Assembly: GCA_020466095.1 (NCBI GenBank)
Contig: CM035807.1
Span: 97,080,848-97,144,847 of the forward strand
Length of the DNA: 64,000 nucleotides
Direction of reading: 5' to 3'
Origin: Chlorops oryzae
Lineage: Eukaryota; Arthropoda; Insecta; Diptera; Chloropidae
Position 1 is the first letter of the stretch, and each line of letters starts with the position of its first letter. The translations under genes were made by a program, and so were the position numbers. The notes beneath the pieces are model-generated. The model had not been told where the DNA came from. It saw only the letters and a program-made list of their open reading frames with translations, and searched no databases. Shown here piece by piece: positions 1 through 64,000 of this stretch.

Positions 1-681
1 CTCCTTTTTACTACGACGCGTCGTACTTCGAATCGCACGTGGCGCTGCCTACGCAAGGCACGCCACAAACAGCACCAACAACGACTGCAACAACAACAAC
101 AACAAAAAAGAAACCAACACAAGCCGAAGGAGAAAAGCATCATCGTTGAAAACTAGCGACAACAATTCACCATTCACGCCTTAAAAGCGTCACATCAATC
201 CTCAACGGGCGTGCGAAATAAGACTCATCGTCTTAACATTTGATTGTCTCACACCAGAAAAATATTTTAAAATAGCTCATTTCATTTCCATTTTGAGTAA
301 AAATAACAAAAAATATTTATATATATATAGAAAACAAACAAACGAAAGGAGGAGAGGAAGAAAACCTATATTTTTGACAAATTTCTTCATTCATCATTCC
401 AACCGGACGTGCTTTTAGTTTTGATAACGTTATAAGCTCCTAACCGAACCTGTTGTTGTACAGTACAGCATTCAATTTCCATTCATCGTTCCGAGGCCGA
501 CGATCGCTCACCAATCGGGGAACGTCACGAACACGTCAGCGACCCAATTCGGGTTAATCATTTCAATTCAAATCTTAAAATATTCAATACTGTTTTTTTT
601 TTTTTTTTTTTTTTGCGAAAAAGTTAAGTACTTTTTTTTTAACATCAAAGCGTAACAACAAGAACAACAACAAGTAACAAG
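1..681 (+). promoter_or_regulatory. Presumed promoter / 5' leader of the two-helix membrane protein gene
   Basis: The first 200 bases are GC-richer than the surroundings and contain CAA/ACA-rich runs typical of fly 5' leaders. A TATA-like run lies at about 315-330 and a long poly-T tract at about 591-615. No ORF with coding character precedes the ATG at 682. The ATG context (AACAAG before ATG) is acceptable for a fly start. The exact transcription start cannot be placed, and the region may be cut by the window edge. Confidence 0.4.
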
Positions 682-3600
682 ATGCAGGCGGCATTGATGC
701 TAAGATCGAAATCTCGGGTGGCGAGAAGAAGAAAGCTACGAAAATTAGGTGGAAGACTTGAGTTGCCTAGTAATGTAGCAACCAAAGAAATAGCTCCATT
801 TCCTCGTTATCCACCTGAGTCATGGGTAATACATGTATTTATTTATTGGTTTTGATTTTGTTTTTCTTTTTTCTTTTTGAAAAGCCAATTCAAAATTTTT
901 TAAAATAAGAAGAGAATAAAAAATAAGAAAAGGATAAGAAAATATTAGCGAGAAAGCCTTTCAGTTGAGACCAAAAAAAAAATTTTTTTTTTTTCTTTTC
1001 TATAATCGAAAGATATTTTCGGAAGAATAATAAATAAGACCTTTATTTCTTTATTCCATAGTACTCTTAACCTATCCCATAGTCCAATTCTCTCTCGCTC
1101 TCTCTATCTCTCGCTCTCTTTCTCTCTCTCTGTCTCCTTCTTCCGCTATCTTTCACTATTTTAGTGCTTTAAAACTATGCTAAGACCACTGTCTTCTCAA
1201 ATGTTTAAGTTCCCTGCGCTTATCTCTTCACTAACCTAACGCCTCTTTAGTTTTACCTCGAATGACACACAAAATCGTTGCATAGTTGCAGGAGTAAAGA
1301 ATGCCATTATCGCCAGCGCAGAGACTGCGGTAGAATTCTTATGCGATTTAGAACGAAAATAATTTTTTTTTTTTTAGCGCTTAAAATTTAGACTTTTTTT
1401 ATTCATTAATAGCAAGTTAGCGAGACTCGTTGGAGTTATTCTTTTAAATGTATAGAGATTTTGATGAAAATTCCTATAGTTCGCTTTTCAATTTTCAAAT
1501 AAATCTTTGCAATTTTTCTCTCTCAGCTTACTGCACTTCTGTAGACATACATATGAACCTTTCGAAATATAACCAGCAAAGCTCATGAATAAGTATTTAT
1601 CATCACTTTTCTCTTGCGCCTTTTGATACTTTGATCTTGTGAAAAATTTTTCGTGGAAAAGTGAAGAGAAAAAGCTTTCAAGTAGATCTAGATTAAACTA
1701 ACCGGTTCTCTTTAAGCGAGAAGCTTTCTTCAAATGCTTCTCTATCACTTACACTCTCACTGGTAATTTAGAACTGGAGAGCATTACAATCCTGCACAAG
1801 AGTAGTACCTACCCCTCTAGTTATTTACATAAATCACTGACCCTCAATAAATAAACGTAGATTATATTCACAAATATCGTCTCTAGTTTCTTCCTTTATA
1901 AATATATATATTTTTTTAAATCTTTTCTAACACATTCAATTACATATGCTTGAACATCTAATGTGAATCGTGGATCTACAGAAAATCTAAGAAAGAATAG
2001 CCAATAAGGCTTTCTTACATAGGTTTCGAAATCATATCGGGATCGATTTCAATCATTTTTCACTAGATCCGCCATTTTAACATGTTAATAATGAGGTAAA
2101 TTATCGGAGGATGTGTGGAATTCAGGATAAAAATATTCGGATTTTTTTTTTTAGTTTTAAGCTATAATTTTGAAAATTTAAATAGGTGCGATAAGGTTTT
2201 GGGGCCACACTCTATTGGGTGAATAATTTTTGCTTTCAATGTAACTTTTAAAATGCAACCACAAAACTTTTACAATAACAACGATCACTAGCGAGATTCT
2301 ACAGCTCTAATCCTCATTTAAAAATTCATTTTACTGTTTGTTTTCTATAATTAATAGGCTTAGAAAATTTATGTCCACCAAACCATCGGAGTAAATAATT
2401 TACTTAAATACTTTCTTTCATCATCAATTCTAAAGCACAGGGTATTTTTTTTTTTTAATAAAGACGGTTTGACAGGCAATCTTATTAATTCATTAATTTT
2501 TGGCAATCTGCCATATTAAACTTAGGAACAATTTTGTTGCCTGTCTAATAATGATAGATTAAAAAACTGGATATAGAGATAAAAAATGTAGAGAATTATC
2601 AATAATAGTGCCCCCCTATAGAAAAACACTGAATTTGCATTGTTCCTATAGAAAAACAGTTTCAGACATAGAACATATTTAATTTAAGCACCTAAAAGTA
2701 TGCATGAGTATTAAAAATCCAATTAATATCATTTTAAGCCTGCATAAACGGAGCTTAATTAAGGCTTTTTAGATATCCGCATATCTTTCAAAACTCCTTT
2801 CTCAAGATGTGATGAAACGGGCAAACCTACTATCGGAATATTAAAAAGCATAGTTTTAGGTGCTCAATTAAAATATTTACTTGTTGCCCTAGTGATAATA
2901 TTCTTCACCATATTATTTTTAAAATTTAATCGGCTTCACTTGGCAACTAACTAGACTGTCTCTGTCCATACATTCATGTTAGGACAGTGTTGGGATATCA
3001 TGGGAATTTTTACCTTTTGTGGGAATTTTAAACAAAAATTAAGGCAAATGAGAATTGTGGATTCTTAATTTTTCGTGATGTAGAATATGAGAATTTAGAT
3101 TTTTTTGCCCATTAAGCACGTTGTGAGAATCGTGAACACTGTTGAAGAAATATCAATAGACCAGTATATCCTTGAAATCAGTTTTTCAGTTAAAATTCCA
3201 CTCATATACAAAACTCATTTAAGGTTTTTATAGTTGTTAGTAGCGCTCGGAAACAAATGTATAAAAATTTATTTAAAATAATGAAAAACAAAAATGCTGG
3301 TAAAGCTGAAAAATTTCCTTCAGCTCTTTGTTTTATGCTTTAAATTTCATTAATAATGTTGTATTTTGAGCGAGTTTCTTCGTATTCATTGAAATTAAAA
3401 CTTCAATATAAGAAAATATTAATAAAATAATTAGAAAATATAATTTGGAACAAATTTTTGTTCATTTGTTATGCTTACCGCTAACTTTCAAACAGTGCCC
3501 CCACATTTTAGGCATCAAATATAATTTTCATATGCAGGAATTTTTCTTCCTTAGTCATTTTTAAGAAATAGAAAAGGCGATCCTGCCAGTTTAAGAAATA

Positions 3601-4861
3601 GGTAAAAGTAAAAATTGCACTAACGGAACGATTTGTAGTACAAACAGTGCACATCGTACGATAGATTGTATAGTTAATGGGCAGCTTTAAAGATTTATTT
3701 TTGTAGGTGAATTAGATTGGACATTTTAACAGTTTTTTTTCATAGACCTTAACGCAATTTTTCTTCATTTATGGAGCATTTTTTTCCGAGCCCCAGTTAA
3801 AAGTTAAAAACGAGGAAAGTTCGAATCCAACTAAATTCAGTAAATTGTAGGATGACAATGGCACAGTTTTTGATGCTTTTAAGAGAGGAATGCATATACC
3901 CGAGGAAAACTTTACATTGAACTAGTGAGAATTTTTTGTGGGAATTTTATTGAAAATAAAAAAAAAAAAAGGATCGTTTTGCGGCTTTCGCTAGGAAATT
4001 TATTCAAGAAAATATTCCAATGTTTTTATAATAGGATATTTTTTAAATTTTATACTAAAAAATTCTCAGAATCAATACCATTATGCCCACTGCAATTCAG
4101 GCTGTATTGTTTTATTTATATTTTCAAACAAATATTTCACAAAACTTCTCGATTATTTCGAAAAAAAATCTATATAAGAAATTATCCTTTATTCCACAAA
4201 CATTCCGGTAAAAAGTTTTTTTTTTTTTTTGTCTTGATCATCATTCATAGTAAAATTCGCACAAAATATTTTTTTGAAACTCACACCTGATAATCTTTTA
4301 AATTATCCCCAAACCAACGTGGCAATCGAAACACCTTCGTCCACAATGCACAACACATTGCGACACCACGGCTGCAAAATCATATTGCGTTGCCACCGCG
4401 CAAACGAATTGCGAATAGTAAGTTCCGATGCTCCCCCGTTGCTCTTCATTTACCATTTAAGATTCGTTGCAAACATACAACATACAACATCATTCCATGT
4501 ATCTATGTCCCAAAACTGTGTGTGTGCCTTGCTGTCTTTCGAGTACGATAAAAATGCTTGTAAATCTACTGTTCTTTGCATTTGCTGTCTTTATCTTCCA
4601 GTTTCTCATTTCTATTCTGACATCGCACTGTGTAATTATTCCATCCATAAACACAACACACATCAAGTTTTTTCCCGTCTTGCATTACGATCACAGCTTG
4701 CACCAGTGAAATTGTGCAAAAAATTTATTGAAGGATTCCATATCATTTACTTTTGAATTAAGGATGCTTGAAGTGGTCTCTCATTTCACAAATATTTATG
4801 TAATAATGATTTTTAGAAAAATTCTGCAAAATGAAAGTTCTCATTGTGTTCTTGGTGTGGT

Positions 4862-4892
<31 letters not shown>

Positions 4893-7800
4893 GAGATAAA
4901 AAATCAAAGTTCCATCCTTTCAATGAAGTCAAAACCAGTGCAAAGGATTCGAATTGCTTTGCATTTGTTTTGGTTTTACCAAGAACTCAATTTGATTTTT
5001 CCGTTTTGGCCTGACTTAAGGAAAGAAAGAAAAATAAAAACACGAAATGGCAAATCTGCAGACTGGAAATTTACAAGCATTTTTACGTACTCTTCTAACC
5101 AAGGAAATTGTTAAATATTAAACCTCCAATGGGCAGCAACTGATTGCACCATTTTTTTTTTTTTATAATTTCATAAAATTTCATTCATTTTGTTTGTCCT
5201 TAGTTCAAATGTTCTTCGCCAATTGGAATGTTGTACATACATCTAACCATAGAAAACCCAAAAAAAAAAATATTTTAAAAATCACAAAATAGAAGCTCCA
5301 AAACCATATATACTGCTTAACAGACCCTCCCACCCTCCAAGGAAGCTTCAACTTTTGAGTTCAATATCTCAATGCGAAGGATTTTAAGGGAGTTTGCTAT
5401 TTTTTTTTTTTTTAAGTTCACAAACAGCGAATGCTTAAAATGATTTCAAGTTTTCCCAAGAATTCAGTAAAGCTTGCTTGCCTCTCATTCCCGTTTTCGA
5501 TCTAGGAGCTCAACTTGATTCAATATGCGAAATGCTCTCCACAAAAACACCAAATAAGAAAGAAGAAAACAAAAAAACAAAAAATTCCAAAAATATATTA
5601 CGAAACAAGCAACAAGCAAAAAGCTTTCAAAATTATCAACGTTAATTTTCACAAAAATCAAATGAAAATTTCGAACCTTCGAGCTCGTTTGGAAGACCGT
5701 TATTTATCCACTTTCGAGTGCCGAAAAGAAAGTCCAAACCAGCTCCTGAATTTCGTTTCATTTTTGTGGAACATTTACACGTTGAAGCAAGCGTTTAAAA
5801 CTAAAAAAAAAAATACGAGATACGACAAACACACTAACACACTTAGCACAGGACGTCACTAATATTCCTTTGAACACAATAAACAGTTCTTTTCTTTTCT
5901 TGAATAAGGATTCTTGTTCAATACTTATCGCTAGCAAGAAAGCAATGTAAGTCAGGTTTCATTGTTCATGCGATAATTCATGCTTTTTCAGCGAATGGGT
6001 AAGTTCTATAATTATATCAATTTGTTGGAAAAAAAAAACAAAGAAAAAACTAAATAAATAGAGAACCTAGAATCCAAAGAAAAAATTAACCCATTTTAGT
6101 TAAAGCATTATTTTTAAGAAATCATGAATATCGCAAAACATCCATCACTCGACTTTTAGGCTTAATATGACCTCTCAAAATTCAAAGCCCTTTAGTTATG
6201 AGACAACAGAGCTCCAGTTAAACAGGATCTCTATGGACTTGCTTCTTTTTTTTTTTTTAACAGCTAATTGAGTTCTGTGTACACTGATAAGAGAATAGAT
6301 ACACTGTGATGTGAACTTGTGATCAGCCCTATAAAATTAGCCATCGATTTATGGATCGATTCCTGAACAATTTCCAACTTGTTTAAAAAATTTATCACTT
6401 GAAAGGGCTCACATTTTTTGAGGCAATTTCAATTCATCAATGAGAGCAGGTTATTCTTCTGTGTCCCACATCCATTTTTAATATTTTTTTTTAGAAAAAG
6501 TTTACAGAAAGCTTTTCCTTTTATATAACTTCAAAAACTAATATTTTCTCTTTCGAACATTTCAAGTGATTTTCATTTAAAAAGATTTTCCGTCGAAACG
6601 GTTAAATTTGCCGCACAGGCTGGCCCTGTTGAAGATTTCACAAAAGCTATGAAAAAAATAATTCCAAACTGGTGGAGTCCTTGCACTCATCAAACCGATT
6701 CATTTCAAGGAATTTAAATCTTAACAATCCAATTTTTCACTTGCAATCATTACACATTTACTGGTACATTTATTTGAGGAATACATACTGTCTTTTAACA
6801 TTACTTCAATTATTGTGAGAAACAAAACTCTTCCATACCCAAACCACATCCCCACTCCAAAAACAAACAGTGATTTAAGTTTGCATTAGATTTGAGCGTG
6901 TGTAAAAATTGCATTTCATCTACATATGGTTGAGCAATTCCTGCACCGTTTTCTAGGGTTTTCCATTCGAATTTGAGGCCATTCAAAAGACAAACTCCTT
7001 CAAATTATTAAACATAATTAACAAAAATACACAAAAAATTTTTTTTTTCTTCTAATCAAAATTTTTGCTTCAATTTTCTTTTCTCTTTTTAAAGAAATTT
7101 TTTCAATGCAAGTTTTTTGCAGACTTTTTTCTACTGCCGCTGCTGCTCCTGCTTGATTATCTTTTACGATAAATTTTACCGTTTATCTCAAAAACAAAAT
7201 GTTTCAAATTTTCAATTTGTCTTGAGCACGTCACCGACTTCCACCATATCTCGGCTTCGACACACATTCTTCAGCGTTGGAATTGAACAATCAAAAATTT
7301 TAAAAAGAAAAATTGAAAAAAAAAGCAACGAAAATCAGCTCACCTCATCCATCAATCATGACAAAAGAAAGAAAACAGAAAAAAAAAAGAAAAAACCCAG
7401 AGACAAATCGAAAGACGCGAACAACAAATTCATTTCCTTGTGCTAATTATGCAAAAATTAAATCCGCCATCAACAATGATCGTCCGTGTCAGAAATTTGT
7501 TAGGAGGTCGAGGTAGAGTTGTCAAAATTTTTCATTTTCCAAAAATTATCAAAATTAAAACCAAAAATTATTCAATTTGCTGTCGGAGAATTGTGCTTTC
7601 ACATTCTTTAACACGCGCTCTCTTTCTCTATCTAATTGTCTATGTGTATGAATTAATTTACATATGTGTGTGCTCTATCCATGTGTGTATGTGCGCCGAG
7701 TGTAGCCAACTGGTCCCGTTAATTGATCTGTGTGTGTCAAAATATCATAAAATCATTAATCCAGCACAATTTCTGTATCAATTCAAATCACTTTCTCTGT

Positions 7801-10800
7801 AAGAAATCTTAAAATAATTAAATAAATAAGGAATGTTCTTTTTTTTTTTTTTAACAAAGCATGATAAACTTTTCTTGCTTAAACCTAACGATGCATGATT
7901 TGTTGTGTGCTTTATTTGTACGATTTCAGTAACTTTGATAATTTTTTGAATATTTTTTTCATTTTTAGGTATACATATAAATTTAATCAACAGGTCATAT
8001 TGTGGCGGCTCACTCGAAATTGCTTATAAAATAATTTTTTCATTCATATTCCATAAGTATATAAAACGTTTTTGGAGCCTTCATTTCTCGTTTTAGAAAT
8101 CTGTATGCCTTCAGAAAAAAATGTCGGTTTTTTTGAATTTTGTCACCAAACCTAGAGGAGTAAAAAAGGCTTCAGAATATGGAAATTGAGCATTTGATTT
8201 TAATCTAAACTTTGAAACTCTGCACACTGTAGCGTGAAAAACGCGATACCATCAAGTCCAGGTGAAACCTAAATTGCTTTAGACTTTTAAAGAAATTTTT
8301 ATTTTACCTTGACAGAACTGATTACTTAAGTTGTCCCATAGAAAATTTTGCAATCAGATGCTTTCTTGAAAATACAAAAAAAAAAAAAAAAAATAAAAAA
8401 AATACGAAAATGTTCGCCATTGCGCCTAGAAGTGTTAAGACATCAAACTCCTACTTCTATGAACGAAGATAATTTCGCTTGCAAAGCATTTTCGGCCAAA
8501 CTTTTTGGCTAACAAGGCACTATGTCACTTCGTTTGAAACAACTTTTTGCCATACGTCGCACCATTGGGCTTTATTTGGCAGCAGCGCACAATAGCAACA
8601 GTGGCAGCTGTGTCAGCAATTACCAAAACTGGATTTAATTTGAAAATTCAAACTGAGTCGTGTGTCCAACAAGAGCAAAATAAAACACTTGTACTAATGT
8701 GCCTTTTTTTCCTTTATTCATTGAATTCAACGGTTTTCCAAAGAATGAATTTTTAAAAAATAATAAATTTTCTAAAAATCTAACGATCTTTGTAGCTTTA
8801 TATAGGTGACAAATTTCAAAATATTTTTCAAATAATAAAAATCAAATCGAATACGTAAACCATACATAAACCAAATTAGTGCGCCTACGTCGACTTCGGG
8901 AACACACTGCGTATGAGTAATATTTTTCAGTACTAAACAAAAAAGCACTCATACACAGACTCACACGAGTGTACCATTGAGCAACACTGAAAATGAAAAT
9001 TGCTTCATGAATTTTTTTAAACCAATTATAATCTTTGAACGAGAGAAAAATGACAAACTTTTTTTTGCCAAATATTCGAGCATAAAAGGATTTTGCAGAA
9101 AAAAGGAGAAAAGTTTCGTAAATCGTTTCCAAGTGCAATTTTCGTTCAATAGTGATTTATTGCACGACGACATTTAAAATTAAGCCTCTTGTTTTAAATC
9201 CAATTACACACCTCGAATAGTTAAACCGCAAAAAATCGTTTTAAATGAAAAGCGAACTATACAAAAGCGTCACTTCAAACTTCATTCGAGTGTGGAAAAG
9301 GGGAGAAAAATTTTTTGTTTATTTTCGTTTTGGCGAAAGACTTTTGAATGGTATTTTGGACGTATGCAGGGGGTGCTCTTGGAAGTTCAAACCGCCTTTG
9401 AAATGGGAGTAATCATCAAAGAGAGGAAATGAAAGGAACTTAAAAATTTGCAGCGCCCATAATATATTGAGCAAATGTATCCTTCCTCAATTAACATCAC
9501 GTGGGAACATAGAAAGAGCCGAATTTTAAAGCATTTCTTACTCAATTTTCAGTATTCTATCCACACTTTGCAATCATAGCATATACAGTTTAGCATGACG
9601 CCTATAATTCTCATTTGGTTTGTAAAATAGGACACATACGACTCGGAGAATTTCTGAAGAATTTTCACGACGTGATGGTGCAAGATTTTTAAGTGTGTCT
9701 TATTTTTTTATCGTTGCAACAGGAAAGATATCGATAGTTTCAATAGGTCGATAACCGATCGTTTCTATATTCGATAATTTTGGTAATCGATAATTTTATT
9801 TATCGATAATTTTATTAACGAAAATTTGATTATCGGAAATTTTAATTATCGATAATTTTATTTATCGAAATTTTTAATTATCGCTGTTTGAGTTGTGGTT
9901 TTTTTTTTTTTCTCTTGTGACAGGTTCTCGAGCTTGGAATTTTATCTACATAATAGAAGAATAATTCCACTTTTTTATGGGCATCTTTCTCAGTGTATTT
10001 TCATATGCAAATTTCACTACCGGCCTCATAAGTAAGTCCCGAGTCGGAAACAGAATTAAATTTTCTTAAATTTGTTCTTTAAATCTTATAAAAAAAAACC
10101 TCTGCTTCAATTTAAATTTCCGTTATTCGTCATTTGTGCAAGCGCCTCTATATGAAGGCTAACTAAAATTTTATTGATTTCACTTTTTAGTCAAAACCTT
10201 TTTTCAACGTATTCATCGAACAGCCTCCAAAAGGTGATACATATGTTGAAGGAAAAAAAAAAATCTTTCCTAAATCCTTGAGCTCCGAAATATGTATGTC
10301 CTGTCATTCGCGGCGCTGCGAACTTCCTTCGATGCCTTGCGATGTCTTGAAGAACGTAAATTATCACTTTGAATGTGTTGTATCGAGGTGTGCGACAAAG
10401 CTTTTGTACGCCCCCTTCACAAAAGGGTTAACCGCATTGCACTCATTCAGGTTACCACATCATTGTACCTATTCATTAGCTCACTTTTGTCTCCTCAAGT
10501 GTTTTGCACTTGATTTTCCTACGCTCAACTTAACTCAAGTTGCTGCTACGTCGCATAATAATAATGAATATTCAAGCAACGCCTTGACTTGGCCTTCATT
10601 GGCCCTTGATATTCAACATCGCAGCCAGCGAGTGAGTGAGTGAGTGCCTGCATGGTGCTGTGATTCTTTTGTTGACTCTGTGCTTAACCCCAATGACGAT
10701 GTGTTTACACGAAAGCAAAGCCCAAATAAACTTATTTCACATGAAAACGTCGCTATCGGTGGGGAAAAAATCTGCATGAAAAGACAGTTGCACTTTTTCT

Positions 10801-13800
10801 TAAGCCATTTGTCACATTCAAATTCAAAGTTCACTAAGGACTGAGATCTTTTTTTTTTTTTTTTGGATAGATAACATTTTCTTTTACCTCGTTACACTGA
10901 AAATTGTGAAACGTAAGATAAATTAGAATGATTTTTGTAAGCATAAATGTCTAGTTTGAAGTTTTTGAAGGCCTTAAAGACAAGGCATTGATGATTGTTT
11001 GAAGATATAACAATAGAAGGTGATACTTTTTATCATAAAAATTATTTTAATTTATTGATTTTGAATTAAATATATATATATATAAATAATATACCTATCA
11101 TTCATGAGGAACAACTAGCAGTGGGTCATCGGCCATCCAAGTAAATATATTTGGCTTCAATATAAGGCATTTCCACAATCTCTTTCACACTGAGGAAAAT
11201 CACTTTAGCATAATGGCCCAGGATTTCATGATATCCGGAAAGAAGCAGTTCCCTGGAGCAATGAAAATTAAAAATATAAGCCATTAAGTATGCTACGTAT
11301 TTTTATGGTTTATTTAATAATTTTATGCGACATCCCCCTTTTCAAAACTTGTGATCAAAAGTGGCTCTTTTTCGAGTCCTCTTTCTGATTGAAATAATCA
11401 AAAATTCGCTCGTTTACTGGTGAGAAAGTTTCCTTTTGTCGGGAGAAAATAGAAACCTAGCCGCAACTCTTCTTAGCGAGTCATATTTGATAGGATTTGG
11501 AGTCATTTTCAAGTCATAGTTGTGATCATTTTCGAGTTATATGTTAGATTTGGGACAGCCTTAGAACGACAAGAATAACAGGGTTACATATAAGAACTTC
11601 TCAGTCTTTGAATATTTATGATAGCTTTTTCCATTTTCATATGAAGCTTAGAAGCTATGAAGCCTCCAGACTTTGAACGTTTTTTCAAAAAAGTGCAAAT
11701 TAAGACGCCTAAACGAGCAATAAACTAAGAAAATCTTGTAGTTTTTGTACGTACATGAAAAAAAAAACCTCTCACAATCTTAAAATCCGCGTAGGCCAAT
11801 TTCTAAACCTTTTTCAAAAAAACTGAAAATATTCGCAAACAAAACTCTTACCCATAAGTTTTCGCAAAAAAAATCATGTACTCTCATATCCAAATAATGA
11901 ATTGATTTCAAAAAAGGATCTTTCCGACTCAGGAAGGCAATCGGCCCACTGATAATTAAAAACTTAAGACATCCGTCGATAAGTTAGGTTATTTTCATAA
12001 GAAGTGTTGTGGCATGAAAGCATTTCGAAAGCAGTTTAGGAAAATGCTTCAAATTTGAGAAAATTCAGAAGCTCAAATGCAAAAACTAATCTTCGCTAAA
12101 GCAATAACATTTCTTGAATACCATCGAATTAGAATAATCGCGTTTGTCGCTATCAGAATTAATTTTTCCTTGACCCATTTATGTATATCAGTGTGTGCGG
12201 CTCTTAATCACATTGAATTTCCGTGCAAATCCCACAAATTATTGCGACTATTCGTGTAATTCAGGAAAATATTCATGGAATTGTAACCGAATATCTATGT
12301 ACGTGCAATCATTTTACAATAACCTACTTCGACTGTAAACACATTTAAACGAAATGTTAATATTACTCCATTTGTACATCGTGGATGAAGGCTTAAAGGT
12401 TTTTTTCTGTTTTAGATAATTTAAGTTTACAAAATTAAACTTTTTGTTTGCTGCCACGATTTTGTTAAGAGTTTTGGATTAGGGTGGTATTGGTGACATA
12501 AGGAGTATTTTTGAAAAAATTTTCTCAGCTCTGGTTTTGCTTGTTTAACTTTTATGGAAAAAAATAAATTATCGCTTTAGGAACTTATTATGATTGGTTG
12601 CGTATCAAAGCCAATATCACTATCTATCAAATGAGGCATTTTTCAAGAAAATACAGCTTGTACTTTTGGAGGAATGTGCTTCGCAGTTGTGAAAAATAGG
12701 ACATTTTTTCAAGTTCTCCTCGCTTTTCGGAGTTTATTTGCCCTGCTGTGACATGAAATGTGATGTGATCTGATGACCTTTGCTTCAAAATGCTTGATTT
12801 GTTTATACATATTCATTTTCCTATTGTGAAAAAGAATGTGAGCATTTTTGTTTATATCCGCAGGAATATTTAGAATCGCGCTGATAGTCTTTTCTGAAAC
12901 TTCGCCTGTAAGTATGCTATCTTTTGAGTCTCCACAGATAGCGAGATAGAGCAAAGACGCGAACGTGAAAAAAGCTTGTCAAAAGCTTGTGTATTCGCTA
13001 TGCCAGTTGTTTGAGTCTTAGCTATGCATGTTATCTGAACTAGGTTCATACGTCACGAATTAGTGACAGAGGTCTTTGAGTGGGCGTAGCACAAAAAGTA
13101 GGCGTGGCAGAGTTACGAAGTTGAACTTTTCCGACTTTGGGGCACAACATTAAGCTAAATTCCGAATGTCGGTCCCGTGGGTTCAAAATTGTGTATTTTA
13201 GAAAAACCCGTTTTCTGTTTGAGGGGGTTGGGGTGGTTCGATTTCAAAATTTTTTTGGGAATCTCTTAGATCTAGAGATTAGAAAACGTCCATGCCAAAT
13301 TTCAAAGCCCTAGGGCAACTCCTTCTATGATTTACCAAGAAATGTATGGAGTTCAAGCGCTTGAACTCCATACATTTCTTGGTAAATCATAGAAGGAGTT
13401 GCGCCTAGGGCTTTGAAATTTGGCATGGACGTTTCAATCTCTAGATCTAAGAGATTCCCAAAAAAATTTTGAAATCGAACCACCCCAACCCCCTCAAACA
13501 GAAAACGGGTTTTTCTAAAATACACAATTTTGAACCCACGGGACCGACATTCGGAATTTAGCTTAATGTTGTGCCCCAAAGTCGGAAAAGTTCAACTTCG
13601 TAACTCTGCCACGCCTACTTTTTGTGCTACGCCCACTCAAAGACCTCTGTCACTAATTCGTGACGTATGAACCTAGTTCAGATAACATGCATAGCTAAGA
13701 CTCAAACAACTAGCATAGCGAATACACAAGCTGTTGACAAGCTTTTTCACGTTCGCGTCTTAAGTCTGCTCTTACGTCACGAATATCTGATAAAGGACTT

Positions 13801-16800
13801 TAAGAGGGCGTAGCACAAAAAGTAGGCGTGGCAGCGTTACGAACTTGAACTTTTCCAACTCTGGGGCACAAAAGTAAGCTAAATTCCGAATGTGGGTCCC
13901 ATGGGTTCAAAATTGTGGATTTTAGAAAAACCCGTTTTCTGTTTGAGGGGTTGGGGTGGCTCGATTTCGAAAATTTTTTGGGAATCTCTTAGATCTAGAG
14001 ATAGAAGCGTCCATGCCAAATTTCAAGACCCTAGGGTAACTCCTTCTATGATTTACCAAGAAATGTATGGAGGTAAGCGCTTGAACTCCATACATTTTTG
14101 GTAAATCATAGAAGGAGTTGCGCTAGGGCTTTGAAATTTGGCATGGACGTTTCAATCTCTAGATCTAAGAGATTCCAAAAAATTTGAAATCGAACCACCC
14201 AACCCCCTCAACAGAAAACGGGTTTTTCTAAAATACACAATTTTGAACCCACGGGACCACATTCGGAATTTAGCTTAATGTTGTGCCCCAAAGTGGAAAA
14301 GTTCAACTTCGTAACTTGCCACGCCTACTTTTTGTGCTACGCCCACTCAAAGACCTCTGTCACTTTTTTAAAAAAGACTCAAACACTGATAGCATACAAG
14401 CTGTTGACAAGCTTTCACGTTCGTCTAAGTTCTTACGTCACGAATATCTGATAAAGGACTTTAAGAGGGCGTAGCACAAAAAGTAGGCGTGGCAGCGTTA
14501 CGAACTTGAACTTTTCCAACTCTGGGGCACAAAAGTAAGCTAAATTCGAATGTGGGTCCCATGGGTTCAAAATTGTGGATTTTAGAAAAACCCGTTTTCT
14601 GTTTGAGGGGGTTGGGGTGGCTCGATTTCGAAAATTTTTTGGGAATCTCTTAGATCTAGAGATAGAAGCGTCCATGCCAAATTTCAAGACCCTAGGGTAA
14701 CTCCTTCTATGATTTACCAAGAAATGTATGGAGGTTAAGCGCTTGAACTCCATACATTTCTTGGTAAATCATAGAAGGAGTTGCGCTAGGGCTTTGAAAT
14801 TTGGCATGGACGTTTCAATCTCTAGATCTAAGAGATTCCCAAAAAAATTTTGAAATCGAACCACCCCAACCCCCTCAAACAGAAAACGGGTTTTTCTAAA
14901 ATACACAATTTTGAACCCACGGGACCGACATTCGGAATTTAGCTTAATGTTGTGCCCCAAAGTCGGAAAAGTTCAACTTCGTAACTCTGCCACGCCTACT
15001 TTTTGTGCTACGCCCACTCAAAGACCTCTGTCACTAATTCGTGACGTATGAACCTAGTTCAGATAACATGCATAGCTAAGACTCAAACAACTAGCATAGC
15101 GAATACACAAGCTGTTGACAAGCTTTTTCACGTTCGCGTCTTAAGTCTGCTCTTACGTCACGAATATCTGATAAAGGACTTTAAGAGGGCGTAGCACAAA
15201 AAGTAGGCGTGGCAGCGTTACGAACTTGAACTTTTCCAACTCTGGGGCACAAAAGTAAGCTAAATTCCGAATGTGGGTCCCATGGGTTCAAAATTGTGGA
15301 TTTTAGAAAAACCCGTTTTCTGTTTGAGGGGGTTGGGGTGGATCGATTTCGAAAATTTTTTGGGAATCTCTTAGATCTAGAGATAGAAGCGTCCATGCCA
15401 AATTTCAAGACCCTAGGGTAACTCCTTCTATGATTTACCAAGAAATGTATGGAGGTTAAGCGCTTGAACTCCATACATTTCTTGGTAAATCATAGAAGGA
15501 GTTGCGCTAGGGCTTTGAAATTTGGCATGGACGTTTCAATCTCTAGATCTAAGAGATTCCCAAAAAAATTTTGAAATCGAACCACCCCAACCCCCTCAAA
15601 CAGAAAACGGGTTTTTCTAAAATACACAATTTTGAACCCACGGGACCGACATTCGGAATTTAGCTTAATGTTGTGCCCCAAAGTCGGAAAAGTTCAACTT
15701 CGTAACTCTGCCACGCCTACTTTTTGTGCTACGCCCACTCAAAGACCTCTGTCACTAATTCGTGACGTATGAACCTAGTTCAGATAACATGCATAGCTAA
15801 GACTCAAACAACTAGCATAGCGAATACACAAGCTGTTGACAAGCTTTTTCACGTTCGCGTCTTAAGTCTGCTCTTACGTCACGAATATCTGATAAAGGAC
15901 TTTAAGAGGGCGTAGCACAAAAAGTAGGCGTGGCAGCGTTACGAACTTGAACTTTTCCAACTCTGGGGCACAAAAGTAAGCTAAATTCCGAATGTGGGTC
16001 CCATGGGTTCAAAATTGTGGATTTTAGAAAAACCCGTTTTCTGTTTGAGGGGGTTGGGGTGGTCGATTTCGAAAATTTTTTGGGAATCTCTTAGATCTAG
16101 AGATAGAAGCGTCCATGCCAAATTTCAAGACCCTAGGGTAACTCCTTCTATGATTTACCAAGAAATGTATGGAGGTTAAGCGCTTGAACTCCATACATTT
16201 CTTGGTAAATCATAGAAGGAGTTGCGCTAGGGCTTTGAAATTTGGCATGGACGTTTCAATCTCTAGATCTAAGAGATTCCCAAAAAAATTTTGAAATCGA
16301 ACCACCCCAACCCCCTCAAACAGAAAACGGGTTTTTCTAAAATACACAATTTTGAACCCACGGGACCGACATTCGGAATTTAGCTTAATGTTGTGCCCCA
16401 AAGTCGGAAAAGTTCAACTTCGTAACTCTGCCACGCCTACTTTTTGTGCTACGCCCACTCAAAGACCTCTGTCACTAATTCGTGACGTATGAACCTAGTT
16501 CAGATAACATGCATAGCTAAGACTCAAACAACTAGCATAGCGAATACACAAGCTGTTGACAAGCTTTTTCACGTTCGCGTCTTAAGTCTGCTCTTACGTC
16601 ACGAATATCTGATAAAGGACTTTAAGAGGGCGTAGCACAAAAAGTAGGCGTGGCAGCGTTACGAACTTGAACTTTTCCAACTCTGGGGCACAAAAGTAAG
16701 CTAAATTCCGAATGTGGGTCCCATGGGTTCAAAATTGTGGATTTTAGAAAAACCCGTTTTCTGTTTGAGGGGGTTGGGGTGGTCGATTTCGAAAATTTTT

Positions 16801-19800
16801 TGGGAATCTCTTAGATCTAGAGATAGAAGCGTCCATGCCAAATTTCAAGACCCTAGGGTAACTCCTTCTATGATTTACCAAGAAATGTATGGAGGTTAAG
16901 CGCTTGAACTCCATACATTTCTTGGTAAATCATAGAAGGAGTTGCGCTAGGGCTTTGAAATTTGGCATGGACGTTTCAATCTCTAGATCTAAGAGATTCC
17001 CAAAAAAATTTTGAAATCGAACCACCCCAACCCCCTCAAACAGAAAACGGGTTTTTCTAAAATACACAATTTTGAACCCACGGGACCGACATTCGGAATT
17101 TAGCTTAATGTTGTGCCCCAAAGTCGGAAAAGTTCAACTTCGTAACTCTGCCACGCCTACTTTTTGTGCTACGCCCACTCAAAGACCTCTGTCACTAATT
17201 CGTGACGTATGAACCTAGTTCAGATAACATGCATAGCTAAGACTCAAACAACTAGCATAGCGAATACACAAGCTGTTGACAAGCTTTTTCACGTTCGCGT
17301 CTTAAGTCCTCTTACGTCACGAATATCTGATAAAGGACTTTAAGAGGGCGTAGCACAAAAAGTAGGCGTGGCAGCGTTACGAACTTGAACTTTTCCAACT
17401 CTGGGGCACAAAAGTAAGCTAAATTCCGAATGTGGGTCCCATGGGTTCAAAATTGTGGATTTTAGAAAAACCCGTTTTCTGTTTGAGGGGGTTGGGGTGG
17501 TCGATTTCGAAAATTTTTTGGGAATCTCTTAGATCTAGAGATAGAAGCGTCCATGCCAAATTTCAAGACCCTAGGGTAACTCCTTCTATGATTTACCAAG
17601 AAATGTATGGAGGTTAAGCGCTTGAACCCATACATTTCTTGGTAAACATAGAAGGAGTTGCGCTAGGGCTTTGAAATTTGGCATGGACGTTTCAATCTCT
17701 AGATCTAAGAGATTCCCAAAAAAATTTTGAAATCGAACCACCCCAACCCCCTCAAACAGAAAACGGGTTTTTCTAAAATACACAATTTTGAACCCACGGG
17801 ACCGACATTCGGAATTTAGCTTAATGTTGTGCCCCAAAGTCGGAAAAGTTCAACTTCGTAACTCTGCCACGCCTACTTTTTGTGCTACGCCCACTCAAAG
17901 ACCTCTGTCACTAATTCGTGACGTATGAACCTAGTTCAGATAACATGCATAGCTAAGACTCAAACAACTAGCATAGCGAATACACAAGCTGTTGACAAGC
18001 TTTTTCACGTTCGCGTCTTAAGTCTGCTCTTACGTCACGAATATCTGATAAAGGACTTTAAGAGGGCGTAGCACAAAAAGTAGGCGTGGCAGCGTTACGA
18101 ACTTGAACTTTTCCAACTCTGGGGCACAAAAGTAAGCTAAATTCCGAATGTGGGTCCCATGGGTTCAAAATTGTGGATTTTAGAAAAACCCGTTTTCTGT
18201 TTGAGGGGGTTGGGGTGGATCGATTTCGAAAATTTTTTGGGAATCTCTTAGATCTAGAGATAGAAGCGTCCATGCCAAATTTCAAGACCCTAGGGTAACT
18301 CCTTCTATGATTTACCAAGAAATGTATGGAGGTTAAGCGCTTGAACTCCATACATTTCTTGGTAAATCATAGAAGGAGTTGCGCTAGGGCTTTGAAATTT
18401 GGCATGGACGTTTCAATCTCTAGATCTAAGAGATTCCCAAAAAAATTTTGAAATCGAACCACCCCAACCCCCTCAAACAGAAAACGGGTTTTTCTAAAAT
18501 ACACAATTTTGAACCCACGGGACCGACATTCGGAATTTAGCTTAATGTTGTGCCCCAAAGTCGGAAAAGTTCAACTTCGTAACTCTGCCACGCCTACTTT
18601 TTGTGCTACGCCCACTCAAAGACCTCTGTCACTAATTCGTGACGTATGAACCTAGTTCAGATAACATGCATAGCTAAGACTCAAACAACTAGCATAGCGA
18701 ATACACAAGCTGTTGACAAGCTTTTTCACGTTCGCGTCTTAAGTCTGCTCTTACGTCACGAATATCTGATAAAGGACTTTAAGAGGGCGTAGCACAAAAA
18801 GTAGGCGTGGCAGCGTTACGAACTTGAACTTTTCCAACTCTGGGGCACAAAAGTAAGCTAAATTCCGAATGTGGGTCCCATGGGTTCAAAATTGTGGATT
18901 TTAGAAAAACCCGTTTTCTGTTTGAGGGGGTTGGGGTGGATCGATTTCGAAAATTTTTTGGGAATCTCTTAGATCTAGAGATAGAAGCGTCCATGCCAAA
19001 TTTCAAGACCCTAGGGTAACTCCTTCTATGATTTACCAAGAAATGTATGGAGGTTAAGCGCTTGAACTCCATACATTTCTTGGTAAATCATAGAAGGAGT
19101 TGCGCTAGGGCTTTGAAATTTGGCATGGACGTTTCAATCTCTAGATCTAAGAGATTCCCAAAAAAATTTTGAAATCGAACCACCCCAACCCCCTCAAACA
19201 GAAAACGGGTTTTTCTAAAATACACAATTTTGAACCCACGGGACCGACATTCGGAATTTAGCTTAATGTTGTGCCCCAAAGTCGGAAAAGTTCAACTTCG
19301 TAACTCTGCCACGCCTACTTTTTGTGCTACGCCCACTCAAAGACCTCTGTCACTAATTCGTGACGTATGAACCTAGTTCAGATAACATGCATAGCTAAGA
19401 CTCAAACAACTAGCATAGCGAATACACAAGCTGTTGACAAGCTTTTTCACGTTCGCGTCTTAAGTCTGCTCTTACGTCACGAATATCTGATAAAGGACTT
19501 TAAGAGGGCGTAGCACAAAAAGTAGGCGTGGCAGCGTTACGAACTTGAACTTTTCCAACTCTGGGGCACAAAAGTAAGCTAAATTCCGAATGTGGGTCCC
19601 ATGGGTTCAAAATTGTGGATTTTAGAAAAACCCGTTTTCTGTTTGAGGGGGTTGGGGTGGATCGATTTCGAAAATTTTTTGGGAATCTCTTAGATCTAGA
19701 GATAGAAGCGTCCATGCCAAATTTCAAGACCCTAGGGTAACTCCTTCTATGATTTACCAAAAATGTATGGAGGTTAAGCGCTTGAACTCCATACATTTCT

Positions 19801-22800
19801 TGGTAAATCATAGAAGGAGTTGCCTAGGCTTTGAAATTTGGCATGGACGTTTCAATCTCTAGATCTAAGAGATTCCCAAAAAATTTTGAAATCGAACCAC
19901 CCCAACCCCCTCAACAGAAAACGGGTTTTTCTAAAATACACAATTTTGAACCCACGGGACCGACATTCGGAATTTAGCTTAATGTTGTGCCCCAAAGTCG
20001 GAAAAGTTCAACTTCGTAACTCTGCCACGCCTACTTTTTGTGCTACGCCCACTCAAAGACCTCTGTCACTAATTCGTGACGTATGAACCTAGTTCAGATA
20101 ACATGCATAGCTAAGACTCAAACAACTAGCATAGCGAATACACAAGCTGTTGACAAGCTTTTTCACGTTCGCGTCTTAAGTCTGCTCTTACGTCACGAAT
20201 ATCTGATAAAGGACTTTAAGAGGGCGTAGCACAAAAAGTAGGCGTGGCAGCGTTACGAACTTGAACTTTTCCAACTCTGGGGCACAAAAGTAAGCTAAAT
20301 TCCGAATGTGGGTCCCATGGGTTCAAAATTGTGGATTTTAGAAAAACCCGTTTTCTGTTTGAGGGGGTTGGGGTGGTCGATTTCGAAAATTTTTTGGGAA
20401 TCTCTTAGATCTAGAGATAGAAGCGTCCATGCCAAATTTCAAGACCCTAGGGTAACTCCTTCTATGATTTACCAAGAAATGTATGGAGGTTAAGCGCTTG
20501 AACTCCATACATTTCTTGGTAAATCATAGAAGGAGTTGCGCTAGGGCTTTGAAATTTGGCATGGACGTTTCAATCTCTAGATCTAAGAGATTCCCAAAAA
20601 AATTTTGAAATCGAACCACCCCAACCCCCTCAAACAGAAAACGGGTTTTTCTAAAATACACAATTTTGAACCCACGGGACCGACATTCGGAATTTAGCTT
20701 AATGTTGTGCCCCAAAGTCGGAAAAGTTCAACTTCGTAACTCTGCCACGCCTACTTTTTGTGCTACGCCCACTCAAAGACCTCTGTCACTAATTCGTGAC
20801 GTATGAACCTAGTTCAGATAACATGCATAGCTAAGACTCAAACAACTAGCATAGCGAATACACAAGCTGTTGACAAGCTTTTTCACGTTCGCGTCTTAAG
20901 TCTGCTCTTACGTCACGAATATCTGATAAAGGACTTTAAGAGGGCGTAGCACAAAAAGTAGGCGTGGCAGCGTTACGAACTTGAACTTTTCCAACTCTGG
21001 GGCACAAAAGTAAGCTAAATTCCGAATGTGGGTCCCATGGGTTCAAAATTGTGGATTTTAGAAAAACCCGTTTTCTGTTTGAGGGGGTTGGGGTGGATCG
21101 ATTTCGAAAATTTTTTGGGAATCTCTTAGATCTAGAGATAGAAGCGTCCATGCCAAATTTCAAGACCCTAGGGTAACTCCTTCTATGATTTACCAAGAAA
21201 TGTATGGAGGTTAAGCGCTTGAACTCCATACATTTCTTGGTAAATCATAGAAGGAGTTGCGCTAGGGCTTTGAAATTTGGCATGGACGTTTCAATCTCTA
21301 GATCTAAGAGATTCCCAAAAAAATTTTGAAATCGAACCACCCCAACCCCCTCAAACAGAAAACGGGTTTTTCTAAAATACACAATTTTGAACCCACGGGA
21401 CCGACATTCGGAATTTAGCTTAATGTTGTGCCCCAAAGTCGGAAAAGTTCAACTTCGTAACTCTGCCACGCCTACTTTTTGTGCTACGCCCACTCAAAGA
21501 CCTCTGTCACTAATTCGTGACGTATGAACCTAGTTCAGATAACATGCATAGCTAAGACTCAAACAACTAGCATAGCGAATACACAAGCTGTTGACAAGCT
21601 TTTTCACGTTCGCGTCTTAAGTCTGCTCTTACGTCACGAATATCTGATAAAGGACTTTAAGAGGGCGTAGCACAAAAAGTAGGCGTGGCAGCGTTACGAA
21701 CTTGAACTTTTCCAACTCTGGGGCACAAAAGTAAGCTAAATTCCGAATGTGGGTCCCATGGGTTCAAAATTGTGGATTTTAGAAAAACCCGTTTTCTGTT
21801 TGAGGGGGTTGGGGTGGATCGATTTCGAAAATTTTTTGGGAATCTCTTAGATCTAGAGATAGAAGCGTCCATGCCAAATTTCAAGACCCTAGGGTAACTC
21901 CTTCTATGATTTACCAAGAAATGTATGGAGGTTAAGCGCTTGAACTCCATACATTTCTTGGTAAATCATAGAAGGAGTTGCGCTAGGGCTTTGAAATTTG
22001 GCATGGACGTTTCAATCTCTAGATCTAAGAGATTCCCAAAAAAATTTTGAAATCGAACCACCCCAACCCCCTCAAACAGAAAACGGGTTTTTCTAAAATA
22101 CACAATTTTGAACCCACGGGACCGACATTCGGAATTTAGCTTAATGTTGTGCCCCAAAGTGGAAAAGTTCAACTTCGTAACTCTGCCACGCCTACTTTTT
22201 GTGCTACGCCCACTCAAAGACCTCTGTCACTAATTCGTGACGTATGAACCTAGTTCAGATAACATGCATAGCTAAGACTCAAACAACTAGCATAGCGAAT
22301 ACACAAGCTGTTGACAAGCTTTTTCACGTTCGCGTCTTAAGTCTGCTCTTACGTCACGAATATCTGATAAAGGACTTTAAGAGGGCGTAGCACAAAAAGT
22401 AGGCGTGGCAGCGTTACGAACTTGAACTTTTCCAACTCTGGGGCACAAAAGTAAGCTAAATTCCGAATGTGGGTCCCATGGGTTCAAAATTGTGGATTTT
22501 AGAAAAACCCGTTTTCTGTTTGAGGGGGTTGGGGTGGTCGATTTCGAAAATTTTTTGGGAATCTCTTAGATCTAGAGATAGAAGCGTCCATGCCAAATTT
22601 CAAGACCCTAGGGTAACTCCTTCTATGATTTACCAAGAAATGTATGGAGGTTAAGCGCTTGAACTCCATACATTTCTTGGTAAATCATAGAAGGAGTTGC
22701 GCTAGGCTTTGAAATTTGGCATGGACGTTTCAATCTCTAGATCTAAGAGATTCCCAAAAAAATTTTGAAATCGAACCACCCCAACCCCCTCAAACAGAAA

Positions 22801-25800
22801 ACGGGCTTTTTTAAAATACACAATTTTGAACCCACGGGACCGACATTCGGAATTTAGCTTAATGTTGTGCCCCAAAGTCGGAAAAGTTCAACTTCGTAAC
22901 TCTGCCACGCCTACTTTTTGTGCTACGCCCACTCAAAGACCTCTGTCACTAATTCGTGACGTATGAACCTAGTTCAGATAACATGCATAGCTAAGACTCA
23001 AACAACTGGCATAGCGAATACACAAGCTGTTGACAAGCTGTTTTCACGTTCGCGTCTTTGCTCTATCTCGCTATCTGTGGAGACTCAAAAGATAGCATAC
23101 TAACAGGCGAAGTTTCAGAAAAGACTATCAGCGCGATTCTAAATATTCCTGCGGATATGAAAAAAATGCTCCCATTCTTTTTCACAATAGGAAAATGAAT
23201 ATGTATAAACAAATCAAGCATTTTGAAGCAAAGGTCATCAGATCACATCACATTTCATGTCACAGCAGGGCAAATAAACTCCGAAAATCGAGGAGAACTC
23301 GCAAAAATTTCCCATTTTTCACAACTGCGAAGCACATTCCTCCAAAAGTACAAGCTTTATTTTCTTGAAAAATGCCTCATTTGATAGATAGTGATATTGG
23401 CTTTGATACGCAACCAACCATAATAAGTTCCTAAAGCGATAATAACTATTTTTTTCCATAAAAGTTAAACAATTGAAGACAAAACCACTGTAAACTAGTG
23501 TAATCAAACACAATGAAATATATAGGATTTTGTAAAATGAGACCCTCATACTAGTACTTCTACTCATTCATAGACGTGCTCTTTGGTGAGCTTATAAGAA
23601 GTTTTATTGATTTTTCTGCAATGATTGCAAAGCTCTATTTTTTTTTTTTTTTGCTTTTTCTTTTTCAATGTCATTTACTTGCGCTCTCAGTTCGCCAACT
23701 GAATCATAACTAAATATAAGGCTCTAAATACCAAGACCTATGTGTTTAAAACCGTGGGTGTAAAATATACTGTTGCGCTAACCATAAGACACACGTTGGC
23801 ACGCTAAACAAAAATTCCTTTTTCGCCGTTTTTCAATTTTCATATTTTCCTGTTGGTTTAAGCTTTGACCTTAACACAATAATAACGAACCGTTTGTTTT
23901 TTTTTTTTACTTTTTTCCTTCCCTTTTGTTCTGCGCGAACAAGTTTGCCATTTCCGCTCAATGCGTAGAAACATTAAAAAAAAAAAAGACCCGAAGTGAG
24001 TTCCAGAGGTGTACTTATTTTTGGCCTTTTCTTCTATTCTCAATAGTTATGCCTTCGCGAAATGCCATTCTCATTTATTCGGGTTTGCCAGTTTCTCTAA
24101 ATGTGGAATATCCGGCTGTTCCGCACCTCATAATAATGGATTTTGACTTTCCATTTCCTTTTCGACGTACGTGACTCGTGCGTGGCTATATGGTCAACCA
24201 TAGGAGGCTATGTAGGCGCGCCGCCGTACAGAATATTTCAAGAGCGAATTTCATTCACTCGTCATGTCAACATAATTTCCCTCAATAGCTACTTATTTTA
24301 AACAATGCCATAATTTTGGTGAAATTTTGACGCCAACACACAAAAAAACAAATAAATAAATAAAAATAAAACATTAAACGAGGACTTTAAAGAGCAGAGA
24401 AATATTATCTCATATTAATGACAAAAAGCGAATAATATCGTCATTGTCAGCCATTGGTCTTGAAATGCCCTTGACGCGAACATAAGTGCAAATGTACAAA
24501 AATTCTGCAGCGGCGAACATTTCCACACATGCAATTATTTGTTGTATCTAGTCCGACTGAAAGAGCCTAAAAACTTAATGACTTCCATCATGAAATTCAA
24601 AGGAAAATAAAAAGAAAATATTTATTTTTGTCGGCACGATGTCAGGAAATACGAACACGAATAACATAGAGACACACAACAAAAAAGAAATATTTTTTTC
24701 GCGTGTTCAGTCTGCATGTGAACAGCAGACAACATGAAAATTCCTGCAGAATTGTCAACAGTGTATGTATGGGAAAAAAATATTTACTCTATGCAGGCTG
24801 AAAGTGAATATTTACCATTGAATTAAATTGGAAGAAAGTAATTAATGTCTTTTTTTTTTCAATGTTAAAGTGATGTAAAAAAAAAAAAAAAGTTTTTCTC
24901 TTTTTGAATTATTTCAACGGCAGAATGAGTCATAGGCCTCTAGAGGAAGAAATAATAATTTCGAAGCCTGGAAGTAGAAAATATTTTGCTTTAGACTCAT
25001 GAACTTAACTCAATGACAGCCGCTGTACCTGAACAGATTCCCGAATCTAAAATAGCCTTTCATTTTATAATCGATTTTTAAGCACTTTCCTGAACAGTTC
25101 CGTCTTAAAAAAAAAGGTGCAAAAATTACTGGCAATGTACCCGGTTCTCTAAATTCATCAAGGCTTTTGCCTCGGCTTTTAGTCTTATAGTCTTCAACAT
25201 AGTTTAATACAAATATAAAACTCAGTTTGCTTTCACAAAATGAAGCGATTTAAGCCGACCAATAACGTCACATAGCTGACGTGGTCGAAGTGGCTAGGAC
25301 GCTGGTAAAGATGCCTGATGATGAACTCGTAGCTGGGTTTGAAATCTATCGCATCAGCTTTCCACGTTCCACTTTCACCAATCAGAAAAAAGATTTTTTC
25401 GACTGCCAAAAAGTAAAATAATGATTTTATAAAAGAAATTGTTGAACCCGAAACCTAAAAAATAGAAATACAAATATAATAAAATAATTTTTGAAAAATT
25501 CAAATATACTGAAGGCATTTGATTGAGTTAATCTGACATGAAGACTTAAAGAATATATTCGACAATTTAAACTTTCGAAATTCTTAAACCGAGTTTCGAA
25601 TTTATATTCTTCAAACGGGTTTAACTCAATCAAATCCCTTTGCTTTTTTCGAACTTTTCCAAAATGTTTCTATAAAATTAATAAACCTACTTTAAACTCT
25701 CCTGAACTTTAAACATTTTCCCCCTTATTCATAATCAAATTTTAAATTTAAAACATTGTTTAAATTCAATTTTTGTATGGAAATCTGACATTTAAACAAT

Positions 25801-28608
25801 GCTTTAAATCTAAAATTTGATTATGAATAAGGGGGTAAAAATTTTAAACCTTCATAAAGTTTAAACTAGGTTGAAGACTATGTGCCAATGTACACACCAT
25901 TCTTTTCGGAAACTAACCGGGCGACTTTGTACACAAATCCAATATAAAATTTTTTTTATGAGTTTTCGACCAATTCGACTTCTAAAAGAGGAAATCGCTC
26001 GACCATAACGAAGGCAAAACGTTAAATTCCCCTAAACAAAACATTCGTCATAGAGCTTAACATAATATAATAGGTAAATAAGTACTTGTATGTAATTATC
26101 GCAAACACGAGTGTGCCGTCCCGACGTATGAGTGATGTGAATGCACATACGCAAGCGGAAATGAACGCAATTACAAACTCAAAGCCAAAGGCTCTATGAA
26201 AGCACGTTCATTATGCATGCTTTAATAAAATTTCAAACTTTCTGCTCTGAACTTGTTCATCAGCTTGCTTATAAATAATGTAGGTAATTTTGTTTGATGA
26301 AATTAAATTCATATTAAATATTTGAAGCACTATTGAAAAGCATGCAAAAAAATATTTTAAAAAATTCAATAAAATAGAGAAGTAAAAATTTCCTATCCTT
26401 GATTTTGTTGGCAACTAAAACCGAGCTTCCGGTTTTCTTTCTATTTTGTATAAACGAAATGTATGTCCAGTTTTTCCAACTCTACTTTCTGTTACCACTT
26501 CCTTTTCCGTTTTTTTTTCTTCTTCATTTTTTTTCTTTCTATATATATTAACTAAAATATCTCGTTGCTCCATGTGAATTAAAAAAAAAAAAAGAGAAAT
26601 AGATTATATCCTTCGGCAATTTACGTAGACATCGTAAAGTAAAAAAAATAAATAAATAACAAATTTTATTTGTAATTGTTGAATCTGAGTGTCTGCTGTT
26701 CTTCATTACTTTTTCATTTCGTTTTTATTTATACTTCTTTTGTGACCGTTGATGTTGTCAAACAGAAATGAATAAATATATGGTACGATATATAGATTTA
26801 CATACTTACATATATAGCCGAAGTTAAATGTTTGCCTTTATTGTTGCTGATGAAACGTTTTCGTTTCGTTTCGTTTCGATGTTAATGTTCATTTGTTTCA
26901 TAAGTTCGGTGATGCGAAATTGCCAGCTCAGCGGATCTATTAAATAATTCAACTTTCATCTTCTTCTTCCTTGTACATAAAGTGCGCACAGGGCCGTGCA
27001 GCTTGGTTGGAGCGTGGCCGACGTTGCAGCGTTCAAGAGGCTCAGCAGCAGGCTGCCTGCCACCGTCGCTGGGTTAAGCGAAACCGAGTGAGTTGTTTAA
27101 GCAATGTTCATGGTCCATGAAATGAAGTCGGAAGTAAAAAAAAAAAAAAAAATTCCATTTTTTTTTTATGGTTTTTCTTTGAGCAGATTCAAGATGCTTC
27201 TTTGGGAGGATCATCCGATGACGAGGACTTTCTCGGCGTACTTCGTGGACCAAGTACATTTGCAAATGCTTTTTTGTACGTGGGCTTGGGTACTGTTGCT
27301 TTGGGGCTGGTCATAGCATTTGTCGGAACGGGAGAGAAGGGATTCAAAACTGTTGAACTAAGACTTATAGGGCCGTCCTTGATTGGTATGTTAAACCAAA
27401 AAAAAAAATAGCAACAAAAAATTTAAATTTTATCCTAAATAATCCTCTTTAATTTAATATATTCAAATTTATGTATTATTATAGGCCTTGGACTTATTTG
27501 TTGCATTTTACGTATACTTTTTTGTATATGCCCGTCACATTGCATCGCCTCAAATAAGACGCGCAAGAAAAATGGCAACAAAGTGGATGCGGACCATACG
27601 ACTTCATTATTGCGCGGTGAAAATAAGCGAGTCTCAATCGCACGAAGCTCGTCCATGCAGGTAAAGAGAGTGAAGAACAAATTCTTTGTCATTTGAAAAA
27701 CGGTAATCTGCCAATGTACCTAACTTAACATTTTACATTTACAGCCAAAATATCCCGCTACGCACAAGCGAAGTCAGAGTAAAATGCTCAACGAAGGCAT
27801 GGAGGCATTACGTCAAATAGCAACAACTTCACTGTTTATGCAAAACGAGCAGAAACCATCCATGAATCGTGTAGTTCCTATTATAAAAGAGCCCGAAAGT
27901 CAAAATGGTACGCAAAATTTAATTCGATTTAGAATCACTCTCTATTAACATCACTCCAATTATCTGTAGAAGGTGCTTTGGAAATGAAAAAACTTGACCC
28001 TCCCATTCAAGTTCGGGAAGTAGGCTATCGGGATGAGTGTAAGGGAAACACTACTCGAAGTATGGCCGATAAAGCTCAAATAACGAAAAGCTCAAAAGCT
28101 ACTCAAGTTTTTGAACCAATGGACTCAACGACAACCGCAACAGCAATGGGAAAACGCCAAACAATAACTTCGCCAACAACAACCAATCCATCATCAACGT
28201 CCACGCCGACAACAAACAATAGCAGCAGTGCAAGCAATCAAACAATATTCAAAGCAACACCTGCCATCAGACAAACTGAACGCACGATACCACCGCCACA
28301 GGGAACAGTGACAAATTCAGTGGGCAAATTGACGCGACAGCGTGTTGTGTTCAACCAGGATGAGCATCCACAAAAGCAGATATCCTTCGAGCAGTCGCAG
28401 TCGCAGTCGCAGTCACAATCGATTTCTTCATCGTCGACCGTTAAAAAGTCGATAGATGGAGATTTGCTAATGGAGACATCATTGATGGCCTTGCCACCAC
28501 CACCAACACCACAAACAGTCAAAGCAGCAAAGGAAGACCATATTGCCATACTTACGCCAAATACGAGCGATATTCCTGTCACAACAACATCCCAATTTGG
28601 AATAACAT

Positions 28609-28643
<35 letters not shown>

Positions 28644-29309
28644 AAAACAGTATTTTCGACCACGCCGCTTTACACAGCAGCGAATGCATTTGGTGGTGCC
28701 GTATCAACTACAGCTTATGACTTACCTCCAGCAATGCCACACACCTATTCCTATTCCCGTTTAGGTGCTGCCGACCGCGAAACTCTGATACGTGGTCCAC
28801 TCGGTATGACTGCATCTCCTTCCACCTACACTCTGCCCGCCTCGGCTGCCGCTACGCCAGTAACAACTCCATCGGCTGCAGCAGTTGGCGGTCTCTTACC
28901 GACACCGTCACCGCCATCTCAAGCGCCGAGTCAAGCGTCAACGTTCGGCACGTTCGAACAACAGAACCAACACACTGAAATACCAGGACAAGTATTTGAT
29001 GCTGGCCCATCAACATCGGCATATGCACGTTTAGGCGCAGGTAGTATACATTCGACGCCTGGACTCATCACATCGATGCCAATGACCAGTAGTATGACAC
29101 AACTCCAGAAGACTTCCATGCCAATGAGCTATAAATTTCCTGCTCCTTTGTCTTCATCCGCATCGCCATCGTCATCGGCCTCATCTAATGGACGGGCACC
29201 ACCAACAATTGGTATTTCTAGTCTGGCAAGTCTAGCTCCGCCGTCAACGCCGCCCGCTAATAAATTCGAACCGGAATTACTGCTCAGTCCAGCGAAATTA
29301 GGCCAATAA
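682..29309 (+). CDS. Two-helix membrane protein with long low-complexity tail (six exons, about 705 aa), not recognised
   Basis: I do not recognise this gene. Six exons join in one frame: 682-825, 26992-27087, 27187-27385, 27485-27660, 27745-27907 and 27970-29309, each with consensus GT/AG ends, totalling 2118 nt. Exon 1 gives a strongly basic N-terminus (MQAALMLRSKSRVARRRKL). Exon 2 is short and Arg-rich and is the least certain join. Exon 3 holds an acidic SDDEDFLGVLRGP stretch and a first hydrophobic helix (about residues 104-127, YVGLGTVALGLVIAFVG). The exon 3/4 junction encodes a second helix (about 140-162, GPSLIGLGLICCILRILFC) followed by a basic segment. The tail of about 450 residues is rich in Ser, Thr, Pro, Ala and Gln, with a QS run (about 28390-28420) and a poly-Ala run (28609-28640). 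No signal peptide is visible. A membrane scaffold-like role would be a guess. Intron 1 is about 26 kb and hosts the palindromic array. Confidence 0.72.
2676..2877. repeat. Diverged inverted repeat, probable MITE remnant
   Basis: The left arm (about 2676-2706, around AAGCACCTAAAAGTATGC) is matched in inverse orientation by the right arm (about 2847-2877, around GCATAGTTTTAGGTGCT). The arms differ at several positions and the spacer is about 140 bp with no coding potential. No target duplication was identified, so the element class is open. Confidence 0.4.
9729..9890. promoter_or_regulatory. Cluster of TATCGATA / CGATA motifs in intron 1
   Basis: Three exact TATCGATA octamers lie at 9729-9736, 9801-9808 and 9847-9854, with several near-matches between them (CGATAATTTT, TTATCGAAA). 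They form an imperfect repeat with a period of about 20-30 bp. In Drosophila TATCGATA is the DRE bound by DREF, and clustered CGATA is bound by BEAF-32. A chromatin-boundary or enhancer role here is inference; a decayed AT-rich minisatellite is the alternative. Confidence 0.35.
12532..12960 (+). repeat. Left outer inverted repeat of the giant element
   Basis: This segment matches the reverse complement of 23060-23488 along nearly its whole length with small indels, including the stretch around ATCGCTTTAGGAACTTATTA and the stretch around CACAGATAGCGAGATAGAGC. It holds an 81-codon minus-strand ORF (12709-12954) that is broken in the right copy, so it is probably not a gene. Confidence 0.8.
13770..23040. 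repeat. Tandem array of 13 palindromic units, period about 720 bp
   Basis: Each unit begins near TCTTACGTCACGAATATCTG and reads arm A (with GTGGGTCCCATGGG). It then passes a hinge of about 13 bp (TTAAGCGCTTGAA) and returns through arm A' (whose complement has GTCGGTCCCGTGGG). The unit ends at CACGTTCGCGTCTTAAGTC. A and A' can pair over about 330 bp with scattered mismatches. Units from about 14430 to 22660 are nearly identical; variation is limited to a few indels, such as GGGTGGATCG versus GGGTGGTCG. The unit at about 14060-14430 carries many small deletions and is shorter. Confidence 0.9.
23060..23488 (-). repeat. Right outer inverted repeat of the giant element
   Basis: Inverted partner of 12532-12960. 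Landmarks on the + strand are GCTCTATCTCGCTATCTGTG at the inner side and CATAATAAGTTCCTAAAGCG towards the outer side. Homology with the left copy stops at about 23488, where unrelated AT-rich intron sequence begins. Confidence 0.8.
25274..25359 (+). tRNA. Degenerate tRNA-like sequence (tRNA pseudogene or SINE head)
   Basis: An 86-nt stretch resembles a class II (Ser/Leu-type) tRNA. GTGGTCGAAGTGGCTAGGACG recalls the D-arm and A box (GTGGCCGAGTGGTTAAGG in tRNA-Ser), and GGGTTTGAAATCT matches the B box consensus GGTTCRANNCY with one change. The ends AGCTGACG and CGCATCAGCT can pair imperfectly. No convincing anticodon arm is visible. Read as a tRNA relic or the head of a tRNA-derived SINE, not a functional tRNA. 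Confidence 0.35.
25720..25835. mobile_element. Short palindromic MITE with CCCCCTTATT termini
   Basis: The left end CCCCCTTATTCATAATCAAA is matched inverted by the right end TTTGATTATGAATAAGGGGG, with arms of about 46 bp and a loop of about 25 bp. Total length is 116 bp with no coding capacity. The flanks (ATTTT / TAAAA) do not give a clear target duplication. Its terminal motif resembles that of the element at 40713-40929. Confidence 0.65.
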
Positions 29310-29903
29310 AGCCAATGCAACGTATGATGCTAAGTATGGTTATTGTTAGAAGTATTTATGTAGCTGATATTGAAATGGTCCCCCTTGCATTCAGCGTTAG
29401 AAAGTATTGTCGCAACAAAGCTCTCTTCCCTTAGTCATTTCAATGCCAATTTTTGGGTTGTGTGTACTCAGTGTTTCATTATTCTAGTCCCGGCATTTCC
29501 AGATTTCAAAATCTTAAGTATGACTTGAATTATGTTCTTCTTTTTCTTAACCCTTGTGTTTACCCCTTTTCGCATTCGCTGATACTCCTGCTGAGGTGTT
29601 GGTATTTATATGATTTCAGCACCCTTCTGAAGGCATTCCGATTTTGGATCATGTCATCGCTAAGAACCCATCTGTTAACTTGCCCAAATTTCTTCGGGTC
29701 TCACGACCAGTAAATTTGGCAAGAGGAAGGTCTTAAAATAGAAGCAATAAATGGCCATTTACCTTTGGGATGCAGGAGAGACCGCTGATGTTCCGTATGG
29801 ACTTTGGCTTACGGTTGATGTTGAGGCTCCCGCTGTAGTTTGTTAGCAAGTCAGCGAGTTAGACCGTTGGGTTGTTGCGAACGAATCCGAATCCGATCCG
29901 GAA

Positions 29904-30473
29904 TTAGTACTGCTCGCTTTTCTTTCCGTTTTTCGCCGCTGTAAGGGTTTCGTTGCGTAGCGACAGCGGCAAAAACGGACACCATCCTTTGCTGATATTT
30001 TTCATTTGACCGATGCATGTATTTTCGGTCTGCCTGTCTGTCCTATGAACGTTTGCTCGAACAGTGGTCGATATCGCCCTTTTGGCGGGGTTCTCCGGCG
30101 GTAGCCCTTGAACATGGCAATACCACTGCATCTGACTAACTTTGAGCACTTCCGTAATGGGGTCTTATTAATGATATGTTTGTTCTTAATATGATCAAGT
30201 TTGGTCACACACGGCCGTCATTCTTAGCATTTTCATCTCAGCCGCAGTTATTTTACCCTCGTACTTTTTGTTGTACATGGTACAGAATTCGGACGCGTAC
30301 AAGAGTGGGTGCCTGACGACTGTTGTGTAGAGCTTACCTTGCAATATCCTTGGCATTGAAAAAAGGTTTTTTATGTGTAGATTTTTGAAAAACGAAATTT
30401 CAATATTTTCGCGACGCTGAATGTTAAAAAAATGGATTTGTAGATGAGTGTCTAAATATAGGAAAATTCTCAA
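29904..30473 (-). pseudogene. LINE reverse-transcriptase C-terminal fragment, broken
   Basis: Read on the minus strand in more than one frame, this region gives successive blocks of the post-RT region of an RTE/jockey-type LINE protein: GKLYTTVVRHPLLYASEF, then KITAAEMKMLRMTAV, then TKLDHIKNKHI, then QMQWYCHVQGLPPENPAKRA, then GQTGRPKIHA. Frameshifts separate the blocks, so it is dead. Only the 3' part of a LINE is present, as expected for 5'-truncated retrotransposition. It lies antisense to the upstream gene, probably in its 3' UTR. Confidence 0.75.
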
Positions 30474-31732
30474 ATTAAAAAATAAAAAAAAATGTGTTAA
30501 GTTTGTGTCTCGACATATCGTTTATAATGGAAATTTTAATGAAAATAGTATTAAAAATATATTTTTAAAAGAGTTGTGTGAAAACTTTTAAACGAGTCAA
30601 AGTTTATGAGAAGCTTGAGCTCCGAATTAAAAGCAGATTCGAAAAAATTATGGAACGTGCTAACAATAATAAAAAAATAAATAAATAAATAAAAAAAACC
30701 CAAAATGCAAAATGGAAAAGAAAGAACATAGTTTGAAAATGTGAGCGAATAAAAATTGTTACAATCTTAAACTGACGTACCATGTAAATATGTAGCACTG
30801 TGTCCCAAAGACACAAATATATTTATATACATATAAAAAAGAAAAAAGATTAGCTATAGGAATGGTGTTTTTTTTTTTAAGTTAGAAACATAAGTTTAAG
30901 GAAACATTTATAATGATTTTGCAAACTAAGCGAATGTGTAAGTGTGCTAAAAGTGCATAAGATAAAAATAACATTACACTATATATGTATTTGTATATAT
31001 ATATAGGTACTATATATTCATTGTAGAGAATCAAAATTAAATGTGCATGTTTCATAGAACATCGTTATATATTGTATGTACGTGTTAGTGACAGCTAGAA
31101 AATTCAACAAATTTTATTCAATATATCTGCGGCAATAAGGAATAACTGCCTAAATCGACTTAAGCTCAAAATTATATTAACGGTACTGTCTAATTTCTCC
31201 CAGCGTTTTTAACCGTTGCAGCAAGTTTCTTCATATTTTATAAAATCCATCAAATATTCTGTCGAAATAAACAATTCTTATCTACGGACATTTTTGTACA
31301 ACCACATTATTCAACTTCAATAAGCATCCATCAACAGGAACGGAGCTGGTGCAGAATGTACGGGAAGCAAAGAAAGTTTGAGAAAATTTGTGCTGTTATG
31401 AAGCGAACGTGGATTTACAGTACAGTGAATGAAATTTCAACCTTTGAAATGAAGAACTTCAGCGGTGATAGCTGTATCAACATCGATGATAATAAAGATT
31501 TCCAAGGTAGTTTGGAAAATGTCCGAGTGCAATTGCAATTTTTAAATAAATCAGCTCTCAACTGCACTTTTTTCAATCAAAAATCAAATTTGATATGGAG
31601 ATATTGAAGGAAAATTCCTGTGAATGTCCTGTGAAACATATTTCCAACAATCAATCAGTACTATAATAAATGTCCACTGAAGCAGTTATTCCCCATAGAT
31701 CAGATCCCAGCGGCCAACAGTGCCTATTGCCT

Positions 31733-32074
31733 ACGAAGTATACGAGACTGTAAGCGAACTACCTATTAATAGCTTACAGAGTGTTCGAGACTGTAAGCGA
31801 CCTGCCTACCAATAGCTACAAAGTACAGTCGACCCTCGTTAATTCGAAACTCGAGGGACTCTTAAAATATCACGAATTATCATAGGGTTTGAATTGTATA
31901 AAGAAATTTTGTATGGAACTCGTGATCACTTTGAATTATAGAGAGGTTCGAATTATCGCAGATTTGAATTTATGAGAGCCGACTGTATACGAAATTGTAG
32001 GCGACCTGCCTACCAATAGCTTACAAAGCATACGAGATTGTAGGCGAACTGCCTACCAATAGCTTACTTTATGT
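31733..32074 (+). repeat. Four-copy 53-bp tandem repeat interrupted by a MITE
   Basis: Two copies lie at about 31738-31824 and two at about 31986-32074. Each contains the words TACGAGACTGTAAGCGAACT and CTGCCTACCAATAGCTTACA with substitutions. The array is split by the insertion at 31826-31985. No function is apparent. Confidence 0.7.
31826..31985. mobile_element. pogo/Tigger-like MITE with TA target duplication
   Basis: The left end CAGTCGACCCTCGTTAATTC is of the kind seen in pogo/Tigger elements of the Tc1-mariner superfamily; the right end is AGAGCCGACTG. It is flanked by TA on both sides (31824-31825 and 31986-31987). The 160-bp body contains ATTATCATAGGG and GAATTATCGCAG but no ORF. Removing it and one TA restores the register of the surrounding tandem repeat, which supports insertion at a TA. 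Confidence 0.7.
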
Positions 32075-33221
32075 GGTGGTGGTAGGTGTTAACTCTTAAA
32101 AAATGGCCACGCTCGAACAAAAGTATACTTAGATGGTATATGAGGTCGTATGCATTACCGCCTACGGCCTGCGATATATGTTACTGTTCATCGCTTCTGT
32201 AAGCAGCATTTTGGCCGCTGGGATACGTCTCGCATACTAACCTGCATGAGTCTCTCAGACTTCTGGGGGAAAAAATAATAATAATTCCATTGCATAATCT
32301 ACGTTATTAATAAATTCGGACTTACTTTTTTCCAATTCAACACAGATTTACCTTCTAACCCCGTCGCCTTCATCCACCGAACATAAATCTATATATTAGT
32401 CCCATGGTTGCATATGCGAACTTAAAATAAAAAAAGTAAAATAAAAATAAGTAAAGAAAAGCATGTGAATTCTGAGCTAAAATAGATAAATGTATTTAGC
32501 ATAAAAAAATAAATATATATAATAAAAACTGAAATTGTAAATTAAAAATATGAAATAGAGGCATTGCGGCACATGAATGTAACGGTAAGTAGGCCATTCT
32601 TTTTTTTTTATTCCACAAACCATTCACTCTCGAAAAAATTTAAGCAAAAAATAGGGTTTGAAATTTTTATTTGAAATTCATAGTTTATTCTAACACACAG
32701 AATTTATTTTAAATTTATTTCAATATACGTACTTATATAATATATGTTGCTTTCGGTTTTGAAACCCCAAATAAAAAATTTGTATTCCATTTAAATTCAA
32801 CAAAGAAATACTTTAACAGTCACGAGCTATTCATACAAATGAAAATTTGGCTTTATCCACATCCTAATCCTTTTGATATCTTATTTCTAATGCTTGCGTG
32901 CATACATAACGTTCTAAAGTCCTCACTTCCATATATTTTAATCAAATGTGGACGAGTGTGATAGCACAAATACATATTATTGTGCCAATGAATTGGTGAG
33001 ATGGGGAAAGGGGTGGGGGCAATTTTCAGGAATAAAGTTGAAACTTTCAAATTGTAGACATGTATATACTTATATAACATCATATTGTTCGAACGCCCAT
33101 ATCTTTTTCCTTCTTTTAAAACCTTTTTCAAGCATATGACGGAACCTTTTTATAATATCCATTCTACCAATAGTGCAAAATAATTTTAGTCTTTTCAGTT
33201 GGTACACAATTTTTTTTCTTT

Positions 33222-35524
33222 TTAATAATCAAGCGCCCACTCATTTTCCGTGATAAAACTGTCGACAACTTCCTTCATACCAAAATTAGGAATGAGTTGA
33301 TCTTGCGTTAATTTAACGCGAGTCACTGGATCGAAATGTCCAACACGTTGCAAATGTTCCTCGATATCTTTACGCTCGTATGTGATTCCGGATGGTGTGA
33401 TGACAGGATCTTGTAGGATTTCAAAGCTTATTTTGCCACACAAGTAATCGGGAACATCGCGTTTCTAAGTGGGTTGTTTGGAAAAAATTTAAAATTAATG
33501 GATATTTGGAAAATTATTTTTTGTTTTTGGAATAACTTTGATGTCATCTTCGACGATTGGATTACGCAAACTAAGCGATAATTTCTTTGCTCAGAATTGG
33601 CTAAAAAAAAATGGGATCGGAATGGATTTCTTTGCAAAGCCTTAGAGTGTTCTAGTCATTAACGAGCGATCGTTGTGTAAAACGATTATCCTTCTGCTAG
33701 AATGGGAGCAGGGGTCTTCTCGAAAGAGTTAGGACTATTCAAATCTTTATGGCTTCCGAATGTGTCCAGCGTTTTTCCAGGCAGAAATCATGGCCATAAG
33801 GGAAGCCTACAAGGCAGTGGCCCTAGGAGGGTACTGTAACGAAATTATAGCAATTTTTCGGACAGCCAAGCGGATCTAAAAGCCCTAAGTGCGTTTCGTA
33901 CCCGTTCGAGATTAGTGGAAAGTTTTAAGAAGGAGCTTATTCGTCTTTCTAGTTATTCGAGGGTTTGGGTGCCGGGACACTGTGGCATAGAACGGAACGA
34001 GGTAGCAGATGAGCTTGCCAAAAAGGGGGTCTTTATTAGATGTCAATGTGGCTTTGCCCGCAGCAGCACCTCTGGCAACAATTAAAGACCGAATATTAAA
34101 TTAGTTTTTGACGAAAGCTGAGATTAAGTGGAAAAATATTTCCTCATGCAGAATCTCAAAATTAACCTGGCCAAAATTCAATAGAAGGCGATTAGAGGAC
34201 CTTCTTTCCTACAGACGTGTTGATAGTTTCAGGCTCACGGCAGCAGAACGGTACACTATCCCATTGGTGTGCATGCAGCAAGAATGGATGTAGGGCATAA
34301 TTTTTGTTGCCGTAGCTGTATGAATCCTACTGAGAAGGAAACTCTAGAACATATCCTTTGTCACTGCCCAGCGCTAGCCAAGTATAGGCTGCGCACCTTC
34401 GGGGCCCCTTTCTATCCAGAGTTATCCTTTGTATCCACTGTTGAATTGAGTGAACTTCTCGGGTTTCTCAATCTAGCGAGGTGGTTTTAGATCGTATTCA
34501 GTTAATGCGGTTTTTTCTTAGTGGAACAAAACGGCACTATTGTGCTAATTGTGTCTGCTCGCTGTAGCAGCAGCAGGCCGACTTCACTTCAACCTACCTA
34601 CCCACCTTCTTCAAGAAGCAATCAATAAAATCACAATATGGGCAAATCACCTTTTTCTTCCTTCTGAATTTGCCCATATACATACATATATAAAAAAATA
34701 AAAACTCACCCGTCGACGATCATCGACTTTGGCAAATATGTTGTTCAGCTCCTTCATGCGATCATCCTAGAAAGCCGTTTGATTATATGTTACCGATTAA
34801 AACGAAAATCGATTCAATTATCCACTTACACATTCCTGCTCGATTTCTTGCTGCTTTTCTTTCATTTGCTCCTCATTGGTGGTGTCGTTAAGCTTCAAAC
34901 TGGCCAATCGATTCTCCATATCTTGCTTTATAAGCCTAACAACAGCAATGATTCATAATTAGTGATAAATATCAAGAAACTATCAAGTCGCTGTACCTGT
35001 TTAAATAAGTTTGTAATTCAATCTCTTCGCAAATGCGTTTCTCCTCCATGAGATTCCAGCGTTTCTTACGGGCAAGACGTAGCTGCGATGTAATATCATC
35101 TCCGAAATTCTGCTTCTGTTCCTTCGACAAATCGGCTTTTTTAAACGAAAGCTTTCACATTAATCTCAATATCTAACAAACTATGCCATGAATACATACA
35201 TGCTCTTTGCAGATGTTTGATAGCTTCATCGTAATACTCCAGTTCCATTAAACTCTGGCCAAGGAAGAAGTGAGCCTTGAGCAGATTCCCATCAATGTCC
35301 AAAGCACGTCGGCAATCTTGGCAAGAGAGCTCCCAACGCTTTTGCTTCAAATAGCAAAGAGCACGGTTCGAAAAATATTGGGGTTGAGTGGGATTCTTAA
35401 TAATGGCTTTTGTGTAGCAGTTTACTGCATCGTCGTATCTGTGCGCTGAGAAGAAGAAGTTGCCCTGTTCTTTAAGCTGGGCGTCTGTTAAATTCGCCGT
35501 CGAATACAGATTATGTTTACTCAT
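33222..35524 (-). CDS. STUB1: E3 ubiquitin ligase CHIP (STUB1), five exons, 289 aa
   Basis: CHIP is a cytosolic co-chaperone E3 ligase. Its TPR domain binds the C-termini of Hsp70/Hsp90 and its U-box recruits E2 enzymes to ubiquitinate misfolded clients. Coding exons on the minus strand are 35200-35524, 34997-35135, 34830-34935, 34710-34766 and 33222-33464; all junctions are GT/AG and the sum is 870 nt. The first exon ([20 protein letters not shown], then [20 protein letters not shown]) holds the TPRs, about residues 14-115. The middle exons give the charged helical hairpin ([14 protein letters not shown]). The last exon holds the U-box, about residues 210-285 ([30 protein letters not shown]) and the usual end (ENEWALDY). 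Length matches the insect family. Intron 4 is enlarged by an antisense LINE fragment. Confidence 0.97.
33690..34610 (+). pseudogene. LINE RNase H / 3' end fragment inside CHIP intron 4
   Basis: On the + strand, antisense to CHIP, shifted frames encode RNase H blocks typical of I/LOA/jockey-group LINEs: a [11 protein letters not shown] start, [14 protein letters not shown], then [20 protein letters not shown]. These are followed by the C-terminal cysteine/histidine knuckle ([20 protein letters not shown], then [16 protein letters not shown]) ending at about 34489. Stops and frameshifts interrupt it. A possible 3' UTR continues to about 34610. It contributes most of the 1.2-kb intron. The family resembles that of the longer copy at 44358-46919. 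Confidence 0.8.
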
Positions 35525-37281
35525 TTTTCTTTGGATATATACTGGATATATACGAAAAATCGCAAAAAGCTAATTCGACTTTTTTGTTGTTCTTTGATCC
35601 CTCTCGGTTTTTAACAGATGCCAGTGTTGCCACCATTCCTGGATGTATGGTTATGTTTTTGGATATCAATATGGAAATAGCGAATAAAAGGAATTAAAAA
35701 TTTTGAAAGATTTTTCGAAAGAATTTTATGAGTTTCATAGAAATCATAAAATTCGAATAAATCAATCAGAAGAAAATTTAGTAGCTAAATTTTGCATTTC
35801 GCAGCTAACTAAATAAATAAGTTTCAACTGAAAAACGCTAAGTTAGCAGCACTGACCAAGAGTGCTACCGACTGTGTTGCCATATCAAGAAAACACGTTC
35901 ACGTTCGCGTCTTAAGCTTGAGGTACAATAGGTGCGACAGAACGACACGACGATGCGCTTTGCGTCGTGATCTGTCAAATGTAAATCAATACACGCAACT
36001 ATGGAACAACGTACAATGCTCTCGGATACGAACAGCACGATGCGACAATATTCGAAAAATTGAATATTTTGTGACACGATTTGAACATTCTAGAAAGGCA
36101 GGGATGGTGATGCGTTTAAATAACTAAGGCTGTGCATCTGAAACATCTGTTTTGATAACGAAATGGACCAGTTTGAAAGGACTAAGCAGCGATGTGAAAA
36201 TATTCAAAATATTAATAGATTTGGACTCCAAATTAGAAAACATGAGTTGTATATGACATAGAGCCATCAGACTAATATGATAAAATGGAAGGCAACATGG
36301 AGATATGCAGAAAATCTTTCTGAATAGTAATGCAATTTTGCGAACATTCATAATCGCCTTAAGTACATTTTAGATCGATCATTTTTATTCCAAATGTGTA
36401 GCTGTACAAATCAATGGTCCGTCATTTTTCGACATTGTGAAACACTATGAAATTAAACGCGTCTATTTCTTTGTGTTACATATGTCATCTCGATTGGCAA
36501 GAAGCTCCTATGCAAAGCAAAATCGGTTGCTTGCTTAATGCTCATATTCTAACTTCTCTATTTGAAATCTTTGACGAGTAACATATGAGAAACGAAACGA
36601 TTATCCGTGCTAAAATTGTACCTATTAGTTGCAAACTTTGACATAATCCGATCTGACAAATCGTTATTGAGTAGTCGCTTCACTGTCCACACCTGGCAGC
36701 TACTCTCGCTAAGCACTGTTAAGTTTGCTCTATATTCCGCTTTTGTATACAGAACTGCTGCGCAAAGGAATTGCGTCGATGTAAAAACAGTTCTACATAA
36801 AATATAGTCTAATTGCAGTAAATGCTGACGGCACAATGCGAATGAAAATTTTGAAGTAAATCGGATTTGCGGAAACGAATCGCGTTAAGGTACTTTTAGA
36901 CGAGTTTCGTCCGATGCTGTACTGAAACGTCCGTCATTATCACTGTAACTAGAATTAGAACGCGTTCTATTTCTTTGTGTTTACATATGTCACGTCACTT
37001 GGAGAGAACCTATGCAAAGCATGGGTTGCTTTTAGACGCCATATTCAAATTCCAATAAGAAAATTTTGACAGTACACATGGAAAAAACATATCGTCTAAA
37101 AGTACCTTTAGTAGAATTTGACATAACCGATCTGGCAACACCGACGAGTAGTCGCTTCACTTCCATCACCTGGCAGCACTCTCGCTAAGCACGTTGTGTA
37201 TTGTTTTGGTTGAACGTGGAGGAATTCGTCGTTTGTAAAAACAGTTCTACTAAAATATAGCTAATTTGATTCTCCCGCACA
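35525..37281. promoter_or_regulatory. Divergent CHIP / Pes intergenic region with duplicated Pes promoter
   Basis: CHIP (minus) and Pes (plus) are divergent across 1.76 kb. The right part holds two tandem copies of a Pes-proximal segment (36358-36840 and 36887-37286), listed separately. A 19-nt word shared with the palindromic array lies at 35898-35916. Short ORFs here lack coding character. No TATA box was obvious near either gene. Confidence 0.5.
36358..36840 (+). repeat. Upstream decayed copy of the Pes promoter / leader
   Basis: This segment aligns with 36887-37286 with indels. Shared words include CTATTTCTTTGTGT, CCTATGCAAAGCA, GAGTAGTCGCTTCACT, CACCTGGCAGC, CTCTCGCTAAGCAC, GTAAAAACAGTTCTAC and AAAATATAG. 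The copy ends with GCACAATGCG, which includes an ATG at 36836 equivalent to the Pes start. Here it opens only a seven-codon ORF (MRMKILK, then stop). Confidence 0.75.
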
Positions 37282-37286
37282 ATGCG
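36887..37286 (+). promoter_or_regulatory. Proximal copy of the duplicated segment: active Pes promoter / 5' leader
   Basis: This copy abuts the Pes start codon at 37282. It contains an inverted pair, GGTACTTTTAGACGA (about 36894) and TCGTCTAAAAGTACC (about 37093). That suggests a small palindromic element was part of the unit before it duplicated; the upstream copy retains weaker versions of both arms. The downstream part, from about 37108, is presumably promoter and 5' UTR. Confidence 0.55.
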
Positions 37287-39342
37287 TCGTCCCAAGAAGT
37301 ACGGATCTGGCGAGGCGAAGCAGTACATAACGCGTCGTGCGGCTGTACGAAAACTTCAATTATCACTGAACGATTTCCGCCGATTGTGCATAATTAAAGG
37401 TGTCTATCCACGTGAACCGAAGCACAGACGTCGAGCTCAAAGAGGTTCAACTGAAATTAAAATACTGTATCATGCGAAGGATATTCGATTTCTCCTGCAC
37501 GAACCCATCGTTTGGACCTTGCGTGACTACAAAGTGAGTAATATCAGCCGTTGAACTGAAATCTTGAATTTCGTTGGTTGTTTGCAGATATTCGCGAAGA
37601 AAACGGGACGCGATCGTGCGGTTAAAGATTTTCGCAACCTGAAACGTCGCTTGGATCAATTTCCGGAATTGAAACTTGATCACATTGTTAAGGAACGTTA
37701 TCCGACGTTTATAGACGCTATCAAAGATCTGGACGATTGCTTAACGTTGCTATTTCTGTTCAGTACATTTCCATCCATGCGTCTCATTCCGCGAGAACAG
37801 TCGGCATTGTGTCGTCGCTTGACAATTGAGTTCCTGCATTACATGATCGCCGCCAAGGCAATACGCAAGGTTTTTATATCAATAAAAGGCTATTACTTCC
37901 AAGCTGACATCAAGGGACAAAAGGTTACGTGGATTGTTCCACATTACTATCCATTTAAGCCACATTCAAAAATGGAGGTCGATTTCAAATTGATGTCAAT
38001 ATTTGTGGAGTTTTATTCAATGATGCTTGGTTTCGTCAACTTCCGGTTGTATCACAGCATTAATTTAGCTTATCCGCCACAATTTCCCGTCGGCTTACTA
38101 AACGATAGCGATGAAACCAATAAGGACGAAGCAACATTCGTTTCTGATCGTATTGCTGCGCTCAATTATGAACTTATGCGTACCGATAAGGTTCAAGAGG
38201 ATGAAGAGTCCATGGAGATGGATCTTGAATTATTGGAACAAGATGGTGACTCAAAACGAGTTCTTAAAATGAAACAAGAAGCCCAAGAAATAACTCGTTT
38301 GAGGACATTATTCAAGGGATTGAAATTCTTCATAAGTCGCGAAGTACCGCGTGAGCCACTGGTCATTTTGATACGTTCATTTGGTGGAAGGGTATCGTGG
38401 GATTCAACTGTATTCGCTGGTGCGACGTACGACGAAAAGGATGAGACCATAACGCATCAGATTGTCGATAGACCTAGTCTAGCAACGCAATACATATCGC
38501 GGGACTATATTCAACCTCAATGGGTTTTCGATTGCGTCAATCAGCGTGCATTGTTGCCAACTAACAAGTACTTTATTGGAGAAATTTTGCCACCTCATTT
38601 ATCACCGTTCGTCGAAGCCAAGCGCGATGCATACATACCACCCGAAGAACGTGCTCTGCACGATCCCTCTCTTATTGAGACACATGGTAAGACAGTCGTT
38701 TAATTTTTTTTTTTTTAATTACGTTCTCAAAGAATTGTAACCATTTCCTTAAAACAGTTGAAAGCGATACTGAATCGGAGAAAGACGAAGGCGAAGGTGA
38801 CGCCGATCAAGAGAAAGAAACTGAAGAAGATAAGGAAATCGATCAAAATGAATTCGATGAACAATTACAGCGCGCCTATCAAGCAGAAAAAGCTGATTAC
38901 GATGAGGCTGGGGAGGACGAAGCTACCGACGAAAATCAGAACTCTGAAGATGAGACTGATGAGAAAAAGAAGAAATTAAGATTGCAAGAGGTAAAAAAAA
39001 AAAAAAAAATCCCAATTTTTTCAATTATTCAAAAAAATTTATTCAAAATTTACTTCGCAGAAAAAGAAAATGGCTGTACAAACTGGAAAGGTTCACAGAG
39101 AAAATAAACGCCTATTGCATAAAAGCGAAGTCGACGAGCATCGTCTGCAAGCTCGAATGGTTAAACCACGCCATCGAAATCTATTCCGTAAGCTTATTCG
39201 AGAAAAACAATCAAAGGAAAAAGAAGAGTGGTTGCTAAAGAAGAAGCGTCGAATCATTGATGCGAAGGACAAAGCTGAACGCAAAGCTTCCAGAAAGGCG
39301 ATGAAAAAAGCTGCAGAAGTTGCTGTTGCCATTTCCAAATAA
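37282..39342 (+). CDS. Pes: Pescadillo (PES1/NOP7), four exons, 621 aa
   Basis: Pescadillo is a nucleolar protein of the PeBoW complex (Pes-Bop1-WDR12), needed for 27S pre-rRNA processing and 60S ribosome assembly. Exons are 37282-37533, 37588-38686, 38758-38990 and 39061-39342, with GT/AG introns of 54-71 nt and 1866 nt in frame. The pescadillo N-terminal domain is unmistakable ([20 protein letters not shown], then [20 protein letters not shown], then [20 protein letters not shown]). A BRCT domain lies at about residues 323-421 ([20 protein letters not shown], ending [19 protein letters not shown]). The third exon encodes an acidic region ([19 protein letters not shown]) and the last a Lys/Arg-rich tail, both normal for the family. 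An AATAAA at 39338-39343 overlaps the stop codon. Start choice is fixed by family alignment. Confidence 0.96.
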
Positions 39343-39389
39343 AATTCGACCTTTTTGTAAATAACAATCGAGTTCTTCAAAACTTTATT
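39338..39389. terminator. Facing polyadenylation signals of Pes (+) and pelota (-)
   Basis: AATAAA at 39338-39343 overlaps the Pes stop codon (39340-39342) on the + strand. TTTATT at 39384-39389 is AATAAA for the minus-strand pelota transcript, whose stop is at 39673-39675. If both are used, the two transcripts end within tens of bases of each other or overlap. Site usage is inferred from the hexamers alone. Confidence 0.45.
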
Positions 39390-39672
39390 TCAAAATATAA
39401 AAAATCGTTAATACATAATTTAAGTTCTTCTTTTTTCAGATAGCCAAAGTATTGAGAGTCGCAAAAAAAGTATTAAGTTTAAATGAAAGAGTTGGAATTA
39501 AAGAGTTGCTTCTCAGAAATTTTCACAAATTAAAATTATTCAAGTCCAAAAGTAATTTCAAAAGTTGCTTGGTTTTCGGTTGAAATTCTGAGGACCATTG
39601 GGAATAAAAATAAAAAAATATATAAAAAAAAAACAAGTCAAATATCAACAGTCAGAAGGGATACATTTTCAT

Positions 39673-42600
39673 CTAATTTGCAGCCGCGCCCTCGTTATCA
39701 GAGTCCGTATCGTCTTCATTCTCGCTGTCTTCCAATTCAGGCATTGGGAAACGCAAAATGGCTGCAACGCCCGTTAGCTGAGATAGTTCTAAAAAACGAC
39801 AGAACCAAAATGGATGGAAAAGGGAAATCATAAATAAAATTCTTTCAGTAATAAGCTCCCCTTTTTTTTTTCTTTTAAGCTGAAACAACTAAAGCAAATT
39901 ATGACCGGGTGTCATCCATCTACTTCAAAAGCTATACAAAAAATGCTATAAAACAAAAAAAAGAATATTTAAAAACAAAAAATTTGGATATTCCAATACT
40001 CAATAAAAATTATTTTAAGCTATCCCAATGAATTCAAGCCGAAGTGAATTCAAAAAGGAACTTATTTCAATCTAATGTGCTACATTTTATCTCGTTTGTC
40101 TCGAAAAACCAAAAATACCCCCACGACGAGTATGCACAGCTTTATGTATATTCCCTGATCCAAAAATAAACTGGACTCTCTTACGTATCGAGTGCGTAAG
40201 TGCAATTTCAACATCGAATTTTCACACAAAATTAAAAAACACACAAAAGAAAAAAGCGAAAATGTGTGTATCACTTACGTTCTCCCGATAGATGCATACT
40301 TGAAAAGATCTTTACTTCGCCACCAGCTTCCCGCACTGATTCAACTAGATTAACATATTCCTTCCTCAGAGCTACATCTTGACATCTGAAAAGAAATTAA
40401 TAACGTATTTTAATCATCCATAGAATCAGTTTTGGTAAAAAAAAAAAAAAACGAAATTCAAATGCCACATATGGTCAACACATTTGAAATTCTGACTACA
40501 ATGTGAGAAGTTTTTGTGTATTTAAAAAAAAAAAATTAATTATTTATTATTCTTAGGAAAACTGTTCTCGATGTTTTTCGGGCTTCTTGCTCAATGGAGT
40601 ATTTTTTTGTTCCGATTACATTTTTTTTTTTAATTGCAATTTGAAAGACTGCACCCTTTCTGCGAGTCTAAAATATATGAAATTATTTGAATTTCAATTT
40701 TTTGTTATTAATCCCCCTTCTTGTTACGAAAGTCGAAGTCTTCGTCGACTCTATTTTTTAACCGTCGTTATTGAACGCTTCGAGACAAAAATCTTTCCTA
40801 CAAGTTGAAGATCTTCCAATGACAATGACGCTTTTAATAAAAATATATAGTGATTTCATTTAGGCGGGATCAATAATGACGACTTTAAAAATAGAGTCGT
40901 CGTCGACTTCGACTTTCGTAATAAGGGGGAATATTTTTTCAAAAATGATTTCCTGTTCGAAAATCTTGAAATACAGTGTGCAAGGTTCTATAAAACAAAT
41001 GACAAAACTTAATGTGAGAAATAAATAAACTGAAGATACGCATTATATAAATCGTTTTTCTATTGTGCTACATAAAATTGTGCTAATTACTTGAATGCGA
41101 ATAAAAAGAGATTGAAGAAAACGTGAATTTTTAAATGAAGCTAAATGTGGAAATGGCACAAAAAAAGTATTTAAAAAAAAAAGCATTGATAGAAGAAAAA
41201 AAAAAATCTTGCACTGAAAGAAGAAACCTTTCAAAAACGAAAATCAAAACACTGGAAAAGATTGAAAGAGATATATGGAAAGAATTCAGACGGCTCGTTC
41301 ATTTATCGCATCGAAGCGCTCTTTATTCGAGTGAAGCGATTACTCTCTGAAAGCAATAACAACGAAACAAGATAGACCGACAATAATAAATGCTAAAAAT
41401 ATTAAGAGAAAACGAACATTTTTTTTTCTCTTCGACGAAACGGCAAAACTGGTCACTGAGACCTGAAGACTCGAAGAAATTCAAAAACAAGAATCAGTTG
41501 CATTTCTGCGACGCTAAAGGGTAAAGTGAAGAGTTAAAGAATTGTGCAGAAAGCGCTGAATAAACACGACAAATATTTTCTTTGAAGGTTTTTATTAATT
41601 AAATATATATATATATATATAAAACACATAAGAAAAAATGCCAACTCAGAGCGGTGAAAAGTACGAAAAGAATTTCTCTAAATATGGCTTTAAAATGTGG
41701 CTAAAAACGTGCAAGACTAAAGTGAAAGTTGAGCTGAAAGGCAGACGGACAGACTAGCGCTTGTGGTCTAATGTGAAACGTGTTAAAATGCTTGGGACTT
41801 GTGGTGATATTCTTATTTTTCCAAACGACCTGCTTCAGAGCAACGTGCTGTGGTATCTTAAGGTTAAGCTCCATTATTGAAGGAGTGCAGTTCTTCGTGT
41901 GAATATTAACATTGAGCATTTAGTCACACAGCGAGAATCGAGTTACAAGAAAAGTTGAATGTGAATATATTTATATTTATACATATATATATATTCTTAT
42001 CAACTGTATAAGCAATGCGAAATGGTAAAGCTTGTTCTCTAAGCATCGCCAGATCTTTCGAAGAATGACTTTATTTATGGGTTATAATGATTTTTATATT
42101 CCATTTTGTTGTATAAAAGCTGCTACAACTTTCAAGTTTTAATTAATGCAAAAATTAATCATTTCGCTTCCCAAAGACTCAATATAAGATTTCGTAAACT
42201 CTGAAATAAAGCAAACTTTCTTATTTTCAGTGAATGTTTTAATTAAGATTCGATATTATTGTATCAGGATCTCTTCTCAAACTAAACAAATAAATATATG
42301 TATGTATGTGGAAAACGAAAGCATGAATAAACCTCAGCTTTTGAAAGGTGAATGTCTTGTTAATTGAAGCGTAACAGTTTTTTCCATAAATTCAAATGCA
42401 ATTAAACGATCATTCACGATAGGTTTTAATAAATGCCTCAAGTTTCAGGTTTTACTTTAGGAAAATATATTGTTTATTTGTTTGGTAATCATATTTCTCA
42501 ATGTATTTGGGCTCTATGAAAACGATTTGATTTTACTCTTTTCCTAGGGTAACTAACGAATTAATATATAAACAAAAATAATAATAATTACTTCATTATA

Positions 42601-45600
42601 TTTCTAAGTTCTTTTGAAATCGGAATTTCTTTAAAGCCAACAATGGAAAAAATACGTCGCCACAAAATTTCGCTTTTAAGCCATGATGGTATTCAATTAT
42701 GGAAAGACAAGTCTTAGAATAAACGTTAACGCCGCCAACAATTGCCGTTTTATATGTTGTAAAATACGAAACGAATATTTGTGTGGGAGTATCAAATGCA
42801 AGCTTAATAACAAATTGTTTTTTTGTTAAAAAATTTCAGACACATTAAAAAAAAAAATATTAAAAAAAATTGAGAAAAAAGGGAAGCACAATAAAAATAA
42901 TTATGACGATCATCAAACCGGATTACATAATATCCGAACGTGGTTTCCCAATGTTAGAAAGTACGATGATTCACAGCCGTAAGCCGTTCGATGACGATTG
43001 GTTCAAAAAGAAATGTCGCTTGGATTTAATCGAGAGGAAATCTTCCAGATTACTTCATCTACGGCCCACGATTGACGATACTTTGCTTAGCATTTTGAGC
43101 GATAGAAGCACGGATAGTACACAATGTTATAAGCTGCAGAAAAATCAAAGAAATGCAATTCTACGCTTTTGGTATGAAATTTCTTTTCTCTTTTTCAAAG
43201 TTCATAAAAATGCTATAGCTAAGCGAAATTTTGTGAAAATTTCAAAGCTATTCATACATGATAAGGAAAAGAAAAATGTACCCCAACAGATTAACCGATT
43301 AAAGCTATAATTACACCTACCGATTAAATGACTTTTTGAAATAAATTACGCTAAAAAAGGAATGCCGCTTATCTTATCAAAATATTTTCTTCTTTATTTT
43401 ATCATATTTTCATACCTAACAACAACAATAATGGAACAATGCCAACATGTCTGCAACAGTTCTCGGTCTAGAAATAAAGGAGTTCAAATGTTCGCAACAG
43501 ATCTCGATCACGAGGGATTCTAGTGGCCAAGCAGCTCATGATTTGTGCTTAATTTAAGGAATAAGTTAATTTTAAGACACGTAGTTAGATTCGATTTTGC
43601 TTGTAAAGAATTCAATTCTCAATATAGAAACAAATTAAGACTCATACGGATCATTGCGTGTGTGTTTTGAATTTAAATTGATGCGATTTTCGCATGCTTT
43701 TTATGAGATTGCTTTGAATGAGTTTGGCTTGCGCGCACCATTTACACACAAAAGTGTCTATAGTCTATACGTATGTATATCTATGTAAGTATAAAAAGTT
43801 GGAATGAAAAACGCTCGTCTTTCTCGAGCTTTATTTTATCGCACGATTGATTGCCTTGATCAAATTCGGACTGAAAATGGAAGAGCAGTAAATTGCCTCA
43901 AGTTTAAGTTGAAGGACAGCGTGACCGTGGCTTTTGAGATAGATTGATAGCATTGAAAATTTCGTCAACGTCGGTAAAGAAAACGCACTGAAGTCTACTA
44001 AGAAAAATGACAAATAACAAATGCATTCGAGACATCTAATAAAGAGTTTTAATAATACCTTGAAGGTTTATTGTTATTCTACTTTTAAAGAAAAAATTTA
44101 CAGCCGATCAGCAGTAATAGGAACCTTGTCAGTCCGCTTTCAATCTGACACGCCTATCTCTATTGATTTTACATACAAAATTGATATTTTTATAATCAAA
44201 ATAATAGCTCTTGTGATATAATGTATTCACCAAAATTATTATATAATAAATTATGTAGTGTGATTTCGGATTGCCGAATTGCAAGGTATTTTTAATCATA
44301 TTATACAGGATATAATGTATTACACTACAATCTCAGAAATCAGACCGCTCACAAAAACGCCTTGGCGGCCTTTTCACTCTAAAAAAGGCTGATGGTACAT
44401 TTACAGAGAGTCTGGAAGAAACGGGACAGCTATTGCTGGACACACACTTTCCGGGCTGTGTTAGATGTGAAGAGAACGCAGAAACAACCGAGGAAATCAA
44501 ATTCTTGGTGTCGACCAGGCGAGATCGATCACTAACTCGTAAAATTATTACCATAAATAAAATTAAATGGACAATCTCCACTTTCAGTCCCTTTAAATCC
44601 GCTGGCGTTGATAATATTCAGCCTTGCTTTTTGCAGCAAGGTTTAGAAACTTTAGCGCCAACCCTGTTGAAAATCTTTAGGGCAAGCCTTCAATTAGGCG
44701 TAGTGCCAAAAGACTGGGCACGGGCAAGAGTAGCCTTCATCCCAAAACCAGGGAGACAAGAGGTGCATGTGCCCAAGTCTTTTAGACCAATAAGCCTGAC
44801 ATCATTTCTTCTCAAAACAATGGAGAAGATACTGGATCAGTATATCAGGGAAGTCTTCCTCGAGAGATTCCCACTGCATCCGGAACAATATCCCTATCAA
44901 GCAGGCAAATCCACTGATACTGCAATACACAGCCTTACGACAAAGATCGAAAGGGCCTTGGACAGTAAAGAAACAGCTCTCTGTAATTCAATTGATATAC
45001 AGGGAGCCTTTGACAATGCGTCATTTAATTCCATAGAGGCAGCAATGATCAGGAAAAATATTCCAAGATTGATCATTGCATGGACACTGGATATGCTCCG
45101 CAGGAGAACAGTAGTCTATGAGTCAGGGGAAAAAACACTAACCGTAAGGACAACAAAAGGCTGTCCCCACTCCTTTGGATATTAGTCATCGATGAACTGC
45201 TTCAGATTCTTGATGAAACCGGATTCGAAGTTCAGGGCTTTGCTGACGATCTTATAATTGTGGTTAGAGGCAAATTTGACTCAACCATAACGGATCGCAT
45301 GCAACTAGCCCTTGACATCACTTCTAAGTGGTGCCAAGAAAAAGGACTTACAATCAATCCAGCCAAAACAACAGTAGTTCCCTTCACTAGGAAACGAAAG
45401 CTAAACATTGGAGCTTTAATTCTTGGAGGGGAAGTGCTAACTCTTTCCGATGAGATGAAATATCTAGGTGTTATCCTAGACAAAACACTCACATGGAACA
45501 AGCATATAACATATGTCTCAAACAAAGCCTTGAGAGCAACGTATGCGTGTCAAAGGCTGTATGGGAAAACCTGGGGCGTACGACCAAAAATGATGGCGTG

Positions 45601-48600
45601 GTCCTTCAAAACAGTCATCTTGCCAATGATTACATATGCATCCTTGGCATGGTGGCCAAAAGTTGATCAAGTTAAGGCTCAGATTATCCTGAATAAGGTA
45701 CACAGAGTAGCCTGCTTGAGCGTGACAAGTGCGATGAGAACTTGTCCACCGGCGAGCCTGGGAATGCTCACAGGTCTCATACCTCTTCATATAGCTATAA
45801 AGAGGGAAGCAGCATGTGCAGCACTCAGGCTTCCAAACTTGAGCAGTCTTAAAGAAGGGAACCTCAGAGGGCACATAAAGGCCCTAGATCTCTTCTGGGG
45901 TACTCCATGCATGGAGCTATCTGATAAGATGCTCAAAAAATTCATCTTCTCCAGAACATACGAGGTAGTCATCAGTGACCGCGACTCGTGGAGAAACAAC
46001 AGTATAAGATTGGCAGAGGACTCGCCAAAATGGTACACTGACGGGTCCAAAATGGAAGATGGCAGCGTAGGGGCTGGGGTTGTCGGACCCAACTTCCAGA
46101 AAGCAGCTGCAATGGGAAAAACATCATCGATTTTTCAGGCGGAGGTTCACGCCCTAGAGCTGTGTATTAGAGAATGCATACGAAGGAACACATCTGGTTC
46201 CAACATATGTATTTTCTCTGATAGTCAAGCAGCTTTAAAATCCTTGATGGCATTCATAGTAAACTCAAAACAGGTTTATGAATGCTACAATCTCCTTCAG
46301 ACTCTATCCAAGAGGAACAAAGTTGACTCTTTTCTGGATACCAGGTCATGAGGGACATGAGGGCAATGAAAGGGCAGACTGCCTGGCCAAAAGGGCTGCG
46401 GCAAATTCCTTCATAGGACCAGAACCCTTTTGCGGGGTTAATTTAAGTTTCAAAAACGATCTGATTAGAAAATGGGAGGAAAATAGCCTAAAGGACTACT
46501 GGAGAGCCCACAAAGGCATGCGGCAGGCCAAAAGGCTAATAAATCTTAGGACTATCAGACCGGAAACTATTCTTAACCTCAGTAGGAAAAATATTAAGAT
46601 TTACACTGAGTTCTTAACAGGGCATTGTAAATTAAATTACCACCTGAAGAAGCTGGCGGTGGTAAACGAAGATATCTGTAGGCTATGCGGAGCTGAACAG
46701 GAAACAGCGGAGCATGTACTATGTACATGTCCAGCGGCGGCTAGGCGTAGACTTGTATGTCTAGGGGCAAGTACTTTGGGTCCCCAGGCCATCAGCCAAT
46801 TTAGTCCCTTGGAAACACTGAGATTCATAAAAAGTCTCAATCTTTTCTAGGGAACATAGGCTGCACAAAAGATCTATCAGGTCGTGATGCACACATAGCC
46901 TTATAATAATAATAATAAAAACGCCTGGATGAATTGTGCTATAACTCAATAATGGTACCATTTAGACTAGTGGTCCAAAAACAAAAAATACAGCTCTTGA
47001 CGTAAGCTATCGCGTATTAAAATAATCCAGAAAATTCCTTGGACACCCTATATGTATGGAAAATCTTTCGCATATTTGTAGCGATGCGTTTACTGATTTT
47101 ATATTAAAAAACCACCAATATTTAAAAAAAATTATTAAAGTTACTTTAAAATAAAGTTTTATGATGAAAAAAAGAAAATTTCTAGAAATTAGAACATTTC
47201 AGAACTTATAACCGATCGAAAAACAATGAAGTTATAGTTTCTGCGGTTCTACTGCACTGTTTAGACTGACATAATCGTTAAGACATCGTCCAGAAAAACG
47301 TTTTCCTGTTACCGAAGTTTCCTTTTATATCAAAGGAACAAATATATTTTGCAGTCCAACGAAGCTACTATTTCAAGAAACGAAGTTGGAAGTATCAGAA
47401 ACAACGCAAAAATGAAGCCCATATAAGAGAAGAAGAAAAATTATATTTTGCAATTTGCTAAGTGAAGCAAACGCAAGCATACATTTTGTCTTACAGTCAA
47501 AAATATGTTTAAAAACCTTCATGTTTAACATTTGTATAGGACCACAGAATTGTTAATAAGGGTGCAAAGTCTGTCCCTTTCTATAATTATCTAAACTTAC
47601 CTGAACAAATTATCTGATATGAGCAGAGTCTCAATAGCCATCGCTTCTGCCGCACACAGGACGTGTTTTTTGCCATAGAAAGCTTTAGCCGGCTCACATT
47701 GGAGCATAGTGTAGAACTGCTCTAAGGCTTTCACCTCCCCTGCAGCCTTTGTATCGGACATTTTAGCAAGGACGGCTGGATCTTGTAGAACTTCTGCAAA
47801 TTAAAAATAAAGAATAGAATCGTTCCGTTAACAAAACCCAATATTAGAAACGTACCTTTGAGGGAATGCTTGAAGCCCGATGATGCATGCACCAGTAAAA
47901 ATTTACTTTTATTGTCCAACAAAACTTTAATATCTAACTTAACGGCTTGTTGGAACATATACTCGAAAAACTGATCGCGCACAAAGCCAGGCGATGCAAT
48001 TAGAACACATTTTACAATCTCGAAATTAACGTGGCGCAGCAAACTTTGCATAAGGTTTTCATAAAATTTCGCCAGACCTTTTTCATGTTGCTGAACATTA
48101 CCCTTCCGTTTGCGTGGTATAGAGACTTCAATCTTACTCCGCACTAATGTCATGCTTGGAGTGATTAAACAAACATGCGCGAGACCTTCTTGCATGACGA
48201 TAGCTGCCACATCAGCAGATTGAGTTGGATCACACGCCATTTCTATGCGTTCAAGTGCAATCGAATCCCATTCGTGCTTGCGCAATTCAAATTTTCGATT
48301 CAGTTCAAGATCCAATGTATGGTATGCGCCCATCTTTAAAAGGAAAAATGTTTAGAGCATCTTTTCCGAGGAGCTAGCTTCGACAATTTAAGTAATAGTA
48401 CCTTCACGTACTGATTCTCCTCGATATTGCGCCCCTTGAGCCGCAGAACACACGCCTGAGTATCAAAATCAATCGATTCGACTGATATTGTAAGTGTAGT
48501 CCGAACCCTCGATGATGTCGACGATCCTGTTGCTGTTTCATTTTGAACCTTTAAAATCGATGAACAATTAACTACGTAACAATTTATTCAATTGATTTGC

Positions 48601-49056
48601 TTACCTTTCGAATGGTGGTACTTCGCACGCTGTCACCCTCTGCAATCAAATTATAGGCATGCCACATATCCTCCGGTTCATCAGGTACGAGTACGACGGT
48701 GCTAAAGAGAAAATCAAAAACTTATCATAGGTATGAAGAAGATGAAACAAGTGCTGGCTTATAGTAAAACATTCAAAGAGCTCCTCATGACCGTCTATAG
48801 AATCTATGGAAATGGAGTACGTTGTACCCATACAACGTACTCCCCCATTTACCATTTTTATGCATACGGGCATATATAAATGAAAACTACAAAAATAACA
48901 TTAATAAAAAATAAAAAAATTTAATCAAATTAAGCATTTTCTATTGCATTTTTTAGCTCCTCTTTATGATAAATATGAAATTTGTTATAAATGTTATGTG
49001 AATGAATTGGCTTACCCTTGCATGCCTTTGTCAACATATTTTCCGATCAGCTTCAT
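39673..49056 (-). CDS. pelo: Pelota (Dom34), ribosome-rescue factor, seven exons, 392 aa
   Basis: Pelota is an eRF1-like factor that, with Hbs1, dissociates stalled ribosomes and feeds no-go/non-stop mRNA decay. In Drosophila it is required for germline stem cells and spermatocyte meiosis. Minus-strand exons are 49016-49056, 48605-48701, 48402-48548, 47856-48333, 47601-47793, 40279-40385 and 39673-39788; the 1179 nt are in frame. Domain 1 (about residues 1-130) starts [13 protein letters not shown] and continues [13 protein letters not shown]. Domain 2 has [26 protein letters not shown] and [15 protein letters not shown]. Domain 3 has [22 protein letters not shown] and [19 protein letters not shown] before an acidic tail. 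No GGQ motif is present, as expected for pelota rather than eRF1. Intron 6 is 7.2 kb and carries an antisense LINE. Confidence 0.97.
40713..40929. mobile_element. MITE with 60-bp inverted repeats and CCCCCTT ends
   Basis: The left arm begins CCCCCTTCTTGTTACGAAAG and runs through TCGACTCTATTTTTT. The right arm ends CTTTCGTAATAAGGGGG and contains AAAAATAGAGTCGTCGTCGA, its inverse partner. The body is 217 bp with no ORF. Flanks read AAT on both sides (AAT before CCCCC, AAT after GGGGG), a possible 3-bp target duplication. Terminal similarity to the element at 25720-25835 suggests one family. Confidence 0.65.
42903..43310 (+). CDS. Hypothetical 135-aa ORF nested in pelota intron 6 (+ strand)
   Basis: The ORF starts at an ATG at 42903 (context ATAATTATGA). 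The first 90 codons have a plausible soluble-protein composition ([60 protein letters not shown]). The last 45 become Lys/Phe/Ile-rich like the surrounding intron, so coding may really end at a splice donor near 43171 (TTTTG followed by GTATGA) or not exist. I recognise no family. A TTTCAG acceptor-like site lies about 65 bp upstream. Alternatives are a small lineage-specific nested gene or a chance ORF. Confidence 0.35.
   Translation: MTIIKPDYIISERGFPMLESTMIHSRKPFDDDWFKKKCRLDLIERKSSRLLHLRPTIDDTLLSILSDRSTDSTQCYKLQKNQRNAILRFWYEISFLFFKVHKNAIAKRNFVKISKLFIHDKEKKNVPQQINRLKL
44358..46919 (+). mobile_element. 5'-truncated LINE (RT + RNase H, LOA/I/jockey-group) antisense in pelota intron 6
   Basis: Coding begins in mid-ORF2 with a [11 protein letters not shown] block. 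It continues through reverse-transcriptase motifs ([59 protein letters not shown], catalytic FADDLIIV at about 45238-45261, [16 protein letters not shown]). The RNase H follows ([47 protein letters not shown]). A C-terminal knuckle ([20 protein letters not shown]) ends at a stop at 46848-46850. It finishes with a short TAA-repeat tail at about 46904-46919. It is dead: a deletion near 45165 removes the conserved QGGVLS of CPQGGVLSPLL and shifts frame, and a second frameshift is near 46315. AAAAACGCC occurs just before the 5' end and after the tail, a possible target duplication. Confidence 0.88.
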
Positions 49057-49387
49057 GTTTTGTTATTTTCTGGGTTTTTTTTAAAAATATTTTATGTCAA
49101 TTGCATTGACTTAGTTTTCGGCGTCCCGTTTCACACAAGCGAAATTTCATTTTTTAAATGCCGAAAGATGTTTGTTTTTGCGAATTCTCTTATGTTGACG
49201 GCAACAGTGTTGCCGTTTTGTGTACTTTAGTACGCACTGCATACTTTTTCAATCACCTGAGTACTTTTTATGTACCAAATTATTTTAGTGATTTGCGTAC
49301 TATTTCGCTCAACCCCCATTAAGTTGCATGACATCGATTTCAGTTTTTCTTTATTGTTAAAGGTTAAAATTAAAACGGGCTAACGAT

Positions 49388-49576
49388 AGCTCGATTCTGA
49401 ATATTCCCGGGAACGAATTCTCGGGGAAATTACTTTTCTCAGCAGAAACTTCACTATTTTAAAATGTGGGAATGGGTATTTGATCCACTCATAATTTTTC
49501 TTACCCTATCTATTTAAAAAAAGATAATTTTAGTCTCGAGAAAAGTAAATTCCCCGGGAATATTCAGAATTGGGCT
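49388..49576. mobile_element. Palindromic MITE with ATTCTGAATATTCCCGGG termini
   Basis: The left end (AGCTCGATTCTGAATATTCC, then CGGG) is matched inverted by the right end (CCCGGGAATATTCAGAATTG, then GGCT). Inner pairs GAAATTACTTTTCTC and GAGAAAAGTAAATTC extend the arms to about 45-50 bp. The body is 189 bp without coding capacity. No certain target duplication was found. Confidence 0.6.
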
Positions 49577-50269
49577 GTATTTCTTCCATTCCTCTTTGTT
49601 TCTCTTTATGATTTTTCACTGATTTTTAATTTGCTCGTTAAACCGAGTGCAAAAAAAAAATATCCATTTTGCTCGTTAAAAAGTATTCAATAGAAAGAAT
49701 TTGAATGCTCGTTAAATGTGAGCCTCGCTAAAGCGAATGCTCGTTAAATTATTTTTAATAAGCTTATGCTTAAAACTAGTCCTTAAGTCTAGTCTTTGAC
49801 TAAAAAAAAAAATTAATCTTGTATAAATAAATTACCATGATGAAAAAATTACGTTAGTTTTTGTGATTTTTCTTTTTCAAAAAAAAATATATATGTGCGT
49901 ACTTTTTCTATAAAAAAGGTCGTTTTGTGTACATTTTGCTCAGTTTTTTTTGGCAGCACTGGACGGCAATGGCAAGTAGACTACACACACCTTCGTACAA
50001 GTATGCGCACATGTCTGCGTACCATATATCGACGCCGTTTGCCGATTATCACATTGACATGTTTTACGAAATTAACTTTTTCTGCAAATTTGCTCTAGAG
50101 CCGTCAACGCATCGTCCGGTAAAATATAATAACCCTTGGTGCCGATAACTCAACGCAAAGGGGTCGATATATCGAGAAATTTCGAAGCACAACGCGCATT
50201 TGCAAAACGTTTATCGAATTTTTTTTTTAAATTCGAAAACAAGACCAAAAAACCGAGGTGTATTTAATA

Positions 50270-50759
50270 AGGTGGCGGTGATAGTGCAATTAAAAAAAAA
50301 AAAATCGGAAATGTCAAAATCAGCTCACGTTTGTTTGAATTTGGTTCTAATATAAAAATTTTTAAATCGTTCAAATATGTAAGCGTTCGAACGTCAATAC
50401 AAAATTTTGACAGTTCCGAGTTGACAAAGAGGAAGAAGAGCAATTCTCACTGTTACCACCTTGGTTAATCCTATATTAACAGATACAAGAATGTCCCGAC
50501 ATTGAACAGCAATCTTCGTACGGTTGACAGCATTTTTTATGAGTTCTTCAATGCGCATTTATCGAGGTGTTGACAGCAGGAATTGCTCGTCTTTTCCTCT
50601 TTTTTACAGCTGGGAATTGTCAAATTTTGTATTGAATCTCGTTCGCTTACATTTTTGAACGAAATTTAAAATTTTTGTATTCAAACAAAATGTAAACAAA
50701 CGTCAGCTGACTTTGACATTTCCGAGTTCGTTTGCATTGTTGTTCTTCTGCCACCACCT
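50270..50759. mobile_element. 490-bp element with very long inverted repeats
   Basis: The left arm (about 50270-50450) and right arm (about 50575-50759) are inverted copies with scattered differences. Paired words include CGGAAATGTCAAA / TTTGACATTTCCG, AAAATTTTTAAAT / ATTTAAAATTTTT and CAATACAAAATTTTGACA / TGTCAAATTTTGTATTG. AGGTGGCGG at the left end answers CCACCACCT at the right end. No ORF and no clear target duplication are present. It is probably a non-autonomous DNA transposon. Confidence 0.6.
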
Positions 50760-50946
50760 GGCGAGTTCTTCATAGTTTTTAAAATTCCAATTGTGCACTG
50801 AGGGGTGATTAAAACACAGGTGTTTTAGGAAGCTTTACATAGCCAGAGGACAAAAACCATTTTGAATTAATATAAATGCTATACTCATGATATAAAAACT
50901 ACTCTTTGAACAGTTTATCTTAAATACTCGTACAAAATATGCATCA

Positions 50947-51384
50947 TTAAACCAAAAGCCTTTCGATTTCTTGCTGAATCGATGTAATCTGTGATTTCAA
51001 CTGGGATCCTTCATTCGTAGTCACTGAACAGGCAACGATTGGTCTGGAAACGCCACAAGCACGTCCAAGAGCTTGTTTCGAACGCACGAAAACGTATGGA
51101 ACGTTTTTATCTTCGCAAAGGAGTGGCAGATGCATCAGAATTTCAATGGGTTCAGCGTCGGCAGCCATCACAATGATATCAGAGAGACCACGATTCAATG
51201 TCTTCGTTGCTTCATTGGCTCCTTTTCGCAGTTGATTGTAATTCAAAGCTTGCTGCAGTAGATTCATTATTTTCGACGTCAGCTGAGCGTCGGCGAGTGG
51301 AAACGCTTTTGGATTAACTTCCTCAACCTAAGGAGAGCACAGATTTAGAGCTTGGCAGAATTGATTCACTTAGTTCCTTACCAT
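50947..51384 (-). CDS. hoip: hoi-polloi / SNU13 (NHP2L1, 15.5K), k-turn RNA-binding protein, 127 aa
   Basis: SNU13 binds k-turns in U4 snRNA and in box C/D snoRNAs and nucleates U4/U6 di-snRNP and C/D snoRNP assembly in the nucleus and nucleolus. Exon 2 (50947-51327) carries nearly the whole protein: [20 protein letters not shown], the L7Ae-family RNA-binding loop [16 protein letters not shown], then [40 protein letters not shown] and the family C-terminus [11 protein letters not shown]. Exon 1 contributes only the ATG (51382-51384), followed at once by the donor GTAAGG; the acceptor AG precedes 51327. The resulting 127 aa equals the fly family length. Apart from the residue after Met, the protein is almost invariant against its homologues. 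Confidence 0.97.
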
Positions 51385-51467
51385 ATTTATATTTTGCCTT
51401 ATTTTGTTTTTATTGGTAAAACGTTTGAAAAACCTCTCCGCTTCTCGTTTCTAGGGATCGGTAAATT

Positions 51468-51482
51468 CGATAATCTTCGATA
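51468..51482 (-). promoter_or_regulatory. Paired CGATA motifs upstream of hoi-polloi
   Basis: CGATA occurs at 51468-51472 and 51478-51482, about 85-100 bp upstream of the hoip start codon. This fits DRE/BEAF-type promoter-proximal motifs common at Drosophila housekeeping genes. The call rests on motif and position only. Confidence 0.35.
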
Positions 51483-52258
51483 TTTAGCGATGGAAGAAAC
51501 AAAGCACGTGGGGTAGTATTACACTAGGTCCAGCGCTGTCAAATATTTGCCGGCATTAAAAATGCCTCACGAAACAACCTTCAATGACTGTGTACACTTT
51601 AAGCCGCCGTTTACACGTAAGCCATTTACAAAACGCATGTTGTGGTGAAACGCTAGCGGGGAGAGGAAGAGAGTTTTCGTTGAACGTACTCGGATCCATA
51701 CACCAGTTTCTTAACAAATTCATTCATACACCAGTTTATCTTTGTATCCATCTTCTCTTTGTGGAACGTCAACGCAGCTGTGTGTTTTGACATTTGCCTC
51801 ACATATTTTCGTCATTCGAGTCGAAAGATTCAAATTCCTTTGCAAATAATTAATATTTTTTTGATATATGAATATATATTATTTTTCATTTAATTAGCAT
51901 TACATATATTTATATAAGTATAAATAGATTAATAGACTACATTAAAACTAGATATGTGTATTTTTGGTCAATATATTCGGAATTTCAACCCCTTTGTAGA
52001 TTTGCACGAGTAATTTCTCTTCGTTGATTTCTAATATCAACCCTGCGCATTAATTATCTAATCGAACGAAGGTATGTATTTTACATCAAACATCAAAAGC
52101 AATTTCCATTCGTATCCTAACACGAAATTATTTGGTTTTAATTTTCGTTTTTTCATTTTCCAATGAAATTTGTTCATTGCGGTCATTAAATAAAAATCGG
52201 CTTTGATTTTTTCAATATATCTTACGTCTGCGGACTTTCCGTGTTTAGATTAAGAGAA

Positions 52259-52340
52259 GACACGGGAAGGAAACACATGAGAGTGACAGAGACGAAAGAC
52301 AATCCACCTCCGTCACTCTCATGTGTCTCCTTCCAGTGTC
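52259..52340. ncRNA. 82-nt near-perfect hairpin, candidate small-RNA precursor
   Basis: The arm at 52259-52291 (GACACGGGAAGGAAACACAT, then GAGAGTGACAGAG) pairs with 52308-52340 (CTCCGTCACTCTCATGTGTC, then TCCTTCCAGTGTC). It makes 30 of 33 pairs with three single mismatches, and the loop is 16 nt. Size and shape fit a miRNA precursor, though a decayed small inverted-repeat transposon is equally possible. I do not recognise a known miRNA seed. Confidence 0.35.
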
Positions 52341-53546
52341 GCGCGTTTTGTCTCCCTGTTTAAACGAGGACACTTTGGCAAACTTTCGACTATGCATAGC
52401 TATTTTCAGCTGTTGTGTAGCTGTTGGCTTATTATTTGCAAGTACTGCCTACGTGTCATAGGAATTTTAGTTTCCCGTCCGTATCCCTTTGCCGTGCTGT
52501 AACATTAAAATTTTAAATAGTAGACATGCCTCTGCGTTTGTAAAATTCGCATTTAAATTCATACCTCCATAAATGAGAGCGGCCAAGATACATTTGAAAT
52601 CTATAGACATAACGACAGGGACATCACGGTCCCTGTGTAATGACGTTCATAAAAACTTTATCCCCTTTGTGTTCCCGTAGAGACCAGGTAGAGCAACAGC
52701 ACTGGTTCAGTATTCAGTTGCATACGGAGTGAGTTGTTGTGTGGAAAGGTTTTAATTAAATCAATTGAAAGAAAATCTGTGCTCTACATAAGTGTTTCAT
52801 AAATACAGCCATTTATGCAACTTACACTAAAAAGTAAGAATGAATACGAAAAAGCCATAAAAAGCAATCGGCAAGAGTCGAAAATAATCGAATGTGTTCG
52901 CCTCAAACGAAATGAAATGGAAAAAAATGTGTACATGTGTAGGGAAAGGCAAAGACGAGTGAAAAATCAACGAAGTGTAGTCGAACGTAACAGAAAAGCT
53001 TATTTGTTTTTTTTTTTTTGCACGTACAATTCGTTAGTTTTCTCGTAAATTTTCCCACGGAAATCTAGTTCCATCGAGTTGTTGTGCCAACCGTACTAAG
53101 AATCCCCGAAGTGGTTAGCGGGCTAACGGGAAATCAATTTAAAAGGCAATTGAAATCAAGTAAAATAATGCGAAAAAGTGCTGGAAGGACCAAAGCTTAC
53201 ATTGTTTTACATAGTGAATAAATTCCATCGTTCTATGGGTTATTTGGGCAAAATTTTCCATGTTTTGCATGATCGAAAAGTTTGCTTGAATAATCGCTTT
53301 CCTTGCTAAATCATTTTGTGTCTCTTTTTAATTACAGATAAAAACTAAAAGAGCAATAAAGATAAAACAACAAATAATAATAAAAAAAAAAAATACAAAA
53401 ATAATAATACATACATAAGTACGTTCACGAAAAGTTAAACAGAAATCTGTAGTTGTTTTCCTTGGAGATCAGTGTTAAGTGCTTAAGATAATACACATAC
53501 CTACGTAAACTATAGTTTATATAGTATATAGCACATATATCTATAT

Positions 53547-53583
<37 letters not shown>
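53547..53583 (+). repeat. TA dinucleotide microsatellite
   Basis: An almost pure alternating TA run upstream of the Pka-C1 coding region, within the presumed leader or promoter interval. Confidence 0.85.
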
Positions 53584-53587
<4 letters not shown>

Positions 53588-53646
53588 GCCGTATCTCTCA
53601 ACCCGTAAAGTGCAAGCGAGAGAGATCGCGCCGTTAACGAGAATAA

Positions 53647-54117
53647 TTTTCAGTCCGTCGCGTTTGTAGTAAAATTTCCAAAATTGCTAAATCCATTTTG
53701 CAACTCTTAAAAAAGAAAAAAGCACCCCCTAACTCGTCCAGTGGTAGTAATAGCGAATCCCAGAAGCAGTATCAGCAAGAACGGTCCGAAAGCAGTCCAG
53801 CAGTGCCTCCAGCGCTTCGGCCTTCCTCAGAATCGTTGTCGGACACGCTGGACGGTGTTTCGTCTGCTAATAACTTCGCATCGTCCTCATCAACGTTTTT
53901 CACCAACGCCAAGTCCAATCAAAAAGGCTCCAAAATAACACCACCCACAGGCCAGCACTCTTCCTCCTCGACTCCTTCGCAGCAGGCCACAGCAGCAGGA
54001 GCAGCAGTATCATCATCATCGGGCGCCTTGGACGCCAATTCAGACTCTGCCGCCGCTGCTCAAGTGTCTACTTCGGCTACGTTTCGTCTATCAGCATTGA
54101 CGGGCACGATTAGCAAA
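53647..54117 (+). other. In-frame, ATG-less N-terminal extension upstream of Pka-C1
   Basis: The Pka-C1 frame is open without a stop for 157 codons upstream of the canonical ATG, back to a TAA at 53644. The conceptual peptide is Ser/Ala/Gln/Pro-rich with ordinary fly low-complexity character ([57 protein letters not shown]) and reads straight into MGNNATT. It contains no ATG. It could be translated from a near-cognate codon (a TTG is at 53698) or from an upstream ATG spliced to an acceptor such as TTTTCAG ending at 53652. It may equally be a 5' UTR that happens to be open. Confidence 0.4.
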
Positions 54118-55179
54118 ATGGGAAATAACGCCACAACTTCCAACAAGAAAGTAGACGCAGCCGAAACTGTTAAGGAGTTCCTCGAGCAAGCGAAGGAGGA
54201 GTTTGAAGAGAAATGGCGCCGCAATCCGACCAACACTGCATCGCTCGAAGATTTCGAACGTATTAAAACACTCGGTACCGGGTCGTTCGGGCGTGTCATG
54301 ATTGTCCAGCATAAGCCAACAAAAGACTACTTCGCCATGAAGATACTCGATAAGCAGAAGGTCGTCAAGCTAAAGCAGGTCGAGCATACACTCAACGAGA
54401 AACGTATCCTGCAAGCTATATCCTTCCCGTTTCTAGTTTCGTTGCGTTACCATTTCAAAGATAACTCCAATCTGTATATGGTGCTCGAGTATGTGCCCGG
54501 TGGTGAAATGTTCTCGCATTTAAGGAAAGTTGGTCGCTTTTCGGAGCCACATTCGCGTTTCTATGCCGCACAGATAGTGCTCGCCTTCGAATATCTTCAC
54601 TACCTGGATCTGATATACAGAGATCTGAAGCCCGAAAATCTGCTGATTGACTCGCAAGGTTACCTCAAGGTTACTGATTTCGGCTTCGCCAAACGGGTAA
54701 AAGGTCGCACTTGGACATTGTGCGGCACACCCGAATATCTAGCGCCCGAGATCATTCTCTCGAAGGGCTATAACAAGGCCGTAGACTGGTGGGCGTTGGG
54801 TGTTCTCGTTTACGAAATGGCAGCTGGATACCCGCCGTTCTTTGCCGATCAGCCAATACAGATATATGAGAAAATCGTTTCCGGTAAAGTTCGCTTCCCG
54901 TCACATTTCGGCTCGGATTTGAAAGACCTGCTGCGGAATCTATTGCAAGTCGATCTGACCAAACGTTATGGCAATCTAAAAGCTGGTGTTAATGATATCA
55001 AGAATCAAAAGTGGTTCGCCTCAACGGACTGGATCGCGATCTTCCAGAAGAAGATTGAAGCACCGTTCATACCGCGGTGTAAAGGACCCGGCGACACAAG
55101 CAATTTCGATGACTACGAAGAGGAGGCTCTGCGGATTTCGAGCACCGAGAAGTGCGCCAAAGAATTTGCTGAATTTTAA
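54118..55179 (+). CDS. Pka-C1: cAMP-dependent protein kinase catalytic subunit (Pka-C1/DC0), 353 aa, intronless
   Basis: PKA-C is an AGC-family Ser/Thr kinase held inactive by regulatory subunits until cAMP binds. In flies it acts in Hedgehog signalling, memory and oocyte polarity. The start at 54118 gives [11 protein letters not shown], with Gly2 for N-myristoylation, and the 353-aa length of insect DC0. Visible are the glycine loop GTGSFG (53-58), the ATP-binding Lys in AMK (75), the alpha-C Glu (94) and the YRDLKPEN catalytic loop (Asp169). The DFG motif is at 187-189 and the activation-loop Thr200 lies in [14 protein letters not shown]. The terminal hydrophobic motif FAEF is present. The protein is close to invariant against the Drosophila enzyme. 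The coding region has no intron. The frame stays open upstream of the ATG for 157 codons. Confidence 0.98.
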
Positions 55180-56090
55180 TTTTATCGGGCCGGCGAAGCG
55201 TCAATCGTCGTCGTCCGGGAATTGGTTGATTTTGTGCTTTCATTTCATTTGTTATTGTTATTGCACTGGAAAGCGTCGTATGAGTTTTTATTATCATTAT
55301 TATTATTATTTTTTTTTTTTTGTATTGAGTAAGGGTGAAGTGAACACCATAGACTATTGTGTTTTTTTTTTTTTTTTTGTTAAATACCGAAACAAATAAC
55401 AAAGAACAGTCGAAGTTAGCAGCGAACGGATGAATGGATCATCTCAGTCAAAGAAGGCAGAGCGCAGCATATAATCCTCCTGCCGCATCCAAAAACAATT
55501 CTGCTGCTCTTAATCATTAAAATACTTATCGTTTAATTCATTTACCGAACCGTCACAATCCAAACGATCATAAATGAAAAAACAACCAAAAGTTGAACGA
55601 AACACCAGTTGAAATAAGGAATTAGTTTAAACGCCGATTTTCGTGATAGAAACAAAAAATATTAGTAAATAAACAAGTAAAAAGAAAACATTAATTTCAT
55701 GATGCCTTCGAAAAGAGAAAACGCAGCCCATCCCAAATGGATATAGCCGAATGAAACCGGATTTCAAAAGGTAAATCGATTTATAAGAACATATATGTAT
55801 AGAAAGAATCATCACTGCAGATATATGTATAAATGTATATACCCTTAGCAGTAAATGCTGGGCAAATTGACCAGAGACAAAAGAACTAGAGACACGGATG
55901 CTAGAAACTAACTACTGACATGGTCAAAGAGACTTCCACCGTGAAATTTTCTTGAGCATTGATGTTATTTGTTAACTCCGCATGAACCGAATCTGAACTG
56001 AAAGTAAATCCTGAGAGTAAATGTACCCAATTGACCTTTTTGTCTCTACTACTTCACTAGCTTCAGCGTCAACTGGTGTCCCCTTGCATA
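55180..56090 (+). other. Pka-C1 3' UTR and flank
   Basis: AT-rich sequence with TTATTATT and poly-T runs (about 55288-55378) follows the stop and is presumably 3' UTR. I see no coding sequence. A minus-strand 62-codon ORF at 55627-55815 has no coding character. Confidence 0.45.
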
Positions 56091-56451
56091 TCATCATCAT
56101 GATCATCATCATTATTATCATCACCATCATCATCATCGTCACCATCATCATCATAATCATCACCTTAATCCTCATCATCATCATAATCATCACCTTCATC
56201 CTCATCATCATCATCACCTTCATCGTCATCATCATCACCTTCATCGTCATCATCATCACCTTCATCATCATCATCATCACCTTCATCATCATCATCATCA
56301 TCATCATCACCTTCATCATCATCATCACCTTCATCATCATCATCACCATCATCATCACCATCATCATCACCATCATCATCATCATTATCATCACCATCAT
56401 CATCACCAACATCATCAACATCACCATCAGCATCACCATCATCATCATCAT
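56091..56451. repeat. ATC/GAT trinucleotide microsatellite, 361 bp
   Basis: Nearly uninterrupted TCA/ATC triplets with CACC, CTT and CGT variants forming a higher-order pattern (for example CATCACCTTCATCATCATCA). Long poly-Asp or poly-Met ORFs arise in several frames and are artefacts of the repeat. It abuts the 3' end of the minus-strand LINE fragment and reads as that LINE's expanded tail. Confidence 0.9.
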
Positions 56452-56864
56452 TGGCTAGAAAACCCCTAACGGGTCCTTCCCTGCTGTAGTTATCGCCTCC
56501 ATTCGCTCGCCAACATCCCAACACTAACTCTTCTGCGTCCTCGTCCTCGTCTACTCCATATATCCATCATAGTTTTGGACAACCCTTGCTTCTACTTCCC
56601 GCACACTCTCCGATCATAACGTATTTTGGGGGATCATCTTGTTCTGCTCTAATAATGTGTCCTGACTATCTATAGGTACTCATTTTTTCAATATCTTTAA
56701 TTATGTTAGGATGGCCATATAAGTTTTCCAATTTTTGATTGTATCGTTGTTGCCAGATACCATTCTCCTGTGTGGCTCCAAAAATTCTTTTAAGAATCGT
56801 TGGTTCAAAACCCTGAAATGTATTCTCATTCGATCCGTTAAGAGCCCACATTTCACTCTCGTAT
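56452..56864 (-). pseudogene. LINE reverse-transcriptase C-terminal fragment ending in the GAT tail
   Basis: The minus strand encodes blocks of the LINE post-RT region: SEMWALNGSNENTFQGFEPT, then ILKRIFGATQENGIW, then QRYNQKLENLYGHPNIIKDI. In further frames SGHIIRAEQDDPP, the diverged RSKGCPKL...WIYGVDEDED block, LGCWRANGGDNYSREG and GFLAN follow. The order matches the canonical fly LINE sequence in which a RWLGHV block, a RGRPRxRWxDGVEEDL block and a DRxxWR block end the protein. At least one stop and several frameshifts break it. Its upstream side is interrupted by the hAT insertion at 56873-59031. Confidence 0.75.
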
Positions 56865-56872
56865 GTAATAAA

Positions 56873-59031
56873 TAGGGATCGGATTTTACATATGTAAAAA
56901 AATATTTAAAAAATATTCAAATATATTCAAAATATATTTAAAAAAATATTTTAAATATTCTGTTTCTATTTAAAAATATGTTAATTCAATTAGAAAAATA
57001 TCTACAGATATTTTCAAACAGCGCCGAACTTAATCGAGATAGATCTTACTTCAGTGTTGTAACAGTTTTATTTTTTTGGACCTAGGTTCAGGTACAGTTG
57101 TTTGTAAAACAAAGGTCCAGGTCCAAGGTACTGAAAATTGTACCTAGGTACAGTACCTAGGTTTTTGTGCCATTGCAACTGTCTAATTTATAGATAGAAA
57201 AAACAGAAAGACGCACAGTGCCGCGAAAGTGGCCAAAAATACCAAAAATTAAAGTTAAAATTGTTTTCAAATTTTGAGTATTAATAACAGGTTATACTTG
57301 TACTGAGAAAAATCAAAAATAATTATACCAATATGTTGAACCGTTTAAGCGTACCACGCCTCTGAAGTTGCAGTTTTCAAAATCTTTGGGTTTTTTATTT
57401 GACAGAGCTTCGAAAGTTGTCCAAATTTAATATGCTATATTTTAGTTGCTTGTGGTTCAAACATAATGATTTATATGTGAAATTAAAATTTTGGACCTAT
57501 ACTACAATGTGGTATTAATTTCTTCTTAATTTTTTGTAGTATATGCGAATTTACATTAAATCATAGCAAGGAGCTTGAAAATACAAGTAAAAATACAAAC
57601 AAGTAAGAAAGCTAAAGTCGGTCAAGCCCGACTTTGAAATACCCAACGTCCCGACGTTATGAGCGCACTATGTTTTGCTTCTCTATTTATGGGCGTGGCA
57701 GTGGGAGGGCCACATAAATTATTTCCATACAGCTTTCATTCGCCTTGGTAGACCTATGTTGCGAATTTGAAGCTTCTACGCCTTTTACTTCGGAAGTTAC
57801 GAAAAATCTTCATTTGTGGGCGTGGAAGTGGGCGGGTCAAATAAAATTTTTTCCTACACCTTCCATTCGCCTTGGTCAACCTATGTTGCGAATTTGAAGC
57901 TTCTACGCTTTTTACTTCACAGGTTACGATAAGCCCTTATTTGTGGGCTTATTTGTGGGCGTGGCTCACGGAGGCCGGCGTCCATTTTTTTCCCAGGATA
58001 TGTCCCTTTTCGTAGTTTACCAGTACACCAAACATCAATGGAATGTGTTGAGTGTTTCGCAAGTTACAAGCATTTTACTGAAAACACATTATACTCATTT
58101 GTGGGCGTTGCAGTGGGCGGATGTCTCCCATTTTTACTAAGGATCATACTCGGATCCCGATATACCTGTGTGCCAAATTCGACTTGATTGGTCCAGCCGT
58201 TTCGGAGGAGATCCGACCACGGACGGACGGACGAACGGACAGACGGACGGACAGACGGACATGTCTAAATCGATTCAGTTTTTGATCCTGATCATTTCCA
58301 TATATATATGTCTATATCTCCGGAGCTTAGTTCTCCCTGTTACAAGATTTGCACAAAACTAATATACTCCGCTTACGCTGGGTATAAAAATTCATCTTCA
58401 AAATTGAATACAAAAAAATAACCCTAAATAACCTCTACATTGATCTGTCAGTATATTTTATCAGAAGCTTTTCCATATTTCATTATTTAAGACAATCCAC
58501 TGAGTGTTAGTGGCGATCATAGCACGACACAAATCATAATTAAAATCAGAATGTGATTTGCTTACTTCGACTTCATCATTTTTTTCTTCTTTACTTGATT
58601 CCTTTTCTAAGGCCAGCTTTTTGTGTGTTTAGTCTTAATATGTTGCTACAGCAAAGATTTTTTTGCTTTTAACCTTAAAGGTAACAAAAGATTACCTTTT
58701 ATCTCATAATGAGCAATAGAAACCAAAAACTTACGATGCATTTACATAGCTAACAATAAACTTGATCACCATTTTGAATCTCCAGGTACTCGCAGTTTAT
58801 TATGCGCAACCACTTCGCTATGAGATTTTTGTTTTTGCTCATTTTCAAAAATTTCCGGATTGACAAAATTTTTTGCCGTGTTGGTTAAATATATTTTACT
58901 ATCGCCTACTGCGCTTATATTGAAAAATATTTGAAAATATTCAAAAATATGTAAAGATATTTAAACATATTTTATATATAAATTATTCAAAAAAATAAAA
59001 TATATTTTAAATATGTAAAATCCGATCCCTA
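56873..59031. mobile_element. hAT-type element, 2.16 kb, perfect 8-bp target duplication
   Basis: The termini are TAGGGATCGGATTTTACATA on the left and, inverted, ATGTAAAATCCGATCCCTA on the right. GTAATAAA is present on both sides (56865-56872 and 59032-59039). An 8-bp duplication and TAG-type ends fit the hAT superfamily. No intact transposase ORF is seen. The interior contains an AT-rich subterminal region (ATATTT repeats at both ends), a GGTACAGT/CCTAGGTAC-rich stretch (about 57058-57170) and the nested repeat at 57595-58392. It is inserted in LINE sequence: minus-strand LINE reading resumes beyond the right end. Confidence 0.8.
57595..58392 (+). repeat. Interspersed repeat with GGGCGTGGC subrepeats and GGAC-type tandem motif
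   Basis: It begins with a small palindrome (AAAGTCGGTCAAGCCCGACT, then TT) followed by ATACCCAACG. It ends with CGCTTACGCTGGGTATAAAA, whose complement resembles the start. Inside are subrepeats of about 140-150 bp containing TTTGTGGGCGTGG, CATTCGCCTTGG and ATGTTGCGAATTTGAAGCTT, and then CAAATTCGACTTGATTGGTC. A GGACGGACGGAC run lies at 58212-58260. The ATTCGACTTGATTGGTCCAG / GGACGGAC / GGGTATAA architecture is that of a widespread non-coding repeat class in flies; I do not assign a family name. A chance 65-codon ORF (57943-58140) lies within it. Confidence 0.65.
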
Positions 59032-59039
59032 GTAATAAA

Positions 59040-60470
59040 TGCCACAATTGGTGTTCGGTATAGGACAATTTTCGTCTTCCTGTTTAGAAAATTCCTTTTT
59101 AGAGGAAGAAAGTTCCTTTTTAGATATGCTTTCGTAACACAGAGTAGCATATACGTTCGTAAAAAAAGTCAACAGGAGAATATTTTTCCAGGGATAAAGT
59201 TTGTCACCAGGCACTAGTGCAGTAGTCACCTTGGGAATAAAGACATTTACGTCAAGAATTATACTCTTAATCTATTGCAATTATTTTTAACTGTATGTTG
59301 CAGAATATTCTTATTTGAAAACTACAAAAAATTCAGTTCTTCTCTTGAGACTTTTCACTAAATATTTTATTATTATTATTTTTTTTTTTTAGATTACATC
59401 TCTTTCTGCAAGCCCTATTAAAGTTCTTAAAAGCAATAAAAAACAAAGAAACAATTTTGATCGCTAAGCTTCCTCTAGTCACTCTTATTCTCTTAACGTT
59501 ACGGTTACGTAAGATTAAGTAGACGTAATCTCACGTCATAAGTGAATAGATCTTTAGTTACGAAAACATTCAATCACGAAACCCATTGAGATAAATATAG
59601 CGAAAATTGACGTTTGATAGCAAAAGAGATTAAAATGTAAAAAAAAAAAATTAGAAATTAGAAAAAATTGAATGATTGGAATTAACTCTTCGATTTCCAT
59701 GTCCAAGCTAATGAAGATTTCGATCTTAATTTTCACTGAATTAACATAGAATGATTTGTTGCTCACAAAAAACATACTTATACATACTCTTTTAAAATCC
59801 ATTTTAAATTTACCCTGCTAAAATGATTATATTTAGAGCCCGAAATTCTCATTTTAGCTGTGGATAAATTTAAACGGGATTTTGCAAGATCTTTTCAATT
59901 GCCTTAATGAAAATTTGATGAGAATTTTAAAAAATTTCTCTATGGCACAAAAAAAAAGCCTTTGCCACCTGCAGATGACTCTGAAAATTGGAGAGTTAAC
60001 TTCAATTTACTCTTAAAGATTCCAAATTAAGATGTCACTATATTGAAACAAAGACTTCTTCATCTCTTTCTTGCGTGTTTAAGTGTCGCGGTCTATCCCG
60101 GGGTCCACAGAATGGGACCAGCTCTTCCATTTTATTCTGTCGGCTGCATCATCCGAAGTAAGTCCTCCAGTACAGCCTCTAGGTCCCATTTTATTGTGTC
60201 CATCCAGCCAGTATTCTGTCCTCATTTGCTTTCAGGACGTGTCCATACCAGCGTAGCCTTGTTTCACCCAATTTGTCAACTCAAAAACGGCTCCGAATGT
60301 CGACGTTTGAAATATGCTCAAGACGAGAATTTCTTTAATTTCAGTAAAAAATTACTTGGAGATCAATGAGTGAAAACGTTTTAAGTCATTTTTACTTCAG
60401 GATACACCAAACGATTATATGTACCGAACATAATATCCTGCCACAACTTAACCTCTTTGCTCCCGTGTAT
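59040..60470. other. Intergenic: LINE fragments only
   Basis: The left edge continues the LINE interrupted by the hAT insertion (minus-strand NTNCGIYY before the junction). How far it continues leftward in protein terms (to about 59230) is uncertain. Another LINE fragment is at 60075-60270. The remainder is AT-rich with chance ORFs. Confidence 0.45.
60075..60270 (-). pseudogene. Third LINE C-terminal fragment
   Basis: The minus strand encodes RLRWYGHVLKANEDRI, then broken frames with WTQ and MGPRGC-like blocks. SDDAADRIKWKSWSHSVDPG follows, ending near the DP that typically closes RTE-type LINE ORFs. Stops lie between the blocks. It is only a few hundred bases long and not connected to the other LINE pieces. 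Confidence 0.65.
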
Positions 60471-60478
60471 GACGAATG

Positions 60479-61300
60479 CATAGCTGTGAAGTAATGATTA
60501 CTAATCGTAGTCATTAGTAATTTGATTACTTTTATCCAAAAGTTGAAGTAATTGATTAAGTACGATTCTTTTCTGTTTGGCCCAATAATCCAAGAATTAC
60601 GAATACAAATAATCAAATTGGAATCACGATTACTTGCGATTACGAAAAATAATCAAAAATAATCAAAAGTAATCAAAAAAGTAATCCGACTACTTTTGAA
60701 AATTATTTTTGATTATTTTTGATTATTTTTAGGGTTTTCGTCTGTTTAACTAGGAATTTTCAGAAATTTGATTCAAAAACAAATACAAATATATGTAATA
60801 TAAATATTTTATTATGAAACAGAACGAAAACACACAATGCATGATAAAACAAAGAAACCATTTTACTTCAAACCGCTATTCGCCTTGAGTTACTATGCCG
60901 GCAAAAGAATATATTCTTTCAACTGGCGCTGATGATGTCAAAGACGTATTAAATGCTACAAAGGGTTCCTTCAACAAGTTGTACTTTTGCAAAATAGTTT
61001 CAGCACTTGAATTATCGTTCAAGTACTTAGCAGAAGAGTTGAACAGACAAAAACCCTAAAAATAATCAAAACTAATCAAAAATAATCTTCAAAAGTAGTC
61101 GGATTACTTTTTTGATTACTTTTGATTATTTTTGATTATTTTTCGTAATCGCAAGTAATCCTGATTCCAATTTGATTATTTGTATTCGTAATCAATTACT
61201 TACCAGAAAAATCTCATATTAGGATTATATAATCATTATAATTCCTTTTAAAATGTAATTTAATTGATTACTAATCGTAATCGCAATTTCACAGCTATGG
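60479..61300 (-). mobile_element. hAT element, 822 bp, with long inverted repeats, 8-bp duplication and transposase relic
   Basis: The termini are CATAGCTGTGAA and, inverted, TTCACAGCTATG. GACGAATG flanks both sides (60471-60478 and 61301-61308). Inverted arms of about 265-270 bp (60479-60751 and about 61037-61300) are full of AATAATCAAAA / TTTTGATTATT words. Between them, 60876-61046 on the minus strand encodes the end of a hAT transposase: SSAKYLNDNSSAETILQKYN, then LLKEPFVAFNTSLTS, then SAPVERIYSFAGIVTQGE and a stop. The SAPVERxFSFAG motif is the conserved C-terminal dimerisation block of hAT transposases. The element is an internal-deletion derivative and non-autonomous. Confidence 0.9.
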
Positions 61301-61308
61301 ACGAATGT

Positions 61309-63443
61309 ATGCTTAAGCATTTAAAATTTGTCCAGCCGGCTTAATTGGCAGGACTGAAGAGGTTGAAATTAAGTTATTTTATACTAATTGTATGTCCCAC
61401 TAACTCCCCTTAATCGAAAAGTTTCAAAATGAGGTGCCATGTGGAAAAATTTCAGTATAAAATTGTAGTATCAAAACAATCTTATCACCCTAAAAATTTC
61501 CAGACAAAATTTTGATCTCCAAATCGTTATCAAAATGGAAATCCAGTACCTAACTGCTAAAAAAAAAAAACCTAGATAACGGATAAATATAAATGGGTTA
61601 TGTATGCGATAGCATTCAAATTTGATGACTAAGAGAACCCGTCGAAAAAAGCGTGCGGCTCGAACGTTTGTTATGATTATGCCTGATTGCCATGCAATTG
61701 AAATCTTTAAAATATAATGGAACGCCAATCCGCCGATATAGTTCAATGGTCGTGGTATTATTCAATCAATATTTGCTGTTGACATTGCTATATTTCTCTG
61801 AATTAGTTCAACTCATTTTTAACGCCCCTAGATTATGTCAGAAACAGAAATTCACGTTCGCCCTCAAACCTTCCTGGCTAGGAATTTTTATATTCACATA
61901 AATTGCTTCCCATTGAGAGAACTTCTTATAGAAATCCACTTCAGTAAGATGTGCTTTTAACCCATTTAAAGCCAAAACTGTATAAAAATTCACAAAACCG
62001 TGCAGTCCGCCGTTAATTTTGTTACTTTTTCTTTTTATTCAAAGATGAAAACTTTTGAGGAACATTTCTGGCAATCGACTATAAAACCAAATGCTATTGA
62101 TGATCTTTTGTGAGCACCTCTTCAGGGAAAACAGTTATAAATAGGTTAATGATAAGACTCACGAGAGCATTGAAAACAGCTTACATGTTAGTCCAATCTT
62201 TTTCCGCCATCTTTATGTCAAGACTAGACAGTAAAACCGTGTGCCAAATTTGTGGCTTGACTTGACATTAATGAAGATTAGTTAAAAATGTGCGTGTGGC
62301 CTATAAAAAAAAAATAGTATTAATATCAATTATATTTCTGAAGGAACAAACTGTAGGTAGGTACCTACAAAAAGAAAATCCTTGTTCAAACGAAAAGAGG
62401 AATGACGACCTAGTCCAAAGAAATGCTTTGTAAAGTGGGCGGAGTGAGAAATGTTATGCATCTTCAAGCCTTGGCCTACCGTTTTTTCGTTGACTTCGTT
62501 ATCTATCAATGTTCGGAGAACGTTTTGTTATTCTTTTTTGTTTCTTATGTTTTTAGCGTTGATTAATCACTGTCAACGATTGCAAGACTCGGATAAGAGA
62601 AGTTAAAATGACTTGCACCAAATGACAGTCCTTCATTTGGGACTGTCGCTTCATTTGCCTCGAATCGCTCTTATTGAGGTGCAAACAAATCATGCAAAGC
62701 CGAGTGGAGTTTATTTATTTTTTTTTTATAAAAATCTGATTTCGGTGCTAAATAGAATGGGCTCAAGTGACTTGAAATCGATTAAATTGTTTTCACAGAC
62801 ATCTGCGTAGTGCAGAGACTCCCAAGCTTTTTTGAGGCGACGAATTTTTCGTGAACAAATCGGTTTTGTAAAGAATTTGATTTCGATAAGGATGAGACTT
62901 TTCGTTTGAGGCCGTTGATCAAGCCACCAACACACCTTTCTCACCTCCCACACTAACGCACAATGCATTGGTGGAATTTTTTTTTTTTTTTTTTTTGCGG
63001 CTATACATATCCCCTGGGTGTCTCAAAATAAGTCCAAAGCTCCCATAGCATTTATGTGAGCGACGAGGTACCCCGCTACCTCTTCCTTTTTCAAATGTAC
63101 TTTTTTTAAATCTTCCATAACATGAAAGTCTGGGAAAAAATATTGTGTTATATTTTCTACATAGTAATCAATAATTCTCATTTAGTTTTTCTAAGGTACC
63201 CGGGTATCTTGGCACTCTATTGAAGGAGTTTTTTCGTCACTCACATAAGGGCAAAATGTGATTTTGAATTCCTGTAAAAAAAAAAACGAGGTTCCGACAA
63301 GACTCCTCTAAAGACTTTTCTCTCCTACGTCTGCGCAAAGGGCCAGAAATTTCCTTTAATTTAGGGGAGATTCCCTTTACTGCAGACAGTGGCCCACTGT
63401 TAGCACAATTTCATCGGAACATGTGAACATTTTGCCTGTGATA
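61309..63443. other. Intergenic, nothing recognised
   Basis: 2.1 kb of AT-rich sequence with short ORFs on both strands (for example 61471-61746 minus, 62726-62968 minus) whose composition follows the local DNA. A poly-T tract lies at about 62979-62996. GAGGTACCCCGCTACCTC occurs near 63067 and GGTACCCGGGTA near 63195, perhaps remnants of an old inverted element. No gene is supported. Confidence 0.5.
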
Positions 63444-63451
63444 GGTAAGTG

Positions 63452-63645
63452 CATGATACAAAGAGAGAAAGATAGCGCCACTTCGGGTACCGCTATTTTG
63501 TAGCATTCGCATTGTTGTTGTTTCCCATGCTAAAGTATAGTTGTGATGTTGGGCTTAGCGTGCAAAACAACAACAACGAAGCTCTCATTTTGTATTTGTG
63601 ACATCATCGGGCTGAAGTGGCGCTATCTTGTTTTCTTGTATCATG
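63452..63645. mobile_element. hAT-type MITE, 194 bp, perfect 8-bp target duplication
   Basis: The left end CATGATACAAAGAGAGAAAG (then ATAGCGCCACTTC) is matched inverted by the right end, which contains GAAGTGGCGCTATCTTG and finishes CTTGTATCATG. GGTAAGTG stands on both sides (63444-63451 and 63646-63653). An inner pair around TTGTTGTTGTTT / AACAACAACAA extends the palindrome. No ORF is present. Confidence 0.85.
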
Positions 63646-63653
63646 GGTAAGTG

Positions 63654-64000
63654 TTGAATATTAAGCTTGCCCCCCAGGGTAATTTAAACTGAAGAAAATC
63701 AAGCATGCTCATGACTAATGCGATTTCAATAGAAATTTTAGAATGGGGAAAAATTTTGATTTATATGCGAAGTCCCACTCCTTGAGGCTCTCGATCTGTG
63801 TTAGTTTGGTATGAGAAACGCTGTAATAAAAATAATGATGCTCTTTTGTTATCATTTATCTACGAAATGAATGTGTTGAAAGGTGAAGTTTTCAATAATT
63901 GAAATCATATGCCTTCAATTGACACAGTTTGGTGGGGCACTGCTGCTTCCTGAGAGTTTTACTACTGCCAAAATACCAAGCATCCAGCCTCTCAGATTAT
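63654..64000. other. Window end, nothing recognised
   Basis: AT-rich sequence without coding character, repeats or recognisable regulatory motifs. Confidence 0.4.

Follow-up and report, generated by a model that had tools for sequence, protein, structure and literature searches.

FB and TFB1 are foldback elements with long inverted repeats, and the internal repeats of FB are short. Both FB (D. melanogaster) and TFB1 (Chironomus) are named as foldback elements in the available text of PMC4079207, which describes Tetris, a foldback element of D. virilis with terminal inverted repeats (TIRs) of up to 1,735 bp, FD, OD and ID domains, ~220-bp tandem repeats and target-site duplications (TSDs) of 8–10 bp. 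According to the same text, the repeats in long Tetris arrays resemble one another more closely than those inside complete copies do. For Galileo (D. mojavensis, D. willistoni), the accessible parts of PMC3573991 and PMC4168063 report F-subfamily TIRs with two to three tandem ~210-bp repeats, as well as 12 chimeric copies without matching 7-bp TSDs. Tandem hairpins are also described at hairpin RNA (hpRNA) loci: in the accessible part of PMC10317233, hp-CG4068 is present in 20 copies in D. melanogaster and nine in D. simulans, and the hp-tHMG cluster of D. simulans consists of 13 near-identical hairpins.

Here, we analysed a 64-kb stretch of Chlorops oryzae DNA (the window) carrying a long array of tandem palindromes enclosed by inverted ends. 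We consider it probable that the array is a non-autonomous foldback-type DNA element, similar to Tetris and Galileo, whose palindromic core has been amplified in place.

Architecture of the array and its inverted ends

The original prediction placed at 12532–23488 an array of 13 tandem units of about 720 bp, each a palindrome, between inverted termini of about 430 bp. The array itself was confirmed. Multiple alignment and self-comparison located 14 palindrome centres (AAGCGCTT), from 13358 to 22656, inside 12532–23487, and self-comparison revealed a 721-bp direct period together with inverted self-matches across 14425–22972. Thirteen of the centres belong to virtually loop-free A–B hairpins, each with 311-bp arms and a spacer of ~98 bp, repeated with a period of ~721 bp. 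The predicted 13 units correspond to 12 units of 713–721 bp and one shortened to 662 bp, and an additional first palindrome, centred at 13358, is of a different type (B'–B). Its left arm (L1) is B-type, with two substitutions relative to internal B and 28 relative to A, and its palindromy extends outward to 12954–13761 with a self-match of 98.276%. In the reference unit, 282 of the 311 arm positions are paired, the remaining 29 (12 transitions and 17 transversions) being mismatches between A and reverse-complemented B. The last A–B unit differs from the reference by three substitutions and one inserted base, the remainder being deletions.

Ungapped, zero-loop palindrome scoring, with three mononucleotide shuffles as a control, gave top scores of 224 in the array (308-bp arms, at four centres), compared with a best of 32 in the rest of the window and of 10, 9 and 7 in the shuffles. 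Scores of at least 13 were obtained at 12 of the 14 centres; those at 14078 and 17619 fell outside the top 16, we think owing to indels adjoining the centre. TRF gave no report for the array, as expected, since the ~721-bp period exceeds its longest period (500).

The inverted ends pair for ~830 bp, read inward from 12532 and inward from 23487. The predicted ~430 bp is thus only the outer domain (T), which is followed by the spacer and the B arm. The left and right T differ by 11 substitutions over ~425 aligned columns, with 10 gap columns, and the two terminal spacers have a common base unlike the internal spacer. The exact ends of the element are uncertain: the alignment of the inverted ends starts with TGGTTTTG at 12532, and gaps of 4, 2 and 2 bp lie just inside. 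No 6–10 bp word is shared between the two ends when 40 bp of outer and 20 bp of inner sequence are compared at each; wear of the ends or a chimeric copy could account for this. Self-comparison found no second copy of the element in the rest of the window.

The predicted + strand intron was borne out as well. A coding exon (682–825) is followed by a GT donor at 826–827, and coding resumes at 26983 after an AG at 26981–26982. In tblastn comparisons, the exon was matched by seven of ten proteins (P0121–P0130) and the downstream region, from 26980–27145, by nine of the ten. Judging by these matches, the host gene resembles Drosophila proteins bearing names such as 'mucin-5AC', and a later acceptor may serve its other isoforms.

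Table 1. Coordinates of the array, its inverted ends and the host intron in the window
Feature	Position	Strand	Basis or detail
Host intron, 26.2 kb	826..26982	+	tblastn and splice-site letters
Outer terminal domain T, left, 426 bp	12532..12957	+	inverted match to 23054–23487
Left spacer, inverted copy of unit spacer	12958..13047	+	alignment
First palindrome, B'–B type	13048..13669		centre 13358, 311-bp arms
Shortened A–B repeat, 662 bp	13769..14430	+	59 deleted bases in 23 runs
Eleven complete A–B–spacer units, 716–721 bp	14430..22345	+	self-comparison, alignment
A arm of reference unit, 311 bp	15151..15461	+	alignment
B arm of reference unit, 311 bp	15462..15772	+	alignment
Non-palindromic spacer of reference unit, 98 bp	15773..15870	+	self-comparison, alignment
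Last A–B unit	22346..23058	+	B arm and spacer form inner part of right inverted end
Outer terminal domain T, right, 434 bp	23054..23487	-	inverted match to left T

The array as a probable foldback-type element

Of the two readings offered by the original prediction, an endo-siRNA locus and a foldback element, the latter fits the anatomy best, whereas nothing specific supports the former. The inverted ends are long, modular and continuous with the core, and the core consists of tandem repeats, although these 721-bp units lie between the ends and not within each end. A TSD of 7–10 bp, also typical of foldback elements, was not found. The terms 'giant' and 'new' that came with the prediction depend on a single copy from a single assembly and on a repeat count that we do not trust.

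No transposase was recognised in the element. Of the 28 ORFs listed with 40 aa or more in 12500–16000, two from the element were compared with Pfam, which returned no families, and Rfam had no match at the gathering score over the whole window. Comparison of a four-row arm-ORF alignment with a set of 5.8 billion proteins produced 37 candidates, none at E <= 0.001. Stops are present in every one of the six frames in both A and B, the fewest being in centre-to-outside frame 2 (one in A, which has a 97-aa ORF, and two in B), and codon changes between the arms are mostly nonsynonymous (18–23 versus 3–9). Taken together, the stops, the nature of the changes and the lack of Pfam or protein relatives do not support a coding origin of the arms. 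Exact-word searches, two in viral contigs and one of these also in prokaryote genomes, gave no matches, but these non-fly collections carry little weight.

The divergence within the element reveals an order of events. The ten complete units at 15150–22345 have no pairwise substitutions and differ from the reference by deletions only, whereas the T ends are separated by 11 substitutions and the A and B arms of the reference unit by 9% (29/311). Growth or homogenisation of the array was therefore the latest event. We propose that the base form of the element was a single long palindrome, arranged as T, spacer, B' arm, B arm, spacer and T'. It would later have held a related hairpin, the left arm of which (A) is 9% different from B', and copies of the resulting A–B–spacer core (721 bp) might then have been added head to tail at the same site, through unequal exchange or through slippage during replication aided by hairpin formation, with subsequent homogenisation. 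Such an element would act as DNA, its T ends presumably bound by a transposase supplied in trans and its core being passive and expansion-prone. Long dsRNA in the host pre-mRNA, accessible to Dicer-2, ADAR or MLE helicase, would be a by-product.

RNA folding and alternative explanations

The inverted repeats of the array are able to form long dsRNA, as those of hpRNA loci do. One unit folds at −498.8 kcal/mol, compared with −179.5 (s.d. 7.0) in 20 shuffles (z = −45), and 55 of the 291 21-base windows of the A–B pairing are perfectly paired, the longest perfect run being 42 bp. The original prediction had envisaged a train of long dsRNA hairpins. The two-unit minimum is one longer duplex (A1/B2, B1/A2) at −1016.8 kcal/mol, compared with about −997.6 for two separate hairpins (twice the single unit); the train is therefore only one among several folds of nearly equal energy, and for two units it is not the lowest.

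It is possible, though unlikely, that a foldback element has been turned by its intron position into a source of endo-siRNAs or piRNAs against its own family, and thereby limits itself. The expected anatomy is identical to that of a plain foldback element, and esiRNAs in Drosophila cultured cells derive predominantly from LTR retrotransposons and hairpins. A precedent is hp-ODox2 of D. simulans, which has BS2/Jockey inverted-repeat arms and siRNAs complementary to BS2/Jockey (accessible part of PMC10317233). This scenario, however, requires family members elsewhere in the genome.

We are still more doubtful about a functional hpRNA locus of the hp-CG4068 or hp-tHMG type, in which a transcript across the array would be diced to 21-nt endo-siRNAs and these would silence genes or elements complementary to them. 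Location in the intron of a + strand gene makes this possible, the strong single-unit fold and the perfectly paired windows are in its favour, and tandem hpRNA arrays are known in Drosophila (PMC10317233, accessible part). However, the arms contain no recognised gene and have no match elsewhere in the window. In a + strand transcript, six of the 29 arm mismatches would be of G:U type and six of A:C type, so there is no sign of selection for RNA pairing. Moreover, an hpRNA locus would not need transposon-like inverted ends. Just as doubtful is an hpRNA locus in formation, born of a transposon, in which the core would be a hairpin satellite and a kilobase-scale dsRNA ladder in host transcripts would trim the family or tune the host gene via Dicer-2 or ADAR.

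It is highly improbable that the hairpins or their number were created or inflated during assembly from noisy long reads, even though the units are near-identical, the shortened one has just two substitutions beside its deletions, and the others differ mostly by single-base deletions. In the multiple alignment, the A arms of centres 2–14 are 28–30 substitutions away from internal B, unit after unit, and such recurrent substitutions would not result from strand-switching of one molecule. As 12300–23800 also contains no 13-base sequencing-adapter word, a sequencing-hairpin artefact was rejected as the source of the palindromes. In addition, the two T ends are not identical to each other, and homopolymers hold no excess of the single-base deletions in the shortened unit (7 of 13, versus 53% of bases). 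We take the palindrome as real, but not the copy number, which is made doubtful by a unit with 59 deleted bases, itself either an assembly error or a decayed unit.

Relation to known foldback elements and hpRNA loci

Instability is expected of long palindromes that have almost no loop, so an intronic array of 14 centres, if real, would offer a natural experiment on how far flies tolerate palindromes. RNA from it would fold into long dsRNA, to which we ascribe no particular job. The copy number of tandem hpRNA loci changes fast between fly species (PMC10317233, accessible part), and the source of their tandem inverted repeats is, in our reading, unsettled. A ready-made precursor of such loci would be an element with inverted ends whose palindromic core has become tandem; it would also broaden the Tetris route, by which a foldback element turns into satellite DNA, so that it takes in palindromic units. 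Among the matches listed in a partly hairpin-RNA-directed search of open-licence PMC (titles and abstract starts), none reports long palindromes arrayed in tandem within a foldback element.

With hp-CG4068 and the hp-tHMG cluster, as far as these are covered by the accessible part of PMC10317233, the array shares tandem near-identical hairpins, 9–20 copies in those loci. They yield Dicer-2-dependent siRNAs, whereas the array, known from its sequence alone, has transposon-like ends. Long inverted repeats are common to the array, FB and TFB1, a likeness of description. The same applies to the foldback-like long TIRs with tandem repeats of Galileo, which, in contrast to the element described here, has P-superfamily transposase copies and 7–8 bp TSDs, and whose repeats are not termed palindromic in the accessible parts of PMC3573991 and PMC4168063. 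Tetris differs in that its ~220-bp repeats reside inside the TIRs, whereas here a 721-bp palindromic unit lies between the ends; the words 'palindrom' and 'hairpin' each occur zero times in the text of PMC4079207, and the 8–10 bp TSDs of Tetris have no counterpart among the flanks analysed here. On the other hand, within what the available text of that source covers, Tetris and the array have in common inverted ends that are long and modular, internal tandem repeats of variable number, the absence of a conserved ORF, and repeat similarity that is highest in long arrays.

Anatomy of the array and its host intron

Self-comparison of the element gave an inverted self-match at 14425-22972 together with a series of shifted matches at intervals of about 721 bp. 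There are 14 palindrome centres, each with the word AAGCGCTT. The repeat unit consists of a left arm A (311 bp), a right arm B (311 bp) and a 98-bp spacer (sp); in the reference unit, 282 of the 311 arm positions are complementary between A and B. Centres 2-14 have a type A arm on the left and a type B arm on the right. Centre 1 has the B type on both sides, with 2 and 0 substitutions from the B arm of array units (internal B) and 28 from A. The whole element can be written T - sp' - B':B - sp - (A:B - sp)x13 - T', where T and T' are outer terminal domains, sp' and B' inverted copies and the colon a palindrome centre; the final B - sp is part of the right end.

Inverted termini of about 430 bp, as given in the original prediction, hold for the T domain alone (426 bp left, 434 bp right; 11 substitutions and 10 gap columns between the copies), since the full match runs inward from both element ends for about 830 bp, through the spacer and then the B arm. 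At unit position 665, numbered along the right end on the + strand, both terminal spacers have a G that is absent from the internal spacer. Read by eye, the spacer-to-A and spacer-to-T' joints have the word TGCTCT in common, a hint and no more that the junction may have been made via short homology. A search of the flanks around both inverted ends for shared words of 6-10 bp revealed no target-site duplication.

Ten proteins, nine of them from Drosophila and named in their sources 'mucin-5AC', 'serine-rich adhesin for platelets', 'pneumococcal serine-rich repeat protein' or hypothetical, were used as tblastn queries. The first coding exon was matched by seven of the ten (48 residues, identity up to 100%) and the next coding stretch by nine; the match of one protein, P0122, restarts at 26983 with residue 49, so that it continues directly from the 48 residues matched in exon 1. 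Together with the GT and AG splice letters, these matches place the element inside an intron of 26.2 kb in a gene on the + strand, in agreement with the predicted location. Among the neighbouring genes, the pescadillo stretch is most similar to Lucilia cuprina (87%) as best named relative, with one further sequence at 92%; for other named higher flies, identity is 81-84% (Drosophila) and 72% (Ceratitis).

Coordinates of the element, its host gene and other features in the window
Feature	Coordinates	Strand	Remarks
First coding exon	682-825	+	
Donor GT	826-827	+	
Element	12532-23487		
Centres 1-7	13358, 14078, 14740, 15461, 16181, 16901, 17619		
Centres 8-14	18338, 19059, 19779, 20495, 21216, 21937, 22656		
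Second repeat	13769-14430		
Small near-palindrome, MITE-like	25684-25872		within host intron; 58-nt arms, 90% complementary, 24 nt between
Acceptor AG	26981-26982	+	
Next coding stretch	26980-27145 onward	+	
Neighbouring genes	35144-55176	-, +, -, +	TPR protein; pescadillo; eRF1-domain protein (probably pelota); protein kinase (looks like PKA)
LINE-type retroelement	44433-46850		reverse transcriptase and RNase H matches across three ORFs, some below Pfam cut-off
Low-complexity tract, long	55972-56458	both open	Met/Ile codon-rich
Inverted repeat	60596-61192		156-nt arms, 97% complementary, 285 nt apart; possibly MITE or another hairpin

Reliability of the array and order of events

The best zero-loop palindrome score was 224 inside the element versus 32 outside it (at 25777); the maxima of three shuffled sequences were 10, 9 and 7. 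Two of the 14 centres (14078 and 17619) escape ungapped scoring, we think because of nearby indels. When up to 3 mismatches were allowed, a 38-base arm pattern had 27 matches in the window, all within the element (expected 0.00), and found 27 of the 28 existing arms, missing the left arm of centre 1. In the second repeat, 59 bases are missing, spread over 23 runs, against only 2 substitutions, and it looks like badly polished sequence; its 13 single-base deletions show no homopolymer concentration (7/13 versus 53% of bases). Given these deletions, we regard the palindromic unit and both ends as reliable, but not the predicted exact number of 13 units.

A and B differ at 29 of 311 positions, by 12 transitions and 17 transversions. 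In pairwise alignment with the reference unit, the ten units of 15150-22345, the reference among them, show 0 substitutions and only deletions (14 bases, 2 of them unit-boundary effects). Two substitutions (one at the boundary) and one deletion mark the unit at 14430; the last unit shows 3 substitutions, one inserted base and deletions. Multiple alignment, which places gaps differently, puts arm R10 at 3 substitutions from internal B and arm R2 at 17. Taken together, the A/B differences, the 11 substitutions between T copies and their absence among the ten units indicate that the A/B split came first, that the ends are younger or have been converted, and that the array grew or was homogenised last, unless the assembler smoothed the units. 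Among the units of 13769-23058, position 193 is A in the reference, C in the unit at 14430 and deleted in five (15871, 16591, 17309, 20185, 22346).

Likely identity of the element and comparable known systems

A plain foldback-type element (a DNA element with long inverted ends) is, with reasonable confidence, the most likely identity. No coding capacity was recognised by arm-ORF protein search, by Pfam for two element ORFs or by a six-frame check of the arms. We would keep 'foldback-type' as a label for anatomy, not for membership of Tetris, Galileo or FB, because no target duplication was found and the search for further copies, which gave none, covered this window.

It seems unlikely that such an element also yields endo-siRNAs or piRNAs as a by-product. 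One unit folds as RNA at -498.8 kcal/mol (z = -45), and two units together reach their energy minimum as a single longer duplex. Pairing is perfect in 55 of 291 windows of 21 bases, and so Dicer-2 would find a fair substrate in an array transcript. A functional locus for a hairpin RNA (hpRNA, a source of endo-siRNAs in Drosophila) is more doubtful still: hp-CG4068 and the hp-tHMG cluster show that hairpins in tandem can serve as siRNA loci, but the arm mismatches show no G:U bias (6 versus 6). There are 20 copies of hp-CG4068 in D. melanogaster and 9 in D. simulans, and 13 in the D. simulans hp-tHMG cluster (PMC10317233). Multiple inverted repeats also occur in Esi1 and Esi2, and the MLE helicase accumulates at transcription sites of hairpin transgenes.

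Both foldback elements with expanded repeats and tandem hairpin RNAs are already known. Among the matches listed, literature titles and abstract starts held no description of near-loopless long palindromes tandemised between foldback ends. In the plain foldback-type reading, the relevant comparisons are Tetris, with FD, OD and ID domains within TIRs that reach 1,735 bp and with repeats from which satellite arrays were seeded (PMC4079207), and Galileo, whose F copies have 2-3 tandem repeats of ~210 bp and of which 12 chimeric copies are without matching 7-bp duplications (PMC3573991, PMC4168063). In architecture, the element comes closest to foldback elements that carry tandem repeats internally.
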